A stretch of 64,000 bases of DNA from Thermococcus sp. EP1 (GTDB lineage: Archaea > Methanobacteriota_B > Thermococci > Thermococcales > Thermococcaceae): assembly GCF_001317345.1 (NCBI RefSeq), contig NZ_JXCG01000001.1, forward strand, positions 248,001 to 312,000. Direction: 5' to 3'. A model generated the notes under the pieces. That model saw only the letters and a program-made list of their open reading frames with translations. It searched no databases and had not been told where the DNA came from. Position 1 is the stretch's first letter. Every line of letters starts with the position of its first letter. The translations under genes and the position numbers were made by a program. Positions 1-64,000 of this stretch are shown piece after piece.

Positions 1-1
1 A

Positions 2-643
2 AAGGAATGGGAGGGAGACGTGTACCTCGTTCTCGACTCAACGAGGGAAATGCGAAAAGGACTGAGGAGGGCAAAGATAGACTACGCATCAACTCTGGTT
101 CTGCATTTAGCAACGGTGCTCTTGAAGAAGAACTACAGAGTGGGCCTTATCATCTACAGCGATAGGGGCGTTAAGATCGTTAAACCATCAAAGGGAAGGG
201 AGCACCTGAATAAAATTAGGGCCGCGGTGAAGTTTAAGCCTGAAAAAGGTCTGATAAGCCTGAAGAGCAGTGTGGTTTTGAAGTTCAGCGAGAAGGGAAG
301 GAAATTCATGGAGAAGATCTTCCCAAGAAAGAGAAGTGGACTTGGTGAAGCTCTGCTTAACATCAAAGAGCCCTCATATCTGATTATTATCAGCGATTTA
401 ATGGGCCACACCTCACTGCTTTACCGCCTAATGCTCATGCTCAAGAAGAAGCACAAAGCCGTGATATTATCTCCGAATCCAATACTCTTCTATGCCGAGG
501 AGATAAATGAGGAAATGTTGAAGTTTCTCTATGAGAAGTATCTGGAGAGGGAGAAGACGGTTAGGAAGTTCAACGCGGTTGCTCCAACCATTGATTTAGG
601 CCCGAGTGATTATTTGAGGGAGATCGTGAGGGAGCTGAAATGA
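2..643 (+). CDS. DUF58 family protein, C-terminal part (gene runs off the left edge)
   Basis: The reading frame is open from base 2, so the true start lies upstream of the window and only the last 213 or so residues are seen. The visible part begins in the conserved WEGDVYLVLDSTREM stretch, which matches the von Willebrand A-like core of DUF58 proteins (MoxR-associated, COG1721); the Asp-x-Ser-like region D-S-T-R is the usual metal-site position. DUF58 proteins typically accompany MoxR AAA ATPases in chaperone-like or membrane-complex assembly roles. The stop overlaps the next start by four bases (ATGA), so the two are co-transcribed. The family assignment is fairly sure; the substrate is unknown. 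Confidence 0.75.
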   Translation, partial: KEWEGDVYLVLDSTREMRKGLRRAKIDYASTLVLHLATVLLKKNYRVGLIIYSDRGVKIVKPSKGREHLNKIRAAVKFKPEKGLISLKSSVVLKFSEKGRKFMEKIFPRKRSGLGEALLNIKEPSYLIIISDLMGHTSLLYRLMLMLKKKHKAVILSPNPILFYAEEINEEMLKFLYEKYLEREKTVRKFNAVAPTIDLGPSDYLREIVRELK

Positions 644-1131
644 TCTGGGGGATACTAGCGATAATTGCAGGGTTGGTATTGAGGAGCAAAGCTGTCGTTT
701 TGATACCTTTAGTGTATTTACTCGCAAGGAAGAACAAGGATTTGGGCCTTATCGCTTACTTCTTCTATGGGGTTGCTTTAATTGGTGACGTTTTTGTTAA
801 GGATATTCTATCTTTTGAGGCCTTGAAGGCCCTTCTGCTTGGGGCCTTTCCTGCGTTGATGGTCTTCAGGGAGATTTTAATTGGGAGTGAGTTCAGGGAA
901 AGTTATAAACTGGACAGGTCAAGGTTGGAGATCTTTCTGGATATTAGGGTGTTTTTATTTGTGTTGATTATCATAAGTTTGATGGCCTTTGTGAAGATTA
1001 AATATGAATATCTTTATACTACCGAAAACCAAGTGACTGCAGTAGCTGGGCTTGCACTACTGTTCTTACTGGTGAGCCTGAGGGAGGATGTTAAGAAAGT
1101 TGGTATGTTTGAAAGGAAAAAGTTGAGCTAA
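640..1131 (+). CDS. small polytopic membrane protein of unknown function
   Basis: A 163-residue hydrophobic protein with about five predicted membrane segments (residues ~2-30, 35-55, 62-80, 100-120, 128-148) and a charged C-terminal tail ending FERKKLS. It starts with ATG overlapping the DUF58 stop and is preceded by GGGAGC. I do not recognise a named family. Its position directly after a DUF58 gene suggests it belongs to the same MoxR/DUF58 operon, where small membrane proteins of unknown role are common. Confidence 0.6.
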   Translation: MIWGILAIIAGLVLRSKAVVLIPLVYLLARKNKDLGLIAYFFYGVALIGDVFVKDILSFEALKALLLGAFPALMVFREILIGSEFRESYKLDRSRLEIFLDIRVFLFVLIIISLMAFVKIKYEYLYTTENQVTAVAGLALLFLLVSLREDVKKVGMFERKKLS

Positions 1132-1508
1132 AAGATTCCTGTGTTTCGAACCATTGCTTTTGTCCAATAATATTTTATGTTATACGTTTTTATAAGAAGG
1201 ATTTTTGGTAGTTAGTAACCTTTGTCCAATACCTATGTCCAGAAAATGAGATATTTGTGTAATACTATGTCTTTAGTGATGTAACAATTTCTCAATGAAT
1301 ACTAATGTAGATTGAACATTTTGAATATCTTTAATTCTAGTTCTTAGTCAGAACCGAACGTTTGTTTGAAGAAAATTTAAAAAGAATAAATGAATAAAAA
1401 TCTTTTCGATATGTAAGTCAATAGTAGTATTTTAACTATATAGTTGGAAAAATTATCCAATTTGTGTAATAAATCCAAAAAATTGCAAAAAATGCACCGG
1501 TGATCTCG
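1132..1508. other. AT-rich intergenic region upstream of the first glycan operon
   Basis: About 375 bases with no supportable gene. The short string TTTGTCCAATA occurs twice (near 1160 and 1222), but I see no further copies forming an array. The right end must hold the promoter of the glycan operon; AT-rich TATA-like stretches lie near 1380-1400 and 1431-1445, but I cannot choose between them. Confidence 0.5.
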
Positions 1509-2387
1509 ATGAAGAATAACACCCTTATAATACTGCCCGCCTACAATGAGGAACTAACCATCGGGTCCGTTGTTGCTTTAGCTAAGAAGTTTGGTGATGT
1601 TCTGGTTGTTGATGATGGTTCCTTTGATAGAACATCACAAATCGCTCGGGAATCTGGGGCCATTGTCCTAAGGCATGAGGTCAACAAAGGAAAAGGATGC
1701 GCATTGAAAACGGGTTTTAAATATGCTTTAAGCAAGGGGTATGATATCGTTGTTTGTTTGGATTCCGATGGCCAGCATAACCCCGATGAGATTCCCCTTC
1801 TCTTGGACCCGATAGTTAAAGGAGAGGCCGACTTGGTTATTGGTTCGAGATATTTAAATGAGAGCAAAAAGGAGATTCCAATTTATAGGAGACTAGGTCT
1901 ATGGGTACTAAACACAATGACAAGAATGGCTGCAAGTGTTGAAGTTGACTCCCAGAGCGGTTTTAGGGCCATGAACAGAAAAGCCTTGGAAAGCTTAGAT
2001 TTAAGCAGCGATGGTTATGCTATAGAAACAGACATGATTGTCCAGGCAAGCGAGAGAGGGATTAGGCTCATGGAAGTTCCAATTACCGTTAGATATGATG
2101 TGCCGAACAAGCACAAGAAGAATCCACTAACTCATGGGTTTGGTGTTCTATCGGATATAGTAAGCTTGATAGGATATAAGAGGCCTTTACTGTTGTTTAG
2201 TATCTTGGGCATGATGTCTTTTAGCATTGCAGGAATTCTATTTTTCTGGGCACTAAAACCTTATTATACAGAGGGGAGAGTTTACCTAACTCAGATCATA
2301 GGGGCAGGAATTTTCACGATAATTGGAATTCAACTGTTTGTCGCTGGGCTGACGTTGAATGTGTTGGCAAAGATGGTGAGGGAGTGA
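1509..2387 (+). CDS. GT2 glycosyltransferase, dolichol-phosphate mannose/glucose synthase-like
   Basis: Likely transfers a hexose from a nucleotide sugar to dolichyl phosphate or a related lipid at the cytoplasmic membrane face. The N-terminal GT-A domain shows PAYNEE near residue 10, V-V-D-D-G-S at 33-38 and the metal-binding L-D-S-D-G-Q-H at 84-90, then a Q-S-G-F-R motif. Two C-terminal membrane segments (about 229-251 and 262-284) fit the GtrB/DPM1-like membrane-anchored subgroup. The ATG at 1509 is chosen over the GTG at 1500 because GGTGA lies five bases before it. It is the first gene of a tightly packed operon running to 6421. The exact sugar cannot be read from sequence. Confidence 0.85.
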   Translation: MKNNTLIILPAYNEELTIGSVVALAKKFGDVLVVDDGSFDRTSQIARESGAIVLRHEVNKGKGCALKTGFKYALSKGYDIVVCLDSDGQHNPDEIPLLLDPIVKGEADLVIGSRYLNESKKEIPIYRRLGLWVLNTMTRMAASVEVDSQSGFRAMNRKALESLDLSSDGYAIETDMIVQASERGIRLMEVPITVRYDVPNKHKKNPLTHGFGVLSDIVSLIGYKRPLLLFSILGMMSFSIAGILFFWALKPYYTEGRVYLTQIIGAGIFTIIGIQLFVAGLTLNVLAKMVRE

Positions 2388-2396
2388 TTGAAAAAT

Positions 2397-3572
2397 ATGT
2401 CCAGTAAAATTCTAATAACTGATGCTCAAATGAGAAGTTCTCTAGCCGTTATCAGATCACTTGGTAAAAAGGGATTAAAAATAACCGCTGGCGAAGAAAC
2501 TAGATTCGCAACTGGGTTTTTTTCTAAGTATGTCAAAGAAAGAGTCGTGTACTCCTCCCCTAGAAAAAATCCAAAGGGCTTTATCAAATTTCTCAAGACT
2601 ATCCTGTCAAAAGATGAGTATGAGATGTTAATCCCAGTTGCTGATGCCACTCTTCTACAAATTATAAAACACAAGGAGGAATTAGAAAAATATACAACTA
2701 TTCCTTATCCCGACTATGAGAAATTCATAAAAGCTTATGACAAGGGGAAAGTTGTTAAACTAGCTCAAAAACTTAGGATACCAGTACCAGATACACATTT
2801 TGTCCAGGATTCTGAGGAGCTCAACACATTAGCTAGGGAAATAATATATCCTGTAATCCTAAAAGCTAGATTCAGCTTTGGATCAAGGGGAGTTAGGATA
2901 GCAAACTCTAGGAAAGAATTATTCGAGAAGTATAAAGAACTTAGTGAAAAATTTGGCAACTTAATCTTATTGCAGGAGTACATTCCTAAAGGAGATGAGA
3001 TAGGAGTATACACTTTGTTTGATCTTACTCATAAACCTGTGGCAGTAACTGTTCAACGAAGAATTAGATCATATCCCGTTTCAGGCGGACCAAGCACCTT
3101 AAGGGAAACAATAAAAGGAGAGCTTGCAGAGAAGGCCAGTAAAATTGCATTTACATTGCTTAGGGAACTAAAATGGTATGGAATAGCTATGGTGGAGTTT
3201 AGAGTTGACCCACGAGATAATACACCAAAGATTATGGAAGTGAATCCAAGATTCTGGGGATCCTTACAACTGTCTATATTGGCTGGTGTTGATTTCCCAT
3301 ATTTGCTGTATAAGTTGTTTACTGATAAAAAAGTGGAGCCTGTATTGGATTACAAAGAAGGAGTTCAGTGTCGGTGGCTGTTGCCGGGAGATATATTATG
3401 GTTTTTAAGTTCACCTAATAAGTTAAAAAACCTGAAAGAATTTTTAAAATTTAACACCAACTATGACATACTCTCTTTAGAGGATCCAGGACCTACTTTT
3501 GGGTTTATCTTAGCGACTCTAAGATTCCTTTTTGACAAAGATATGTGGGAGTTTGTAATTAGGAGGTTGTGA
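2397..3572 (+). CDS. ATP-grasp ligase, carbamoyl-phosphate-synthase-like
   Basis: An ATP-grasp protein of about 391 residues. It has an N-terminal pre-ATP-grasp Rossmann segment (ILITDAQMRSSLAVIRSLGKKG), a central lobe with P-V-I-L-K-A-R and a glycine-rich S-F-G-S-R-G-V loop, and the metal/ATP signature K-I-M-E-V-N-P-R-F-W-G. Such enzymes form an amide, thioester or ester bond through an acyl-phosphate intermediate. Placed between a glycosyltransferase and a polysaccharide deacetylase, it may acylate an amino group of a glycan, but the substrate is unknown. ATG 2397 is preferred over TTG 2388 because GGAGTGAT sits eight bases before it. The stop overlaps the next reading frame. Confidence 0.8.
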   Translation: MSSKILITDAQMRSSLAVIRSLGKKGLKITAGEETRFATGFFSKYVKERVVYSSPRKNPKGFIKFLKTILSKDEYEMLIPVADATLLQIIKHKEELEKYTTIPYPDYEKFIKAYDKGKVVKLAQKLRIPVPDTHFVQDSEELNTLAREIIYPVILKARFSFGSRGVRIANSRKELFEKYKELSEKFGNLILLQEYIPKGDEIGVYTLFDLTHKPVAVTVQRRIRSYPVSGGPSTLRETIKGELAEKASKIAFTLLRELKWYGIAMVEFRVDPRDNTPKIMEVNPRFWGSLQLSILAGVDFPYLLYKLFTDKKVEPVLDYKEGVQCRWLLPGDILWFLSSPNKLKNLKEFLKFNTNYDILSLEDPGPTFGFILATLRFLFDKDMWEFVIRRL

Positions 3573-3574
3573 CC

Positions 3575-4414
3575 ATGAGATATAACGCATTAACAATAGA
3601 TGTAGAACATTGGTGGTGTAATGAATTCCTTAAAAGATATTTACCTGAAAAAAGAGAAGATCAGCTAATTGATTCTGTAAGGTTTATCTTAGATATTCTC
3701 GATAAGTATAACGTTAGAGCAACTTTCTTTGTCTTGGGATCCGCCGCTGAAGAGCATCCGGAAGTCTTGGAAATGATTTATGAAAATGGGCATGAAATCG
3801 GATCTCATGCTTATTCTCATGAACCATTGTACAAATTAACTAGAGAGCAGTTTGAGAAGGAAATAAAGCAGTCAATTAAGATAATTCATAAAACAACGGG
3901 AGAAAAATCGTTGGGATTTAGAGCCCCTCATTTTTCTATAAACAACAGGACAAAGTGGGCTTTTGAGATATTAGAGAAATATGGGTTCAAATATGACTCA
4001 AGCATCTTTCCAATAAAAACAAATCTGTATGGGGTTCCCAACGCACCTTTAACACCTTATCACCCATCAAAAGAAGATGTCTCCAAGCATGATCCAGAGA
4101 GGAGAATAATAGAATTTCCGTTAAGTGTGATTAGATTGGCTGGGATAAATATCCCAATTTCTGGGGGGTTTTATTTGAGGACCTTTCCCTTGAGATTTAT
4201 GAAATGGGCACTTAAGAAGGTGAGCAAAGAGAGGCCAGCTGTTATTTATATTCATCCTTGGGAAATTTATCCATACACCCCAAGATTAAAAGCCTCTCCT
4301 CTAGCAAGATTTGAAGCTTATCACGGAACTGGTCTTCCTACTCTGAGAAAGTTCAAAGCGTTATTGAAAGAGTTTAAATTCAAGCCAATGGGTGATATAG
4401 TTGATGAGCTTTGA
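3575..4414 (+). CDS. polysaccharide deacetylase (NodB/CE4 fold)
   Basis: Removes an N- or O-acetyl group from a sugar residue. NodB motifs are visible: T-I-D-V-E-H (catalytic Asp9), G-S-H-A-Y-S-H-E-P-L (metal His78 and His82), F-R-A-P-H-F-S, and the late I-H-P-W-E-I-Y histidine. The layout and the C-terminal half resemble the PEP-CTERM-locus subgroup with a DUF3473 tail. ATG 3575 is chosen because AGGAGGT precedes it by seven bases; the upstream GTG at 3569 would be too close to that site. It overlaps the following PHP gene by 11 bases. No signal peptide is seen, so it probably acts in the cytoplasm on lipid-linked or nucleotide-linked sugar. Confidence 0.85.
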   Translation: MRYNALTIDVEHWWCNEFLKRYLPEKREDQLIDSVRFILDILDKYNVRATFFVLGSAAEEHPEVLEMIYENGHEIGSHAYSHEPLYKLTREQFEKEIKQSIKIIHKTTGEKSLGFRAPHFSINNRTKWAFEILEKYGFKYDSSIFPIKTNLYGVPNAPLTPYHPSKEDVSKHDPERRIIEFPLSVIRLAGINIPISGGFYLRTFPLRFMKWALKKVSKERPAVIYIHPWEIYPYTPRLKASPLARFEAYHGTGLPTLRKFKALLKEFKFKPMGDIVDEL

Positions 4415-5036
4415 CCTTCATGTGCATTCAAAATATTCAAAAGACTCAATAAATGACCCAAAGTGGATAATAAAAATTGCAAAGAAAAAAGGGCTTAGTG
4501 GAGTTGCCATTACAGACCATAACACTCTCAAAGGTAGTTTAATAGCTAAAAAAATTAATAAAGATCCAGATTTTGAAATTATCTTTGGTGAAGAGATAAA
4601 AACAGATATCGGGGATATAATCGCGCTGTGGATAACCAAGGAAATAAAAAGCAGAAATTGGGAGGAAGTTATTGATGAAATACATTCTCAAGGGGGAATT
4701 GCAGTGTTGCCCCATCCATATAGGGGGCATAAATTAATTGAAAAAGTTGCAAAACGAGTTGATGTAATTGAAGTCTTAAATGCGAGAACACCCAAGCAAC
4801 TAAATAGAAAAGCATATGAGTTGGCAGTAAAACTCCACAAGGGATTCTCAGCGGGAAGTGATGCTCACGTGCCTTTTGAAATTGGAAGAGGGAAAATTTT
4901 TGTAAATTCAGATTTGAGAAAAGCTCTGGTCAAAGGAAATGTAAAACCAGATGGAAAAGAGTTCCCGTATTTACTAGTGCATGGAATTAGTTTCATTGCT
5001 GAAAAGATTCGAATAACATTTGGGAGGGAGTATTAA
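4404..5036 (+). CDS. PHP-domain metal-dependent hydrolase
   Basis: About 210 residues forming a complete PHP domain. Metal ligands are visible in order: D-L-H-V-H (His6, His8), I-T-D-H-N, L-P-H-P-Y-R-G-H, and G-S-D-A-H-V-P. PHP proteins hydrolyse phosphoesters such as histidinol phosphate or short nucleotides. In this operon, with a deacetylase before and a sulfatase-fold enzyme after, removal of phosphate from a sugar is plausible but inferred. ATG 4404 follows GGTGAT by seven bases. The stop shares its last base with the next start (TAATG). Confidence 0.8.
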   Translation: MSFDLHVHSKYSKDSINDPKWIIKIAKKKGLSGVAITDHNTLKGSLIAKKINKDPDFEIIFGEEIKTDIGDIIALWITKEIKSRNWEEVIDEIHSQGGIAVLPHPYRGHKLIEKVAKRVDVIEVLNARTPKQLNRKAYELAVKLHKGFSAGSDAHVPFEIGRGKIFVNSDLRKALVKGNVKPDGKEFPYLLVHGISFIAEKIRITFGREY

Positions 5037-6421
5037 TGAAGAATCTTGTCCTTATTACAGTTGATTGTCTGAGATATGATGCATTGAGTCCAGAAACTGC
5101 CCCAAATATAATGCAACTTGCAGAGAAGGGTTTGTTTTTTGAAAGGGCATATAGTTTGGGATGTTGGACTGCTCCTTCTCTGGTAGGTTTATTAACGTCT
5201 TCGTATCCTTTAATGTATAATGGAGAGCTAGTAATAAAATATCCCCGAGTTAGCATTGCCCAAATTTTACATAAAAATGGGTATTCTACAGCCGGATTTA
5301 CCTTCCACCCTTACTTAAGCAAGCAATTTGGTTATCATAAGGGTTTTGATGCCTATTTTGATGATATTGATGAGATAAGTAATGAACATGCTATCATAAA
5401 CAGAAGCAGATGGGAACAACTTGCTATCATTGCAACTAAAATGAAGAAAGCTAGGTTGTTACGGCCTATTTATTCCCATCTTGCAAATAGGATTTACCTG
5501 CATTCGCTTAAACACAAGTTAAGTGAAGACTTCAAATTTTATGTGTCTGGGTCTCAGATAAACGAGCTTGTGATTGATTGGATAAAATCCCATAAGGAAC
5601 CATTTTTTGTCTGGATACACTATCTCGATACTCATTTCCCCTATATTCCAGAAGAAGACTGGGACAAAAGGGAGATTATTGAACTTAACATTGAGAGAGA
5701 AAGATGGTTTAGATTAAATAAACCAGTAAATCCTGAAAAACTGGAGAGATTAAAACAACTGTATCTTACCAAGGTTTCAGATGCTGACAGGTATATAGGT
5801 AACTTAATAAGAGAATTCAAAAAAATGGGTCTATACAAAGATACAGTTTTTGTAATAACTGCAGACCATGGTGAGGAGTTCTATGAACATGGTGGATTTC
5901 ATCATGACTTAAAGCTCTATGAAGAACTTATACATGTTCCTTTGATAATTTTCGGTGATAGAATTCGCTCACGTAAAATAAAAAGAGTTGTTAGCCATAT
6001 CGATTTAGCTCCAACTTTACTTGACTTTCTTGACATTAAAAAACCTCTTGAGTGGATAGGAGCAAACATGTTGCTCAAGAAAGATAGTGTAGCCATCATC
6101 GAAGAGGGTCAGAAAGAGAGAGGCGATGCACGGCAAGGGAGTATTTTCAAGTTAAATCTAAATGCTAAAAAAATAGCAATAGTAAAAGGTGATTGGAAAT
6201 ATATTTATAGTAAAACTCAGGAAGAGGAGTTATATAACCTTAGAGAAGATCCTAGAGAGCAGAAAAATCTAATAACATCCAAGAACAGAGAATATAGACA
6301 CGTTCTGGAAAATATGAGGAAAGTACTAAGATACCACTTGGAAATGATATCTACAAGACAAGAAAGAATATTAACAAAGAGAATTCTCAAACAGATGATA
6401 ATGAAAAATGGTGGTGACTAA
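5036..6421 (+). CDS. sulfatase-family enzyme of the alkaline phosphatase superfamily (Thr at the nucleophile position)
   Basis: A 461-residue enzyme with the sulfatase fold: V-D-C-L-R (metal Asp9/10) at the N-terminus, T-A-D-H-G-E-E-F-Y-E-H-G-G-F-H-H in the middle, and the LYNLREDPREQKNL tail typical of sulfatases. The activation motif that is normally C/S-x-P-S-R reads W-T-A-P-S-L, so Thr45 replaces the cysteine that becomes formylglycine. This favours a phosphodiesterase or phospho-/sulfo-transferase over a classic sulfatase. It has no signal peptide. It closes the operon that starts at 1509 and is paralogous to the gene at 41900. Confidence 0.8.
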   Translation: MKNLVLITVDCLRYDALSPETAPNIMQLAEKGLFFERAYSLGCWTAPSLVGLLTSSYPLMYNGELVIKYPRVSIAQILHKNGYSTAGFTFHPYLSKQFGYHKGFDAYFDDIDEISNEHAIINRSRWEQLAIIATKMKKARLLRPIYSHLANRIYLHSLKHKLSEDFKFYVSGSQINELVIDWIKSHKEPFFVWIHYLDTHFPYIPEEDWDKREIIELNIERERWFRLNKPVNPEKLERLKQLYLTKVSDADRYIGNLIREFKKMGLYKDTVFVITADHGEEFYEHGGFHHDLKLYEELIHVPLIIFGDRIRSRKIKRVVSHIDLAPTLLDFLDIKKPLEWIGANMLLKKDSVAIIEEGQKERGDARQGSIFKLNLNAKKIAIVKGDWKYIYSKTQEEELYNLREDPREQKNLITSKNREYRHVLENMRKVLRYHLEMISTRQERILTKRILKQMIMKNGGD

Positions 6422-6494
6422 ATGAAAAAGACGATTATTACAAAAATATTATTGTGGGAGAAGAAAAACTAATGGTAGAGGCAGGTGAGATTCT

Positions 6495-7751
6495 ATGAAA
6501 ATCTCAGTACTTGGTCTTGGATACATAGGGCTTCCAACAGCCCTACTCTTTGCATCTACAGGACACAAAGTTGTTGGTGTCGACATAGACAAAAGAAAAG
6601 TGGATCTTCTGAACCGGGAAAAACTTCCTTTCCAAGAGCCAGGACTTGAAGAGCTTTTTGAAAAAGCTAGAGCTAACTTCACGGCAACAACAGAAGTTCC
6701 TGAGGCTGATGTATTCATAATAGCTGTTCCAACACCCCTCAAAGTGGAAACAAAATCTGCGGATTTGACATATGTCAAATCAGCTTCAGAGATGGTATGG
6801 CCACGCCTCAGGAAGGGGGATCTTGTTGTCCTCGAATCAACTGTGCCTCCTAGAACAACAGAAAACCTGCTAATTCCAATACTTGAAAAGGGCGGTTTAA
6901 AGGCAGGAGAGGACTTCTATGTCGCCCACTGTCCCGAGAGAGCAATCCCCGGAAAGACAATATACGAGATGATTCACAACGATAGAATCATCGGTGGTAT
7001 AAATAGAAAATCGGCCGAGTTGACCAAAGAGCTTTATTCCTCCTTCGTTAAGGGTAATATATACCTCACTGATGCCACAACCGCAGAATTCGTCAAGCTG
7101 ATAGAAAACACCTACAGAGACGTTAACATAGCTCTCGCCAACGAGCTCGCCCAGATTGCCGAGGAATATGGCATAAACATCTGGGAGGCAATAGAACTCG
7201 CCAATAAGCACCCAAGAGTCAACCTCCACAAGCCTGGATCGGGCGTTGGAGGGCACTGCATAGCGATCGATCCCTGGTTTGTTATTCAAGGAAGCTCTAA
7301 TGGGAAGCTAATAGCAACATCAAGATACATCAACGATACTATGCCAAACTATGTGCTGAGAAAAGTCAAAGAACTTGTTGAACACATAAAGTTCCCAACG
7401 GTTACTGTCCTAGGTGTTGCATACAAGGGAAATGTCGACGATGCCCGCGAGACTCCTAGTCTAAGGTTCATCAAGCTAGCCGAAAATGAAGGCTTCAACG
7501 TCAAAGTTTATGATCCCTACGTGAGGGAGTTTGACTACCCATTGCTTGATCTCGAAGAAGCTATAAAAGACAGCGACTGCATAGTGGTGATAACAGATCA
7601 TGACATCTTTAAGTTCCTCGATCCTAAGAAAATAGGAAAGTTAATGCGGCATAGGTACGTCTTTGACAGTAGGAACATCCTCGATCATGGGAGGTGGAGG
7701 AAAGCAGGGTTCAAAGTGAAGGTGCTTGGAGATGGGAAGGAGAATGTATGA
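6495..7751 (+). CDS. wecC: UDP-N-acetyl-hexosamine 6-dehydrogenase (WecC/WbpA-like)
   Basis: Oxidises the C6 hydroxyl of UDP-GlcNAc or UDP-ManNAc to a uronic acid with two NAD+. Visible features are the Rossmann G-L-G-Y-I-G-L-P-T at the N-terminus, A-V-P-T-P, E-S-T-V-P-P, C-P-E-R, and G-V-G-G-H-C-I-A-I-D-P with catalytic Cys255. Length (418) is normal. AGGTGAG precedes the ATG. Codon use looks richer in G/C-ending codons than the flanking AT-rich genes, as expected for a conserved enzyme. With the WbpB/E/D-like genes at 35489-38180 it could make a diacetamido uronic acid. WecC versus WbpA specificity cannot be separated by eye. Confidence 0.85.
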   Translation: MKISVLGLGYIGLPTALLFASTGHKVVGVDIDKRKVDLLNREKLPFQEPGLEELFEKARANFTATTEVPEADVFIIAVPTPLKVETKSADLTYVKSASEMVWPRLRKGDLVVLESTVPPRTTENLLIPILEKGGLKAGEDFYVAHCPERAIPGKTIYEMIHNDRIIGGINRKSAELTKELYSSFVKGNIYLTDATTAEFVKLIENTYRDVNIALANELAQIAEEYGINIWEAIELANKHPRVNLHKPGSGVGGHCIAIDPWFVIQGSSNGKLIATSRYINDTMPNYVLRKVKELVEHIKFPTVTVLGVAYKGNVDDARETPSLRFIKLAENEGFNVKVYDPYVREFDYPLLDLEEAIKDSDCIVVITDHDIFKFLDPKKIGKLMRHRYVFDSRNILDHGRWRKAGFKVKVLGDGKENV

Positions 7752-8754
7752 TCTCTGGGCAGATATCGGAAATACTCCACAGATCCATGTGATCAGGGCT
7801 ATAGTGAAAGAACTTAGAGAGTACTCCATCTATATAACTGGGTTCAACAGGGGTGAGGTTGTCCAACTACTGGAAATTTATGGGCTTAGGGGGAAGGTCT
7901 TTGGGTCAGATAAATACGACTCTCTCCTCAAGCCCTACCCTTTTGTAAAGAGATCAGTAAAACTAATGTTCAGAGCGCCACGAGCGAAGATGCTCTTGAG
8001 CTTTGAAAATGCCATGCCAATTCCGGCAGGAAAACTTAAGGGAATGAAGATTTTCCTGATTTTGGACAATGACTTGAAGGTTATCCTAAGAACTCCTATT
8101 TTTCAAAGAGCAACTTCATGGCTAAAACGGTTTGCAAACTTTATCCTAGTGCCCAAAGTTGCTGAAGAGAATTTTAAGAGATATTTCAAGGAGGTAATCC
8201 CATATCAAGGTTATAAAGAGCATATATACATCGCAGATTTTGAACCGGATCCAAGCTTTATTAAAATGATACCTGTAGAGGAGTATGTTGTTTTAAGACC
8301 CGAGTCCTTGACGTCCCTTTATGTGCTCCACAACAAATCACTCGTCCCTGAAATATTGAGACTCTTAAAAAGGGAAGGTGTGGATGTAGTGTACCTGCCA
8401 AGGAACAAGAAAGAGAAAAAACTCGCCGAAGGATTCAAAAATGTTTATATTCCTCCAAAGGCTCTTGATGGACTTAATTTGATATATCACTCGAAAGCGA
8501 CTCTTACTGGCTCCGGAACAATGGCTAGAGAGGCAGCAGTCATGGGTGTTCCTGCGGTTTCCTTCTTCCCCCGAGAAAGGTTGCTTGCTGTTGATAAGGA
8601 CTTGGTTGAGAGAGGAAAAATGTTACATTCGCGGGAACCGGAAGAAATCGTTGAGTATGTGATAGAGAACTGGAACAGAAAGAGAAAGGGAGACTTTAAG
8701 ACTGCCAAGCGGACAAAAAAACAAATTATTGAGTACATAAAAAATAATATATAG
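7744..8754 (+). CDS. DUF354 family protein (glycosyltransferase-B-like)
   Basis: A 336-residue protein matching DUF354. The family start W-x-D-I-G-N-T-P-Q-I-H aligns with the ATG at 7744; an alternative ATG at 7732 has a GGTGC site six bases upstream. The C-terminal half has S-G-T-M-A-R-E-A-A-V-M-G-V-P-A, the motif shared with UDP-GlcNAc 2-epimerase and GT-B enzymes where a nucleotide sugar binds. It overlaps the dehydrogenase gene by eight bases, so the two are coupled. DUF354 members sit in glycan loci across archaea; activity is unproven. Confidence 0.75.
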   Translation: MYDLWADIGNTPQIHVIRAIVKELREYSIYITGFNRGEVVQLLEIYGLRGKVFGSDKYDSLLKPYPFVKRSVKLMFRAPRAKMLLSFENAMPIPAGKLKGMKIFLILDNDLKVILRTPIFQRATSWLKRFANFILVPKVAEENFKRYFKEVIPYQGYKEHIYIADFEPDPSFIKMIPVEEYVVLRPESLTSLYVLHNKSLVPEILRLLKREGVDVVYLPRNKKEKKLAEGFKNVYIPPKALDGLNLIYHSKATLTGSGTMAREAAVMGVPAVSFFPRERLLAVDKDLVERGKMLHSREPEEIVEYVIENWNRKRKGDFKTAKRTKKQIIEYIKNNI

Positions 8755-8766
8755 GGAGGTAGTATA

Positions 8767-9990
8767 ATGAGCAATGATATACTTTGGCGATCAGTAAATT
8801 CACTTTATTTATGGGTTCAGAAGGAGAAACATCAAGGATGGGATCCGTACGATGGCCTTAGTGGAGAGGTTACCCAGAAAGTGGCAAATAAAAAATGGCT
8901 AAGCATCCTTATATTGCAACTAAACCTGTATTCTCCTGTTAACCTCCGCCCCATGTTTAGGATCAAAAAGGGATGCGCAAATAAAGCGCGTGCTCTCTTT
9001 TCAAGAGCGTATCTTAACCTTTACTCACTAACAGGAGATAAAAACTTCAAAATTGAAGCAAAGACTATACTTAAGAAATTAGAAACTCAAAACCTAAGCA
9101 AAAATAAGGATGAGTTCTGTTGTGCAAGTTACTATTTCCCATACATTGCTCCTAAGCACTACTTGGGACCCTCTCTTCCAGACATAATATGTGTAACTGA
9201 GTCAGCGAAAAGCTTTATTCAGGGTTATGCGATACTAAAAAAGAAAAAATACTTACTTCTGGCCAATAAAGCTGTTAAATTTCTTCTGAATAAGCTTGTT
9301 GGAAGTTTCGAGGAAGAGGTCTACTTCAAATACACTCCCCTTGAGAGGGGTAAAATAGTCTTCAATGTTTCCGCCTTGGCTCTTGAAACAATTTCAGCTC
9401 TACTGAGATATTCGGGAAATGAATCATTACTCGAAATCGGACAAGACGTAGTGAAACTTTTGATTAAACACCAGAGAGTAGACGGTGCGTGGCCATATTC
9501 CATCCATACTAACTCAAGAATGTATTACTGGCAAATTGATTACCACCAAGGATTCATAATTGATGGCCTACTCGAGTTTTTCCCATATATTACTCACGGA
9601 AAGTTGAGAGATCAAACCAAGTATGCCATACACAAAGCTATAACGTTTTACATGAAAAAGCAGTTCACTTTAGAGGGAGCCTCTTACTACCGCTATCCAA
9701 TCAAATATCCCATAGATATCCACAATCAAGCACAAGGCATAATAACCTTTTCCAGACTGTACTCTAGAACGGGGGACAAAAAATATTTAAAATTTGCACA
9801 AAAAATAGCCCAATGGACGATTAAGAACATGCAAAGCCAGGAGGGATACTTTTACACGCATAAATGGCCAGGGTTTGTAAACAAGACCCCTCACATGAGA
9901 TGGGGGCAAGCATGGATGATATTGGCGTTAAGCACCTTATTATCCATGGGAGGAACTCAAAATGAAAGTCATTATGATTGGCCCAATTGA
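8767..9990 (+). CDS. alpha/alpha-toroid (six-hairpin-like) protein of a glycan locus
   Basis: A 407-residue helical protein with no signal peptide. Repeated helical hairpins carry G-D-K-N/K-x-x-x-x-A and Q-x-x-D-G-A-W-P-Y / Q-S-Q-E-G-Y-F-Y motifs, like (alpha/alpha)6-toroid glycosidases, epimerases and heparinase/lyase folds. I recognise no catalytic signature. AGGGAGG precedes the ATG by about six bases, and the 3' end overlaps the next gene by 29 bases. A second protein of this type is at 39436, also directly before a GT4 gene, which suggests a fixed partnership. Confidence 0.65.
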   Translation: MSNDILWRSVNSLYLWVQKEKHQGWDPYDGLSGEVTQKVANKKWLSILILQLNLYSPVNLRPMFRIKKGCANKARALFSRAYLNLYSLTGDKNFKIEAKTILKKLETQNLSKNKDEFCCASYYFPYIAPKHYLGPSLPDIICVTESAKSFIQGYAILKKKKYLLLANKAVKFLLNKLVGSFEEEVYFKYTPLERGKIVFNVSALALETISALLRYSGNESLLEIGQDVVKLLIKHQRVDGAWPYSIHTNSRMYYWQIDYHQGFIIDGLLEFFPYITHGKLRDQTKYAIHKAITFYMKKQFTLEGASYYRYPIKYPIDIHNQAQGIITFSRLYSRTGDKKYLKFAQKIAQWTIKNMQSQEGYFYTHKWPGFVNKTPHMRWGQAWMILALSTLLSMGGTQNESHYDWPN

Positions 9991-11050
9991 AACGGCTGGA
10001 GGCGTCTCAATTCACACTAAAGAGCTCACGAGGGCCTTAAAGCAACTTAGTATTGACGTGGAAATGTATAACATAAGCTCCGAGAAGGAATACCCGACAT
10101 TAGTTTCCAACTTTATCAAGCTCTATAGGAGGACATTGGGACTCTCATTGAAACTTATAAAAAACAGAAAAAAATCCAACATTGTTCATATACAAGCTTC
10201 TGGACCAGTGGGGGGATTTTTACCGGCTATATTTGGAGCAATATTGAAAAAACTTTTAGGGTTTCACATGATCGTCACTTTTCATTATTCAAACACTCCA
10301 CTATTTGTGAAAAAATATAAGAAACTTGTTTCTTTTGTACTTAGAAACTCAGATATGTTCATTGTGGTGTCTAATACCCAAAAGATGTCCATAATTAATG
10401 CCATCAAAAAATACAATGACAGAATTGTCGTGATACCAAATGGGTATAATCCTTTACGACTTCATAAACTTCCAAAAAGTAAAGCACGAAAAGAGCTTGG
10501 GTTAAGCCCCAAAGATAAAATCATAGTAAATGTTGCATTGCTCTTGGAGAAGAAAGGTCACAAATATCTGATCGACGCTATGAGCCTAATTGTTAATAAG
10601 TATAATCAAAAAAATGTTAGGTGCTTTATAATTGGCAAAGGACCATTAAAAGAAGAACTCCAAAAACAAATACATGAACTTGGTCTTCAAGATCACGTCA
10701 AACTCCTCGGGTTTGTGTTGGATAAAGAACTAGCCTACTGGATGAACGCCGCCGATCTTTTCGTCCTTCCGAGTCTGAGGGAGGGCAACCCAATGGTCAT
10801 GTTCGAAGCCCTAGGAGTTGGCCTTCCCTTTGTTGGGACTGCCGTTGGTGGTATTCCAGAAATAATAACCTCCGAGGAGTACGGTCTGCTCTGCGAGCCG
10901 GGCAATCCAAAGGATCTGACTGAGAAAATCTTAAGAGCCCTCAATAAAGAATGGGACCGAGAGAAAATAAGGAAGTATGCGGAACAGTTCACGTGGGAGG
11001 AGATTGCTAAGAAAACTGTTGAGATTTACACCCATCTATTAGGGGGGTAA
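9962..11050 (+). CDS. GT4 glycosyltransferase
   Basis: A GT-B fold retaining glycosyltransferase of 362 residues. The N-terminal domain begins MKVIMIGPIETAGGVSIHTKEL. The C-terminal domain shows V-A-L-L-L-E-K-K-G-H-K-Y-L, the A-D-L-F-V-L-P-S-L-R-E-G-N-P-M-V loop and the E-A-x-x-x-G-x-P-x-V donor site. GGGAGG lies about seven bases before the ATG. Transfers an unknown sugar onto a growing lipid-linked glycan on the cytoplasmic side. Confidence 0.85.
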   Translation: MKVIMIGPIETAGGVSIHTKELTRALKQLSIDVEMYNISSEKEYPTLVSNFIKLYRRTLGLSLKLIKNRKKSNIVHIQASGPVGGFLPAIFGAILKKLLGFHMIVTFHYSNTPLFVKKYKKLVSFVLRNSDMFIVVSNTQKMSIINAIKKYNDRIVVIPNGYNPLRLHKLPKSKARKELGLSPKDKIIVNVALLLEKKGHKYLIDAMSLIVNKYNQKNVRCFIIGKGPLKEELQKQIHELGLQDHVKLLGFVLDKELAYWMNAADLFVLPSLREGNPMVMFEALGVGLPFVGTAVGGIPEIITSEEYGLLCEPGNPKDLTEKILRALNKEWDREKIRKYAEQFTWEEIAKKTVEIYTHLLGG

Positions 11051-11053
11051 CTA

Positions 11054-12424
11054 ATGAGGAGTAATCTCAAGATTGCCATTATTGGCCTCGACGGAGCAAA
11101 TAAAACAACCGCAAAGGCAGTTGGTATAAAAACTCAGCTTCATGACTTTATATCAACGATACCTCCCTATACCCCCCCCTCTTGGATATCAATAATAACT
11201 GGGGTAAACCCCGCAAAGCATGGAATAATCGGGTGGCAAAAAGTAAACCCGTTTATTTTGAAGACTCACCTAACAACAGCTAAAGATGTTAAATATCCAC
11301 GCCTACCAGAGTTATTAAGCTTACACGGGCTTAAGAGTGTGATAATAAATCTCCCCATGACCTGGCCAATGGAGTGGGCCGATCCAGAGACTAATGTCGT
11401 TGTCTCAGATTGGGCAGCTCCAAAGCAAGAGATATTTCCAAAAGACCTCAATGAAAAGTACAAAGACCGCTTGGTAGAACCTCCCCACCAGTGGGCAAAA
11501 GAAGATAAAAAGGAGTACCCCAATAAGGTAAAGGAGTTCACAGAAACCAGACTCTCATTGTATTATGAGTTGCTGGAGAAAATCGACTGGAATTTGTACT
11601 TTATTGTTTTCAGTGAGACTGATTGGATCTCTCATCTTTATCCACAGATTCTTGAGGGAAAAGAGATCAGCATTGTAAAGCCAACGTTTAGATTAATTAA
11701 CAAGTTCATCAAAGATGTTACATCAATTGCAGATATTGTATTTATTGTAAGCGACCACGGCTTTGAAATTATCAACAAGGTGTTTTACGTAAACGAAGCC
11801 CTAGCTGAGAAAGGATTCATAAAATACAGCACAGTCAAATCAAAGATAGCCAGTAAAGCAAAAGAAATGATCCCAAAACAAATTTTGAACAGGATTATTG
11901 AAAAAACTCGCTCATCAGGAAGCATTGTATCCCACGTGGCCTCTAATGCAGATGCTTTTATGGTGGAGCCTCCATCTTGGGGGATCTACTTAAAAGATCC
12001 CCAGAAATCAAAAGCTATTATTGATGCCTTGCGGAGCTATTCTGAAGTTAGGGATGCAATACCTTTAAGGCTTATTCACAAAGGACCACATGTTAAGTAC
12101 CTTCCAGACTTGTTTGTTATTCCAGAGAGCGGCGTGGAGTTCTCGCATGAGTTTAAAGGAAAAATAGCTGAGACAGTGCATAAAGGAGGCCACGAGATTC
12201 ATGGGGTATTCTCCGTGTGGGGCGAAGATATCAAAGAAACTATCAAATTTGACAAAATTCCAAGGGTGTATGACATCGTGTCCACTGTCCTACACATATT
12301 TGGTTTGCCAATTCCAAAAGATAGCGACGGAAGAGTTTTGAGAGAAATTTTTGAAGAAGAGTCAGAATTCGCCAAGAGAATACCGAAGTATACAAATGAA
12401 TTTCAACCTCGTAGATGGGGGTAA
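11054..12424 (+). CDS. alkaline phosphatase superfamily phosphodiesterase/nucleotide pyrophosphatase-like
   Basis: A 456-residue enzyme with I-I-G-L-D-G-A (metal Asp13), Y-T-P-P-S-W-I-S-I-I-T-G (Thr40 as nucleophile), F-S-E-T-D-W-I-S-H and V-S-D-H-G-F-E. This pattern is that of type I phosphodiesterase/nucleotide pyrophosphatase proteins, commonly found in archaeal glycan loci. GGGGGGT precedes the ATG. It begins three bases after the upstream glycosyltransferase. Possible roles are phosphoglycosyl transfer or nucleotide-sugar turnover; neither can be decided from sequence. Confidence 0.75.
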   Translation: MRSNLKIAIIGLDGANKTTAKAVGIKTQLHDFISTIPPYTPPSWISIITGVNPAKHGIIGWQKVNPFILKTHLTTAKDVKYPRLPELLSLHGLKSVIINLPMTWPMEWADPETNVVVSDWAAPKQEIFPKDLNEKYKDRLVEPPHQWAKEDKKEYPNKVKEFTETRLSLYYELLEKIDWNLYFIVFSETDWISHLYPQILEGKEISIVKPTFRLINKFIKDVTSIADIVFIVSDHGFEIINKVFYVNEALAEKGFIKYSTVKSKIASKAKEMIPKQILNRIIEKTRSSGSIVSHVASNADAFMVEPPSWGIYLKDPQKSKAIIDALRSYSEVRDAIPLRLIHKGPHVKYLPDLFVIPESGVEFSHEFKGKIAETVHKGGHEIHGVFSVWGEDIKETIKFDKIPRVYDIVSTVLHIFGLPIPKDSDGRVLREIFEEESEFAKRIPKYTNEFQPRRWG

Positions 12425-12430
12425 CTAAAA

Positions 12431-14230
12431 ATGATTCCTAAAACAGTTGTCAGCAGATTCAGTGCTTATATCACCAGTGTGGATAAGCATCTACTTATTG
12501 GAACAATAGTTAGCTTGCTGATGTTTATTAATATCTATATATTGCTTTCTACGCCCCCTGCAGAACACTACGAAGTTTCTATTTACACAACATATCCCCG
12601 TCTCTTCTGGACAAACAGTGTAACTATACTTTGGTTAACAACACTTTGGCTAGTATTAGGTAAAAGTATCAAAAACAAATTGCTGGTGGTCATTTTAGTT
12701 ATAAATCAGCTAACCCTTATCTTACTACCATTGTTCCGAGGTTATTTTATCTATGGTAGATCCGATGAACTTGGGCATTTGGGGAGGGCTAAAGAAATAT
12801 TGATTACTACCCATGTAGGCAATGACAACTTTTATCCCATACTCCATATAATAATTTCCGAACTGAAACTTGTTGCAGGAGCTTCCTTAAATTCCCTGAC
12901 TATATTACTGCCCCCGTTCTTCTGGTTAATGTTACTACTGTGGTATTTCCTATTTGTCTTCAACCTCACCCATAATATCAATTTGGGGAAGTTTTCAGTT
13001 CTAATTTGGATGATGTTCCCTCTTGGATCTTGGCATACAGCACTGGTAGGTAACATGTTTTCATATGTCTTTATGTTTCTTATCCTTGCTGTGTGGTTCT
13101 CATCCATTAAAGAATCTAAAAAATACTTCTTGACAACTGTCCTTTATCTTAACCTAGTATTCTTTCATCCTCTAACTTCAATGTATTTGCTCATGATTTT
13201 TGTAATTTTTGACCTTCTAAATCTTAGACTTGGATTTAAAAGAGACTTATCTTTTGTAAAGAATCTCGGGATTATTGTAATCGTTGTATGGACAATATGG
13301 CACTTATCCTTCCTAGGACCCGTACTTACACTTAGGGCGTTCTGGTATTCCATTGGGGGTTCAATGGAAGGGATAAATAAATTTGTCTCAATGTATGTTG
13401 CCAATATTGAAAAATATAACATTCCAATATTAAGGACAATTAAGTTCGCCATATACCGCTACTTTGGTGTTATGATACTTGGGATGCTGGCAACATCTTT
13501 TATTATTAACTTTTTTAAAAACAAAAAATTTGCAGAAATACCCACTACAATCTTTTTGCCATTTTTTATCGTCTTTGTCACTTGGAGCGGATTAAATATT
13601 TTTATCCATTTTGTGAATTTTGAGCGTTCTTTTAGATATGTAGTTGCATTTTCTATTCCACTAGCAGGCCGAATATTATATGAAATGTCAAAAAGATATA
13701 AAATAGATAAAAAACAAACAACTTTTATTCTAATTTTGTTTTTAATATTCTCGTACTTTGCAATTTTTACAATACATGCTTCTCCACTTATGGGACACCC
13801 TAATCATCAAGTCTCAGCTTCGGAGTATTATGGAATGGGATGGTGGTTTGAAAGAAGAGATTATCTTCTAATAGGTTACGAAGATACACAGATATCTCAA
13901 TACAGATTTTATGGAGTATGGTACGGAAGATATCGTGTGCATACGGCAAAAATGATACTTTCTCCTAACCGAGGACAATCATTAATACCTGAACACTTTG
14001 GATATTACAAATATGAACTGGCCGGCAATGGATTCAGCAACCCCACGTATTTTATAATGGGGCGAGTAGTGTGGGAGTATTACAATGCCACAATTTGGGA
14101 TAGAGTAGACTACTGGAGATGGAAACCAGAAGAGTTATTGAGGTTACGTAGTGACCCTACTGTAAATCTTTTATACTCTTCAGAAGACATCTCTATTTAT
14201 CTAATAATTCCATATGGAAAAGGTGTGTAA
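12431..14230 (+). CDS. large polytopic membrane protein, probable GT-C-like glycosyltransferase
   Basis: A 599-residue protein with roughly a dozen membrane segments up to residue ~455 followed by a ~140-residue soluble tail rich in Tyr and Trp. The first large loop holds R-S-D-E-L-G-H-L (Asp112, Glu113), the place where GT-C enzymes keep their acidic metal-binding motif, so an isoprenoid-phosphate-sugar dependent transferase acting outside the membrane is likely. GGGGGT precedes the ATG. The coding region is AT-rich compared with the dehydrogenase at 6495. I do not recognise a named subfamily. Confidence 0.6.
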   Translation: MIPKTVVSRFSAYITSVDKHLLIGTIVSLLMFINIYILLSTPPAEHYEVSIYTTYPRLFWTNSVTILWLTTLWLVLGKSIKNKLLVVILVINQLTLILLPLFRGYFIYGRSDELGHLGRAKEILITTHVGNDNFYPILHIIISELKLVAGASLNSLTILLPPFFWLMLLLWYFLFVFNLTHNINLGKFSVLIWMMFPLGSWHTALVGNMFSYVFMFLILAVWFSSIKESKKYFLTTVLYLNLVFFHPLTSMYLLMIFVIFDLLNLRLGFKRDLSFVKNLGIIVIVVWTIWHLSFLGPVLTLRAFWYSIGGSMEGINKFVSMYVANIEKYNIPILRTIKFAIYRYFGVMILGMLATSFIINFFKNKKFAEIPTTIFLPFFIVFVTWSGLNIFIHFVNFERSFRYVVAFSIPLAGRILYEMSKRYKIDKKQTTFILILFLIFSYFAIFTIHASPLMGHPNHQVSASEYYGMGWWFERRDYLLIGYEDTQISQYRFYGVWYGRYRVHTAKMILSPNRGQSLIPEHFGYYKYELAGNGFSNPTYFIMGRVVWEYYNATIWDRVDYWRWKPEELLRLRSDPTVNLLYSSEDISIYLIIPYGKGV

Positions 14231-14232
14231 AA

Positions 14233-15276
14233 ATGAGAACTAAAGTCGCGCCGAATCGCAGTAGTTCATTAATTAGAGACTTTATGCTCCGATTTATAAG
14301 CTACAATAGGTACGTTGTCGAGAGTTTTATCTTTAAAACCCACAAAGATTATAAGCTGGAGGATACAATTATTATTTCCGGCACTCCCAGAGGGGGCACT
14401 ACATGGTTCTTAGAAATCTTGGAAACTCTGCCAGATTACAGATCTATCTTCGAACCTTTTCATAGAGAGTGGTTCTCAGAAATAAAACGTTTAAATATCC
14501 CTCCTCGTCCTTATCTGGAACCCAATGCAGAAAATAAGCCTTTAAAGGAGTATTTGTATAAAGTTTTTACTGGAAGAATTGCCAGCAAACAACCAAGACT
14601 TTTAACTCCCACGGAAGTGTACAAACTTATTAAGGGAAGGAAACTAATAGTAAAGTTTATTCGAGCTAACAGAATTCTCCCATGGATCGTTACAAACTTT
14701 GAGTTACGGGGGACGTACCTTCTTATAAGACACCCCTGCGCGATAATAGCGTCTCAGTTAGAGACTGGAATCAGAGGATATTTCACTCCCAAAAGAGTGC
14801 CTTTATCTAAAAAGATCGTCTTTAGAGAAGCTTATCAAATCCCAGCCATAAGAAACAATGAATGGTTGATGAAAAAACTTAACACTATTGATAAACAAGA
14901 AGAAGTCCTCGCTGCAATTTGGAGCATGGATAACTATGTCCCTCTTGCATACCTTAGTGAAAATCCAAATGCCTATTATGTTGTAGTATACGAAAAACTC
15001 CTTAATAACTTTGAGGATGAAGCTAATAAACTCTTCAACTATATTCACGAAAAAGTTCCAAAAAAAGCATATAAGAAGTTCACAAAACCTAGCAAAACTA
15101 CGCACGACTCCTCTTACATTGGTACTCAAAAACAATTATTGAAATGGAAGAAAAAACTCACAAAGCACCAAGTTAAAAACATATTAAAAGTCACTCATTG
15201 GTTTGGCTTGGACTTTTACAATGAAAATCCAGAACCCGATTATAACTCATTAAAGAACTGGACTCCACAAATCTAG
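14233..15276 (+). CDS. PAPS-dependent sulfotransferase
   Basis: Transfers sulfate from PAPS to a hydroxyl or amino group of a glycan. The 5'-phosphosulfate loop reads S-G-T-P-R-G-G-T-T-W (residues 49-58), and the 3'-phosphate site reads L-L-I-R-H-P-C-A-I-I-A-S (Arg166, Ser174), both canonical. Length 347 is usual for carbohydrate sulfotransferases. It has no signal peptide, so it works in the cytoplasm where PAPS is made. AAGGTGTG precedes the ATG. It is the last gene of the toroid/GT4/phosphodiesterase/membrane protein string, and the PAPS-forming operon is 15 kb away at 30753-34796. Confidence 0.85.
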   Translation: MRTKVAPNRSSSLIRDFMLRFISYNRYVVESFIFKTHKDYKLEDTIIISGTPRGGTTWFLEILETLPDYRSIFEPFHREWFSEIKRLNIPPRPYLEPNAENKPLKEYLYKVFTGRIASKQPRLLTPTEVYKLIKGRKLIVKFIRANRILPWIVTNFELRGTYLLIRHPCAIIASQLETGIRGYFTPKRVPLSKKIVFREAYQIPAIRNNEWLMKKLNTIDKQEEVLAAIWSMDNYVPLAYLSENPNAYYVVVYEKLLNNFEDEANKLFNYIHEKVPKKAYKKFTKPSKTTHDSSYIGTQKQLLKWKKKLTKHQVKNILKVTHWFGLDFYNENPEPDYNSLKNWTPQI

Positions 15277-15385
15277 CCAATTATTTTTAATTCTTTCTAA
15301 CTTAAATTGATTTTCTACTCTTAATAACTGTCCAATACTTATTCGGCAAAATCAAAGGTTAGAAGTTTCTTAGCTAATTTCAAAA

Positions 15386-15397
15386 GATTTATAAGAG
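15386..15397 (+). promoter_or_regulatory. TATA-box promoter of a probably leaderless GT2 gene
   Basis: GATTTATAAGAG is centred about 26 bases before the ATG at 15418. An archaeal TATA box sets initiation at about that distance, which would put the transcript start at the start codon. No ribosome binding site precedes the ATG, which agrees. Confidence 0.5.
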
Positions 15398-15417
15398 ATT
15401 GTAGTAAACTTACATGC

Positions 15418-16467
15418 ATGCCTGCAGTATCTGTAATTATCCCTACTTATAATACCAACAATTACATCTTAAAAACCTTACAAGCTCTCAAGGATCAGAC
15501 TTTCAAAGATATCGAAGTGATAATTGTAAATGATGGATCTACAGATAATACAAAAGAGATCGTCTTAAATAATCTTTCTGACGCGCCATTTCCTTGGATG
15601 ATTATTGATCAAGAAAATCAAGGTGCAAGTGCAGCCCGAAACAAGGGTTTAGAAGTAGCAAAAGGGGAATATGTTTACTTCCTCGACAGTGATGACTATA
15701 TTCACAAAACCTTCATCGAAAAAATGTACAACACCGCAAAAAACAGAGATTATGACATAATCATCTCAGGATTTATGGTAGTAGCTCCAGACGGAAAAAT
15801 CCTCAAAAAGTTTGAAAATAAATGCAATAGCACAATGCCAATATCCGGTAAAACTGCCTTAAAATTAAGGCTAAGGCGAGATATCCGTATAATAGTGGAC
15901 AATGTGATTTATAAAAAAGAACTGTTAACTACCAATCATATCAAATTTGATCCTACAGTTAGGCAATTTGCTGGAGATGTCTTGGAATTTAGCTTTAAAG
16001 CATTTTATAGTGCCACAAGGGTTGGATGTATTTCTGAGGCACTGGTCTTCTACACCAGACGCCCAAACTCTGCATCGACCCAGCACACTAAAGATAACCT
16101 TTCTGGACATTTCAATAATCTGCTGAAAACATATAGAGCGATAAGGACCTATATAAAAGATAACGAGACAGATCATGAACTGCTTGCTCTTCTTGATGAG
16201 TATATAGGATTTAGATTGACAAAGATTTTATTCTTCCTCTATAGTATAGGGGAATATTCTAGCGCAGAGGAATATAAGAAAGAAGTTATGCCGTTAATCC
16301 AAAAATCTTCAACAAGGAATATAATGGAAAAATTTCTTAAATTTTTAGTTATATATTACCCCAAACTGTGTCGACCGGCATATTTGATGTATAATCACCT
16401 AACTAATCTAAAACATTTTGGAGAGGAGATACATGACAAAATTCAACTATACAAAATCTCCAGCTAA
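15418..16467 (+). CDS. GT2 family glycosyltransferase
   Basis: A 349-residue inverting GT-A enzyme. Visible motifs are S-V-I-I-P-T-Y-N, I-V-N-D-G-S-T-D, N-Q-G-A-S-A-A-R-N and the metal-binding F-L-D-S-D-D. The C-terminal 100 residues are helical and lack clear membrane segments. It stands apart from the upstream operon by 141 bases and has its own TATA box. Downstream is a decayed region, so it may be the surviving end of a larger unit. Confidence 0.85.
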   Translation: MPAVSVIIPTYNTNNYILKTLQALKDQTFKDIEVIIVNDGSTDNTKEIVLNNLSDAPFPWMIIDQENQGASAARNKGLEVAKGEYVYFLDSDDYIHKTFIEKMYNTAKNRDYDIIISGFMVVAPDGKILKKFENKCNSTMPISGKTALKLRLRRDIRIIVDNVIYKKELLTTNHIKFDPTVRQFAGDVLEFSFKAFYSATRVGCISEALVFYTRRPNSASTQHTKDNLSGHFNNLLKTYRAIRTYIKDNETDHELLALLDEYIGFRLTKILFFLYSIGEYSSAEEYKKEVMPLIQKSSTRNIMEKFLKFLVIYYPKLCRPAYLMYNHLTNLKHFGEEIHDKIQLYKISS

Positions 16468-16952
16468 TGATTCTAGATACACTAAGGGTCGATTACTCAA
16501 GGAGATTAAGTAAAATACTTATAAGGATTACAGATTTGTTGAATATAAAAATGTTATTGCTCCAGCATTATGAACTCATTGTGCCACTTCACATATCAAT
16601 TATTACTGAGAGGTATCCATTAATACACAAAGTTCATGAAATCTTGAATTTAATTATTCTACCTTCTACAGAATCTTGATGTAGTAGAAGTTAAGCCTAA
16701 AGTTAATAACCATTGGAAAAGGAATACAAGAGACAATTAAAACGTCTTGAAAAGAAATTTGCTGATCCAAAAGACAGGTTGGATGCTACAAATATCTTTA
16801 AAACAGTATTCTTTTATTAACAAGTTATCATAGCCAACTCCTGGGCAAATATTGTAAAAGAACCATACAACATTTCTTATGATGAGTTGTTGAAATTCAC
16901 CTTCTTCATGCGCCACCCAATAATAAAAAAGTAATTTCCAAAAAATAAAACT
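16468..16952 (+). pseudogene. decayed gene remnant(s) of unknown family
   Basis: No intact gene, but coding-like pieces interrupted by stops and frameshifts. One frame reads NDSRYTKGRLLKEIK then stop, followed by YKDYRFVEYKNVIAPAL then stop (about 16466-16565). Another frame from about 16714 reads a charged stretch ending DATNIFKTVFFY, stop, then VIIANSWANIVKEP and on to FFMRHPIIKK with a stop near 16934. A 70-residue open frame over 16467-16679 overlaps these and looks accidental. The original family is not recognised; a lost glycan-modifying enzyme is a guess from position. Confidence 0.45.
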
Positions 16953-18482
16953 CTAAACAAACTTCTTCAACACTTTTTTTATCACTCTAAAATCAACCCC
17001 CCACTTTTTCTCTATTGCTAGCAAGAGTTCCACGTCTTCCCTATCTATACTCCTACTCAGGAGTATTAGGAGAAAGTAGAGACTCAAGAACACAAGTAAA
17101 AGCAGAATTGCGTGCCAGATGTTTGATACTGCTAAACAAAAGACTTTAAGCAATCCTAACATAACAAAGCTAATAACCAAAGACTTTACATAGTTTCGGC
17201 TGAATGGATGAATTTTCGTCTTTTTGTAAAGCCAGTAAGACCTGAAGACGTTAGCCACAAAATAAGAAAAAGTCGTGGCGAAAGCAGCGCCTTCAAGTCC
17301 ATAAAATGGGATAAGAATTGCGTTTAAAATCACGTTCAAAACCGCTGCAAAAAAATCCCCAATCAAATTCAAATTCGACTCACCAATAACAATCAAACTT
17401 CCCCAATTCAAACCTAAGAAAGCATGAACCATGAATCCAAGAGCTAAAATTTGCAGAGTTTTGCTTGCTTCTAGGTAGTTTGCCCCGAAGAAGAATTTAA
17501 TCATTGCCTCAGGAAAGACAAAGATAAGAACAAACAACGGCAACGTTAATAAAAACACCCACTTCGTTAAAATCTGATAAGTTCTCCTAAGTTCTCCGAC
17601 TTTTCCTTGGGCATAAAGAGAAGTGGCTATGGGCGGGTAAAGCACTACAACCGATTTGAGAAAAATCGGGAGAAGTCTCGCAATGGGAGAGGCCGAGTTG
17701 TAGACCCCAACGATCTCTGAGCCCAAATAGTAGCCCAACATTAAAGTATCAGTCCATGTCATCAAGAACCCTAAAATTCCCGTGATCATAAGGGGAAGAG
17801 AGAAACTGACAACTTCCTTCCCAAGTTTCAAGTCAAAGGAAACATCGAACTTAAAGAGACACATCCTCCAAACGTCAATAACAAGTGCTACCAGTGTAAA
17901 AGCCTGAGCAATAACATAAGCAAAGAACACAAAGGCAAAAGAAAAGTCTAAAAAGGTCCCAAATAAAACGAGAACCAAGAAGGTCGTTGGATAAACGATG
18001 TTCTTGAAATAAACCCGCTCTCTGACCCTTCCAAAGCCCCTTGAAATGGAAGTTATTGTCCCAGTTAGAGCTGAAAACGGCAACGCAAAAGCTATTATTT
18101 TCAAAACGTAGCTTAATTCCCTTTCATTAAAAATTTGAGCAATACCCCCAGCTCCAAGGATTAAAATTACCATCCAAAGTATGCTATTCACCACTACAAT
18201 TATCAACGCTACTGAAATTAAATCTGGAACCTTTGAAGGCTCTTTCTCATTGTAAAAAGCAATCTCCCTTGGCAATGAATTTTGAAAGCCAAGCATAACG
18301 ATCACAAGAGTAATACTCAAGACAGTTAAAGCCAAATTAAAAACACCATACTCTGCAGTAGAAAAATACCTCGCTATGATAGCCCTACTCAAGAATTGGA
18401 AGAGCATAGAAATCACAGTCCCAACAAAAACAATCCCCGTCCCTTTTGCAATCTTCTGCAATGCTTGACTTGCATCACTCAT
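16953..18482 (-). CDS. polysaccharide flippase (Wzx/MOP superfamily), copy 1
   Basis: A 509-residue integral membrane protein with about 14 predicted segments, typical of oligosaccharide-lipid flippases that move lipid-linked glycans across the membrane. The start is set at MSDASQALQKIAKGTG because AAAGGTGAT sits just before this ATG; an upstream extension of 52 residues is open but charged and has no ribosome site. It is clearly paralogous to the flippase at 47496 (shared G-T-G-I-x-F, S-R-A-x-I-A-R-Y-F, I-S-x-S-R-G-F-G-R-V-R-E, W-T-D-T-L-M-L-G-Y-Y). It converges with the plus-strand glycan genes. Confidence 0.9.
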   Translation of the reverse strand: MSDASQALQKIAKGTGIVFVGTVISMLFQFLSRAIIARYFSTAEYGVFNLALTVLSITLVIVMLGFQNSLPREIAFYNEKEPSKVPDLISVALIIVVVNSILWMVILILGAGGIAQIFNERELSYVLKIIAFALPFSALTGTITSISRGFGRVRERVYFKNIVYPTTFLVLVLFGTFLDFSFAFVFFAYVIAQAFTLVALVIDVWRMCLFKFDVSFDLKLGKEVVSFSLPLMITGILGFLMTWTDTLMLGYYLGSEIVGVYNSASPIARLLPIFLKSVVVLYPPIATSLYAQGKVGELRRTYQILTKWVFLLTLPLFVLIFVFPEAMIKFFFGANYLEASKTLQILALGFMVHAFLGLNWGSLIVIGESNLNLIGDFFAAVLNVILNAILIPFYGLEGAAFATTFSYFVANVFRSYWLYKKTKIHPFSRNYVKSLVISFVMLGLLKVFCLAVSNIWHAILLLLVFLSLYFLLILLSRSIDREDVELLLAIEKKWGVDFRVIKKVLKKFV

Positions 18483-18795
18483 ATTATCACCTTTTATTAA
18501 TCCAATCTCAGTATTTGATGTACAAAGTAACCATTCTTTTGCTTTCAATCTTTTAGAATTGCGCTTAGTATTTTTAATTCTTTTCACTGTTTCATTAGAG
18601 AGTTCGTTCTTCAAAGAGAAAGTATTAGTGAAATACAAAAGAGCAAATTAAGAAGAAACCTTCATAATCGTGATAATCTCGTCAATAAAATCTCTAAAGC
18701 CCATCTCCACCAAGCGCTTCTCGAACTTAACATTCACGTGAATAGGAACTTTAAACGTGTTGTTAAGATTCAAAAAATAAAAATAAACCAAAAAT
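18483..18795 (-). other. region between the flippase and the repeat protein, holding a decayed fragment
   Basis: No intact gene. The part next to the flippase (18491-18638) is open in the flippase frame but lacks coding character. The remainder contains the C-terminal remnant described separately at 18648-18770. Confidence 0.5.
18648..18770 (-). pseudogene. C-terminal fragment of a second copy of the VP-repeat membrane protein
   Basis: The minus strand reads LNNTFKVPIHVNVKFEKRL then VEMGFRDFIDEIITIMKVSS and a stop. This aligns with the end of the intact neighbour (E-T-F-K-V-P-I-H-M-E-V-K-I-E-K-T-L-A-E-L-G ... I-I-D-E-I-V-T-I-L-K-G). The fragment has no start codon and begins 26 bases beyond the neighbour's stop, so it is best read as the tail of a tandem duplicate whose front has been lost. 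Confidence 0.75.
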
Positions 18796-19443
18796 CTACC
18801 CTCCAAGCGCAACCTTAATTCCCTTCAAGATAGTAACTATCTCATCGATTATCTCTCCCAATCCAAGCTCGGCTAAAGTCTTCTCGATTTTAACCTCCAT
18901 GTGAATCGGCACCTTGAAGGTCTCTTCAAAAGGCACAACCACCGTTTCATTTACCGGGACTTCAACGGTCATGTTCAACGGAACTTTCACTGGGAAAGTA
19001 TCTTTAAAGTGAACTTTAACCGTTGTATCAATGGGAACGTCAACATATGTATCCAACGGAACGATAATCTCCTTCTGCTCACCATTTATATCAACAGTAG
19101 TCGTTATGTTTTGAGCAACTCTAGCCCTTGCAACCAGCTTAACCGGAACAGTAACGTAAGTATCTATGGGCACCTCGGTCTCAATCTCCTTATTAATGGG
19201 CACATCCATAACCATAACAATCGGAACCTCTATTTGCTTGCTTATCGGCACCTCAACCTCCTGATCTATGGGATACTCAAAGGTTATCTTCTGGTCTTTC
19301 ATGCCCTCCACTACATCAACGACACTGTCGATTTCCGTTACAGCGATGTTCCTCACCTGAAAGAGCGCATAGAGTAAAACTCCGTTAAGCAAAATTGAGA
19401 TGGTCACCAGGACAAGCAAAACATAGCTCAACTTGGACGCCAT
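18796..19443 (-). CDS. membrane-anchored beta-repeat protein rich in V-P-I/V-P-V motifs
   Basis: A 215-residue protein with one N-terminal membrane segment (about residues 6-30) and an outside domain built from some 14 short strands each containing V-P-I, V-P-V, V-P-L or V-P-F at intervals of roughly 8-14 residues, often preceded by an acidic residue. The periodic pattern predicts an elongated beta structure. The last 40 residues switch to an amphipathic helix (AELGLGEIIDEIVTILKGIK). GGTGGTGG precedes the ATG. I recognise no named family; a surface or cell-envelope role is inferred. Confidence 0.65.
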   Translation of the reverse strand: MASKLSYVLLVLVTISILLNGVLLYALFQVRNIAVTEIDSVVDVVEGMKDQKITFEYPIDQEVEVPISKQIEVPIVMVMDVPINKEIETEVPIDTYVTVPVKLVARARVAQNITTTVDINGEQKEIIVPLDTYVDVPIDTTVKVHFKDTFPVKVPLNMTVEVPVNETVVVPFEETFKVPIHMEVKIEKTLAELGLGEIIDEIVTILKGIKVALGG

Positions 19444-19585
19444 AGGCCACCACCAAAAATTAGTAAGGCGTTTTGAGATTATAAAAGTTAGGACACTCAG
19501 AATTGACTAAATTCTGAACGGCTGGACACTTGTTGCCTTGAAGTATTCTAATCACGATTAGTCGAAACTTGTTTATATTTCTCTT

Positions 19586-19612
19586 CTAAAAACCTCACCC
19601 TAAAGGGTGAGG
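19586..19612 (-). terminator. hairpin plus T-run after the EIIB gene (or an IS200/IS605 end scar)
   Basis: A perfect 8-bp stem (CCTCACCC/GGGTGAGG, loop TAAA) spans 19593-19612. Read on the minus strand it is followed by TTTTTAG, like an intrinsic terminator just beyond the EIIB stop. Read on the plus strand, the hairpin followed by AAGATATCAG resembles IS200/IS605-type right ends, so a transposon scar reused as terminator is possible. Confidence 0.5.
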
Positions 19613-19618
19613 AAGATA

Positions 19619-19936
19619 TCAGTCAATTTCAATTATTCCTCTCTTAGACAAAGCCTCAAGGAGCTTCTCTTTTATCTCATTCTTGTCCACTAGGTTCTTG
19701 AGTCCTATTATTATTTTTGTCGAGTCCTTAAATTCTTCCTCGTGAATTATTGAAGCTATTATAATATCCGCATCACTAGATTTTGCAGTTAGAAGTTCTG
19801 TATGCTCCACCTTTGCTGGAATATTTAATTCCTTCAAAACATCCTCAACAAACATTCTCATTATCAGAGAGCTACCCTGGCCTACTCCACATACCGTTAG
19901 TATTTTAAGAGGTCTGTCCAGCTTATATTTCACCAT
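19619..19936 (-). CDS. PTS EIIB component, ascorbate (SgaB/UlaB) type
   Basis: A 105-residue soluble EIIB. The phosphorylation loop L-T-V-C-G-V-G-Q-G-S-S-L-I-M-R-M carries Cys16 at the usual position, matching the UlaB/SgaB pattern C-G-x-G-x-G-S-S. It takes phosphate from EIIA and passes it to the sugar carried by EIIC. The ATG is placed at 19936 with a GGGGGGCGGA site before it. It follows the EIIC gene by 66 bases on the same strand and is the end of that transcript. Confidence 0.85.
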   Translation of the reverse strand: MVKYKLDRPLKILTVCGVGQGSSLIMRMFVEDVLKELNIPAKVEHTELLTAKSSDADIIIASIIHEEEFKDSTKIIIGLKNLVDKNEIKEKLLEALSKRGIIEID

Positions 19937-20002
19937 TATTCCGCCCCCCACTATTATAATTTAAAAAAGTTTAAAGAAATTAAAAAGTATTTGGTAACAA
20001 AA

Positions 20003-21295
20003 CTAAAATATTGCCGCCAATATTCCTTTAAGTATTCCAACTATTGCGTACCAATCTGGATCTCCAAGTGTAGCAAGTTCTGTACCGTATGTTAGGAACT
20101 GTAAAGTTACAGCTTGGCCTATTGCTAAGATAAGTCCGTTAAGTGCTCCAGCAAACACTGCTCCTTTCCATCCGCCAGTTTTGTTACCGAAAACTGCCGC
20201 TGCACCTCCAGGGAAGAACAACATGATCATTGGAGGAACTATGACGGCAAACCCTATAGCTATAAAGAGTCCCATCATCACTAGGAATACACCTAAACCG
20301 CTGAGGAATCCTATTATAACTGCAGTGGGTGCATATGGGAAGACTACCGGTGCATCTACAGCGGGAATGGCTCCGGGTATTACCTTCTCTGAAATACCCT
20401 TAAATGCTGGCACTATTTCTCCAACGAACATCTTAACACCAGTGAGCAACACTACTATTGCTGCTGCAAAGTATACACCTCTGAGAACTGCCCAAATGAT
20501 TGGATTTAAGTCTCCAGCTAAATTGGCTACTGTCTCGGGGGCCTTTACGTATCCCATTATTGCCGCCACTACCATTATGAGACCTAAGATAACTGCAGTG
20601 CTTACAGCATAATCTTTTAAGAATGAAAGAGATTTTGGAAGCTTTATTTCCTCAGTGCTCTCCTCAGGTTTTCCAATGTATTTTCCTACATGGTAGCTTA
20701 TCAACGCTACTAACGAGGAGGTATGTGCATATCCAATTGCATCAGATCCAATAACGTCTCTCATTGCGTGGTGGATATATGCAGGTTGAATCGTCCAGTA
20801 GATGGCCATAACTATTGCTCCAATTCCGATAATTTCTCTTGCACTAGCATTTGGATTCATAGTCAAAATCACAGCAACAACCAGTAATGAGACCCACCAC
20901 ATTAGGTGTCCTGTTAAATATACATGGCGGAACCTTGGAATAATTCTAACGAGTATCAAATGCAAGATAAAAGCTACTGTCATGATAACTGCGGCATAAC
21001 TACCATATTGAGCTATTAAATCGTTTAAAGGAACATAATTTGGAGGATATTTTGGAGAAACTCCAGTTGCTGCGGTTATTAATGATTGAAAGTTCACTAG
21101 TTCATCTACAAAAAGTCCTGCACCAGCGAGCATCATGACGACACCAATCATGACCTTCGCAGTCCCTATCAAAGTTTCACTGAATGGTTTTTTCTGGAGA
21201 ATTAGTCCGACAAATGCAACAATTCCAAGGAGTACTGCTGGTTGTCCGAGTATATTAGTACCAACCCAAGTCAGAAAATCCATAAAGGCAACCAT
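20003..21295 (-). CDS. PTS EIIC permease, ascorbate (SgaT/UlaA) family
   Basis: A 430-residue polytopic permease with about 11 hydrophobic segments. It has the SgaT-like stretch A-P-V-V-F-P-Y-A-P-T-A-V-I-I-G-F and the conserved W-x-I-Q-P-A-Y / H-A-M-R-D-V-I-G-S-D-A-I-G-Y-A-H-T region. It imports the sugar while it is phosphorylated by EIIB. The ATG at 21295 is chosen because GGTGAT precedes it by four bases. It is divergent from the Cdc6-like gene and shares a 395-base control region with it. SgaT-family members transport ascorbate in bacteria, but the downstream NagA and SIS genes point to an amino sugar here. Confidence 0.85.
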   Translation of the reverse strand: MVAFMDFLTWVGTNILGQPAVLLGIVAFVGLILQKKPFSETLIGTAKVMIGVVMMLAGAGLFVDELVNFQSLITAATGVSPKYPPNYVPLNDLIAQYGSYAAVIMTVAFILHLILVRIIPRFRHVYLTGHLMWWVSLLVVAVILTMNPNASAREIIGIGAIVMAIYWTIQPAYIHHAMRDVIGSDAIGYAHTSSLVALISYHVGKYIGKPEESTEEIKLPKSLSFLKDYAVSTAVILGLIMVVAAIMGYVKAPETVANLAGDLNPIIWAVLRGVYFAAAIVVLLTGVKMFVGEIVPAFKGISEKVIPGAIPAVDAPVVFPYAPTAVIIGFLSGLGVFLVMMGLFIAIGFAVIVPPMIMLFFPGGAAAVFGNKTGGWKGAVFAGALNGLILAIGQAVTLQFLTYGTELATLGDPDWYAIVGILKGILAAIF

Positions 21296-21330
21296 GGGAA
21301 TCACCAAAATTCTATAAATAGGCCAATATT

Positions 21331-21349
21331 TATATATTTTTTGGTTATT
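21331..21349 (-). promoter_or_regulatory. EIIC-EIIB promoter core shared with the HPr operon
   Basis: The minus strand reads AATAACCAAAAAATATATA, a BRE-plus-TATA-like element about 35-55 bases before the EIIC start. The identical 19 bases occur on the plus strand at 25921-25939 before HPr. Confidence 0.6.
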
Positions 21350-21380
21350 CTGGTTATCTGCTACCGTTATTCGCGTTATC
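21344..21380. repeat. two 15-base direct repeats upstream of the EIIC TATA box
   Basis: GTTATTCTGGTTATC (21344-21358) and GTTATTCGCGTTATC (21366-21380) differ at two central bases and start 22 bases apart, two turns of the helix. Each repeat itself contains GTTAT twice at a 9-base step. The placement just upstream of the TATA box suits an activator. Confidence 0.6.
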
Positions 21381-21421
21381 GAGCCATGAAATCCATGTTT
21401 TTGCCAATATGGGAGAGGACG

Positions 21422-21433
21422 TTATCATTTGTA
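21422..21433 (-). promoter_or_regulatory. candidate PTS operator, inverted copy
   Basis: TTATCATTTGTA is the exact reverse complement of the 12-base string TACAAATGATAA found at 21527 and 25837. A related TTATCACATTT follows at 21440. Confidence 0.5.
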
Positions 21434-21526
21434 ATTTTGTTATCACATTTCAAAGAAGAATTACTTGTTGGTTATATTGGAGAAAATGACCCTAAACGGC
21501 TCTTTGTTTATTTTATAGTAGAGTAA

Positions 21527-21538
21527 TACAAATGATAA
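21527..21538 (+). promoter_or_regulatory. candidate PTS operator TACAAATGATAA
   Basis: This exact 12-base copy lies 164 bases before the Cdc6-like start, in the region divergent to EIIC. The motif recurs in the other PTS control region at 25837. Confidence 0.5.
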
Positions 21539-21655
21539 ATAAGTCTGTAATGATGTAATATGTAATATTTTGTGGGCCAAAATCTCATCATTTCTCAAGC
21601 TCTATTAACAAAATCTACAATTTTTGCAAAGTATATCATGGCAATGTTTAAATAA

Positions 21656-21679
21656 TACATATGATAAACACCATATGTA
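21656..21679. promoter_or_regulatory. perfect dyad overlapping the leader of the Cdc6-like gene
   Basis: TACATATG, eight bases, then CATATGTA. The left arm runs into GATAA, giving TACATATGATAA, one base different from the operator motif. It ends 11 bases before the start codon, a position suited to repression or autoregulation. Confidence 0.55.
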
Positions 21680-21690
21680 AGGTGGTTATA

Positions 21691-22959
21691 ATGAATACGT
21701 CTCTGAATCTTAAGGAGATACTTCGTGAAGAAATGCAAAAAAAGACTATTCTTGTCAATCCATCAGTTCTTAATGAAAGCTATCTTCCTGAATACCTCCT
21801 ATTTAGAGATGAAGAGATTACACAAATAACTAAACACCTTGGGAGATTTTTAAGTGGATTACATCCCGGAAACCTATTAATTCACGGGCCCCCGGGAACG
21901 GGAAAGACCCACGCAATAAAGCTAGTAGCAAAAAACTACAATGAGTTTACAAGTGAGAATGCGATCAATTCTAAAATGATCTATATTAACTGTAAGGATA
22001 AAACATATTACCAGACAATCGTGGCCCTGTTACATGAGTTAGGAGTGAATTTTCCAAATAGGGGATTTGGAGTTGCTGAAGCAGTAGACGCGTTAACAAA
22101 ACACTTGAAAATGGATGAGCAAAGATATATCTTTGTTTTTGATGAGATAGACAAATTAAAGAGAACGTACAAAGATAAAGAAGACCCTATGAACGCGTTA
22201 GTATATAGAATGTCGCGATTGGATGAGTTGGTGGATAAGGATGCCCCTGTTATAATAATGATATCAAATATGAGCAATATAGTCGAAAAAATAGAGCACG
22301 CAACAATGGCTAAATTCACCCCCAAACCAATATACTTTAGAGAGTACAACACTGAGGAGCTTTACCAAATTCTTCTTGACAGGGCAAAGTATGCATTGGA
22401 CCCTTCTAGTTTCAGCAATGAATCCATAAGATACTTAGCAGAACTTATACAAAAAAATGAGAGAGATTTAAGATGGGGCTTTAGAGTACTCGTAGAGGCC
22501 GCGTTAATGGCTAAGGAGAAGATTACAAAAGGACTGATAGAAGAAGCAGTCAAAATCGTGGATAATGACATCCTCCTCCAAGTGATTCAATCCCTCAGTA
22601 ATCATCAACTGGTGGTACTATGGTCAATCTCATTCTTAGAAACTTCAAATATCCTCCCAGTCACAGGAGAGCTTTATCAAATCTACAAACTTGTTTGTGA
22701 AGAATTGAGATGGAGACCAAGGAGCATGAGACATGTGATGCACTACATAACTCCTAAAATAGAAAGTATTGGCCTAATAACCTCCAGAGAAAAAGGCATG
22801 GGCAGAGGAAGGGGGAAAACTTTGGTATTCCATATAGAGGAAAACCCACATAAGATACTAAAAATCGTTGAAGAGGTTTTGTCTGAAAGAATACACAAGG
22901 AATTTAAGCCTAGTGAAATTCCTGAACTTCTTCAAGTAAGTTTTCAAAGGAGAGGGTGA
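21691..22959 (+). CDS. Orc1/Cdc6-like AAA+ ATPase, candidate regulator of the PTS locus
   Basis: A 422-residue AAA+ protein with the Orc1/Cdc6 layout: an N-terminal Y-L-P-E-Y-L-L-F-R-D-E-E-I lead-in, Walker A G-P-P-G-T-G-K-T (66-73), Walker B V-F-D-E-I-D-K (about 149-155), sensor 1 M-I-S-N-M-S, a helical lid, and a C-terminal winged-helix-like domain with R-P-R-S-M-R-H-V and a basic G-M-G-R-G-R-G-K wing. ATG 21691 follows AGGTGG. It heads an operon with EIIA and EI, with six bases to EIIA. No origin-type repeats are seen next to it, so a DNA-binding regulatory role is more likely than replication initiation. Confidence 0.7.
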   Translation: MNTSLNLKEILREEMQKKTILVNPSVLNESYLPEYLLFRDEEITQITKHLGRFLSGLHPGNLLIHGPPGTGKTHAIKLVAKNYNEFTSENAINSKMIYINCKDKTYYQTIVALLHELGVNFPNRGFGVAEAVDALTKHLKMDEQRYIFVFDEIDKLKRTYKDKEDPMNALVYRMSRLDELVDKDAPVIIMISNMSNIVEKIEHATMAKFTPKPIYFREYNTEELYQILLDRAKYALDPSSFSNESIRYLAELIQKNERDLRWGFRVLVEAALMAKEKITKGLIEEAVKIVDNDILLQVIQSLSNHQLVVLWSISFLETSNILPVTGELYQIYKLVCEELRWRPRSMRHVMHYITPKIESIGLITSREKGMGRGRGKTLVFHIEENPHKILKIVEEVLSERIHKEFKPSEIPELLQVSFQRRG

Positions 22960-22965
22960 AATACA

Positions 22966-23445
22966 ATGAATATAATCAAGAAACTTATAGAAAATATGGA
23001 TACTAATGCAATTGCTGTTAATCTAGAAGCTGAAAATTGGGTTGAGGCCGTAAAAATCGCTGGAGAGATTTTGTACAACCTAGGAAAAGTTTCACAAGAA
23101 TACATCGAAGGAATGATAAAAACTACAAAACGTCTTGGCCCTTATGCTGTTATTGCTCCTGGCATTGCTCTGCCTCACGCTCGGCCAGAAAATGGAGCTC
23201 TTGACCTTGGAATGAGCATTGTGGTACTTCGTACTCCCATAGATTTTGATTCTCCCAATGATCCGGTAAAAGTCATAATAGCATTCTCAGCTCCTACAAA
23301 ATCAGAACATCTTGAGTTATTAAAGGAAGTTGGGATGCTCTTGTCCGATACAACCCTCCAAAAGAAGCTGAGACACACAAAGACTTCAAATGACGTGATT
23401 GCTGCATTTAGGGAGGCCATAAGCAATTACGAGGTGAGAAAATGA
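22966..23445 (+). CDS. PTS EIIA component (fructose/mannitol/ascorbate class), copy 1
   Basis: A 159-residue PTS_EIIA type-2 domain. The phosphorylated histidine lies in A-P-G-I-A-L-P-H-A-R-P-E-N-G (His71), the canonical site. It relays phosphate from HPr to EIIB. AGGGTGA precedes the ATG. Its stop overlaps the EI start by four bases, so the two are translationally coupled. It is paralogous to the gene at 25142, with which it shares R/K-L-G-P-Y-A-V-I-A-P-G-I-A-L-P-H-A-R-P. Confidence 0.9.
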   Translation: MNIIKKLIENMDTNAIAVNLEAENWVEAVKIAGEILYNLGKVSQEYIEGMIKTTKRLGPYAVIAPGIALPHARPENGALDLGMSIVVLRTPIDFDSPNDPVKVIIAFSAPTKSEHLELLKEVGMLLSDTTLQKKLRHTKTSNDVIAAFREAISNYEVRK

Positions 23446-25124
23446 GGCAGATTATTAAAGGAATACCCGTATCAGGAGGTATAGGTATTGGAGAGGCCAT
23501 TATTATACAACCAACGGCCCAAATAACTACAGATATTACCGGAGAAGACGCTAAAAGAGCAATTCTAAATGCACGAGAAAACACCATAAAAATGCTTGAT
23601 GAGTTTATAAAAAGTGAAACTCCTGAAGTAGCAGGCATTCTAAAGGCGCATAAACTTATGGTGGAGGCAATTGTTAATGAAGCTCTTGAAGAAGTCAAAA
23701 AAGGACAAGGAGCAATAGCAGCTATAAACTCAGTGGTAGATAAATATGTAAAGCTTTTGAAGGACTCTGGTTCTTCTCTAATTCAACTTAGAGTTGATGA
23801 CTTAATAGACATAAAAAATGTTCTAATAGAAAATCTAACACGGAAAAAGGTAACTCACATTAAAAAAGAGTCAATAGCAGTTCTAAAAGATATTCACCCC
23901 TCTCAGCTATTAAGGTATAAACGACAGGGGATTGCGGGGATAGTCTCTGAAAGAGGTAGTTATACGTCTCACGTTGCTATAATTGCCAGAAATCTTGGTA
24001 TCCCCGCTGTTTTTGGAGTTAAAAATGCAACAGAAACACTAAGAAACGGAGATCTCATCATAGTTGATGGATTTTCAGGAGAAGTCCTTGTTAATCCTGA
24101 CAAAAGTACAGTTGAATCATATAAGGCAAAAAAGAAAACTTTCACAAAATTCGCCCAATTGTTCGAAAAGACAAAGAATGAACCTGCAATAACATTAGAT
24201 GGGCATAGAGTTTTAGTTACTGCAAATATAGGGAACGAAGATGACCTCAATACCGCCCTAATAAACGGATGCGATGGGGTTGGATTGTTTAGGACTGAAT
24301 TTTATTACCTCTCACGCCAAACACTCCCCTCCTCGGAGGAGTTCTCTAGGATAATAAAAAAATTAGCAAATAAACTTGAAGAAAAACCACTAACAATTAG
24401 GCTTCTTGATGTTGGTGGGGACAAACCACTACCCTATCTGCCATCTCCAAAAGAAAATAACTCATTTTTGGGCCTTAGAGGAATAAGATATCTCTTCAAA
24501 TACCGTGAACTGTTAAAATCTCAACTGCAGGCAATTATCACAGCATCAAAGCAAGGCAACCTTAGGATCATGGCACCCATGGTAAGCACAATAGAGGAGA
24601 TTAGGGAATTAAAAGAAGAAATTAAAAAAATATCCCCAGAAGCAGAAAAGAATCTAAAATTTGGAATAATGGTGGAAGTGCCATCCATACTCTTCATGTT
24701 AGACAATATAATTGGAGAAGTTGACTTCTTGAGTATAGGCACCAACGACTTAACTCAATATCTTTTTGCCGTGGACAGGACGAGCGAAGAGGTCTCCCAC
24801 CTATATGACGATATGCATCCCGCGGTGTTAAGAGCAATTAATGAGATTACAAAGCATGCACACAAAAAAGAAATAACTATTGATGTGTGTGGAGAACTTG
24901 CAAGTAATCCAATAGCTGTTCCAATACTTGTAGGACTTGGCATAAACGAACTGAGCGTCTCCCCAACATCTATTCCCCTTGTTAAGTGGATAATACAGAA
25001 CATCTCATACGAAGATTCCAAGAGGTTTGTAAGAAAAGTACTCGCCCTGGAAAATGGCCAAGAAGTAAGAGAAGAGGCCAGAAAATTCCTGCAGGGATAT
25101 CTTGGGAAAGATATTCCATGGTAA
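23442..25124 (+). CDS. ptsI: PTS enzyme I (phosphoenolpyruvate-protein phosphotransferase)
   Basis: Autophosphorylates with phosphoenolpyruvate and passes phosphate to HPr. The 560-residue length is full. The N-terminal domain has G-I-P-V-S-G-G-I-G-I-G, the active site reads R-G-S-Y-T-S-H-V-A-I-I-A-R (His177), and the PEP-binding barrel shows G-L-F-R-T-E-F, L-D-V-G-G-D-K, M-A-P-M-V-S, G-T-N-D-L-T-Q-Y and the general-acid Cys in D-V-C-G-E-L-A-S (about 483). These features separate it from the archaeal PEP synthase, which lacks the HPr-binding helical insert. GAGGTGAG precedes the ATG. Confidence 0.92.
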   Translation: MRQIIKGIPVSGGIGIGEAIIIQPTAQITTDITGEDAKRAILNARENTIKMLDEFIKSETPEVAGILKAHKLMVEAIVNEALEEVKKGQGAIAAINSVVDKYVKLLKDSGSSLIQLRVDDLIDIKNVLIENLTRKKVTHIKKESIAVLKDIHPSQLLRYKRQGIAGIVSERGSYTSHVAIIARNLGIPAVFGVKNATETLRNGDLIIVDGFSGEVLVNPDKSTVESYKAKKKTFTKFAQLFEKTKNEPAITLDGHRVLVTANIGNEDDLNTALINGCDGVGLFRTEFYYLSRQTLPSSEEFSRIIKKLANKLEEKPLTIRLLDVGGDKPLPYLPSPKENNSFLGLRGIRYLFKYRELLKSQLQAIITASKQGNLRIMAPMVSTIEEIRELKEEIKKISPEAEKNLKFGIMVEVPSILFMLDNIIGEVDFLSIGTNDLTQYLFAVDRTSEEVSHLYDDMHPAVLRAINEITKHAHKKEITIDVCGELASNPIAVPILVGLGINELSVSPTSIPLVKWIIQNISYEDSKRFVRKVLALENGQEVREEARKFLQGYLGKDIPW

Positions 25125-25141
25125 GCTCAGTTCTGGAATTT

Positions 25142-25606
25142 TTAATTTCTTTCCTCACTTCTTTCAGATTTAAATGATTCAATAATCTCAACTACCTCTT
25201 GCGGGGTTTTTGCATTTGCTAATTTGCCTCTAATCTCTTCATCAGAAAGTAATTTTGCCAATTCTTGGAGTAATTGCACATGAGACGTCTTATCTGGTGC
25301 CGAGAATGCTATTACAACTTTTACCGGATCATTGGGAGAGCCAAAGTTTATCGGGTTGTTAAGCACGACAATGCTTATACCGACTTTGAGAGCGCCATCT
25401 TCTGGACGAGCATGCGGAAGAGCAATACCTGGAGCGATAACAGCATAAGGGCCCAATTTCTTGATTGTTTCTATCATCCCCAAAATATAATCCTTTGTTA
25501 TTTTTCCATTTTTGTATAGAATTTCCCCAGCAACCTTAACGCTCTCTTCCCATGTTGCTACTTCAACATTGGTCTTAATGTCTTCTAAGCAGATGGTCTC
25601 TATCAT
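25142..25606 (-). CDS. PTS EIIA component, copy 2
   Basis: A 154-residue type-2 EIIA with the active site A-P-G-I-A-L-P-H-A-R-P-E-D-G (His65). GGTGATAAA precedes the ATG at 25606. It is convergent with EI (17 bases between stops) and divergent from HPr. Two EIIA genes for one EIIB/EIIC pair are unusual; the second may serve another permease elsewhere or act as a regulator. Confidence 0.9.
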   Translation of the reverse strand: MIETICLEDIKTNVEVATWEESVKVAGEILYKNGKITKDYILGMIETIKKLGPYAVIAPGIALPHARPEDGALKVGISIVVLNNPINFGSPNDPVKVVIAFSAPDKTSHVQLLQELAKLLSDEEIRGKLANAKTPQEVVEIIESFKSERSEERN

Positions 25607-25836
25607 GTTTTATCACCAAACATGAATTGTTGATTAAAGTATTTTAATATTTACTCTATATCACTTATCTTTAGTATTATATGCATGTTTCTTTACAATA
25701 TGTGACAAATCCAAATTATTTCCAGTAATACTTATCGGCTATATTACCACCAAAAATAGTGTTATACCTTCAGTGAGAGGCCTGCCCTTATACAAAGCCC
25801 CTACTAGGACCCATGAGACCTTGTTCATGAAAGTAT

Positions 25837-25848
25837 TACAAATGATAA
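25837..25848 (+). promoter_or_regulatory. candidate PTS operator TACAAATGATAA
   Basis: Exact copy of the 12-base string seen at 21527 (and inverted at 21422). The next base makes GATAAC, the complement of the GTTATC hexamers near EIIC. Confidence 0.5.
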
Positions 25849-25920
25849 CCATCTCCCCCTATTCAATGAAAAAACTGAATTCTTGTCAGTTTACCCCAAA
25901 TAAACCAATGAAAACCCTCA

Positions 25921-25939
25921 AATAACCAAAAAATATATA
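25921..25939 (+). promoter_or_regulatory. HPr operon promoter core
   Basis: AATAACCAAAAAATATATA, identical to the EIIC promoter core on the opposite strand at 21331-21349. The TATA part would place the transcript start near 25960, giving a leader of about 55 bases before HPr. Confidence 0.6.
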
Positions 25940-26017
25940 TAGAACTCTCTTAAATTAACTATTGAGAGAAAGCTTGCAAGATGAATTTCATAATCACTCA
26001 AAATAAAGGTGATGATC

Positions 26018-26290
26018 ATGATTGAAGTAACGGTTAAATTGAAAAACAAATCTGGACTCCATGCAAGACCTGCAGCCATCTTTGTAGAAACAGCAAAAAA
26101 ATTCAAATCAAAAATAACCGTCTCAAAAGAGAAGAATATTGCAGATGCAAAGAATATTCTCCAACTTCTGACCCTAGGTATTGATTATGGAGACGAAATT
26201 AAAATTATTGTCGAAGGGGAAGATGAGAAAAATGCAATAAATGAACTGATACACTTAATAGAGGATATCCTCCCTTCTGAGGATGTATAA
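26018..26290 (+). CDS. ptsH: HPr phosphocarrier protein
   Basis: A 90-residue HPr that carries phosphate from EI to the EIIA proteins. The active site K-S-G-L-H-A-R-P-A places the phosphohistidine at residue 15, exactly as in bacterial HPr. Position 46, a regulatory serine in Firmicutes HPr, is Asn here (A-D-A-K-N-I-L-Q-L), so HPr kinase control is not expected. ATG 26018 follows AAAGGTGAT by five bases. It heads the operon running through both SIS genes and NagA. Confidence 0.93.
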   Translation: MIEVTVKLKNKSGLHARPAAIFVETAKKFKSKITVSKEKNIADAKNILQLLTLGIDYGDEIKIIVEGEDEKNAINELIHLIEDILPSEDV

Positions 26291-26329
26291 TCAACGTATC
26301 TTGAGAATTTCACGCGAAAGGGTGATCTT

Positions 26330-28009
26330 ATGATAGGAACAATCCTATTAATACTCAATTATCCTCAAAATGATATATTAAAGATCCTAGATAAGACCGT
26401 AAATTTACTAAAACCAGGTTTTGAAGTCATTGTGTGGTCTTCTTCCTCAATAAAAAGATACCAAATTGACAATCAACATTACAAAAGATCGATTATAGAC
26501 AACAACGTGAAAGGAGTTTTGATTAACACCAATAAATACGAAACTGGCATGCAATCCAATTTTATCTTTCATGAGAATACACAAAGAGACATTATAGTAT
26601 CACTTGAAGGCCCTTTAGGTGAAGATTTTGGGGTCTTTTTAGATAAAATACAAAATGTATGCCACACTGATCCTCCACCACGAGAATTAAGCATAGATTC
26701 CAAAAATCATTGCCTCTCATTTGTTTGTTATGAGCATGATCCAAAAAAAGCAAAAGTTGCGTCATTTTCCTCGTATAGGCCCTTGTTTATGTCTCAAAAC
26801 CAAGATAAAATTCTTCTAACAACCTCTCCTGAAATAGTCTCCGCTTTAGGAATTGAGGCTTACGAAATACCCCCTAATTCTTTAGTATTTTGGCCATCTA
26901 ATAAACAATCACTCCCAGAAAGTGCAACAAAAAGGAGAATTCATGCATCAAAACACTTTATGAAAAATGAGATACATGAAACTCCTTACACTTTAAAAAG
27001 AGTTTATGCTTTTAGAAATCACAAAACAATTAAAACTGCCGCGGAGATCATTACAAATTCCAAGCGAATATACGTAATTGGAAATGGATCTTCCTTAAAT
27101 GCAGGTCTAGGGCTGCAATACCTCCTTCCGGAGTTAGATATATCAGGAATCTCCGCATTTGAATTTTTACTGTATCAACTTCCTTCACTCGAAAAGGGCC
27201 ATACAATTATTGCAATAACCCAATCAGGAAGTACTTGGGATGTTATTGAAGCAGTGGAAAAAGGGAAAAAAGCAGGGGCAAATATAATATCTATTACAAA
27301 TAATCCCCTTGGTAAAATAAGGGAGTATTCAGACGTAACTATCCCAATATTGGCAGGATACGAACTCGCAATCCCAGCAACAAAGAGCTTCACCAATACT
27401 CTGGCGATTCTACATCTATTGGCCTCACAAGTAAAGGCAGAGCTTGGAATATTAACCACAAAAGAGAGGGAGGAGAAGTTATTAGCCATCTCGACCTTTG
27501 CAGATAAGGTACCTAATCTACTCCATCACCATGAGAAATGGGCCCAGAATACAGCCAAAGAGTTGTGCGATCTCAAGGGTGGATATATAATTTCGGCCGG
27601 GATCACGTACCCGGTAGCTATAGAAGGAGCACTTAAGCTGAAAGAAGTAGCTTATTCGCATGCAGAACCTATCGAACTCGAGGAATATCTCCATGGACCA
27701 AGTGCTGCTCTTTCTAAAGAGATGTATAACATTGTGATATCTCCCTACGAAAGGGCTGGAAGAGAACGTTTCCTTCAACAACTTGAAAAATTCCACAACA
27801 ATATTGGCAAGTTTGTTGTTATAGGTGGAACTTCTGAGGAGTATGAAAAACTAGAAAACATATCCATAGCAGAAATAAAGCAAAAAGACCCAATACTTTA
27901 CGCCCTGACATCAACCCTACTCATTCAACTTCTATCGTATTGGCTTGGAATATATAGAAAGACGCCTATAGATTTTCCAAAAGGCTTATCCAAAGCTGTT
28001 GTGGAATAA
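26330..28009 (+). CDS. GlmS-like tandem SIS protein with a degenerate glutaminase domain
   Basis: A 559-residue protein with GlmS architecture. Residues ~1-215 resemble the N-terminal glutaminase domain but begin M-I-G-T, without the Cys that follows Met in true glutaminases. The first SIS domain (~240-380) has I-G-N-G-S-S-L-N-A-G, I-T-Q-S-G-S-T-W-D and P-A-T-K-S-F-T-N-T; the second (~410-540) has K-E-V-A-Y-S-H-A-E-P-I-E-L-E-E-Y-L-H-G-P. Without glutaminase it is likely a glucosamine- or galactosamine-6-phosphate deaminase/isomerase acting after NagA. GGGTGATC precedes the ATG. It lies 39 bases after HPr. Confidence 0.8.
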   Translation: MIGTILLILNYPQNDILKILDKTVNLLKPGFEVIVWSSSSIKRYQIDNQHYKRSIIDNNVKGVLINTNKYETGMQSNFIFHENTQRDIIVSLEGPLGEDFGVFLDKIQNVCHTDPPPRELSIDSKNHCLSFVCYEHDPKKAKVASFSSYRPLFMSQNQDKILLTTSPEIVSALGIEAYEIPPNSLVFWPSNKQSLPESATKRRIHASKHFMKNEIHETPYTLKRVYAFRNHKTIKTAAEIITNSKRIYVIGNGSSLNAGLGLQYLLPELDISGISAFEFLLYQLPSLEKGHTIIAITQSGSTWDVIEAVEKGKKAGANIISITNNPLGKIREYSDVTIPILAGYELAIPATKSFTNTLAILHLLASQVKAELGILTTKEREEKLLAISTFADKVPNLLHHHEKWAQNTAKELCDLKGGYIISAGITYPVAIEGALKLKEVAYSHAEPIELEEYLHGPSAALSKEMYNIVISPYERAGRERFLQQLEKFHNNIGKFVVIGGTSEEYEKLENISIAEIKQKDPILYALTSTLLIQLLSYWLGIYRKTPIDFPKGLSKAVVE

Positions 28010-28027
28010 TAATTGGGGGGGTATAAA

Positions 28028-28765
28028 TTGGAAATTTTGGACGAAGCCTATTCGATTGTTAATTCTCTGTTAAAAAAAGTAAAAGAAGAAGAGAGAGAAA
28101 ATATTGAAAAAGCCGCTCAAGTATTAGCTGAATCTTTAGAAAAAGGAGGAATCCTACACGTAATTGGAGCAGGCCACTCAGCAATAATCGGGGAAGAGCT
28201 TTCTTATAGGGCTGGAGGTCTCGTTCCCGTAAACCCGATAATGAACACAGATATAAACGTTTATCATGGGGCTTTGAAATCGACAGAAATGGAACACGTA
28301 GAGGGATATGCGGAAATAGTCTTAAGAGCAATGGGAGTACAAAAAGGGGATACTGTGTTAGTTGTATCCAGCTCGGGGGTTAATGTGTTCCCAGTTGAAG
28401 CTGCTATGAAGGCCAAATCTCTTGGATGTTCTGTTATCGCCATAACCTCTGTTGAATACTCCAAGAGCTTAACGCCAAAGAACAAGTACAACAAGAGACT
28501 TTTCGAAGTTGCGGACATAGTTATAGACAACAAAGTGCCCAGAGGAGATGCCGCATTAGAGATTTCGGGATTTGAAATGAAAATTTTCCCAGTATCCACT
28601 ATTATCGTGGCATTTATAGCTCAAACAATCGTTGCTTTGGCAATTAAAAAGCTGGTCGAAAAAGGAGTTGAACCTCCAGTATTCCTAAGCGCTCACTTAC
28701 CAGGAGCCCGAGAACACAATGTTAAAGTTATTGAAAGATATAAGGCCCGCTTAAAATACTTGTAA
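28028..28765 (+). CDS. SIS-domain sugar isomerase-like protein (UPF0309 type)
   Basis: A 245-residue single SIS-domain protein. It has G-G-I-L-H-V-I-G-A-G-H-S-A-I-I-G-E-E-L-S-Y-R-A-G-G, H-G-A-L-K-S-T-E and V-S-S-S-G-V-N, matching UPF0309 proteins that sit in bacterial amino-sugar operons. The substrate is presumably a phosphorylated amino sugar, but this is inferred. The TTG at 28028 is preferred over the TTG at 28013 because GGGGGG sits about seven bases before it. It is followed by NagA after 12 bases. Confidence 0.75.
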   Translation: MEILDEAYSIVNSLLKKVKEEERENIEKAAQVLAESLEKGGILHVIGAGHSAIIGEELSYRAGGLVPVNPIMNTDINVYHGALKSTEMEHVEGYAEIVLRAMGVQKGDTVLVVSSSGVNVFPVEAAMKAKSLGCSVIAITSVEYSKSLTPKNKYNKRLFEVADIVIDNKVPRGDAALEISGFEMKIFPVSTIIVAFIAQTIVALAIKKLVEKGVEPPVFLSAHLPGAREHNVKVIERYKARLKYL

Positions 28766-28777
28766 GGAGATGAAACA

Positions 28778-29950
28778 ATGTCAAGAGCAGTTTTAACCAA
28801 CGCTCGAGTGATTACCCCTTTTGAGGAAATTTACCCGGGGACCGTTGAAATTGAAAATGGAATAATAAAAAGGGTTTATGCGGGAAGAAATCCAAGTGGT
28901 GAAGACCTGGAGGGCAAAATAATCGTTCCAGGGTTCATTGATGTACACACCCACGGAATAGGGGGATTTGACGTTACCTACAGTGCTATGAGTGGCTCAG
29001 AGCAGGAAGTTGAAGAAGCCCTGATCAAGATGAGCGAGAAATATTTAATGCATGGAGTAACTCTTTTTCTCCCTACTACTGTGACTGCACCTCATGAGGT
29101 TCTTTTAATTGCAGCTAAGGGAGTAAAAAATGTAATTAATTATCAAAAGGATCAGCTCGCAGGAGCAAAGATTGGAGGACTCCACTTAGAAGGGCCTTAT
29201 ATAAACAAGGAAAAGAAAGGGGCCCAAAATCCAGAGTTTATACGTCTTCCTAACATTCAAGAACTTAAAGAATACTGGGAAGCTTCTGAAGGCAACATAA
29301 AAACCGTAACTATTGCTCCAGAAGTTGAGGGAGCACTGGAGTTCATACAGTACGCAAGGAGTCTTGGGATATACGTCTCATTAGGGCACACAAATGCAAC
29401 TTACAAAGAAGCAAAAGCTGCTATATATGCTGGAGCTAATAGAGCAAGCCATTTATACAATGCTATGAGGCCCATTAACCACAGAGAGCCAGGGGTTATT
29501 ATTGCCACTATCGAAAGTCCACAAGTTTATCTAGAACTCATATGTGACCTTATCCACATCTCTCCCAGAATTATCCACTTCACTTTGAAACATGCAGGAG
29601 TAGAGAGAATCGTTACAATTACAGATTCAATAATCGCAACAGACTTTCCAGATGGAAAATACTCCCTAGGAGGGTTAGAGGTAATTGTCAAAGATGGAGT
29701 CTGCAGACTAAAAGATGGAACTCTCGCAGGCAGCACTCTCACTATGGATAAAGCATTAAAGAATCTTGTTGAAATTGGAGTTCCTCTAAAGGACGCGATT
29801 AGAACTATGACATATAACCCCGCGAAAGCTTTAGGAATTCACAAAGCTGGGGCAATATTGCCCGGGTATTTGGCAGATTTAGTGATTCTAGACAGAGATC
29901 TACATATAGATTCAGTATACATACACGGAGAAAAAATACTAACTCCATAA
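28778..29950 (+). CDS. nagA: N-acetylglucosamine-6-phosphate deacetylase
   Basis: Hydrolyses the acetyl group of GlcNAc-6-phosphate (or GalNAc-6-phosphate) in the cytoplasm. Amidohydrolase motifs are present: P-G-F-I-D-V-H-T-H-G (His57, His59), H-L-E-G-P-Y-I-N, L-G-H-T-N-A, A-S-H-L-Y-N-A-M-R-P and V-T-I-T-D-S-I with the catalytic Asp. Length 390 is normal. GGAGATG precedes the ATG. As the last gene of the HPr operon it is the strongest clue that the PTS imports an N-acetyl amino sugar. Confidence 0.9.
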   Translation: MSRAVLTNARVITPFEEIYPGTVEIENGIIKRVYAGRNPSGEDLEGKIIVPGFIDVHTHGIGGFDVTYSAMSGSEQEVEEALIKMSEKYLMHGVTLFLPTTVTAPHEVLLIAAKGVKNVINYQKDQLAGAKIGGLHLEGPYINKEKKGAQNPEFIRLPNIQELKEYWEASEGNIKTVTIAPEVEGALEFIQYARSLGIYVSLGHTNATYKEAKAAIYAGANRASHLYNAMRPINHREPGVIIATIESPQVYLELICDLIHISPRIIHFTLKHAGVERIVTITDSIIATDFPDGKYSLGGLEVIVKDGVCRLKDGTLAGSTLTMDKALKNLVEIGVPLKDAIRTMTYNPAKALGIHKAGAILPGYLADLVILDRDLHIDSVYIHGEKILTP

Positions 29951-30008
29951 CCTATTTCCACAAAGCCCTGAAAGTAATATCTTCAATATACACCACGAAT
30001 CACTAAAA

Positions 30009-30743
30009 TCATCTCCCAATAAGCACCAAAACTCCGATAAGGAGTATTGTAATGTTTATCATCTTTTTCAGCCTCTCTTTATCGACTTTTGTGTTAATAT
30101 GGGTCCCCAAATAGACACCTGGAAGTGTTCCAAGGGCTAAAAAGAGAGCTATATAGTAATCCACTCTACCAAGGAGAGCATAATTCAGGAAACTGAAAGA
30201 AGACAAAGCCAACCCGTAAACTATCGTGACACCAACAACTTCCCTTGGGTTAACTCTAGCAAGGTTCATTAAGGCAAAGCTCACAATTACTCCAGCACCA
30301 ACGGAAGTGAACTGAACAGTTAAACCCACAACAAAACCCAGAAGATATAGATACTCTCTTCTCGGCCTTATTGGGACTTTAATTTCCCCCCTAATCAGGC
30401 TCAATGTAGATGTAATTAAGAGCACACTGCCCAAGAGGAGGGTGAGATACTCGTTCAAAACCGTCCTGTCAATTTCTCTCAAGAGGAAGTTTCCCAGTAC
30501 TATGGCTGGCAAACTTCCGATAAAGAGCCTTAAGGCCAGATCAAACCTTAATTCATTATTCTTATGATGGAAAAAGACACCAAAAATCCTTGTGACAGTT
30601 GCATAGAGCAAATCTGTGCCGATGGCTACAACTGGCTCTACCCCAAAGAAAATCAAAGCTGGGGTCATCAAAGCCCCACCGCCTATTCCGGTGAGGCCAA
30701 CTAGAGTTCCCACAAGAAAGCCAAGAAAAGTAAAGATAAGCAT
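30009..30743 (-). CDS. TSUP (TauE/SafE) family permease, possible sulfate or sulfite transporter
   Basis: A 244-residue membrane protein with two homologous halves of about four segments each. The first half carries G-L-T-G-I-G-G-G-A-L-M-T-P and the second V-G-L-T-V-Q-F-T-S-V-G-A-G-V-I-V-S, the usual TSUP signatures. Members move sulfite, sulfoacetate or other organosulfur anions. As the last gene of a sulfate-activation operon it probably brings in an oxidised sulfur anion. GGTGACT precedes the ATG, nine bases after the APS kinase stop. Confidence 0.8.
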   Translation of the reverse strand: MLIFTFLGFLVGTLVGLTGIGGGALMTPALIFFGVEPVVAIGTDLLYATVTRIFGVFFHHKNNELRFDLALRLFIGSLPAIVLGNFLLREIDRTVLNEYLTLLLGSVLLITSTLSLIRGEIKVPIRPRREYLYLLGFVVGLTVQFTSVGAGVIVSFALMNLARVNPREVVGVTIVYGLALSSFSFLNYALLGRVDYYIALFLALGTLPGVYLGTHINTKVDKERLKKMINITILLIGVLVLIGR

Positions 30744-30752
30744 AGAGTCACC

Positions 30753-31301
30753 TCAGAGATAACCGAGCTCTTTGGCCTTCTTTAATACGGCCTCTACTTC
30801 TTCCTCTGGTGTCATCTTTGAAGAATCCACCCTAACCTCTGGGTTCTCCGGCTCTTCATAAACTCCATCATAGCCCGTCAACCCCTTTATTTCACCGCGC
30901 ATGGCCTTCTTGTACAATCCCTTTGGATCCCTCTGAATCCTCACTTCGAGCGGTGCATACACATAAACCTCAATGAAGTTGCCTATCTCCTTCCTTGCAT
31001 ACTCCCTAACTGCTTTGTAAGGGGAGATGAGAGAAACTATAGTTATCACTCCATTCCTGCTCAAAAGTTTGGCCATGTGGATAACTATTCTGTTATGCAT
31101 TTCCCTTGCTTCCTTGGAAAAACCGAGCTCTGGATATAGGGTCTTCCTTATCACATCACCATCCAGAATCTCCACCCTATAGCCCATTGATTTAAGCTTC
31201 TTCTTCAAAGCGTGTGCTAAAACGGTCTTTCCTGCTCCACTTGGGCCTGTAAGCCATATTGTAAATCCGTTTTCAAGGCTCTTTTGAGTTTTCTCGCTCA
31301 T
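30753..31301 (-). CDS. cysC: adenylylsulfate (APS) kinase
   Basis: Phosphorylates APS at the 3' hydroxyl to give PAPS, the sulfate donor. The P-loop G-P-S-G-A-G-K-T is at residues 19-26, followed by L-D-G-D-V-I-R, the lid region with K-A-M-R-G-E-I-K-G-L-T-G-Y, and V-S-L-I-S-P-Y. Length 182 is that of a stand-alone APS kinase. The ATG overlaps the upstream stop (ATGA) with GGAGGAG before it. PAPS made here would serve the sulfotransferase at 14233. Confidence 0.9.
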   Translation of the reverse strand: MSEKTQKSLENGFTIWLTGPSGAGKTVLAHALKKKLKSMGYRVEILDGDVIRKTLYPELGFSKEAREMHNRIVIHMAKLLSRNGVITIVSLISPYKAVREYARKEIGNFIEVYVYAPLEVRIQRDPKGLYKKAMRGEIKGLTGYDGVYEEPENPEVRVDSSKMTPEEEVEAVLKKAKELGYL

Positions 31302-32713
31302 ATCACACTCCTCCCGTTAAGTGGTTTTTTCATCCCAAATAGCCTAAGCACAGTTGGTGCAAAGTCATAAATTGTGAGCTGTGTTCTCTTTGCTTCATTC
31401 ATTCCAGGCAGATAGAGTGAGAACACTCCATACTCAGCATGTACGGCATCATCTGGGCCCAAGTCGTTCTCCAAGAGGTATGGTGTCTCATAACCAAGGG
31501 TTCCAGCAGCACGCCAGTTCAAATCGTCCAGATAAACCATCAAATCTGGTTTGTCTCCCTTAGCTATGGGATAAATATCCTCCGGATAGAAAACCTTAGT
31601 GTTCCACTTTTCTCCATTGGGCCCTTTGATGGCCTTTATTCTCTCAGCCACTTCGTCTCTAACCTTTTGATAATCGGAGGGCTCAATTATGCCGTGGGGC
31701 TCCCTTCCTTTGACGTTGAGGAAAACCCTTGAATAATAACCACCCCAGGCCCAGGCTATTGTTTTACTCCAATCCACATCGAGCTCGTTGAACCTAACTT
31801 GTCTCCCTTCCTCCAAAATCTCTGGATTTTTGATCTTTAACAACTCCTCTTCAATCAGCCACTGGTTTATGGCAAAGGCCCCTTTCATGGCTTTTATACC
31901 GTGATCGGAAACTATTATTACAGCAGTCTCATCCAGATCAAGAAGCTTTAGGGTTTTACCTATCTCCTCGTCGAGAAGCTTGTAATACTCTGGAATGACG
32001 TTTTTGTATGGATTGTCATCCCCTGGATATAGGTGGTGGTTCTCATCAAAGTACTTCCAGAAAGCGTGGTGAACCCTATCAAGCCCAATCTCCACGAACT
32101 GGAAGTAGTCCCAATCTTTTTCTTGGATTAAGTAGCGAATAACCTCAAACCTCTTCCTCGTCATCTCCCAGAGCTGCTCCTTGGTCTCGTCCCTGTTCTC
32201 CTTCCTAAAGACAACATCAAAGATGTATTCTCCCACAAGCCTTTCTATCTCTCCTTTGAGCTCCTTTGGATAGGTGTAGTCAACGGAGGCATCCGGAGTG
32301 ATGAAGCAGCTCACAAGATAACCGTTTACCCTTTTAGGTGGATAACTCGGAGGAATTCCAATTAAAATCGATTTTTTACCCTTCTCAGCTATGTGGTGCC
32401 AAACGGCTTTTTCCTTAACCATCAAAGCATGGGCAATCCAGATGTCATTGTACGTACCTTTCTTCCTATGCCTAAACCCGTAAAGACCTAATTCTCCAGG
32501 TGTTTTACCTGTGGCCATAACCATCCAAGCTGGAATGGTGATAGCAGGAATCGTGCTCTGCATCGGGCCGTATATAGATCTCTCCACAAGCCACTTTATG
32601 TTGGGCAAGTCATCCAAAAACTTACCAAACAAAAGTTCAGGTGGGGCTGAGTCAAGGCCAATAACAAAGACCTTCTTGACCTTCTCAATCCCTTCATTTA
32701 TTTTTTCTTCCAT
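31298..32713 (-). CDS. alkaline phosphatase superfamily phosphodiesterase in the sulfate operon
   Basis: A 471-residue enzyme. Metal and nucleophile sites are I-G-L-D-S-A-P (Asp21), T-I-P-A-W (Thr59 as nucleophile), E-I-G-L-D-R-V-H-H-A-F-W, V-S-D-H-G-I-K and H-A-E-Y-G-V-F. This matches the type I phosphodiesterase/nucleotide pyrophosphatase group. It could hydrolyse nucleotide by-products such as APS or PAPS, but its target is unknown. ATG 32713 follows GGTGATC. The stop overlaps the APS kinase start, and the upstream neighbour ends six bases before. Confidence 0.8.
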   Translation of the reverse strand: MEEKINEGIEKVKKVFVIGLDSAPPELLFGKFLDDLPNIKWLVERSIYGPMQSTIPAITIPAWMVMATGKTPGELGLYGFRHRKKGTYNDIWIAHALMVKEKAVWHHIAEKGKKSILIGIPPSYPPKRVNGYLVSCFITPDASVDYTYPKELKGEIERLVGEYIFDVVFRKENRDETKEQLWEMTRKRFEVIRYLIQEKDWDYFQFVEIGLDRVHHAFWKYFDENHHLYPGDDNPYKNVIPEYYKLLDEEIGKTLKLLDLDETAVIIVSDHGIKAMKGAFAINQWLIEEELLKIKNPEILEEGRQVRFNELDVDWSKTIAWAWGGYYSRVFLNVKGREPHGIIEPSDYQKVRDEVAERIKAIKGPNGEKWNTKVFYPEDIYPIAKGDKPDLMVYLDDLNWRAAGTLGYETPYLLENDLGPDDAVHAEYGVFSLYLPGMNEAKRTQLTIYDFAPTVLRLFGMKKPLNGRSVI

Positions 32714-32718
32714 ATTGA

Positions 32719-33651
32719 TCACCTCAGATGAGCGTTAATTATACCCAAAGCCTCCTCAATCCTATCCCTCTCACATACACAACCCAAAACCTCTCTTTTA
32801 CCTCCAGCATTGAACCCTTTGCCCTTAAGCTCGGATATCACTTGGGCCATGTTGATTTTCTCAGCCATCTTGGAGGAGACTCTAAAGTAAATCTGGGCCT
32901 TTCCATGGAAGTCTTCATTAACCACCACCGCTCCTTCATAGCCAATCTCCCAAACTGCTTTTCTGGCCACCTTGGAGATTATGTTGAAGGGACTCTTGAA
33001 AGTCATGAAAGCAATCCCATCCTTAACCTCGGCCTTTGAGAGGGCATCCTGCACAGCTTCTTCTATCGCCTCCGCTTTCTTGACCCAGGGTTCATAGGTC
33101 AGAAGATCCTTTATCGGGTTTTCGAGGAGCACTTTGAGGGCCTTTTCCACACTTTCTCTATCCATGGTTACATAATTTGAATCTATGAGACTAACCAGTC
33201 TTAGGGCTTCCTCCTTTGTTATTCCCTCCATTTCCAAAAGCTCTTCAACCTTCGGGATCTTAAAGGCCTTCCCACCTATATCTCCAATGACCCCTAAAGC
33301 GCTCCATGCATTCCAGATGTTAAAATATTGAGAAACAACGAAAGAGGCCGAGGGGGCCTCATCACCCTCAAGGGCTGGGTTTATCTGCTTCACCCTCGAA
33401 TTTTTGATTCTTGGCTGGATGTGGTGGTCTATGAACATGATTTCCTTCTCAATGCCCTCAACCTCATGGGGAAGGCTCAGGTCGAGGACGTAGATCTTTT
33501 CAGCCTCTTCAATGGCCCTTTTGATCCTCTCATCAAAGCGGAACTCTCCGATGGGTGGAGTTAGATTCCTGAATTCCTCTAGGTTAAGGGCCCTAATGAG
33601 CAAAGCCGCTGAAGTTATACCATCCGTGTCCCAGTGATGGATTATCAACAT
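32719..33651 (-). CDS. DHH-family phosphoesterase, possible PAP phosphatase
   Basis: A 310-residue DHH/DHHA1-like protein. Metal ligands are seen in H-H-W-D-T-D-G (His6, Asp8, Asp10), V-L-D-L-S (Asp57), F-I-D-H-H-I (75-77), and a late G-G-K-R-E substrate loop. DHH proteins such as NrnA hydrolyse 3'-phosphoadenosine 5'-phosphate or short oligonucleotides. Lying between ATP sulfurylase and APS kinase genes, PAP removal after sulfation is a reasonable inference. The ATG at 33651 overlaps no gene and follows GAGTGATT. Confidence 0.8.
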   Translation of the reverse strand: MLIIHHWDTDGITSAALLIRALNLEEFRNLTPPIGEFRFDERIKRAIEEAEKIYVLDLSLPHEVEGIEKEIMFIDHHIQPRIKNSRVKQINPALEGDEAPSASFVVSQYFNIWNAWSALGVIGDIGGKAFKIPKVEELLEMEGITKEEALRLVSLIDSNYVTMDRESVEKALKVLLENPIKDLLTYEPWVKKAEAIEEAVQDALSKAEVKDGIAFMTFKSPFNIISKVARKAVWEIGYEGAVVVNEDFHGKAQIYFRVSSKMAEKINMAQVISELKGKGFNAGGKREVLGCVCERDRIEEALGIINAHLR

Positions 33652-33656
33652 GGAAA

Positions 33657-34796
33657 TCACTCTACAAAGGGATTGTCGAAGTTCCTTATGACCTCATACA
33701 CCTCGGGCCTCATCAAGTACTCAGGCGGCTGTTCACCGTTCATTATCATCTTCCTGAGCTTTGTGCCACTTATCTTTGTGTGGAACTCGCCATCGTGCGG
33801 GCATATCTTGGCGTTTACCATTCCCCCGCATCTTTTACAATAAAAGGCTTCCCTGATGAACATTGGAGTTATTCCAAGGTCAGGGAACTCATCGAAGAGG
33901 TCCCATGCCTCATAAGGCCCGTAATAATCTCCCACACCTGCGTGATCTCTTCCAACTATGAAGTGGGTTGCACCAAAATTCTTCCTCATTATTGCATGGT
34001 GGATTGCCTCTCTAGGCCCTGCATAGCGCATTTCATACCTCACTGTGGCAAGGGCCGCCGCATTTTTCGGGTAGTAGTGCTCAAAAAGAACTTCATAAGC
34101 TTTGATTATGACATCATCCTTATAGTCGCCCTTTTTCTTCTTTCCAAGAACCGGGTTTATGAAAAGACCATCAACAAAAGTCAAGGCAGCCTTTTGCACA
34201 TACTCATGGCCAGTGTGCGGAACGTTTCTTGTCTGAAAGGCAACTATCGTCTTCCATCCCCTCTCCTTAAAGAGAACTCTCGTCTCGATGGGCCTTAAGG
34301 TATACTTGGCAAAGGGATTTGGGAGTTCATTCAAGAGCTCTATCTCTCCACCGACTAAATAATTGCCCATTGAATAAACCTTTGAAACTCCTGGATGGGC
34401 CTTATCCGTGGTTTTGAATACCTTCTCCGCAAAGTATTCCTTATCATAGGTGTATATCTCCTCGACGTGCATTCTCGCTATCGGCAGATCTTCGTAATAG
34501 AGGAGTATCGCATCCCCCTCTTCAAATGTGGGCTCTTCAACATCAAGAACTATTGGAATTGTCCATGGAGTGTCATCACTGAGGCGCATGTGGTCTAAAA
34601 CACTCTCAAAATCATCTCTCGTTAAAAATCCTTTTAACGGAGAATAAACACCATGGGCTATGTTTTCAAGGTCAATAGCCCTTCCATGATCAATTTGAAC
34701 CCTTGGATACTCATGCTGCTCACTCAAAATCCTCTCTCTTGTCTTTGAGGCAGCTATTCTCCTAATCAATTTTCCTCCGTGGGGCTTAGAAACCAT
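33657..34796 (-). CDS. sat: ATP sulfurylase (sulfate adenylyltransferase)
   Basis: Forms APS and pyrophosphate from ATP and sulfate. The signature Q-T-R-N-V-P-H-T-G-H-E is at about 188-198 and V-G-R-D-H-A-G-V-G near 274, both ATP-binding HIGH-like motifs of the Sat family. A C-x-x-C-G ... C-P-H zinc-binding patch near residue 316 is common in archaeal members. Length 379 matches the stand-alone form. ATG 34796 follows GGTGAT by four bases. It is the first enzyme gene of the operon, after an RHH regulator. Confidence 0.92.
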   Translation of the reverse strand: MVSKPHGGKLIRRIAASKTRERILSEQHEYPRVQIDHGRAIDLENIAHGVYSPLKGFLTRDDFESVLDHMRLSDDTPWTIPIVLDVEEPTFEEGDAILLYYEDLPIARMHVEEIYTYDKEYFAEKVFKTTDKAHPGVSKVYSMGNYLVGGEIELLNELPNPFAKYTLRPIETRVLFKERGWKTIVAFQTRNVPHTGHEYVQKAALTFVDGLFINPVLGKKKKGDYKDDVIIKAYEVLFEHYYPKNAAALATVRYEMRYAGPREAIHHAIMRKNFGATHFIVGRDHAGVGDYYGPYEAWDLFDEFPDLGITPMFIREAFYCKRCGGMVNAKICPHDGEFHTKISGTKLRKMIMNGEQPPEYLMRPEVYEVIRNFDNPFVE

Positions 34797-34824
34797 TGCT
34801 ATCACCTAAAAAAGTTTTAGAGAA

Positions 34825-35055
34825 TCAGTCGAGATATCCTAAAGCACGGAGTCTCTCTTTAACCTTCTCCTCTTCCTCTTCGCTGAAGACCTCTTCCTTT
34901 TCCTCTTCCTCAAGACTTGCCAAAACCTCTCTCAAAACGTAGGTCACGTAGTCTGAAACTGAAGTGAAGCCTGTTCCCTCAATTCTTTTCTTTATCTTCT
35001 CGTAAAGAGGCTTTGGTATAGAAACGGTTGTGTATTTTCTCTCCTCATCCCCCAT
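34825..35055 (-). CDS. ribbon-helix-helix (CopG/Arc-like) regulator
   Basis: A 76-residue protein. The N-terminal half Y-T-T-V-S-I-P-K-P-L-Y-E-K-I-K-K then F-T-S-V-S-D-Y-V-T-Y-V-L-R-E-V-L has the strand-helix-helix pattern of RHH DNA-binding proteins. The C-terminal half is a highly acidic helix (E-E-E-E-K-E-E-V-F-S). The ATG at 35055 follows GGAGGTG. It heads the sulfate operon, and four tandem 10-base repeats lie directly upstream, so it probably controls its own operon. Confidence 0.75.
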   Translation of the reverse strand: MGDEERKYTTVSIPKPLYEKIKKRIEGTGFTSVSDYVTYVLREVLASLEEEEKEEVFSEEEEEKVKERLRALGYLD

Positions 35056-35070
35056 TACAAACACCTCCAG

Positions 35071-35110
35071 CTTTAATGATATTTAATTACATTTAATTAA
35101 ACTTAATTAG
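35071..35110. repeat. four tandem 10-base repeats, likely RHH operator
   Basis: Consecutive units read CTTTAATGAT, ATTTAATTAC, ATTTAATTAA and ACTTAATTAG, all sharing a T-T-A-A-T core at an exact 10-base step, one helical turn. They lie 16-55 bases before the RHH start codon and overlap the expected transcript start set by the TATA-like TTATAAAAG (complement) near 35115. RHH proteins typically bind tandem short repeats cooperatively. Confidence 0.65.
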
Positions 35111-35259
35111 AGCTTATAAAAGTTTTCCATGAGAATCCCATGAACTTTTATGTGTAATTATTCAAATTTTTTATTAACTTTTAACAAGTATATGTTAATT
35201 ATTTTTTATCAGATTTCAAATTATATTTTGCTTTAAATAAAAATTTTGAAACAGAAAGG

Positions 35260-35267
35260 TTTATATA
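35260..35267 (+). promoter_or_regulatory. TATA box of the structured RNA gene
   Basis: TTTATATA, preceded by the purine-rich GAAAGG as a BRE-like element. Its centre is about 26 bases before 35289, exactly where the terminal helix of the RNA begins. Confidence 0.65.
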
Positions 35268-35288
35268 CTTCAAAACCAACTATATACT

Positions 35289-35460
35289 GAGGGGCACTGT
35301 GTGGAAAGGGACCGAAGCGAAAGCTTCACCCTGATCCAGAGTTCATATCTAACCGTAAACCTGACAACTTACCCAGAGTTGTGAGGTTTATGAGTGAAGA
35401 TATGGGCCCTGCCTCAGAGCGAAACTTCACTGAGGCCTCCGAACCATACGGTGTCCCTCA
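35289..35460 (+). ncRNA. structured non-coding RNA of about 170 nt
   Basis: The ends form a 16-bp helix: GAGGGGCACTGTGTGG pairs with CCATACGGTGTCCCTC. All 16 positions pair, three of them as G-U wobbles that would be mismatches on the other strand, so the plus strand is transcribed. Inside are a GAAGC-GAAA-GCTTC hairpin with a GNRA loop, a CATATCT/AGATATG helix capped by AAACC-TGA-CAACT / AGTTG-TGA-GGTTT (opposed UGA elements as in a kink-turn) and a CCTCA/TGAGG hairpin. No open frame is present and the neighbouring genes run the other way. I cannot place it in a known family; SRP and RNase P RNA signatures are absent. Confidence 0.75.
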
Positions 35461-35488
35461 CTTGTTCTATTAGACCTTAAAAATTGAG

Positions 35489-36439
35489 TTATGTGAACTC
35501 CACGTCTATTGCTTCATCCTTATTGGCACTTTCTAAAGCCTTTATAGCAACCATCAGAGCATGAAGCCCCTCTTCTCCATTTACCAATGGTTTCTCTTTC
35601 TTTTTAACACACTCAACGAAATGCTCAAGCTCATTCCTCAGAGGCTCTTTAAACTGCACTTTCGCCTCTTTAACCCACTCATGATTGTATAAGATGAGCT
35701 TCTGGGTTATGTAATTCAATTCCGCTATGCCCTCGGTCCCAACCACGCTAAGGGTTCTAACCTTATGGGGAGTAAGCCAGTTGGTCTCCACAACTCCCGT
35801 GGCGTTTTCAAAATTAAGCATTATTATCGCATAATCCTCAAGTTCAAGGGGGTTCTTTGCACTCCCAGCCCTAGCGTAAACTTTCCTCACATTTCTCTCA
35901 AGTAAAAAGCTCATGACATCAATATCGTGAACCGCTAAATCTATTATCACACCAACATCCTTGATCTGTGGAGGCAAGGGGCCAACACGCTTGGCAGTGA
36001 GGGTAACCACTTTTCCGATTAAATTCTCATCCAAAATCTCTTTCAACTTCAGAACACCGGGATTAAACCTTTCCACATGTCCAACCATTAAGGTGACATT
36101 ATTCTTCTTTGCTGCCCTTATTATTTCTTGAGCGCTCTCAATGCTTTCGGCTATGGGTTTCTCCACCAAAACACTTACACCGTTTTCAATAAACTCCAAA
36201 GCAACCTGCCTGTGAAGAGAAGTTGGAACTGCAATGCTCACTGCATCAACTTTCTCTACCAGTTCCCTGTAATCTCCAAAAGCCTTTGTTTTAAATTGAG
36301 AAGCGACTTCTTTAGCCCTCTCTAAGTTAGCATCAGCCACCCCAACAAATTCTACCTTTCCTTCCTTAGACAACTCAGAATAAATCCTTGCATGATGTCT
36401 CCCCATGTTTCCAACACCAACAACACCGACGCGGAGCAT
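35489..36439 (-). CDS. Gfo/Idh/MocA oxidoreductase, WbpB/WlbA-like UDP-sugar 3-dehydrogenase
   Basis: A 316-residue NAD-dependent dehydrogenase. It has the Rossmann G-V-V-G-V-G-N-M-G-R-H-H motif, the V-E-K-P-I-A signature with catalytic Lys, and G-H-V-E-R-F-N-P, close to WbpB/WlbA. The expected reaction is oxidation of UDP-GlcNAcA at C3. ATG 36439 follows AGGTGATC. It is directly followed upstream (same strand) by the aminotransferase and acetyltransferase of the same pathway, so the function is well supported by context. Confidence 0.82.
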   Translation of the reverse strand: MLRVGVVGVGNMGRHHARIYSELSKEGKVEFVGVADANLERAKEVASQFKTKAFGDYRELVEKVDAVSIAVPTSLHRQVALEFIENGVSVLVEKPIAESIESAQEIIRAAKKNNVTLMVGHVERFNPGVLKLKEILDENLIGKVVTLTAKRVGPLPPQIKDVGVIIDLAVHDIDVMSFLLERNVRKVYARAGSAKNPLELEDYAIIMLNFENATGVVETNWLTPHKVRTLSVVGTEGIAELNYITQKLILYNHEWVKEAKVQFKEPLRNELEHFVECVKKKEKPLVNGEEGLHALMVAIKALESANKDEAIDVEFT

Positions 36440-36460
36440 TTTGATCACCTAAAAGTTAAA

Positions 36461-37564
36461 TTAAGAGGAAAGCTCTTCGAGCGTTTTTATTATATAATCA
36501 ATGTCCTCCTCACTAACAGCCGGGTGCACCGGTAAGCTCAGCACTTTCTTTGAGGCTTCAATGGCATTTGGACAGATGTCTTTTGGATAGCCAAGCTTTT
36601 GATAGAAAGGCTGCTGGTGAACAGGACTCGGGTAATGTACAGCACTTCCGATTCCTTTTTCCCTCAATTTTGCCATAAGGTCCTCTCTGCTTAACGGAAA
36701 CTCTTCCTCCACTCTAATCACATATTGATGAAATACGTGTTTGACTCTTGGATCAACGTAGGGTGGAGTTAATCCATCAATCTTGCTTATTCCCTCAGTT
36801 AAAAGCCTTGCATTCTCAATTCTCTTCTCATTCCATCCATCGAGCTTTTTGAGCTGGCCTCTTCCAATAGCAGCCGCAATGTTGGTCATCCTCAGGTTAT
36901 AGCCAAGTTCAACATGGAAGTACTTATCAGCTTGTCCATGGTTTCTTATCAGCTCGGCCCTCCTCGCGAGCTCTTCATCGTTTGTTATTATCATTCCCCC
37001 CTCGCCGGTGGTCATGTTCTTGGTTGGGTAGAAGCTGAAGGCTGCAATATCTCCAAAGGTTCCAACTTTCTGTCCTTCAAATTCTGCACCATGGGCCTGA
37101 GCACAGTCTTCAATTAAATAAAGCTTGTAATCTTCGGCAATTTCCTTGAAGGCTTTCATGTCCGCGGGCTGACCATAGAGATGGACAACCACTATAGCCT
37201 TGGTTTTGTCTGTTATTTTTTCTAGAACCTCGTTTGGGTCAAGGTTGTAAGTCTTTGGATCAATGTCAGCAAAAACAGGTTTTGCTCCTTGGAAGAGTAT
37301 TGAATTGGCCGATGCAATGAACGTGAAGGGAGTGGTTATAACCTCATCCCCCGGGCCGATTTCAATAGCTTTTAGGGCAATATCCAAAGCTGCAGTGCCA
37401 TTAGTAACTGCTATCCCGTACTTTGCCCCCAAATAATCTGCAAACTCTCTTTCAAAGGCTTCAACTTCTTTTCCATGGGCAAGCATTCCGCTTTTCAAAA
37501 CCTCAACAACGGCATTAATCTCTTCTTCTCCAATTAAAGGTCTGGCAATTGGAATATTTCTCAT
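36461..37564 (-). CDS. DegT/DnrJ/EryC1 aminotransferase, WbpE/WlbC-like
   Basis: A 367-residue PLP-dependent sugar aminotransferase. The PLP lysine lies in F-S-F-Y-P-T-K-N-M-T-T-G-E-G-G (Lys182), with upstream E-D-C-A-Q-A-H-G. It likely transfers an amino group from glutamate to C3 of the 3-keto UDP-sugar made by the neighbouring dehydrogenase. GAGGCGG precedes the ATG. It sits between the other two pathway genes with gaps of about 10 and 21 bases. Confidence 0.85.
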   Translation of the reverse strand: MRNIPIARPLIGEEEINAVVEVLKSGMLAHGKEVEAFEREFADYLGAKYGIAVTNGTAALDIALKAIEIGPGDEVITTPFTFIASANSILFQGAKPVFADIDPKTYNLDPNEVLEKITDKTKAIVVVHLYGQPADMKAFKEIAEDYKLYLIEDCAQAHGAEFEGQKVGTFGDIAAFSFYPTKNMTTGEGGMIITNDEELARRAELIRNHGQADKYFHVELGYNLRMTNIAAAIGRGQLKKLDGWNEKRIENARLLTEGISKIDGLTPPYVDPRVKHVFHQYVIRVEEEFPLSREDLMAKLREKGIGSAVHYPSPVHQQPFYQKLGYPKDICPNAIEASKKVLSLPVHPAVSEEDIDYIIKTLEELSS

Positions 37565-37574
37565 ATCTACCGCC

Positions 37575-38180
37575 TCACAAGTTTTTCTCCTTTAGATAAC
37601 GCTCATAATCTTCTTTTCTTATTTTCACTTCTCTCCCACAGTGGGAGCATTTGAACATGATATTACTCTCATCTTCACCGATTTTTTCCTTTAATTTTCT
37701 TCCGCAGTAGCAGACGAAGCCCTTAAGTCTAGCTGGATTCCCAAATACCAGCCCGAATGGTGGAACGTCTTTGGTAACAACAGCCCCAGCACCTATCATG
37801 GCGTATTCACCAATTATTACCCCGCAGACTATTGTTGCATGTGCGCCTATGCTTGCGCCCTTCTTTACGAGGGTTGGCACCACTTCCCAGTCCTCGTTGA
37901 ACGCCCTAGGATAGAGGTCATTGGTGAAGGTCATGTGCGGGCCGAGGAAAACATCATCTTCAACCTTAACACCATGATAAACACTTACCCCATTCTGGAT
38001 TTTAACGTTGTTACCTATCTCAACTCCCACGTCAATGTACACGTCCTTCCCAATGTTGCAGTTTTTCCCTATTTTAGCCCCCTTTCTTATGTGAGCGAAG
38101 TGCCATATTCTGGTTCCTTCTCCAATCTCAACATTCTCCTCAACAACAGCTAGGGGATGAACGAAATACTTTTGACCCAT
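37575..38180 (-). CDS. left-handed beta-helix acyltransferase, WbpD/WlbB-like, with zinc ribbon
   Basis: A 201-residue hexapeptide-repeat acetyltransferase (I-G-E-G-T, I-G-K-N-C-N-I-G, V-E-I-G-N-N-V-K-I, I-G-A-H-A-T-I, I-G-A-G-A-V-V-T-K-D-V). The catalytic-site region F-T-N-D-L-Y-P-R-A-F is like WbpD/WlbB, which acetylate the C3 amino group of UDP-GlcNAc3NA. The C-terminus adds a zinc ribbon (C-Y-C-G ... C-S-H-C-G-R), which is uncommon in the bacterial enzymes. ATG 38180 follows GGTG by six bases. It is the first gene of the minus-strand operon. Confidence 0.82.
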   Translation of the reverse strand: MGQKYFVHPLAVVEENVEIGEGTRIWHFAHIRKGAKIGKNCNIGKDVYIDVGVEIGNNVKIQNGVSVYHGVKVEDDVFLGPHMTFTNDLYPRAFNEDWEVVPTLVKKGASIGAHATIVCGVIIGEYAMIGAGAVVTKDVPPFGLVFGNPARLKGFVCYCGRKLKEKIGEDESNIMFKCSHCGREVKIRKEDYERYLKEKNL

Positions 38181-38252
38181 TCTAAACACCACAGACTATT
38201 GACGCCCTAAATTATAAAAGCATTGTTGAGATAAGTGATGTGAGGTATGCCC

Positions 38253-39452
38253 ATGGATACAACCGCGGATCTCATAATATTTTCTCAAGCATTCCCACCG
38301 GAAAAGGGAGGCAACGCATCAAGAATGGGGGACTTGTATAAATACCTCACCAAGTTTGGAGTTAAGATTACCGTCATTTCTGCCATCGAGACTTATCCCT
38401 TTGGAAGCTTCCCCCGAGAACTCAAGCTCTCAAAAAGAGAGGGGGATATAATCAGACTTTTTACATACCAACCCAAAGAAGACGCCTCAAATATTGAACG
38501 GGCCTTATACTACACCCTCTTCCCAATCTTTGCGAGTATTTGGTTGATTTTAAACAAAAAATCTACAGATGTAATCCTAATAACTTCTCCACCTCCCCAA
38601 ATGTATATTGTGGCCCTTATCGGAAAAATTCTGAAGAAGAAGGTTATAGTAGATATTAGAGATCTATTCTTGGACGTCAGCGTTAGTCTCGGCTTTATAA
38701 AGAGAGGGAGTATTGTTGAGAGAGTTTTTAGGTTTCTAGAGTCCAAAGCCCTTCAAACCGCTAATGCCATAACCCTTGTTACTCCCAAGATAAGACGCCA
38801 ACTGGTTGAGGAATATGGAATAGACCCCGCCAAATGCTATGTTGTTCCAAACGGTGTTGATCTAGAAACATTCAAATGTGAAAAACCAAAAAGAAAACCC
38901 CAAATGGTCTATACTGGCTATTTTGGACATGCTCAGGATTTCGACACGTTTTTGGAAGCCTATGCTCTGGTTGATGAAAAAGATAGAATACCCTTGATCC
39001 TTGCAGGAAGTGGGGAAAACCTCAAAGAAACTCTAGAAAAGGCTGAAAAACTTGGCTTGTCCAAGTGGGTAAGCTACATCGGAATGCTTTCAAGAAAGGA
39101 AGTCGTCAATCTTCTCTGCTCTTCCACCATTGGTGTGGCCCCAATAAAAGCTGATGAGAGCTTAAAATATGCAATACCCTCAAAAATCTATGAATACCTC
39201 GCATGTGGTCTTCCATTTGTGGGAGTTGGAATTGGGGAAATTGAGCGAGTGGCCAAAGAAAGCCAGGCAGGATGCGTGGGGAAGACCCCTAAAGAGGTTG
39301 CTAAATGCATTAAAAAACTCTTAAGCTCAAACCCACAAAAAATGAGGATATATGGGCTAAGGTATGTCTCCCAATATAGTCGGGAGGCCTCGGCGAGAAA
39401 GTTTTTACACGTGCTTGATTTAGTGAGGGAGCAACATGAAAAAGGCCATTGA
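38253..39452 (+). CDS. GT4 glycosyltransferase
   Basis: A 399-residue GT-B enzyme. Its N-terminus is I-I-F-S-Q-A-F-P-P-E-K-G-G-N-A-S-R. The donor-side domain shows V-P-N-G-V-D-L, Y-T-G-Y-F-G-H-A, and P-S-K-I-Y-E-Y-L-A-C-G-L-P-F-V. ATG 38253 is preferred over ATG 38247 because GAGGT ends six bases before it. A TATA-like ATTATAAAA lies at 38211-38219. Divergent from the acetyltransferase operon and first of the long plus-strand operon up to 46583. Confidence 0.85.
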   Translation: MDTTADLIIFSQAFPPEKGGNASRMGDLYKYLTKFGVKITVISAIETYPFGSFPRELKLSKREGDIIRLFTYQPKEDASNIERALYYTLFPIFASIWLILNKKSTDVILITSPPPQMYIVALIGKILKKKVIVDIRDLFLDVSVSLGFIKRGSIVERVFRFLESKALQTANAITLVTPKIRRQLVEEYGIDPAKCYVVPNGVDLETFKCEKPKRKPQMVYTGYFGHAQDFDTFLEAYALVDEKDRIPLILAGSGENLKETLEKAEKLGLSKWVSYIGMLSRKEVVNLLCSSTIGVAPIKADESLKYAIPSKIYEYLACGLPFVGVGIGEIERVAKESQAGCVGKTPKEVAKCIKKLLSSNPQKMRIYGLRYVSQYSREASARKFLHVLDLVREQHEKGH

Positions 39453-40662
39453 AGAGTACCTGCATTCATTGGAAAGCAACACAAGGGAACATCTGATAGT
39501 TGAAGGTAGCAGTGCATACATAAAAGATCCAGTTTTTGGAATAGTTAGAAACAGGGTCAGCGTTGAATACTTGAAAACTATAATCCGACTTTATGGGGAA
39601 CAAGAGAGAGACATCATTGAAAAAATTGTGAGCTTTCTTTTATTAAGGCAAAATCCAAACGGTTCTTGGAATGAGATTCATCCAAACTATAATCAAGAAT
39701 CCGCTCTTGTGACTTCCTTTGTTGGAGAGGCCCTGCTTTTATCCCTGCCATACCTAGAGGGTGACCTTAAAGAGAGGACCCAACAAGCATTAATTAAAGC
39801 ACGAGACTTTGTTCTCTCAAGCGAGATAGAACCTGGATATTTTCTCAAGTCTAAGCTATACACAGCAGACTATCTTAACGTTGATGCGACTTGTGGGGCT
39901 TTCTTGGCCCAGTATTACAAGGTTTTTGGTGATAAAAAAGCATTAGAAGGTGCAAAAAGGGCCGCCAGGAGAGTGTGTAACTTCCAGGAAAAAGACGGAT
40001 CATTTCCATATACAGTGAATAGGGGAAGTGAAAAATACCACCTAAAAGTCCCATGTATTCATTATCAAGGCGTTACGCTTTACTACCTTTCAAAAATCCA
40101 GGAGATTGTTCAAGAAAAATGGCTCAGAGATTGCATGCTTAAAGGAACCCAATGGCTCTCAGATGTTCAAAGACATGATGGAAGGTTTGAGTGGTCAAGA
40201 AGCGGCCTAATGTTCGCCTATTATCTCACAGGTGCGTATGCCTTTGCTTTGGCTTCTTTTGCCTATGCTTCCAAATGGGAGGAGAACTATTTAGATAATG
40301 CTGAAAAAATAATAACAGTTCTAGAAGAAAACACCCCAAACATAGCCCTCAGATGGGAAAAAGGCAGGTGGAGAGATTTTCCAAAAGATGTGCTAACTTC
40401 ACTCAGGAGCGCCTGGATTGGGGAGTACCCAATAACACACAAGTTCTTCAGGTTTGGTTACGCTATTTACAGACAGATAGCAAGAAGAAGGTTCTCTAAG
40501 GAGGTTCAAAACGACTGGGTGTTCAATATTATCACAAAGCTTTTAGGAATAAGAACGTCCACAATCGAACCCTCCAGGAATTTCCCCGATATGTTTATGA
40601 CTTCCGAGATTCTTGATTGTTTAAGCTATTCACTACCTCTGTTTAAAGGTGAGCTCAAATGA
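39436..40662 (+). CDS. alpha/alpha-toroid protein with prenyltransferase/terpene-cyclase-like repeats
   Basis: A 408-residue helical protein. It contains QW-like repeats: R-Q-N-P-N-G-S-W-N-E-I, F-Q-E-K-D-G-S-F-P-Y and Q-R-H-D-G-R-F-E-W. These occur in squalene-cyclase, prenyltransferase and six-hairpin folds. No catalytic D-x-D-D motif is seen, so cyclisation is unlikely. Its start overlaps the upstream GT4 by 17 bases and its stop overlaps the next GT4 start. Like the toroid at 8767 it is bound to a GT4 gene, so a glycan-length or glycan-editing role is a fair guess only. Confidence 0.65.
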   Translation: MKKAIEEYLHSLESNTREHLIVEGSSAYIKDPVFGIVRNRVSVEYLKTIIRLYGEQERDIIEKIVSFLLLRQNPNGSWNEIHPNYNQESALVTSFVGEALLLSLPYLEGDLKERTQQALIKARDFVLSSEIEPGYFLKSKLYTADYLNVDATCGAFLAQYYKVFGDKKALEGAKRAARRVCNFQEKDGSFPYTVNRGSEKYHLKVPCIHYQGVTLYYLSKIQEIVQEKWLRDCMLKGTQWLSDVQRHDGRFEWSRSGLMFAYYLTGAYAFALASFAYASKWEENYLDNAEKIITVLEENTPNIALRWEKGRWRDFPKDVLTSLRSAWIGEYPITHKFFRFGYAIYRQIARRRFSKEVQNDWVFNIITKLLGIRTSTIEPSRNFPDMFMTSEILDCLSYSLPLFKGELK

Positions 40663-41864
40663 ATATTCTCTTCCTTGCATCCAACTTTCCAGATCCGGTA
40701 AATAAAACATGGGCCCCTTGGAATAAAAAGGCAGTTGATAGTGTTTTAGATTATGCAAGGCCTACTGTCGTAGCTCCAAGGCCCTTCGCTCCCCCATTTT
40801 CTAAGTTTGCACAGATTCCAAACCAAGAGCTCTCCCACGAATATCCAATCTACTACCCGAGGTTTCTCTATCTCATTCCAAAATCACTCTTTTATTGCCT
40901 TACTGGAGAGTCTTACAGGTATTTTGTTGGTAAATTCATTGAGAAAAGCCTAAATAATGGAAAACTTACAAAACCAGATATTGTCCACGCCTTACACCCT
41001 TATCTTGATGGTTATGGAGGCGTTCCCATAGCAAAGAAATTGGATATTCCCCTCGTAGTGACCGTGCACAGCCCCAATAATCTCCAGATATGCTCAGAAA
41101 AAGTCCTCTCAGCACTTCAAGCCGCAGATAAGGTGATAACAATTGCCGAATTCCTTAAAAAGGACCTCATAAACATTGGCCTTCCCGAAGAGAAAGTTGA
41201 ACACATAAGTCTAGGAGTTGATCCGAATGAATTTAAGCCTCTAAAGCTAGAGGATTCAAAAATAGTTATTCAGAAGTATGGAATTACTCCTGAGGACACA
41301 ATAGTATTGTATGTCGGGCAATTGATACCAAGAAAGAACGTCAAAACCCTTTTGCGGGCAATTCCAATAGTTTTACAAAAACGTCCTCAGGAAATTAAGA
41401 GAAACGTCAAATTTGTTATTGTAGGGGGCGGCCCGGAAGAGAAAAAATTACAAAAACTAGCATTAGAGCTGAATATTAGCGATCGTGTTATCTTTACTGG
41501 TAAGGTTCCATTTGAAGAACTTAAAGAATGGTATGGGATTGCAGATATATTTGTTCTCCCCAGCCTCTCCGAGGGGAAACCCGTTGTAATATATGAGGCC
41601 ATGAGCAGTGAATGTGCAATCATAGCCTCCAATATAAACGGAATTCCAGAACAAGTTTTTGATAATGTAAACGGGTTCCTGATCTCTCCAAATGATACCC
41701 AAGATCTTGCAACAAAGATACTCTACCTACTAGAAAACCCACAAGAGTTGGAAAGAATGAAAAAGGAGAGTCGACAGTCATTATTTAGGCTCGGCTACAC
41801 CTGGGAAAGCTATGGACAAAATATAAAGCAAATTTATAATTCTCTGATGCCGCAAAACATATAA
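40659..41864 (+). CDS. GT4 glycosyltransferase
   Basis: A 401-residue GT-B enzyme. It begins MNILFLASNFPDPVNKTWAP and has V-V-T-V-H-S-P, I-S-L-G-V-D-P-N-E-F, V-G-Q-L-I-P-R-K-N-V and the donor-site stretch V-L-P-S-L-S-E-G-K-P-V-V-I-Y-E-A-M. AAGGTGAG precedes the ATG. It is coupled by a four-base overlap to the toroid gene. Sugar specificity is unknown. Confidence 0.85.
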   Translation: MNILFLASNFPDPVNKTWAPWNKKAVDSVLDYARPTVVAPRPFAPPFSKFAQIPNQELSHEYPIYYPRFLYLIPKSLFYCLTGESYRYFVGKFIEKSLNNGKLTKPDIVHALHPYLDGYGGVPIAKKLDIPLVVTVHSPNNLQICSEKVLSALQAADKVITIAEFLKKDLINIGLPEEKVEHISLGVDPNEFKPLKLEDSKIVIQKYGITPEDTIVLYVGQLIPRKNVKTLLRAIPIVLQKRPQEIKRNVKFVIVGGGPEEKKLQKLALELNISDRVIFTGKVPFEELKEWYGIADIFVLPSLSEGKPVVIYEAMSSECAIIASNINGIPEQVFDNVNGFLISPNDTQDLATKILYLLENPQELERMKKESRQSLFRLGYTWESYGQNIKQIYNSLMPQNI

Positions 41865-41899
41865 GTTATCTCCCGAGATGAGTCTAAAGGTGAGAGAAT

Positions 41900-43282
41900 A
41901 TGAGTGAAATCAAAAAAGTGCTGCTTATCACAATTGACTGTCTTCGTGGTGATCACGTTCATTATAATGGTTATGAAAGAAATATAACCCCCACAATAGA
42001 CAAACTCGCCAAAGAGGGCTCAAACTTCTTCATGGCCTTCTCAAATGGCCCTCACACTCACTACTCATTTCCATCAATTCTCACATCAACCTACCCCCTT
42101 ATGTTTGAGGGCCCTAAAATAGGAGCAGGAAGAATAACTCTGGCCGAAGTCATGAAAATGCTCGGATTTAAAACCGTTGGACTGAACTCCAACCCATTTC
42201 TCTCGGAGTACTTTGGGTATGGAAAAGGGTTTGACATATTCAATGACTTTCTAAGTGGAGAGGAAGCCAAGAAAAAGAGCTCTCTCGCTGTAAAATTGAG
42301 AAAGAAGATTCCAAAAGAGAGTATAATTTATAGATTTCTTCAATTTGCTGATAAATACAGGGCGATAAAAAACCGCAAAACCCCATACATTAGAGCAGAT
42401 GAACTCAGAGAAAGGGTTATTGATCATCTGGAGGAATATAAGGATGAAAAACTCTTTCTATGGGCCCATTTTATGGATGCCCATTATCCCTACCTCCCAG
42501 ATAAAGAAGTAATGAAAAAACTCGGTTTTAAAGACGTTAGCGACTTCAAAAAAGCAAGACTTTTCACCAAGATGCTCAATGCCCCAGAGAAAGTTACCCC
42601 AGAGGAGGCCCAGATTTTAATCAACCTTTACGATGCCCAAATTTACACGATAGATCAAGAGATTAAGAAAATCCTCGAGTATCTTGATGAAAATGGATTG
42701 CTTGATGAAACATTAATTGTAATAACAGCAGACCATGGAGAAGAATTTGGGGAGCATGAGGACTTCACTCACAGAGTCGATAAAGACAAACCAACGCTCT
42801 ACAACGTCCACATTCATGTGCCTTTGATATTTTACAGTGGAAGTTGGGATTACCAAGATGTTAAGTCTAATGTCTCCCTAATGGATCTTGCCCCAACCAT
42901 TGTAGATCTTGTCTCGGGCCAGAAAGTGAAGAAATTTATGGGGAAGAGTTTATTACCTTTAATGAGTGGAGAAGAAGAGGAACACAGGGCATTCTACTCG
43001 GAGCATGAATACCAAGAGAGCGAGATCGTAGGCAACATCATGAAAGAAAGGAAGAAGGCGATTGCATATGTTGAGTACCCATACAAGCTGATTTACTATG
43101 AAGGGGACAACAGCTATCAACTTTACAATTTTGAAGACGATCCAGAGGAGAGAAATAATTTAATTAATGACCTGAACTCTCAAGAGATTGTTTCATACAT
43201 GAAAAATAAGATCAGAGAGCATTTGAAAGAGATAGAACTGTCTAAAGTGAGAATTCGATTAAGAAATCTTAGAAATATTTAG
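41900..43282 (+). CDS. sulfatase-family enzyme of the alkaline phosphatase superfamily (Ser at the nucleophile position)
   Basis: A 460-residue paralogue of the enzyme at 5036. It shows I-T-I-D-C-L-R-G-D (Asp13), I-T-A-D-H-G-E-E-F-G-E-H and an L-Y-N-F-E-D-D-P-E-E-R-N-N-L tail. The activation motif reads Y-S-F-P-S-I, so Ser56 takes the place of the formylglycine cysteine and the following Arg is missing. It may cleave sulfate or transfer a phosphoryl group. AAGGTGAG precedes the ATG. It lies inside the second glycan operon. Confidence 0.8.
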   Translation: MSEIKKVLLITIDCLRGDHVHYNGYERNITPTIDKLAKEGSNFFMAFSNGPHTHYSFPSILTSTYPLMFEGPKIGAGRITLAEVMKMLGFKTVGLNSNPFLSEYFGYGKGFDIFNDFLSGEEAKKKSSLAVKLRKKIPKESIIYRFLQFADKYRAIKNRKTPYIRADELRERVIDHLEEYKDEKLFLWAHFMDAHYPYLPDKEVMKKLGFKDVSDFKKARLFTKMLNAPEKVTPEEAQILINLYDAQIYTIDQEIKKILEYLDENGLLDETLIVITADHGEEFGEHEDFTHRVDKDKPTLYNVHIHVPLIFYSGSWDYQDVKSNVSLMDLAPTIVDLVSGQKVKKFMGKSLLPLMSGEEEEHRAFYSEHEYQESEIVGNIMKERKKAIAYVEYPYKLIYYEGDNSYQLYNFEDDPEERNNLINDLNSQEIVSYMKNKIREHLKEIELSKVRIRLRNLRNI

Positions 43283-43294
43283 GTGAGAGGATAT

Positions 43295-44488
43295 ATGAAA
43301 ATCCTAATAATTTTTCCCCGAAATATTTACAACCCAAAATCAGGAAAAGAAAGGAGAGTTAATAATCTCGTAAGAGCCTTGTCTACATTTGGGGATATTG
43401 TAACGCTTGAATCAGAGGAGTATAAAAATCAACCAAATCCTCTATCGAAGCGAAGGTACTTTTTTAAATATAAGATTTTCAGAGCATTTTTAATAGATTT
43501 TAACCCAAGCTACGTTTTTTCGCTTTTTAGAGTCCTAAAAAAAGAGCAACCCACAGTAGTACAGCTTTCTTACCCATGGGGAATCCCAATTGCCGCTCTC
43601 TTACGCAAGATCTTAAAGTTGAAATTTCTCCTAATTTATGATGCACATGATGTCGAAGCCCAAAGATGTTATGAGGTAGTTTTAAAAGATCCAAGTCATG
43701 GAATATTAAAGCCCCTAGTATATTTAAGGTGTTTATATGAGAGGATAATTGAACGTATAGCTACTAGTGTTTCCGATATAATAATTACAGTAAGCAGAGA
43801 AGACAAAAAAAGATTTTGTGAAAGGTACTTTCTAAGCAGTAATATTATTAACACCATCCCCATAGGATCCTTTATTACAAGGATCTCCAGACACTATAAA
43901 ACTAACAGTAAACTGAAATTGGGGTTAGATAAGAAAACTATTGTTTTACTTTTCCATGGTGTATTTACATATTACCCCAACAAAGAAGCCGTTGATCTCA
44001 TACAAAATTATATCGAACCCCAAATTGGAAAAAAATATGAAAATCTTGTGTTTATAATAGCAGGGAAGGGTCTCCCAAGAAACGAAGTCAGAAAATTAAA
44101 AATTTTGGGTTTTGTCGATGATTTATCTTTAGTATTAGCCTCAGGAGACATTGCTATTGTTCCTATTCTCAAAGGAGGGGGAAGTAGAACAAAGATTTTT
44201 GAGTACATTAGCGTAGGATTGCCAATTGTTTCTACAAAAAAAGGTGCTGAAGGTATTGAACTTGTAAACGGAAAACATGCAATATTGACCAAAGAGGTCA
44301 ATGAAGAGTTTATAAATAGTATTGAGAGACTAATTCAAAATCCAAAACTCAGAAAAAAGATAGGATTTAACGCTAAGATACTTGCAGAAAAAAGGTATGA
44401 TATAAAAAACCTTCAAGAAGAGATAAGTAAACACTACTTTAGCTGTTATGAACGTAGATATAACGATTTAATAGGCGAGGGCTTATGA
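43295..44488 (+). CDS. GT4-like glycosyltransferase, tandem copy A
   Basis: A 397-residue GT-B protein starting MKILIIFPRNIYNPKSGKER. Its acceptor domain has I-Y-D-A-H-D-V-E-A and its donor domain has F-H-G-V-F-T-Y-Y-P-N-K-E-A and V-G-L-P-I-V-S-T-K-K-G-A-E-G-I. ATG 43295 follows GGTGAGAGG by four bases; the GTG at 43283 lies inside that site. The next gene is a clear paralogue, so the pair arose by tandem duplication. Confidence 0.82.
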   Translation: MKILIIFPRNIYNPKSGKERRVNNLVRALSTFGDIVTLESEEYKNQPNPLSKRRYFFKYKIFRAFLIDFNPSYVFSLFRVLKKEQPTVVQLSYPWGIPIAALLRKILKLKFLLIYDAHDVEAQRCYEVVLKDPSHGILKPLVYLRCLYERIIERIATSVSDIIITVSREDKKRFCERYFLSSNIINTIPIGSFITRISRHYKTNSKLKLGLDKKTIVLLFHGVFTYYPNKEAVDLIQNYIEPQIGKKYENLVFIIAGKGLPRNEVRKLKILGFVDDLSLVLASGDIAIVPILKGGGSRTKIFEYISVGLPIVSTKKGAEGIELVNGKHAILTKEVNEEFINSIERLIQNPKLRKKIGFNAKILAEKRYDIKNLQEEISKHYFSCYERRYNDLIGEGL

Positions 44489-45657
44489 AAGGAGAGAACA
44501 CCCCCACACGCAAGATCTTGTGGATATTACCATTTAAAGATCCCCTCAGCGGAAACACTGGGGGGAGAGCTAGAGTTAGATATCTATTTCACCTCTTCAA
44601 AGAGTTAAATGCTGAGATTTCACTGCTCCTCCCAGAACTTCCCTTAACTGAATATCCCATTAAAGTCAGATCATACAATTTAAGCTTTAAACGTTTAAAC
44701 ATTCTTAAAAAATTCTTTTTAACATTTATCTCTTTTAATCCAAAATACATACACGAGATATTGTCATTCCTAAAAGAAATTAATGATAGAGAAATGATAA
44801 TCCAAACAATGCCTAACGGTGCCCTTTTTACCCTATTTCTTAAAAAGACAAAAAATATTGGTGTAACCTATGATGCTCACAATGTTGAAATCGAAAGATA
44901 TTCTCAATATGCACTCACTACAGTGGAAGGATCCACGTTCAAATATTGGTTAAATAGGCTTAAAATCACTATAAACGAGTTTATAATGGCTAAATATGCA
45001 GATCATATATTCACGATTAGCTATAGGGATAAAAAAGAATTTTTAAGAATTTATAACATAAATCCTGAAAAAATAATAGTAGTCCCTCCAAATATTAATA
45101 TTAAAGATGCACCTTGGGAGGAGATTAAAAAACGCTCAAGCGTTAAAAGATACGTTTTAGTATTTCACGGTACATATACATATCTCCCAAACAGAGAGGC
45201 AATTGAAATTATTCAAAAAGAGATAGCTCCTAAAGTAAAGGAGGCCACTTTCATAATAGCTGGAACTGCTGTACCTAAACAACACTCAAAAGGGAATGTA
45301 TCGTTTATTGGCTTTGTTGAAAATTTAAATACTTTTCTTTCCTCTTGTGATATAGCAATAGTACCCTTGAAAAGAGGAGCCGGTATAAAGATTAAAATAC
45401 TCGACTATATGGTCGCAGGTTTGCCAATTGTCACAACTAAGAAAGGTGCTGAAGGTTTAGACTTAATCAATAATAAACACGCAATAATAGTCAATGATGT
45501 TAATGAAGAGTTTATAGCATCCATAAAGTATCTAATCGTAAATCCCAAAATTAGAAAAAAAATTGGACATAACGCAAAAAAACTCATAAAAAAGAGATAT
45601 AGTAAAGAATCAAGAGAGATATGGGGGAAATTAAGGTGGGTGTTACACAGGTTTTAA
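44485..45657 (+). CDS. GT4-like glycosyltransferase, tandem copy B
   Basis: A 390-residue paralogue of the preceding gene: T-Y-D-A-H-N-V-E-I-E-R, F-H-G-T-Y-T-Y-L-P-N-R-E-A, A-G-L-P-I-V-T-T-K-K-G-A-E-G-L and the shared N-P-K-I-R-K-K-I-G-H-N-A-K end. The ATG overlaps the upstream stop by four bases. Its 3' end overlaps the next assigned start by 37 bases. The AT-rich codon use matches its sister gene. Confidence 0.82.
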   Translation: MKGENTPTRKILWILPFKDPLSGNTGGRARVRYLFHLFKELNAEISLLLPELPLTEYPIKVRSYNLSFKRLNILKKFFLTFISFNPKYIHEILSFLKEINDREMIIQTMPNGALFTLFLKKTKNIGVTYDAHNVEIERYSQYALTTVEGSTFKYWLNRLKITINEFIMAKYADHIFTISYRDKKEFLRIYNINPEKIIVVPPNINIKDAPWEEIKKRSSVKRYVLVFHGTYTYLPNREAIEIIQKEIAPKVKEATFIIAGTAVPKQHSKGNVSFIGFVENLNTFLSSCDIAIVPLKRGAGIKIKILDYMVAGLPIVTTKKGAEGLDLINNKHAIIVNDVNEEFIASIKYLIVNPKIRKKIGHNAKKLIKKRYSKESREIWGKLRWVLHRF

Positions 45658-46583
45658 AGAATCTCTCTAATAATTATAGAAATCTCATGTGGTGGCGTCA
45701 GATAATAATAAAATATGCCCCCAAAGTAGTATATAGAAAAAAAGATGGATTTTCTGTCCTTTCCGAAAATTGGGATCATCTTATAATACTCGATGCATGT
45801 AGGTTTGATGTCTTCTCAGAGGAAATTAAAAAAAGTGTTCTATACAAAAAGGGCAAATTAGAGTACAGAATTTCCAATGGAAGCATGACACTAGAATTCT
45901 TGTCAGAGAATTTTGGCGAAGGAGTATTTAATGAGATTGTGTATATAACTGCTAACCCCTTTGTTGATATGCTCCTTAAGAACAAATTCTACAAGATTAT
46001 ATCTGTATGGAAAGATGGGTGGGACAATAACCTGAACACAGTTCATCCCAGAACAGTCTATGAATACACAAAACTCAGCATTAAAAAGTACTCTGACAAA
46101 CGTTTTATAATCCATTTTATGCAACCCCATTTTCCATATTTAACGTTAAAATTGGCCGAAGAAACCGGATTCGCCAAACACAGAGAAGCTGTACTTCAAG
46201 GGGCTATGAAATGGAAGGATAAAACAGTGTGGGATTTAGTTGAAGAAGGGCGGATACCCCTAGAGGTCGTTGTGCAAGCGTATCGTAAAAACTTAGAGAT
46301 AGCTCTTAAATATGTTGAAAAGCTTGTAAAGATACTTGATGGGAAAATAGTGATAACGTCTGATCATGGAGAAGCATTTGGGGAGAAATTTCATCCAATG
46401 ATCCCAATAAAAGTTTATGGACATCCAAAAAATGTTAGAATTGATGCCTTAGTTAAAGTCCCTTGGTTTGTGATAAACAAACCAAAGAAGAAAATAGTTA
46501 ATGACGAAAAACAGAAGTTATCCATCGCAATTAGTAAATTTCTCCAAAAAAATCTTTCATTAGTAAAACCCCCACAAACATAG
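45621..46583 (+). CDS. small sulfatase-fold protein of the glycan locus
   Basis: A 320-residue protein with a reduced alkaline phosphatase superfamily core: L-I-I-L-D-A-C-R-F-D (metal Asp), M-Q-P-H-F-P-Y, I-T-S-D-H-G-E-A-F-G-E and a late Y-G-H-P. The expected nucleophile region is I-S-N-G-S-M-T without a C/S-x-P motif, so the catalytic residue is unclear. The start is uncertain: the ATG at 45621 lacks a good ribosome site and overlaps the previous gene by 37 bases; ATG 45687 is an alternative. Similar proteins occur in haloarchaeal and thermococcal glycan loci. Confidence 0.7.
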   Translation: MGEIKVGVTQVLKNLSNNYRNLMWWRQIIIKYAPKVVYRKKDGFSVLSENWDHLIILDACRFDVFSEEIKKSVLYKKGKLEYRISNGSMTLEFLSENFGEGVFNEIVYITANPFVDMLLKNKFYKIISVWKDGWDNNLNTVHPRTVYEYTKLSIKKYSDKRFIIHFMQPHFPYLTLKLAEETGFAKHREAVLQGAMKWKDKTVWDLVEEGRIPLEVVVQAYRKNLEIALKYVEKLVKILDGKIVITSDHGEAFGEKFHPMIPIKVYGHPKNVRIDALVKVPWFVINKPKKKIVNDEKQKLSIAISKFLQKNLSLVKPPQT

Positions 46584-46640
46584 TCAGGATGCAGCTTCTT
46601 GAAGTTAAGGAATCCAGTTTTAAACACTGCTAATTGGAAA

Positions 46641-47450
46641 CTAAATTCCAAGTCTTCTGCATATCTGGTATCTCAATGACCTATATATCGGCAATCCTAA
46701 ATTTCCAATTGGAACTACTCCCCACTTTTCTATGAACCTTTTTCTATCTTCCTCTGGATCATGTAATTTCCTCATTGTTGGTCCAATGTATTTTTCTGGT
46801 CTATGATCAAATACAACATTTGGTAAGGCCCTTACTTCCAGCTCTTTATAGTATGCTTGCATAAAAAAGTCAAAGAGCTCATAAAAGAATTTATACCTTT
46901 CATCGAAATTTATTTTTTTGAAGATTTCAGTTCTAACTAGCATTGAACTCATGACCCCATGTACGCTAATAGAGGTTAGCCCTAACCCACTCGCTTCAGA
47001 TACCGTTATAAACTTCTTAAAAACATACTTTTGACCATTTTTCTTCCCAAAAATAAAAATTTGACCAAGTTCTCTAAATTTCCCGTACTCATTCCACGCT
47101 CCAGATACTATTGAAACTTCAGGATTCTTGTAGAGGTGTTCAAGGAGAGTCTCAACAGAATTTTTTCTTATAATAATGTCATCATCAAGAAATAAGAGAT
47201 ATTCAGTTTCTGTGTTCTCTGCAATTAGTTTTCTAGCTGCAGAAGGCCCTATCCGTCTTTCTGGGGTTATCACAAGTATGTCATCGCTAATGCTTTTAGA
47301 AAGTTTTTCTACTTTTTTATCTACACATCCGTTAAGGACAATTACTTGAGATTTTATGCTTTTCAAATTTCGCCTCAAAGAATAAAGGCATTGTTTAAGT
47401 TTACGATATCTATTACATGCCACAACACCTACTGTTAATTCCTGAACCAT
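46641..47450 (-). CDS. GT2 family glycosyltransferase
   Basis: A 269-residue GT-A enzyme. Motifs are V-G-V-V-A-C-N-R-Y, R-R-I-G-P-S-A-A-R-K and the metal-binding L-F-L-D-D-D-I. A GGAGGGGAG site precedes the ATG. It is encoded just after the flippase on the minus strand and converges with the plus-strand glycan operon. Confidence 0.85.
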   Translation of the reverse strand: MVQELTVGVVACNRYRKLKQCLYSLRRNLKSIKSQVIVLNGCVDKKVEKLSKSISDDILVITPERRIGPSAARKLIAENTETEYLLFLDDDIIIRKNSVETLLEHLYKNPEVSIVSGAWNEYGKFRELGQIFIFGKKNGQKYVFKKFITVSEASGLGLTSISVHGVMSSMLVRTEIFKKINFDERYKFFYELFDFFMQAYYKELEVRALPNVVFDHRPEKYIGPTMRKLHDPEEDRKRFIEKWGVVPIGNLGLPIYRSLRYQICRRLGI

Positions 47451-47495
47451 TTGCTCCCCTCCTTTACTATTAATTATATGATTTGAATAAACTTA

Positions 47496-49025
47496 TTAAA
47501 CAAATCTTTTTAATACTTTTTCTACTATTTTCAACCTAATCCCAAATTTCCTCTCTATTGCCAAAAGCAACTCAATATCCTCCTCATCAACACTTTTACT
47601 AAACAGTACTAAAAAGAAATAAACCCCTAAAAACACTGCTAAAATAGGCAGTGCATACCATATATTAGACACCACCAAGTTCAAATTCTTAATTAACCCC
47701 AACAATACAAAACTAATCACCAATGGCTTTACATAATTCCAGCTAAAAGGGTGAATTTTAGTTCTCTGATAAAGCTTTGCCGAATTCATTGCATTGACTA
47801 TAATATAGGAAATTGCAGTTGCCGTAGCTGCCCCTTCAAGGCCATAAAGTGGGATCAGAAATGTGTTCAATATTATGTTAAATGCTGCAGAGATAAAATT
47901 AGTAATCATAATAAAGTTGTTCTCGCCAATGATTACTAAACTCAACCAATTCAATCCAAAAAATGTGTGAAACATGAAGCCAAAAGCCAAAATCTGAAGG
48001 GCCAAAGCTGCCGAGATATACTTAACCCCAAAGAAGAAGCTTATAGTGGCCTCAGGAAACAAGAGAACTAGAGAAAACAACGGGAAAGTGGCTAAAAATA
48101 TCCATTTGGTTAAAATCTGATACACCCTTCCAAGTTCCTTAATATTCCCCCTAGCATAGAGAACAGTTGCTAAAGGTGGAAAAACCAGCCCTGCGGAGTT
48201 TAAAAATAATGGCAAAAGCCTAGCAATTGGAGCAGCCCCATTATATAAACCAACAGTTTCAGAGCCCCAATAATAACCAAGCATCAACGTATCAGTCCAC
48301 GTCATGACAAATCCCGTAATACCAGTCAACATTAGGGGTATTGAAAACTTAATCAACTCTTTTCCAAGCTTAAAATTCACTGAAACCCTAAACTCAAACA
48401 ATTTACTCCTCCAAATGTCAAAAGTTAGTGCCAAAAGGGTAAAAGCCCGGGCAGCAACATAAGCAAGGAAAACAAAGGAAAAAGAAAACTTAAACAATCC
48501 CCCTACAACAACAAAAGCCAAAAATAATGTCGGATAAAAAATGTTCTGAAAATAAACCTGTTCTCTCACTCTCCCAAAACCTCGAGAAACAGAGATTATG
48601 ACTCCAATCAAAGCTGAAAAGGGCAAGGCAGGAGCAATGAGTTTTAAAACATGAGTTAATCTCATCTCATTAAAAACTTGAGAGATGAATTTCGCTCCGA
48701 GAATTAAAACCAGCAACCATACTAGACTGTTCAACGCTGCAATAATCAAAGCTGTTGATATTAAATCCCTAACTTTTGAGGGCTCTATCTCTTGGTAAAA
48801 TGCCACCTGCCTTGGAAGGGAGTTCCGAAACCCAAGAGTGGCTATCACAAGGGCAATACTCAAAACTGTCAAGGCAAGATTATAAACGCCATACTCTGAA
48901 GTAGTAAAATATCTCGCTATCACAGCCCTACTCAAGAACCCAAAAAACATCGAAATAACACTTCCAGCAAAAATAATCCCCGTTCCTCTCGCAATCCTAT
49001 GCAGAACCCGACTTACCTCACTCAT
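47496..49025 (-). CDS. polysaccharide flippase (Wzx/MOP superfamily), copy 2
   Basis: A 509-residue polytopic membrane protein, same length and clearly paralogous to the flippase at 16953 over its whole length. ATG 49025 (MSEVSRVLHRIARGTG) follows GGGTGA by five bases; the GTG at 49034 lies inside that site. It exports lipid-linked glycan. The genes at 46641 and 49071 share the strand and could be one transcript. Confidence 0.9.
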   Translation of the reverse strand: MSEVSRVLHRIARGTGIIFAGSVISMFFGFLSRAVIARYFTTSEYGVYNLALTVLSIALVIATLGFRNSLPRQVAFYQEIEPSKVRDLISTALIIAALNSLVWLLVLILGAKFISQVFNEMRLTHVLKLIAPALPFSALIGVIISVSRGFGRVREQVYFQNIFYPTLFLAFVVVGGLFKFSFSFVFLAYVAARAFTLLALTFDIWRSKLFEFRVSVNFKLGKELIKFSIPLMLTGITGFVMTWTDTLMLGYYWGSETVGLYNGAAPIARLLPLFLNSAGLVFPPLATVLYARGNIKELGRVYQILTKWIFLATFPLFSLVLLFPEATISFFFGVKYISAALALQILAFGFMFHTFFGLNWLSLVIIGENNFIMITNFISAAFNIILNTFLIPLYGLEGAATATAISYIIVNAMNSAKLYQRTKIHPFSWNYVKPLVISFVLLGLIKNLNLVVSNIWYALPILAVFLGVYFFLVLFSKSVDEEDIELLLAIERKFGIRLKIVEKVLKRFV

Positions 49026-49070
49026 AAAGTTCACCCAAGTGCCCCAAATCCTAAGAGGAGTATTAAAAAC

Positions 49071-50066
49071 CTACTCCCCCCTCTGTATCTTTGCATGACC
49101 CCCAACTAAACTCTTCTTAAGCTCAAGGTTTCTTATTTCGCACTTTTCATCTATTATTGAACGCCATATTGTAGAACCTCTTATCACAGTAGCATTAAAG
49201 ATTATAGAGTCACTCACATCAGAGTTCTCAATCACACAGTTTTCTCCAATATAAGCATAAGGTCCAACTATTGACCTTCCAAGAATCCTGGCACCCTTCT
49301 TAATCACAACTGGGGGGATGATCTTGGAGTAGGGGCTTATCTGAATCTCTTCAATTTGACTCTCCTTAAGTAATGTCTTCATAGCCTCCAAATAGCTGTC
49401 AGCCGAACCAATATCATACCAGTAATCATCGAACTTGTATGCATAAATTTCAATGTCGTTCTCCAACAGCCACTCTATGAAATAACCTGGAGAATCCCTA
49501 TTCCCTCTCTCAAGGTATTCATCAACTTTCTCTATAACATCCTTTGGAAAAGCATAGACACCCGTGCTTATCAATGTGGACTTTGGTTGCAGAGGTTTTT
49601 CCTGAAAATCAATGACCCTGTTCCCTTCAAGGAGGACTACACCATACCTCTTGGCCAGCTCAAAATCGCCGACATCATAGACCGCTATTAACGGCTTTCC
49701 ATTATAGTGTTTCAAAAAGTCTTCCAGAGAAAAGGAGAACAAATTGTCACCAGCAACTATAAGATAATCATCAACACCAAGTTCTGATACTGCATATTTA
49801 ATAGCTCCAATAGTCCCCAGCTTTTCCTCTTCACTTATGGTTTCCTCTACAATAAGCCCAATGTTGTTTTTTTCGGCCCAATTCTTAAAATGCTTCTCAA
49901 AGAACTTGTTGGTGGATACATGAACTTCCAAACCAAGATCCTTAGTCTTCTCAAGGATGTAATCGATAATATATTTATCTCCCACAGGTAAAAGGGGTTT
50001 TGGTTTACCCTTTGTGATCGGCCACAAACGAGTGGCATAGCCGCCAGCCATTATTAAAACTTTCAT
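49071..50066 (-). CDS. sugar-1-phosphate nucleotidylyltransferase with beta-helix tail
   Basis: A 331-residue enzyme that makes a nucleotide sugar. The N-terminal signature is M-A-G-G-Y-A-T-R-L-W-P-I-T-K-G-K-P-K-P-L-L-P-V, with V-A-G-D-N-L-F-S and E-K-P. Residues ~240-331 have hexapeptide-like repeats (A-R-I-L-G-R-S-I-V-G-P-Y-A-Y-I-G-E-N). This is the archaeal glucose-1-phosphate thymidylyl/uridylyltransferase type. ATG 50066 follows GGAGGGA. Substrate base and sugar are not decided by sequence. Confidence 0.85.
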   Translation of the reverse strand: MKVLIMAGGYATRLWPITKGKPKPLLPVGDKYIIDYILEKTKDLGLEVHVSTNKFFEKHFKNWAEKNNIGLIVEETISEEEKLGTIGAIKYAVSELGVDDYLIVAGDNLFSFSLEDFLKHYNGKPLIAVYDVGDFELAKRYGVVLLEGNRVIDFQEKPLQPKSTLISTGVYAFPKDVIEKVDEYLERGNRDSPGYFIEWLLENDIEIYAYKFDDYWYDIGSADSYLEAMKTLLKESQIEEIQISPYSKIIPPVVIKKGARILGRSIVGPYAYIGENCVIENSDVSDSIIFNATVIRGSTIWRSIIDEKCEIRNLELKKSLVGGHAKIQRGE

Positions 50067-50142
50067 ATCTCTCCCTCCAAGCAGTGTTAAAGTTACTCTA
50101 AACATATTTAAATCCTTTGTCATAATTAAGGTGGTGATTAAA

Positions 50143-51096
50143 ATGAAAATTCTGGTTACTGGCGGTGCTGGATTTATAGGTTCTCATCTTGTGGATAGAC
50201 TTATGGAAGATGGTCATGAAGTTAGAGTTCTCGATGATTTAAGTGCAGGAAGCTTAGAAAACCTCAAACAGTGGATTGATCATGAGCGTTTTGAATTTAT
50301 GCAGGGAGACCTGAGAAGGAGAGACGTTTGTGAAAAAGCAGTAAAAGGAGTGGATGCTGTTTTTCATCTTGCTGCAAATCCTGAAGTCAGGATTGGCACT
50401 CAAAGTCCAGAGCTTTTATATGAGACTAACGTTCTCATAACCTACAACCTCCTTGAGGCCATAAGAAAAGAAGATGTAAAAGCACTGGCCTTTACTTCCT
50501 CCTCAACCGTTTATGGGGAAGCAAAAAGGATACCAACTCCCGAAGATTACGGGCCTTTAGAGCCAATAAGCGTCTATGGTGGAGCAAAGTTAGCAGCTGA
50601 AGCATTAATAGCGGGCTATGCTCACACATTTGACATAAAAGCTGTAGTTTTTAGGCTGGCGAATATAATAGGGAAGAGGTCAAACCATGGAGTTATCTAT
50701 GATTTCATAAACAAGCTCAAGGCAAATCCCGACCGCTTGGAGATTTTAGGCGATGGAACACAAAGGAAAAGTTATCTCCACGTTAGCGATACTATTGAGG
50801 CCATGCTCTATTTGTTTAAGGAATTTTTAAAGGAGGACAAAATCTACGATGCTTATAATATCGGCAGTGAAGATTGGATCACGGTTACAGAGATAGCGGA
50901 GATAGTGAGCAAGGAAATGGGTCTAACTCCAGAGTTCTACTTTACTGGCGGTGTGGATGGAGGACGAGGATGGAAGGGTGATGTCAAGATCATGCTACTA
51001 AGCATAGAGAAGGCCAAAGCAAAGGGCTGGAAGCCCAAGATGAACAGCAGAGAAGCCGTAGAGAGGACTGTAAAAGAGCTTTTGGGAAAAATTTAA
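50143..51096 (+). CDS. NAD-dependent nucleotide-sugar epimerase, GalE-like
   Basis: A 317-residue extended short-chain dehydrogenase. It has V-T-G-G-A-G-F-I-G-S-H at the N-terminus, F-H-L-A-A, T-S-S-S-T-V-Y-G and the catalytic pair in V-Y-G-G-A-K (Tyr145, Lys149). It likely epimerises a UDP-hexose or UDP-HexNAc at C4. ATG 50143 follows GGTGATT; the GTG at 50131 lies ahead of that site. It is divergent from the nucleotidyltransferase, with a 76-base shared promoter. Its stop overlaps the SpoIIM stop on the other strand. Confidence 0.85.
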   Translation: MKILVTGGAGFIGSHLVDRLMEDGHEVRVLDDLSAGSLENLKQWIDHERFEFMQGDLRRRDVCEKAVKGVDAVFHLAANPEVRIGTQSPELLYETNVLITYNLLEAIRKEDVKALAFTSSSTVYGEAKRIPTPEDYGPLEPISVYGGAKLAAEALIAGYAHTFDIKAVVFRLANIIGKRSNHGVIYDFINKLKANPDRLEILGDGTQRKSYLHVSDTIEAMLYLFKEFLKEDKIYDAYNIGSEDWITVTEIAEIVSKEMGLTPEFYFTGGVDGGRGWKGDVKIMLLSIEKAKAKGWKPKMNSREAVERTVKELLGKI

Positions 51097-51641
51097 AGCA
51101 TCTCTGCTATCTTTAACGTTATTTTTGCTTCAACTATCGCCGCAATGAGTATTAAAGCTATTGAGATTCCAACAAGTTTGAAAAACTCTTTTGCATCTTC
51201 TTCAGTGATTATTTCTTCCTTTTTACCCAAGGCAAATTTCAAAAGTTCGTAAGGAATTTTAAAGCCTGCAGCACCAGCAATAATCAAGGCAGAAATCTCA
51301 AAAACACCGTGGGGAAGAATGAGAAGAAAGAACGACTTAAGTTCGCCCACATGACGCAAGTTCCATGAAGAATGCAAAAATAACCCCAAAGGAATTCCAT
51401 TAAATATCAAACTCCAAATAGTCAAACCACCAAAAGTCAAAACGCCACCAAAGGAGAGAATGAGGATAACTTTCAAATTATTTATAAAAAGAAATCTGAA
51501 GTTTGGCACTATTTCATTTTGTTTTTCATAAATACTGAGCATATTTTCACTCTTAGGTGTATTCAATGAATTAAAACCAAGAAAAGCCCCAATTAAGAAG
51601 AGAAACGTCGAAAAAACTAAAAGTCTGTAAAAAATCCTCAT
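51093..51641 (-). CDS. SpoIIM/DUF95 membrane protein, module 1
   Basis: A 182-residue membrane protein with about five segments. The SpoIIM/DUF95 pattern is seen in F-R-F-L-F-I-N-N-L-K-V-I-L-I-L-S-F-G-G, G-L-F-L-H and L-P-H-G-V-F-E-I-S-A-L-I-I-A-G-A-A-G-F. DUF95 proteins accompany circular bacteriocin genes in Firmicutes, where they help maturation, export or immunity. GGGGTGAAATA precedes the ATG at 51641. Its last 55 residues are almost identical to the copy at 53214. Confidence 0.75.
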   Translation of the reverse strand: MRIFYRLLVFSTFLFLIGAFLGFNSLNTPKSENMLSIYEKQNEIVPNFRFLFINNLKVILILSFGGVLTFGGLTIWSLIFNGIPLGLFLHSSWNLRHVGELKSFFLLILPHGVFEISALIIAGAAGFKIPYELLKFALGKKEEIITEEDAKEFFKLVGISIALILIAAIVEAKITLKIAEML

Positions 51642-51651
51642 TATTTCACCC

Positions 51652-51849
51652 CTATCTAATAAACCACCAATGTGAATACTCTTCCGCATATGACTTGTAG
51701 ATTTTTGCCTTTTTTTCATCTCCTTCTTTCAATGCTTCTCTATAAAGCTCCATATAATGGTGATATTTACTCACCCGCTTTATTTGCATGATCCCCAGCA
51801 AAAAAACCGAAATTGTAAACAAAACGAACAAAATGTAATTACCATCCAT
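51652..51849 (-). CDS. small single-pass membrane protein, module 1
   Basis: A 65-residue protein with one membrane segment (about residues 4-24) and a basic/acidic tail containing Y-H-H-Y-M-E-L-Y-R-E-A-L-K-E-G-D-E-K-K-A. That tail resembles Y-H-R-Y-M-E-L-S-R-K-A-L-L-N-G-N-D-R-M-A of the preceding peptide gene. GGAGGG-type sequence precedes the ATG. In circular bacteriocin loci a small membrane protein in this place gives immunity; here that is inference. Confidence 0.55.
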   Translation of the reverse strand: MDGNYILFVLFTISVFLLGIMQIKRVSKYHHYMELYREALKEGDEKKAKIYKSYAEEYSHWWFIR

Positions 51850-51862
51850 CCCTCCTTCCCTC

Positions 51863-52195
51863 CTATGCAAGTCCTGCTAATGCCAATGCTGAAACTCCTA
51901 ACCCAACTGGATTCCCACTAGCCGCGCCAGCAAGAGCCGCGGCCCCAAACATGCTAATCCAAGTTATATAAAGGTTCATTTCTGAACTATATTCCTCTGC
52001 TAGCGACTTATAATAATCCGCCATTCTATCGTTGCCATTTAATAACGCTTTTCTGGACAACTCCATATAACGGTGATATTTTTCTTTTGCATTATTGTAC
52101 TTGTGGATTGCATAATTTGCGTGATTAGTCACCTCTTCAAATACTACTCCGATAGTCATCAACACTAACCCCAAAGCAAGGGCCTTCCTCCACAT
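51863..52195 (-). CDS. secreted hydrophobic peptide precursor, module 1
   Basis: A 110-residue protein. Residues 1-19 (MWRKALALGLVLMTIGVVF) form a leader almost identical to that of the gene at 54000. The C-terminal third is a Gly/Ala-rich hydrophobic stretch (W-I-S-M-F-G-A-A-A-L-A-G-A-A-S-G-N-P-V-G-L-G). Conserved leader plus diverged body is the usual signature of exported toxins or bacteriocins. GGTGGTAATT precedes the ATG. Function unproven. Confidence 0.6.
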   Translation of the reverse strand: MWRKALALGLVLMTIGVVFEEVTNHANYAIHKYNNAKEKYHRYMELSRKALLNGNDRMADYYKSLAEEYSSEMNLYITWISMFGAAALAGAASGNPVGLGVSALALAGLA

Positions 52196-52402
52196 TAATT
52201 ACCACCAATGATTATAACTAAGCAACTACAATAAAAAGTTTTTTGGGAAATAATCGATTACCACTAGTAGAGTTTTGAATCGGAGTTAGATAACTATCAA
52301 CTAACATTCAAACTCTGCGTATTTTTGACAAAAACCTTCAGAAGCCATTAACTAGCTAAAACACCCAAAAAGGTTTAATAAGTCCCAAACGTATTGAATA
52401 TC

Positions 52403-52790
52403 ATGTTTGATATAGAAGAATTTACTCGATGGATTAAACAGGCAGAGTATACACTTAAACTACTCTTGGGCATATTTTAAGGCTCAACAAGCCGGAGAAC
52501 TTGCAGTAAAAGCTCTTTTATACGGACTGGGAATAATGGCATACGGACATTCAATAAAGAAGCTCTTAGATGTTCTGTCAAAGGATATAGATGTCCCAAA
52601 TGAAATGTTTAGATACGCAAGGATTTTGGACAGGCATTATATCCCACCCAGATATCCGGATGCATATGTAGAAGGGTCTCCCTACGAATTCTACGGTATC
52701 GAGGATGCTGAGGAGGCAATTAAAGCCGCTAATGTCATAATAAAATTCATAATGGGTGTTGCAAATGATTCCATACGAAAAAGAGATTAA
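52403..52790 (+). pseudogene. HEPN-domain gene, disrupted near its N-terminus
   Basis: The first frame reads MFDIEEFTRWIKQAEYTLK and then stops within a few codons. Another frame continues Y-S-W-A-Y-F-K-A-Q-Q-A-G-E-L-A-V-K-A-L-L from about 52459, with R-H-Y-I-P-P-R-Y-P-D-A-Y further on, as in archaeal HEPN toxins. Compared with the family, roughly ten residues and the frame are lost at the joint. A short internal ATG at 52536 could still give an 84-residue piece holding the R-x-x-x-x-H region. A TATA-like TTTAATAAG lies near 52375. Confidence 0.75.
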
Positions 52791-53172
52791 AGAATACGTC
52801 AAGAATATTAAAGAAAAACTCGACCCCAAGCTGATTATTCTTCACGGATCAATAGCAAAGGGGACCTTTGGTCTGGGGAGTGATGTTGATCTTCTTGTGG
52901 TCTCAGATGAGCTTCCCAAGAATTTCAATGAGAGATTGAGATTACTTTACGAACTGGACAACACAAGAGCCCCGCTTGATATAAAGGGATATACAAGTAA
53001 AGAGTTCAAGAAGATGATATTAAAGGGTCATCCCCTTGTGTTAGATGCCCTAGAGGATGGGATAGTACTCTTTTCAAAGAAAGAATTCTTGCAAGAAGTC
53101 AACAAACTCTTTAAAAAGGCCAAAAGGTCATTTAAACGCATTGAAAATGGATGGATGAAAGTTAAGAGATAA
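52765..53172 (+). CDS. MNT-domain nucleotidyltransferase (antitoxin of a HEPN/MNT pair)
   Basis: A 135-residue minimal nucleotidyltransferase. The active site reads H-G-S-I-A-K-G-T-F-G-L-G-S-D-V-D (Gly28-Ser29, Asp40 and Asp42), the complete G-S-x10-D-x-D motif. In HEPN/MNT systems this enzyme adds AMP units to the HEPN toxin and silences it. ATG 52765 follows GGGTG by six bases and overlaps the HEPN end. The intact antitoxin beside a broken toxin suggests the pair is decaying. Confidence 0.85.
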   Translation: MIPYEKEIKEYVKNIKEKLDPKLIILHGSIAKGTFGLGSDVDLLVVSDELPKNFNERLRLLYELDNTRAPLDIKGYTSKEFKKMILKGHPLVLDALEDGIVLFSKKEFLQEVNKLFKKAKRSFKRIENGWMKVKR

Positions 53173-53213
53173 GCTCTCCGAGTAACACTCTTAGAAGATT
53201 CCTTCCTGACTCT

Positions 53214-53771
53214 TCAGATATTTTTAGCTATTTTCATTGTGATTGTGCTTTCAATTACTGCTGCAATGAATATTAGAACTATTGATATTCCCACAAGCTT
53301 GAAAAACTCTTTAGCATCTTCTTCAGTGATTATTTCTTCCTTCTTGCCTAAAGCGAATCTCAATACCTCATAGGGGATTTTAAAGCCAGTGGCTCCGGCT
53401 ATAATTAAGCCGGGGATTTCGAAAACGCCATGAGGAATTGTTAAGAGTAGGAATACGTTCAAATCATTTAATGATAATGCTTCATAAAATAGTGCACCTA
53501 AGTTCATGCCATTTAATACTAGATTTAAGAATGCCAAACCCCCAAAAGTCAATGTTCCACCAAAAGAAAGTATTAAAGCCGCTTTGAAATTGTTGGTGAA
53601 GATATAAGAAAAACTTAGCTTTTCTTCACTAAACTCTTTTTCCAGAAAAGGGGCAATATTTATGTCATTTTCATGAATTGTATAATGAGTTGAGAGTGAG
53701 ACTCCAAGGAGAAATCCGATAAAAAATAGTAAGAATGAAATGAAAATAGACCTGCTAACATTGTCGTTCAA
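53214..53771 (-). CDS. SpoIIM/DUF95 membrane protein, module 2
   Basis: A 185-residue paralogue of the gene at 51093: F-S-Y-I-F-T-N-N-F-K-A-A-L-I-L-S-F-G-G and I-P-H-G-V-F-E-I-P-G-L-I-I-A-G-A-T-G-F, then a C-terminal part (F-A-L-G-K-K-E-E-I-I-T-E-E-D-A-K-E-F-F) nearly identical to module 1. The start is a TTG at 53771 overlapping the upstream stop by four bases, with GGGGG before it. Same order and strand as module 1. Confidence 0.75.
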   Translation of the reverse strand: MNDNVSRSIFISFLLFFIGFLLGVSLSTHYTIHENDINIAPFLEKEFSEEKLSFSYIFTNNFKAALILSFGGTLTFGGLAFLNLVLNGMNLGALFYEALSLNDLNVFLLLTIPHGVFEIPGLIIAGATGFKIPYEVLRFALGKKEEIITEEDAKEFFKLVGISIVLIFIAAVIESTITMKIAKNI

Positions 53772-53986
53772 TTCTGAGCCCCCTTTGCCATTGGCAGGAG
53801 GAATTCTATGGCATATCCAAGCTCTGTGTAGATTAGTGTGAAGGCCAACATTACCCCAAGGAAATCTGTCGCTGATTTAATAGGGAGGAAGTCGTTAAAG
53901 AGCAACGCTATGCTCACAGTTGTTCCAAAAGCCATTATAAACCCAACGACAAGTAAACCAATGTACTTTCTCAGGGATCCTTTCAT
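53768..53986 (-). CDS. small two-pass membrane protein, module 2
   Basis: A 72-residue protein with two hydrophobic segments (about 8-30 and 40-62) and a short polar tail. It occupies the same place as the 65-residue protein of module 1 but shares little sequence with it. GGGGGAT precedes the ATG at 53986. An immunity or export helper is inferred from position. Confidence 0.55.
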   Translation of the reverse strand: MKGSLRKYIGLLVVGFIMAFGTTVSIALLFNDFLPIKSATDFLGVMLAFTLIYTELGYAIEFLLPMAKGAQN

Positions 53987-53999
53987 GATAAATCCCCCC

Positions 54000-54266
54000 T
54001 TAGGCCCACACCACAAGACCCACATAAGGTATTGCCTTAGCTACAGTTTTTAAACCAAACTTTAGAGCAAATTTTGTGGCTACTGCAGCGCTTCCTAATA
54101 CTGCAGTACCTGCCTTTACTCCACCAATAGCTTGTTGCCAATCTCCTGTTTTATGCCACCTATAGATCCCATATCCTATATCAAATTTCCCTTCTTCAAC
54201 AGCTCCTCCAACCACCACACCAATAGCCATCAACACTAATCCCAAGGCAAGCGCCTTTCTCCACAT
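54000..54266 (-). CDS. secreted hydrophobic peptide precursor, module 2 (circular-bacteriocin-like)
   Basis: An 88-residue protein with the leader MWRKALALGLVLMAIGVVV, nearly identical to module 1. The last 45 residues are a Lys-dotted Ala/Gly/Val helix set (I-G-G-V-K-A-G-T-A-V-L-G-S-A-A-V-A-T, then F-G-L-K-T-V-A-K-A-I-P-Y-V-G-L-V-V-W-A). Composition, size and Trp-containing C-terminus recall AS-48-like circular bacteriocins. A GGTGGTAATTA site precedes the ATG. The similarity is of type, judged by eye; no alignment was run. Confidence 0.6.
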   Translation of the reverse strand: MWRKALALGLVLMAIGVVVGGAVEEGKFDIGYGIYRWHKTGDWQQAIGGVKAGTAVLGSAAVATKFALKFGLKTVAKAIPYVGLVVWA

Positions 54267-54513
54267 TAATTACCACCAATGATTATAATTCAATGACAAT
54301 AATAAAAAGTTTTTTAGGAAAAAGTTGATTACCACTATTGAGGTTTTGAATTTGGGCTGAACACTTGTCAAAGATTTCCAGCCAATATTCGAACATCTCC
54401 AATTTAACAAATATCTACTGAACTGCGTAAGTTATCTTGTAGTTCCACAACCTTTTTATGTTATTTTTTATTGATGTAAATTTGCTAATAAGCCTCTTTA
54501 CGGGGGTGCTAAA
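54267..54513. promoter_or_regulatory. divergent promoter region, partly duplicated at 52196
   Basis: The first ~95 bases match the region 52196-52290: both begin ATTACCACCAATGATTATAA and both hold ATAAAAAGTTTTTT and GATTACCACTA, then TTTTGAAT. The duplicate thus includes the promoters of the two peptide genes. The A/T-run on the minus strand (ACTTTTTATT) is the likely TATA element. Confidence 0.6.
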
Positions 54514-55869
54514 ATGAAGTACATAAAAATAAAATTAACGCTTTTAATGCTATTACTCTTAACAGCAACCCCTACAAGTGCTTTAACAATTCCCATTGGC
54601 ACCCTCGAAACCAAGTACATAATTATATCCGAAAACCGCCCCACAATCCTAGGGGTCTCTCTAAATTATGATATCTCAATGAGTGAGTTATATGGCTCAA
54701 TAATAGAAGGAAGGTATGAAATAAGCCTAGCAAACTACAGCGTTGAGTATGCTATGTATACAGGAAAAAGGAAAATTATTTGGGCACCCCCGGTTAAGTC
54801 CTCAAAATTTATCCCCCAATATAATGAGTCCGTGTATCTTCCTGAAGATTTGAAAAAAATAGTGAAAGAAATTGCAGAGTCTAGTGACACCGTCGCTGAA
54901 TTTGCATGGCGAGTTTCGTGGTTTGTCCACAAAACCATAACGTATGAAGATGTTTCTTACATAACTGAACTTGGGCGTGTGATTTTTACCAAAAATGAAA
55001 CGAATTGGCTGATTGACGAAATATGGGAAAAGAAAAAAGGTGTTTGTAGGCACAAGGCAATTTTGGCACAACAAATGCTTAGATATGCTGGTATTAATGC
55101 AGAATACGTTGGAGGCTACGTTTTAGTCCCTGTAGGTGGAAGCCACAAATATATTGAGCCGTCCGAACTCAACACAATACCAGAGTTAGTACAGTTCTCA
55201 ACCCACACAGGCCTAGGCCATGCATGGGTTATTGTAAATGATCCTGAAGTAGGCTGGTATCCCATAGATCCAACAAGGCAGAGAGATCCTCTCCACCCGA
55301 TACTCCACGACAACATCGCAGTATACGTTGGAAATTACACCCCCTTTGCACCAGACGAAATTCCCCTTTTCAGACTCGAAAGTGTGCAAAATTACACCAC
55401 CAATGCTAATGAAGTGAGATATAAAGGTATGAAAATAATTGAATCCAGCGAAACCGGTATAGTGATTTACAACCCCAAAGACGACCAAATTGATTACTAT
55501 TCTGGTGGTTATGCGTTAATAATCCCCCAATCATTTAATTGGTCTTATGAGAAGTACTTCCAGAACAACACGATAAACACTAATATAACGGTAATACACA
55601 GAAAAGGAAAGTACTATGTTAAAATCGATGGAATTGAGATGCCTTTATATTTCACAAATGGGGGCAAGGTAGTAAAACCCCTGTATAAAAAAGGAGAGTA
55701 TTACGTGTACAGGGAAAGTGATATTCCCATAATAGACGAAAAGGCCTCTTTTGAGACACCATATTACTTGTTAAAGGTGGATGTAAAAGAGGATATTTTC
55801 ATGGAAATCCCTGGAGCTAAAATACCAAACTCACCTCTTCTGTTCCAGCGTGTGATCCTTCCATATTAA
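54514..55869 (+). CDS. secreted transglutaminase-like cysteine protease
   Basis: A 451-residue protein with a signal peptide (residues 1-23, K-Y-I-K-I-K then a Leu-rich core and T-S-A). The transglutaminase-core triad is in place: K-G-V-C-R-H-K-A (Cys178), G-L-G-H-A-W-V (His236) and P-I-D-P-T-R (Asp252). Many archaeal members act as proteases rather than crosslinkers. It is divergent from the module 2 peptide gene, so it might process the exported peptide, though this is speculative. GGGGGTG precedes the ATG. Confidence 0.8.
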   Translation: MKYIKIKLTLLMLLLLTATPTSALTIPIGTLETKYIIISENRPTILGVSLNYDISMSELYGSIIEGRYEISLANYSVEYAMYTGKRKIIWAPPVKSSKFIPQYNESVYLPEDLKKIVKEIAESSDTVAEFAWRVSWFVHKTITYEDVSYITELGRVIFTKNETNWLIDEIWEKKKGVCRHKAILAQQMLRYAGINAEYVGGYVLVPVGGSHKYIEPSELNTIPELVQFSTHTGLGHAWVIVNDPEVGWYPIDPTRQRDPLHPILHDNIAVYVGNYTPFAPDEIPLFRLESVQNYTTNANEVRYKGMKIIESSETGIVIYNPKDDQIDYYSGGYALIIPQSFNWSYEKYFQNNTINTNITVIHRKGKYYVKIDGIEMPLYFTNGGKVVKPLYKKGEYYVYRESDIPIIDEKASFETPYYLLKVDVKEDIFMEIPGAKIPNSPLLFQRVILPY

Positions 55870-55982
55870 TTTGGCCTCGTTCTTGGCTTTTTAGAACAGT
55901 TTAACATCCCAAATTTTCTAATAAATTCAATACAAAAAGCATCGAAAGATTTATAAATTAATTTTTGGTTATCAACATCGAC

Positions 55983-56060
55983 GCCCCGGTGGTGTAGCCC
56001 GGTCAATCATGCGGGACTCTCGATCCCGCGACCCGGGTTCAAATCCCGGCCGGGGCACCA
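55983..56060 (+). tRNA. tRNA-Glu (CUC anticodon)
   Basis: Acceptor GCCCCGG/CCGGGGC, anticodon stem CGGGA/TCCCG with loop CTCTCGA giving CUC, T-arm CCGGG-TTCAAAT-CCCGG, and encoded CCA. A TATA-like GATTTATAAATT lies near 55946-55957, about 30 bases upstream. Confidence 0.92.
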
Positions 56061-56066
56061 GAAAGC

Positions 56067-56144
56067 GGGCCCGTGGCTCAGCCTGGTCAGAGCGCCCGCC
56101 TGATAAGCGGGAGGTCCGGGGTTCGAAGCCCCGCGGGCCCACCA
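56067..56144 (+). tRNA. tRNA-Ile (GAU anticodon)
   Basis: Acceptor GGGCCCG/CGGGCCC, anticodon stem CCCGC/GCGGG with loop CTGATAA giving GAU, T-arm CGGGG-TTCGAAG-CCCCG, encoded CCA. It lies six bases after tRNA-Glu, so both come from one transcript. Confidence 0.92.
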
Positions 56145-56180
56145 AAAGCTCTTCTAAAGGAAACGTTTCGAGAGCTTTTT
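56145..56180 (+). terminator. hairpin after the tRNA pair
   Basis: AAAGCTCT (56145-56152) pairs with AGAGCTTT (56171-56178) and is followed by Ts. The T-run runs into TTTTTATACA, which may also be the TATA box of the helicase gene at 56205. Confidence 0.45.
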
Positions 56181-56204
56181 ATACACAAAAACCCAGTGAT
56201 AACC

Positions 56205-58178
56205 ATGCACGTTAAAACTTACATTGCTAAACTCGTTGATCTTGTGGAACTTGAAAGAGAGGCCGAAATAGAGGCCATGCGAGAAGAAATGCGAAGACTT
56301 AAGGGATATGAAAGAGAGAAAGTCGGTAGAGCGATTTTAAATCTCAACGGGAAAGTAATTGGTGAAGAATTTGGCTTCAAACTTGTAAAGTATGGAAGGA
56401 AAGAGCCATTTAAAACTGAAATTGGAGTTGGAGACCTGATTGTAATAAGTAAGGGGAATCCACTAGCCAGTGATCTTGTTGGTACTGTTGTAGAAAAAGG
56501 AAGTAGATTTATTGTGGTAGCCCTCGAAGCTGTGCCCTCTTGGGCCTTTAGAAACGTTAGAATAGACCTCTACGCTAACGATATAACCTTCAGAAGACAG
56601 CTTGAGAATCTTAAAAAACTGAGTGAAAGTGGTATTAGGGCATTAAAGCTTATTCTAGGTCAAGAAACCCCATTAAAAAGTTTTCCTGAAGAGTTCACCC
56701 CTTTTGACAGGAACTTAAACCAAAGTCAAACGGAGGCCGTAAGCCACGCCTTAGGAAGCGAGGATTTCTTTCTAATCCATGGACCCTTTGGTACCGGTAA
56801 AACAAGAACTTTAGTAGAACTCATTATACAGGAGGTCAAAAGAGGAAGCAAAGTTCTTGCAACGGCCGAAAGCAATGTGGCCGTTGATAATCTTGTAGAA
56901 AGACTTTGGGGGAAAGTTAAACTCGTCAGGTTGGGCCACCCTTCAAGGGTCTCAGTCCACCTAAAGGAATCAACACTCGCATTTCAAGTCGAATCCCATG
57001 AGCGATATAGAAGGGTTAGAGAACTGAGAAATAAAGCGGAAAGGCTTGCAATGATAAGAGATCAATACAAAAAACCCACACCACAAATGAGAAGAGGATT
57101 AACCAATAAACAAATACTTAAGTTGGCATATAGGGGCAGAGGGGCCAGAGGTGTTCCAGCTAAGGATGTTAGGCAGATGGCCCAATGGATAACACTAAAC
57201 GAGCAAATTCAAAAACTCTATAAATTTGCAGAAAAGATTGAAAGTGAGATAATACGGGAGATAATTGAAGATGTAGATGTTGTTCTGAGTACAAACTCCT
57301 CCGCAGCTCTTGAATTCATAAAAGATGTTGAATTTGACGTTGCTATCATAGATGAAGCCTCCCAAGCCACAATCCCAAGTGTTTTAATCCCAATTGCAAA
57401 GGCCAAACGATTTATTCTTGCCGGAGATCATAAACAACTTCCCCCAACAATTTTGAGTGAAGAAGCCAAAAAGCTGAGTGAGACCCTTTTTGAAAAGCTC
57501 ATAAGTCTGTACCCATCCAAGGCGAGAATGCTTGAAGTTCAATACCGAATGAATCAACTTTTAATGGAATTTCCAAGCAGAGAGTTCTACAATGGGAAGA
57601 TAAAGGCTGATGAGAGCGTGAAAGATATAACACTGGCTGATTTAAAGGTTAGAGAGCCCTTCTTTGGCGAGCCCTGGGATTCAATATTAAAAAGAGAAGA
57701 GCCCCTTATATTTGTAGACACCAGTGATAGAACAGACAAATGGGAAAGACAGAGAAAAGGTTCAACTTCAAGAGAGAACCCCTTAGAGGCCCTTTTGGTC
57801 AAGGAGATTGTCGAAAGACTTCTTCGAATGGGTATTAAAAAGAATTGGATTGGAGTTATAACGCCTTATGATGACCAAGTTGACTTAATACGTTCTCTCA
57901 TCGAAGATGAGGATATAGAAGTCCACACAGTAGATGGATATCAAGGTCGGGAAAAAGAAGTTATAATTCTATCTTTCGTCCGATCCAATAAAAATCACGA
58001 GCTCGGGTTTTTAACAGATTTAAGAAGATTAAATGTTTCTATAACAAGAGCAAAGAGAAAGCTTATTGCCATTGGAGATAGTGCAACCCTAAAAGAGCAT
58101 GATACTTACAAACGCTTCATAGAGTTTGTAAAAAGATATGGAAGATTCATAAGACTAAGAAACATGGAAATACACTAA
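56205..58178 (+). CDS. superfamily 1 helicase, DNA2/UPF1/IGHMBP2-like
   Basis: A 657-residue ATP-dependent helicase acting on DNA or RNA. In order: a beta-barrel-like N-terminal domain, Q-S-Q-T-E-A-V, Walker A G-P-F-G-T-G-K-T (193-200), A-E-S-N-V-A-V-D, Walker B I-I-D-E-A-S-Q-A-T, G-D-H-K-Q-L-P-P, V-Q-Y-R-M-N, V-D-G-Y-Q-G-R-E-K-E-V-I and N-V-S-I-T-R-A-K-R-K. The ATG at 56205 is chosen because the open frame above it runs through tRNA-Ile. Its end overlaps the MFS stop on the other strand by four bases. Confidence 0.9.
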   Translation: MHVKTYIAKLVDLVELEREAEIEAMREEMRRLKGYEREKVGRAILNLNGKVIGEEFGFKLVKYGRKEPFKTEIGVGDLIVISKGNPLASDLVGTVVEKGSRFIVVALEAVPSWAFRNVRIDLYANDITFRRQLENLKKLSESGIRALKLILGQETPLKSFPEEFTPFDRNLNQSQTEAVSHALGSEDFFLIHGPFGTGKTRTLVELIIQEVKRGSKVLATAESNVAVDNLVERLWGKVKLVRLGHPSRVSVHLKESTLAFQVESHERYRRVRELRNKAERLAMIRDQYKKPTPQMRRGLTNKQILKLAYRGRGARGVPAKDVRQMAQWITLNEQIQKLYKFAEKIESEIIREIIEDVDVVLSTNSSAALEFIKDVEFDVAIIDEASQATIPSVLIPIAKAKRFILAGDHKQLPPTILSEEAKKLSETLFEKLISLYPSKARMLEVQYRMNQLLMEFPSREFYNGKIKADESVKDITLADLKVREPFFGEPWDSILKREEPLIFVDTSDRTDKWERQRKGSTSRENPLEALLVKEIVERLLRMGIKKNWIGVITPYDDQVDLIRSLIEDEDIEVHTVDGYQGREKEVIILSFVRSNKNHELGFLTDLRRLNVSITRAKRKLIAIGDSATLKEHDTYKRFIEFVKRYGRFIRLRNMEIH

Positions 58179-59491
58179 TCCCTTTTTCTAATTTGTGGGA
58201 TCGGCCTTTTTGAAATTGAAGCACTAAGGGAAATTCCAAGCAATGGAACAAGAGGAAACATTGCCAGAAAGCTCATCACAGAGGCTGAAGCAAAATTCAT
58301 ATCAAAGCCTATTTGAGAAGCTACACCACCACCGATTAAACTTCCTAAAACGAATCCTGTTGAATTAACTAAGTTAGAAGTTGCTAAGATGCTCCCCTGC
58401 TCTTTTGTAGTACTCCTTCTCCCTATGAATGATGTTGAAGAAACACTTACGTAGGACCAAGAATAGCCCCAAAGGAGATAACTTGCAGTGCTTGAGAGGA
58501 GCAAGGAATAGCGGAAGTCCATTGGGACTAATAGGAAGAAAACTCCAAGAGTCCTAAAGAAATACCCCTGTACCAATCCTAAAACAGGGTTCCTTGATCT
58601 GAGCTTTTTCCCAACCCTTTGATAAAGCATTGCTGATGTTGAAGAGTTCAAGAGAGCCAATCCAAATACTTCTTGACTAGTAAACCCATTTTTTATTAAA
58701 AATACGGGCAGTTGCGTGGTATACATTCCAGATGATATCCAAAATAGGAAAGAAGACAAATAAAAGCCCCTGAATTTTGGTGATAGTTTTAGTCTTGTGG
58801 GAAGATGAATTAAAAAGTTAGGCAAGTATCTTCCCTTTTGAATCACCTGATTCACGAGAGGTTTGATATTGCTCCTATGAAGGTAAACTGGTGCTTCTCT
58901 AATAGTTTTCCAAGCTATAATGAACGCAGGAATATTTAGGAGAGCAAATAATAGAAGAAGCTCTCTAAAGGCAAGAAACCTGACAAGTATAAACCCAAGT
59001 AAAAGGCCAATTACCCACGCCCAACCCCCAATTTTGTTGAACTTTCCAACGCCTTCTTCCCATCTAGTCTTTCTAACATTTCTAAAAAGCAAAACAATTG
59101 GTATAGAGACTGTTGACGCCAAGAAGAATGAATAAAGGGCATTAACGAGAATTAGTTCCCAAAAGTTTGATACAAGTGAAAGAGCGCTGAGGAATACGGA
59201 TACACTAAAAAAGCCCATTAAGATAAAAAGCTTCCTTTTAAGAAGTTTATCACTTAATTTACCCCAGAAAACTGTCCCTAATGTTGATGCAAATGCTGAC
59301 AGAGAAGTTAACAGGCCTATTTCACCTGCCTCAGCACCAAGCTGGAGTGCATAAAGGGAGATGATTTGAGAAGATCCACCCGTAGCTACCTTAAACGGAA
59401 TGAAAGAGTAAAACCACCTAGGCATCTTGGAATTTGAACTAAGCAGGGAAGCTTTTCTAGCCTGCATTGTTGCATTTACTTTTTTCCTCAT
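58175..59491 (-). CDS. MFS transporter
   Basis: A 438-residue transporter with about 12 membrane segments. The loop after segment 2 reads G-K-L-S-D-K-L-L-K-R-K, the MFS motif A form (G-x-x-x-D-R/K-x-x-R/K). The N-terminal ~25 residues are basic and polar. GTGGTGGTT precedes the ATG, and a minus-strand TATA-like TTTATAAA lies at 59531-59538. Substrate unknown; drug or metabolite export is common for such lone genes. Confidence 0.8.
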   Translation of the reverse strand: MRKKVNATMQARKASLLSSNSKMPRWFYSFIPFKVATGGSSQIISLYALQLGAEAGEIGLLTSLSAFASTLGTVFWGKLSDKLLKRKLFILMGFFSVSVFLSALSLVSNFWELILVNALYSFFLASTVSIPIVLLFRNVRKTRWEEGVGKFNKIGGWAWVIGLLLGFILVRFLAFRELLLLFALLNIPAFIIAWKTIREAPVYLHRSNIKPLVNQVIQKGRYLPNFLIHLPTRLKLSPKFRGFYLSSFLFWISSGMYTTQLPVFLIKNGFTSQEVFGLALLNSSTSAMLYQRVGKKLRSRNPVLGLVQGYFFRTLGVFFLLVPMDFRYSLLLSSTASYLLWGYSWSYVSVSSTSFIGRRSTTKEQGSILATSNLVNSTGFVLGSLIGGGVASQIGFDMNFASASVMSFLAMFPLVPLLGISLSASISKRPIPQIRKRD

Positions 59492-59597
59492 TTTTCAACC
59501 ACCACGATACTCTCGCCGAACGAAGTTTGCTTTATAAAACTTTGGGACGCAAAAAGAGGCCTAATGAACAGAGATGAGCAAGAAAGAAGAGAAAAAT

Positions 59598-60929
59598 TTA
59601 CCAACCTTGAACATTTTCAAGAGCCTTATCTCCAACCTTACCCTCTTCAACATCAGTTATTGCCTGTTCAAGCCTGTTGAGGCCCTCTTCGAGGATTTCT
59701 TCCTCAATTGTAAGTGGGGGTTGGATCCTCAACACATTTCCCTGGAGAAAGGCAATAATTAAACCAAGTTCATAGGCTCTCCATACAATCTTTTTAGCCT
59801 CATCATAGGCCCTTTCTTTGGTCTCCCTGTTCTTTACCAGATCGATTCCTATCATCAACCCCTTACCTCTGACATCCCCAATCAATTGGTGCTCTTCTTT
59901 CATCTTGTTAAGTCTTCTCATGATGTAATCTCCAAGCTTTTCGGCACGTTTAAGCAGATCCTTCTCCTCTATCTCCTCTATAACAGCAAGTGCTGCCCTG
60001 CTTATAAGTGGATTTCCACTCAACGTAAAGGCATGCCCCAAAGTAGGAAGAGAATCCATAATTTCCGCTTTTCCAATAACAGCACTTACAGGCAAACCCC
60101 CACCCAAAGGTTTGGCTACTGTTAATATATCCGGCTCAACCCCAAAATGTTCTATTGCAAACCATTTCCCAGTTCTCCCAAGTCCACTCTGCACTTCATC
60201 AACGACTAGAAGAATCCCATGCTCATCTAAGATTTTCTTGATTCTTTTAAAGTAATTTGTGGGTGGCACAACCATTCCAGCGTCTCCCTGAATTGGTTCG
60301 GCAAAAAGAGCTGCAACTCCGTCCGCATAAACCTCTCCTTCAAATTTGGCTTTAATGTACTCAACACACTCCATCTTACAAGAGCTCTTTTCTTTGCCGA
60401 AAGGACACCTGTAACAATCTGGGTAAGGGATGTAATGAACATCGCTAAGCTCTCCAACCAGGGCCCTGACGTGAAAATCCAAACCCGTAATGCTCGAGGC
60501 ACCATAAGTACAGCCATAATAACTTTTGAGATAGCTCAGAATAATCCTCCTCTTTGTATATGCCCGAACAAATTTTATTGCCCCATCATTGGCATCACTT
60601 CCACTCAAACCAAGAGATACTTTTGGATTTTCTACAGGCGAAATTTCAGCGAGCTTTTCAGCTAAAAGGAGTGGTTCTAGGGTAAAGCCATAAACAAAGG
60701 TAAAGTGAATAAGCCTTTCCACTTGTTCCTTTATTGCCTTCACAACCCTTTCGTTATTATGACCTACATTCTGAACCGCGGCATCACTTAGAAAATCTAT
60801 GTATTCTCTCCCTTCTATATCCCAAACTCTCGCATTATTGGCCCTAACCCCAACTATAGGGGCATAATTAACGCGAGAAGCTTTTGGAAAGATCTTGCCA
60901 TATCGTTCAATTACTTCTTCTTTTTTCAT
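59598..60929 (-). CDS. class III PLP aminotransferase family protein (aminotransferase or amino-acid racemase)
   Basis: A 443-residue fold type I PLP enzyme. It has [25 protein letters not shown] and the PLP lysine in [11 protein letters not shown]. In Thermococcales, related proteins include ornithine aminotransferase-like enzymes and broad-specificity amino-acid racemases, which share this sequence pattern. A Cys-rich insert (C-Y-R-C-P-F-G-K ... C-K-M-E-C) near 175-195 is notable. It is divergent from an Lrp-type regulator, which points to amino-acid metabolism. Confidence 0.8.
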
Positions 60930-61064
60930 GGTTTCACCGCTTGATATATGCGTTTGAAATTAATAGAAGTTTCGGTCAATTTCTGCTTAATCTGACAAAA
61001 AGATTAGAATATATTTAAAAACCAACAACACAATATTTAAACAAAATGCTAATTGGTGATAAAG

Positions 61065-61514
61065 GTGGCACTTGATAATATTGACAAGATGATTTTAAGG
61101 TTCCTCCAAGAGAATGGAAGAATGAGTTATTCAGAGATAGCAAGAAGAACTGGAGTTCCAGAATCCACAGTAAGGCTAAGAGTAAAAAGACTCATGGAAG
61201 AGGGAATAATAAGGAAGTTTGCCGCTCTTATAAACCCTTTTAAGGCCGGTTATACAATAGTGGCGTTTATAGCAGTGGATGTTGAGCCAAGCAAAATCAA
61301 GAGGGCTGTAGAAGAATTATCCAAACTCCCAGAAGTGGATGTATTAGGAATAGCAACCGGGGCCCATGATATTTTAATGCAAGTAACTGTGAGAGATCTT
61401 CAAGAGCTAGAGAACTTCCTTATAGAAAAGCTAGGAAAAGTGGAAGGAATAAAAAGTACTGAAACCTCAATACTAACAAGTGTTAAAAAATGGGGATATG
61501 CAAGGGTCTTTTAA
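61065..61514 (+). CDS. Lrp/AsnC family transcriptional regulator
   Basis: A 149-residue regulator. The N-terminal winged helix has L-D-N-I-D-K-M-I-L-R-F-L-Q-E-N-G-R then Y-S-E-I-A-R-R-T-G-V-P-E-S-T-V-R-L-R-V. The C-terminal RAM domain has V-L-G-I-A-T-G-A-H-D-I-L-M-Q-V. The GTG at 61065 is chosen because GGTGAT lies four bases before it. A TATA-like ATATTTAAA lies around 61010-61020. It likely controls the divergent aminotransferase gene. Confidence 0.88.
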   Translation: MALDNIDKMILRFLQENGRMSYSEIARRTGVPESTVRLRVKRLMEEGIIRKFAALINPFKAGYTIVAFIAVDVEPSKIKRAVEELSKLPEVDVLGIATGAHDILMQVTVRDLQELENFLIEKLGKVEGIKSTETSILTSVKKWGYARVF

Positions 61515-61558
61515 CTTATCGGGTGGGAAGCCCCACCCTTTCAAGTGGGGTAGTTCAC
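61515..61558. mobile_element. solo right-end-like scar of an IS200/IS605-type element
   Basis: G-G-G-T-G-G-G-A-A-G then CCCCAC-N8-GTGGGG (61531-61550) and TAGTTCAC match the hairpin-plus-tail arrangement at the right ends of archaeal IS605-type transposons and their guide-RNA scaffolds. No tnpA or tnpB gene is present, so only the end remains. It lies between the Lrp stop and the antiporter stop. Confidence 0.5.
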
Positions 61559-62823
61559 CGGTTTTTTCGTGGTCTCTTCAAGGAATGTATCCGCCTTTTT
61601 GTTTCTTTGACAGCCTCAACCCTCTTTTGGGCCTTCCCTTGTTTCATGGCTTCAACTTCCTCCTTAAAAGCCCACTTAAGGAGTGGAGGTGTTATCAAGA
61701 CAGATATTGTAATGAAAATCAAAGTGGCCGCTATAAACTTTGGAGCATCGCTTTCTGGAATTGCTCCACCATGAATAGCCACCATAAGATCGACCAAAGC
61801 CACTTCAGTCCTTGGAATTGAGCCTATTCCCATTTGAAGGGCCTTCTTAGTGCTCCAACCCATTACAACTGCCCCAACACCCCTACCAAGCACTTTTCCA
61901 ACCACTGCTATGATGGTCAAAACTCCAGCTAAAGATATAGCATCAAAACTTGTAAAAACCCTCAAATCAAGCATTGCTCCAGTGTAAACAAAGAAAACAG
62001 GGACCAAAAAACCATAACCAATAGCTCTCACATCTTCCATTATCCTCTTACCCTCAGGAAGTCTTGAAAGGACAAGGCCTGCCATGAAAGCCCCCTCAAT
62101 AGCAGCATCAAACCAATGTTCAGCCAAAGCAGAAAACAGGAACATCAAAGCAAGCACCATTCCAAGAATACCCTTTTCCACATGAAGCCATTCCACAAAG
62201 CGGAGATATTTATCTATGCTGTACCAGGCCACTAAACCTGTGATTATAAAAAACACCGCCATTTTACTAATTAAGCCCAAAATGCTCCCAGTACCAACCG
62301 CAAATATGATAAGTGCTATACCCAAGAAATCATCCATAACACTTGCACTTAAAGAAGCAGCCCCCACTTCACTTCTTAAAACCCCAAGATCCATCATAAC
62401 CCTAACGGTAATTCCTATGCTTGTGGCAGTTAAAAGAACTCCACCAGCAAAGGCCTCTCTAGAGGGATATCCCATAAGTTTAAGTCCGAAATAACCAAGA
62501 ACCAAGGGTACAAAAACTCCCAAGAGGGTAGAAACCGTTGCAACTGCACCAGTCTTTTTAAGCATTTCAACATCAGTATCAAGACCACCTAGGAAAAGAA
62601 GGAATATTATTCCAAGCCTAGCTAAAAACTCAAAAGTCTCATTTGAGTGTAGAGTTAAATATTGTGGGCTAATGAGCCCAAAATAAATCAGGTTTCCGAG
62701 AATCATACCCATAAGTATTTCTCCCAAAACACCAGGGAGTTCAAAACGCTCCATTATATGATCGCCTAATTTGCTAAAAACCAAGGCTACTCCCAGGGTG
62801 AAGAGGAGCCATGTCGCGTCCAT
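61555..62823 (-). CDS. CPA2-type monovalent cation/proton antiporter
   Basis: A 422-residue transporter with about 12 membrane segments. It carries the CPA2 marks L-G-E-I-L-M-G-M-I-L-G-N, L-F-L-G-G-L-D-T-D and S-A-S-V-M-D-D-F-L-G-I-A with the paired aspartates of Na+(K+)/H+ exchangers. GGTGG precedes the ATG. The very end (R-P-R-K-N-R) and its stop fall against the transposon-like scar, so the native C-terminus may have been altered. It overlaps the CBS gene by 37 bases and is co-transcribed with it. Confidence 0.88.
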   Translation of the reverse strand: MDATWLLFTLGVALVFSKLGDHIMERFELPGVLGEILMGMILGNLIYFGLISPQYLTLHSNETFEFLARLGIIFLLFLGGLDTDVEMLKKTGAVATVSTLLGVFVPLVLGYFGLKLMGYPSREAFAGGVLLTATSIGITVRVMMDLGVLRSEVGAASLSASVMDDFLGIALIIFAVGTGSILGLISKMAVFFIITGLVAWYSIDKYLRFVEWLHVEKGILGMVLALMFLFSALAEHWFDAAIEGAFMAGLVLSRLPEGKRIMEDVRAIGYGFLVPVFFVYTGAMLDLRVFTSFDAISLAGVLTIIAVVGKVLGRGVGAVVMGWSTKKALQMGIGSIPRTEVALVDLMVAIHGGAIPESDAPKFIAATLIFITISVLITPPLLKWAFKEEVEAMKQGKAQKRVEAVKETKRRIHSLKRPRKNR

Positions 62824-63311
62824 TGGACACCACCCACTTTAATCAGCCTTAAAAATTCGTCAATGAGCAACCTTAGGCTTATCTCGCCTTTTAAAGTATT
62901 ATTTTCATCAACAATTGCTAAGATCTGAACTTTATAGCGCCTCATTTTTGTTAAAGCATCCAGCACTGTAGAGTCTTCGTCTATTGTCATTATATTTCGT
63001 TCCATGACATCAGCAGCCTTTTCTGCCCCACCCAAAATCGACTTAAAGACTGCACTTATATTCCCAAGTCTTGCTTTAGTGGTCTCTGGTGGTAACAGAA
63101 TACACATAACGTCCAGATACCTTATTACACCTTCAAGTTTCATGCTTTCCCTATCATTCACAACCCAAACGTGATGTCTTGTTCTAAGCAGCTTAAGCAC
63201 GTTAACGATGGGTGAATCCAAAGTAACAATTGGCATTGAGATTATTGGTGGCATGATATCACTCAGCTTCATGGAATAAAAAGTCTGAAGGGCCTTTTCT
63301 ACGCCAGTCAT
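62787..63311 (-). CDS. CBS-domain pair protein
   Basis: A 174-residue protein with two CBS motifs: D-I-M-P-P-I-I-S-M-P-I-V-T-L-D-S-P-I-V-N-V-L near the start and V-M-E-R-N-I-M-T-I-D-E-D-S-T-V-L-D-A-L in the second half. CBS pairs bind adenine nucleotides and control transporters or enzymes. Its overlap with the antiporter gene downstream suggests that it regulates this transporter. Confidence 0.85.
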   Translation of the reverse strand: MTGVEKALQTFYSMKLSDIMPPIISMPIVTLDSPIVNVLKLLRTRHHVWVVNDRESMKLEGVIRYLDVMCILLPPETTKARLGNISAVFKSILGGAEKAADVMERNIMTIDEDSTVLDALTKMRRYKVQILAIVDENNTLKGEISLRLLIDEFLRLIKVGGVQWTRHGSSSPWE

Positions 63312-63425
63312 GCTCTCACCACCACAAACATAATTTAAAAGTTCTTAAAAAGATACGTGCCAAAAAATCTACATTCCTAAACATTTATAACCCATAAAGC
63401 ATACCCTTGCATAAGGTGGTACTTA

Positions 63426-63956
63426 ATGAAAAAAATTGTTGTAGGGATTCTTGCACTTCTCATAATTGCTGTTGTTGCAAGCGGGTGCATTGGTGGAGAA
63501 AACACCTCCCAGAGCACCACAGAACCCACAACCTCAACAGATTCTAACACATTCACCCTTGATAAATCAAAGTTCCACTTTTACATGTATGGGCTGGCCA
63601 CATGCCCCCATTGTAAAAAGATGAAAGAAGAACTCCCAAAATTCTTCGGAGAAAACTCCTTAACTTACTATGAAATACAAGGGAATGAATACAATGGCAA
63701 AATGTTTGAGCAACTCTATCAAATACTTGGCGTGACCGGAGTCCCCGTAATAGGAATATTCTATGATGGAAAGCTCTATGCAATAGTTAATGGTGAGTTC
63801 CCAGTAGATTATGCCGATGACTTCGTGGAAGAAGCAAAAAAAGCAAAGGGAGTTCTCTTTATAACTGACAAGGTTTATTTGATCCCAGAAAACAACACCG
63901 AAATCATTAATAAGCTTGAATACGTTTTCACCAATGGTGAGCCGAGTGAGATCTGA
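63426..63956 (+). CDS. thioredoxin-like lipoprotein with a CPHC active site
   Basis: A 176-residue extracytoplasmic thiol-disulfide protein. The signal peptide ends in a lipobox V-A-S-G-C (Cys21), then a Ser/Thr-rich linker (about 24-42). The thioredoxin domain has Y-G-L-A-T-C-P-H-C-K-K (Cys60, Cys63) and the cis-Pro in V-T-G-V-P-V. AAGGTGG precedes the ATG, with a TATA-like TTTATAAC near 63384. The next gene overlaps it and starts with a membrane segment, as would a CcdA-like electron donor. Confidence 0.85.
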   Translation: MKKIVVGILALLIIAVVASGCIGGENTSQSTTEPTTSTDSNTFTLDKSKFHFYMYGLATCPHCKKMKEELPKFFGENSLTYYEIQGNEYNGKMFEQLYQILGVTGVPVIGIFYDGKLYAIVNGEFPVDYADDFVEEAKKAKGVLFITDKVYLIPENNTEIINKLEYVFTNGEPSEI

Positions 63957-64000
63957 AATCAAAGTTTTGCTTTTAATTATCTTCTCTTCCCTCGGATTAA
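63946..64000 (+). CDS. membrane protein start, partial (runs off the right edge)
   Basis: The GTG at 63946, with GGTGAG four bases before it, opens a frame reading MRSEIKVLLLIIFSSLGL to the window end. It overlaps the thioredoxin gene by 11 bases. A basic start followed by a hydrophobic run suggests a signal or first membrane segment. A CcdA/DsbD-type partner would suit the context but cannot be shown. Confidence 0.5.
   Translation, partial: MRSEIKVLLLIIFSSLGL

Follow-up and report, generated by a model that had tools for sequence, protein, structure and literature searches.

The 64,000-nucleotide stretch of Thermococcus sp. EP1 DNA analyzed here (the window) encodes, at positions 19619-29950, what we predict to be a self-contained phosphotransferase system (PTS) for an N-acetylated hexosamine, most likely N-acetylglucosamine (GlcNAc), probably under the control of an Orc1/Cdc6-like protein, a reading to which we assign a probability of roughly 60%. 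The locus comprises EI, HPr, two EIIA proteins, EIIB, a GAT-family EIIC, NagA and two SIS proteins. Domain searches, family searches and residue alignment established that every gene named in an earlier sequence-only reading is present where that reading had placed it, with the phosphorylation sites intact, so that its description of a complete PTS in a hyperthermophilic archaeon holds. One member of the locus was absent from that reading: an Orc1/Cdc6-like gene between EIIC and EIIA1; this gene, with its boxes, is what is most unusual about the locus. The PTS has been described as rare in archaea, where it was identified and characterized only recently (PMC8100219).

Bacterial contamination, named in the sequence-only reading as an outcome that would weaken its case, was ruled out by contig context (a Thermococcal contig of 483,520 bp in a 1.82 Mb Thermococcales genome with 95.9% completeness and 0.15% contamination), by sister loci in further genomes, and by matching GC content (0.38 for the locus vs. 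0.39 for the window). Because the single-contig genome G087 shows an identical gene order, the locus is not assembly contamination either. Searches for RNA families returned no match within positions 15000-35000 of the window.

EI, HPr, EIIA, EIIB, and EIIC are all encoded with intact phosphorylation and PEP-binding residues, from which PEP-dependent phosphorylation coupled to transport is predicted. EI (23442..25124, forward strand) scored 497 bits against TIGR01417 (cut-off 342) and was further identified by a tree and by alignment to Klebsiella EI, in which H177 and the PEP-site residues R284, R320, R346, E412, N435, D436, R446, and C483 are all present. The phosphorylated His of HPr (26009..26290, forward; PF00381, 8.3e-30) aligns at residue 15 counted from the ATG at 26018, or 18 from the GTG start, and there is no Ser at the Ser46 position; the phospho-Cys of EIIB (19619..19951, reverse; PF02302, 2.7e-13), aligned with the UlaB Cys, is residue 16 from an internal ATG or 21 from the GTG. 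Phosphoryl groups would pass from PEP through EI (H177), HPr (H15), EIIA2 (H65), and EIIB (C16), with EIIA2 (25142..25606, reverse; PF00359, 1.9e-34) as the proposed transport EIIA, and the GAT-family EIIC would deliver the sugar into the cell as its 6-phosphate. EIIA1 (H71; 22966..23445, forward; PF00359, 2.8e-30), encoded directly between the Orc1-like gene and EI, is a likely reporter of PTS phosphorylation state, a signaling role that, like the direction of regulation, we infer from sequence. It groups in one clade with the EIIA of another Thermococcal genome, G074, which retains this type of EIIA though it lacks a GAT-family EIIC.

The Orc1/Cdc6-like gene (21661..22959, forward; homologs suggest a true start codon near 21691) ends 7 bp upstream of EIIA1 and encodes an AAA+ winged-helix protein, with 236 bits against TIGR02928 (cut-off 181), matches to Cdc6_C (PF09079) and AAA (PF00004), a Walker A motif (GPPGTGKT), and a Walker B motif (VFDEID). 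The protein probably controls transcription from the EIIC/orc1 and HPr promoters, at each of which it would bind a pair of inverted boxes spaced ~105 bp, with one box of the pair a fixed distance from TATA; this putative replication-initiator-derived regulator is probably informed by the neighboring EIIA1. Its counterparts in three sister loci are 69-77% identical.

The sequences, spacing and genomic restriction of the boxes were established computationally. The strong box GTTATCATTTGTAAT lies upstream of EIIC (21421..21435, forward) and of HPr (25835..25849, reverse), these being its only exact matches in the host genome (G000), and each copy is 94 bp from a TATA-like element, AAAATATATA, at 21331..21340 (reverse) for EIIC and at 25930..25939 (forward) for HPr. 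An inverted partner, TTATCATTTGTAT (21526..21538, reverse), is found 104 bp start to start from the EIIC box; the HPr box has a degenerate partner, TTATCGGCTATAT (25732..25744, forward, with TTATCGG at 25732), likewise at 104 bp start to start, and G087 has a similar arrangement. A third box with one mismatch, TTATCATATGTAT (21655..21667, reverse), falls in the start region of the Orc1-like gene and is a possible autoregulatory site. Exact matches to the box RTTATCAYTTGTAAY in G000, G087, and G093 are confined to each genome's EIIC and HPr promoters. In G000 and G087, all four promoters measured place the box 94 bp from TATA; in G074 the distance is 90 bp.

Inverted box pairs ~105 bp apart (104-106) were found at every Thermococcal PTS copy and on plasmid pTBMP1. 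Across 94 genomes the inverted-pair pattern occurs in seven places (five at four PTS loci, one on pTBMP1, and one isolated match in G004), while a reversed control gave none and shuffles of the region gave 0 of 20,000. Viral contigs held neither a box pair nor an EIIC relative. A TrmB-type motif (TATCACN5GTGATA) was considered and rejected, there being no exact match and a count at up to three mismatches that is not clearly above chance. In the genome G001, whose Orc1-like protein is 50% identical to that of the window, variant inverted boxes directly precede the gene. That the Orc1-like protein binds the boxes is suggested by their co-occurrence in six genomes (the four PTS loci, pTBMP1, and G001), some of them related; the boxes could also be bound by a regulator encoded elsewhere.

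Because the boxes are common to PTS promoters and a plasmid initiator system, a recruited replication-initiator relative regulating sugar uptake is suggested. Our specific proposal, which we hold tentatively and at slightly less than even odds, is that an Orc1/Cdc6 relative was recruited with paired origin-type boxes as a dedicated PTS regulator, adjoining an EIIA that signals PTS phosphorylation state. The plasmid in question, pTBMP1 (NC_015471.1), encodes an Orc1/Cdc6 protein 40-41% identical to that of the window and has the same box at the same pair spacing, the pair sitting in a non-coding region near the gene; it differs in being a plasmid, in showing no PTS genes in the 40 kb examined, and in that the function of its boxes is putative. 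This resemblance, together with the presence of two plasmid proteins among the closest relatives beyond the PTS loci, also fits an unlikely though serious alternative, in which the gene and boxes represent an origin of replication (still active or since decayed) left behind by the plasmid that brought the locus and have no regulatory role; on this view the pTBMP1 pair could mark a plasmid origin, and the divergent region of the chromosome could be an origin that was retained. An origin would not, however, readily account for the additional strong box, paired with a degenerate partner, at the HPr promoter, for a box-to-TATA distance of exactly 94 bp in four promoters, or for G074, where the pair is at the permease promoter and the Orc1-like gene is ~8 kb away at the opposite end of the cluster. 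The locus has no GC-skew minimum, a result that is still compatible with an origin there.

Recruitment as a regulator has a parallel in Sulfolobus Orc1-2, a non-initiator in which the Orc1/Cdc6 architecture is used in gene regulation (PMC9738581). The target of Orc1-2 is a short DNA-damage element, ANTTTC (PMC9738581), whereas the boxes in the window are 13-15 bp long, are arranged in inverted pairs, and belong to a sugar locus, and unlike Orc1-2 the candidate regulator is encoded within the locus that it would control. If correct, this would be the second independent example found in the open-licence literature of an Orc1/Cdc6 protein converted to a transcription factor, and the first with a link to nutrient import; the defined box allows direct comparison of possible origin and operator forms.

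As to host, the complete PTS in a hyperthermophilic archaeon is supported, but the case is not unique, as EI is present in 11 of 94 Thermococcales species, in three kinds of PTS (amino-sugar, fructose, and dihydroxyacetone-kinase), and the EIIC subfamily recurs elsewhere. The window-type EIIC occurs in 3 of the 94, and the cassette in three other Thermococcales, one of which (G074) has a mannose-family permease (EIIA-man, PTSIIB_sorb, and a fused EIICD). The module of Orc1-like, EIIA1, EI, HPr, GlmS-like, NagS-like, and NagA genes is retained in all four Thermococcal genomes and the GAT permease in three; the catabolic genes are thus constant while the permease changes. Desulfurococcales, Thermofilum, and Baldrarchaeota also have cassettes with this EIIC subfamily, and Thermoflexus has one in part; in the first three, the region or genome that holds the permease also has PTS genes together with NagS-like, NagA and/or GlmS-like genes. 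Since cassettes of one EIIC subfamily recur in hyperthermophiles of several phyla, the route and timing of PTS spread become testable. Work cited in PMC8100219 likewise describes a complete PTS in haloarchaea. The window HPr falls below the NCBIfam cut-off for haloarchaeal HPr (72.7 vs. 140). The haloarchaeal PTS has a different permease family and a different regulator. The titles and abstracts listed from the open-licence literature yielded no dedicated description of a Thermococcus PTS, and a search for the Thermofilum PTS returned a pipeline paper only.

The grouping of the PTS with NagA and two SIS proteins was confirmed by family matches, and the earlier prediction of an N-acetyl amino sugar from these neighbors stands. 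NagA (28778..29950, forward) passes the curated equivalog cut-off for N-acetylglucosamine-6-phosphate deacetylase (TIGR00221, 333 bits vs. 225.65). The GlmS-type SIS protein (26330..28009, forward), a proposed glucosamine-6-phosphate deaminase, matches PRK00331/TIGR01135 only over residues 205-557 (205 bits vs. a cut-off of 381); its N-terminal half is decayed, with no glutaminase domain detected and a start of MIG, and a Desulfurococcal relative is an intermediate form starting MGG where the glutaminase Cys is expected. The PRK02947/NagS-related SIS enzyme (28013..28765, forward; 294 bits vs. 135; PDB 3cvj and 9eol) shares its family and the catalytic residues H53, S54, R64, S91, E94, and D179 with the GlcNAc-6P dehydratase NagS (PMC12680351); it differs at Gly227-Asn228, which is Ala-His in most Thermococcal copies, N228 being His in the window. 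More distant homologs, 26-36% identical to Streptomyces coelicolor NagS, have negligible or no GlcNAc-6P activity (PMC12680351). The locus contains no extracellular glycosidase. NagA would remove acetate, and the GlmS relative would deaminate the product to fructose-6-phosphate for glycolysis. The least certain step is that of the NagS-related enzyme, whose substrate may be a related 6-phosphate and whose reaction is probably an elimination at C3 or a hydration. Three features make an N-acetylhexosamine the probable substrate: NagA, the permease swap, and the GlmS-like protein whose glutaminase half has decayed.

Two other substrates merit comparison. In the first, peptidoglycan salvage, the PTS would import N-acetylmuramic acid (MurNAc) or a similar 3-O-substituted GlcNAc derived from bacterial walls, with the NagS-related protein as a MurQ-like etherase feeding NagA. 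That protein does belong among the relatives of MurQ and NagS, with the essential NagS residues conserved; moreover, a related Desulfurococcal cluster (L043) has AnmK (anhydro-MurNAc kinase), a GH84-family glycosidase, and a serine beta-lactamase-fold gene, L038 carries the same AnmK-like gene, and true MurQ (TIGR00274) exceeded the family cut-off in none of 11 genomes examined, although AnmK normally requires a downstream etherase. We nevertheless judge this salvage route improbable, given that none of the 94 Thermococcales searched has AnmK, that most Thermococcal SIS copies have the Ala-His substitution, and that the mannose-family permease of G074 has, to our knowledge, no link to MurNAc.

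We give similarly little credence to import of GalNAc, ManNAc or some other amino sugar, with the NagS-related enzyme as an isomerase or epimerase toward GlcNAc-6P: the other SIS protein of the locus is GlmS-type, not AgaS-type, and no tagatose pathway genes are present there. In its favor, a Thermofilum-type genome (G132) has NagA, NagS-like, EIIA, EIIB, and a related EIIC (34%) and adds AgaS-family and GatZ/KbaZ-like genes of the kind found in GalNAc pathways; ManNAc-6P is also a substrate of S. coelicolor NagS, and the mannose permease family seen in G074 includes AgaPTS.

The sequence-only reading had further seen a mismatch between permease and substrate. EIIC (20003..21307, reverse; PF03611 (EIIC-GAT), 1.5e-98) is indeed of the GAT/SgaT family, but "ascorbate" is only a family label, because four checked ascorbate-contacting residues of UlaA are replaced. 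Three of the seven residues checked (T86, H135, Q139, H194, Q195, D314, and M410) are kept: the core H135, H194, and D314 correspond to H134, H195, and D318, while Q139, Q195, T86, and M410 are W138, T196, N90, and D416. Like the E. coli L-ascorbate PTS (UlaABC, GAT/AG superfamily), the locus has an EIIC-GAT permease and separate EIIA (PTS_EIIA_2), EIIB (PTS_IIB), and EIIC proteins; unlike it, the locus lacks ascorbate-6-P catabolic genes and its EIIC falls in a distinct hyperthermophile clade. Transport of L-ascorbate or a related sugar acid, with NagA and the SIS proteins as a separate adjoining pathway, is therefore highly improbable despite the conserved core and the NCBIfam name (ascorbate IIC), as the contacts are replaced, UlaG, UlaD, UlaE, and UlaF genes are missing from the locus, and in several archaeal orders NagA and/or NagS-like genes are found linked with the permease. 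In several bacterial plasmid records a GAT-family EIIC likewise lies near the same SIS family.

Every gene named by the sequence-only reading of the PTS locus (19619-29950) was found, all of them intact, with phosphorylation sites conserved in alignments to Klebsiella EI and HPr, UlaB and UlaC, and with the PEP-site residues of Klebsiella EI conserved in its counterpart. EIIB and EIIC come first on the minus strand, followed by the orc1-like gene, EIIA1 and EI on the plus strand, EIIA2 on the minus strand and, at the end, HPr, the GlmS-like and NagS-like SIS genes and NagA on the plus strand. The window sits in a 483,520-bp contig of a Thermococcales genome (1.82 Mb, 43 contigs, 0.15% contamination), and the GC content of the locus is near the window value.

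A PTS had been expected to be unusual in such a host; the proposed survey, completed for EI and EIIC with EI counted separately from PEP synthase, found EI in 11 of 94 Thermococcales species and the EIIC of this locus in 3. The amino-sugar cassette is present in four Thermococcales: the host, G087, G093 (Thermococcus sp. JdFR-02) and G074. Fructose-type systems with 1-phosphofructokinase-like and EIIBC genes occur in G015, G035, G077 and a second locus of G074, and dihydroxyacetone-kinase clusters in G047 and G088, the latter with DhaK, DhaL and EIIA-man confirmed by family search; EI of G064 and G083 clusters with these two genomes in the EI tree. In Thermococcales other than the host, regions L048, L049, L050, L051, L052 and L053 carry either a fructose-type PTS or a PTS-linked dihydroxyacetone-kinase cluster.

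Outside Thermococcales, the EIIC subfamily (56-91% identity) was found in Desulfurococcales (G250 at 75%, L038 and L043, L039, whose copy has a stop codon, and a partial copy in G316), in Thermofilum NZ13, in Thermoflexus and in 1 of 228 Baldrarchaeota genomes. In trees with a small bacterial sample, the hyperthermophile EIIC subfamily formed one supported clade, separate from the sampled bacterial plasmid members, with G250 adjoining Thermococcales; the EI tree likewise joined G250 with the four Thermococcales.

In the alignment of the permease, which the sequence-only reading assigned to the ascorbate family, UlaA residues H135, H194 and D314 are kept, but Q139, Q195, T86 and M410 are replaced. 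The G074 permease is of the mannose family (EIIA-man, PTSIIB_sorb and a fused EIICD), while this genome otherwise keeps the HPr, GlmS-like, NagS-like, NagA, orc1-like, EIIA1 and EI genes; across the thermococcal loci the permease thus varies while the catabolic genes are constant. GAT-family EIIC also lies near the same SIS family (PRK02947) in several bacterial plasmid records, as seen in an annotated region for Listeria and judged by match tables for Carnobacterium, Enterococcus and Lacticaseibacillus. A Thermofilum-type genome (L111:3833-10837) has AgaS-family and GatZ/KbaZ-like genes as neighbours of NagA, NagS-like, EIIA, EIIB and related EIIC genes, an arrangement suggestive of a GalNAc pathway.

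The GlmS match of the 559-aa SIS protein is restricted to the isomerase half (residues 205-557), with no detectable glutaminase domain; in its relative from Desulfurococcales a glutaminase-like domain can still be recognised, although that protein starts with MGG and lacks the catalytic Cys. These features fit a predicted deaminase. The 250-aa SIS protein belongs to PRK02947, with solved relatives 3cvj and NagS (9eol), and keeps the essential residues of NagS, whereas Gly227-Asn228 of NagS is Ala-His. Distant NagS homologues (26-36% identity) had negligible or zero GlcNAc-6P activity (PMC12680351). In Desulfurococcales, AnmK (anhydro-MurNAc kinase), serine beta-lactamase-fold and GH84-family glycosidase genes adjoin PTS and NagS-like genes (L043:14806-19333), and the same AnmK-like gene, recognised by its start, recurs in L038:4936-9458, possibly an archaeal cluster for bacterial cell-wall salvage. 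In G074, a ceramidase-like gene (PF04734; L045:11471-12703) separates NagA from the orc1-like gene.

Exact matches to the box RTTATCAYTTGTAAY in the host, G087 and G093 fall only in EIIC and HPr promoters. A relaxed inverted-pair pattern occurred at seven places in 94 genomes, namely the divergent or permease promoters of the four PTS loci, the HPr promoter of G087, plasmid pTBMP1 near its Orc1/Cdc6 gene, and G004; the reversed control gave no match in these genomes, and no pair arose in any of 20,000 dinucleotide-shuffled versions of the 353-bp region. Start-to-start spacing is 104 bp in the window, 106 and 105 bp in the sister loci, 118 bp in G074 and 104 bp in pTBMP1, and the boxes share a purine-rich flank. 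In the EIIC and HPr promoters of both the host and G087, 94 bp separate the strong box from a TATA-like element; in G074 the distance is 90 bp. The promoter segment of EIIC hardly differs from that of HPr within G087, and the same is true within G093. Because the boxes recur at promoters at a fixed TATA distance, are copied at HPr, and form a pair at the G074 permease promoter, about 8 kb from the orc1-like gene, we favour an operator over a mere replication origin.

The best candidate to bind this putative operator is the Orc1-like protein, which has AAA and Cdc6 winged-helix domains with intact Walker motifs. Its identity is 69-77% to its counterparts in the sister loci (three), 50% to a G001 protein, 40-41% to a protein of pTBMP1 (T. 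barophilus), 37% to one of a T. profundus plasmid, and just 26-27% to the host's other Orc1/Cdc6 protein. A non-initiator Orc1 regulator is already known in Sulfolobus (PMC9738581). EIIA1 and the G074 EIIA form a supported clade, and since G074 retains this type though it has no GAT-family EIIC, a signalling role is suggested for EIIA1.

Variant boxes lie directly upstream of the Orc1/Cdc6-like gene of G001, in a 36-nt inverted repeat accompanied by a third copy (L152:9036-9242), and a phenylalanyl-tRNA synthetase gene follows. The non-coding pTBMP1 stretch with the inverted pair (L150:4365-5174), adjacent to an Eco57I-type restriction-modification gene, is a candidate plasmid origin.
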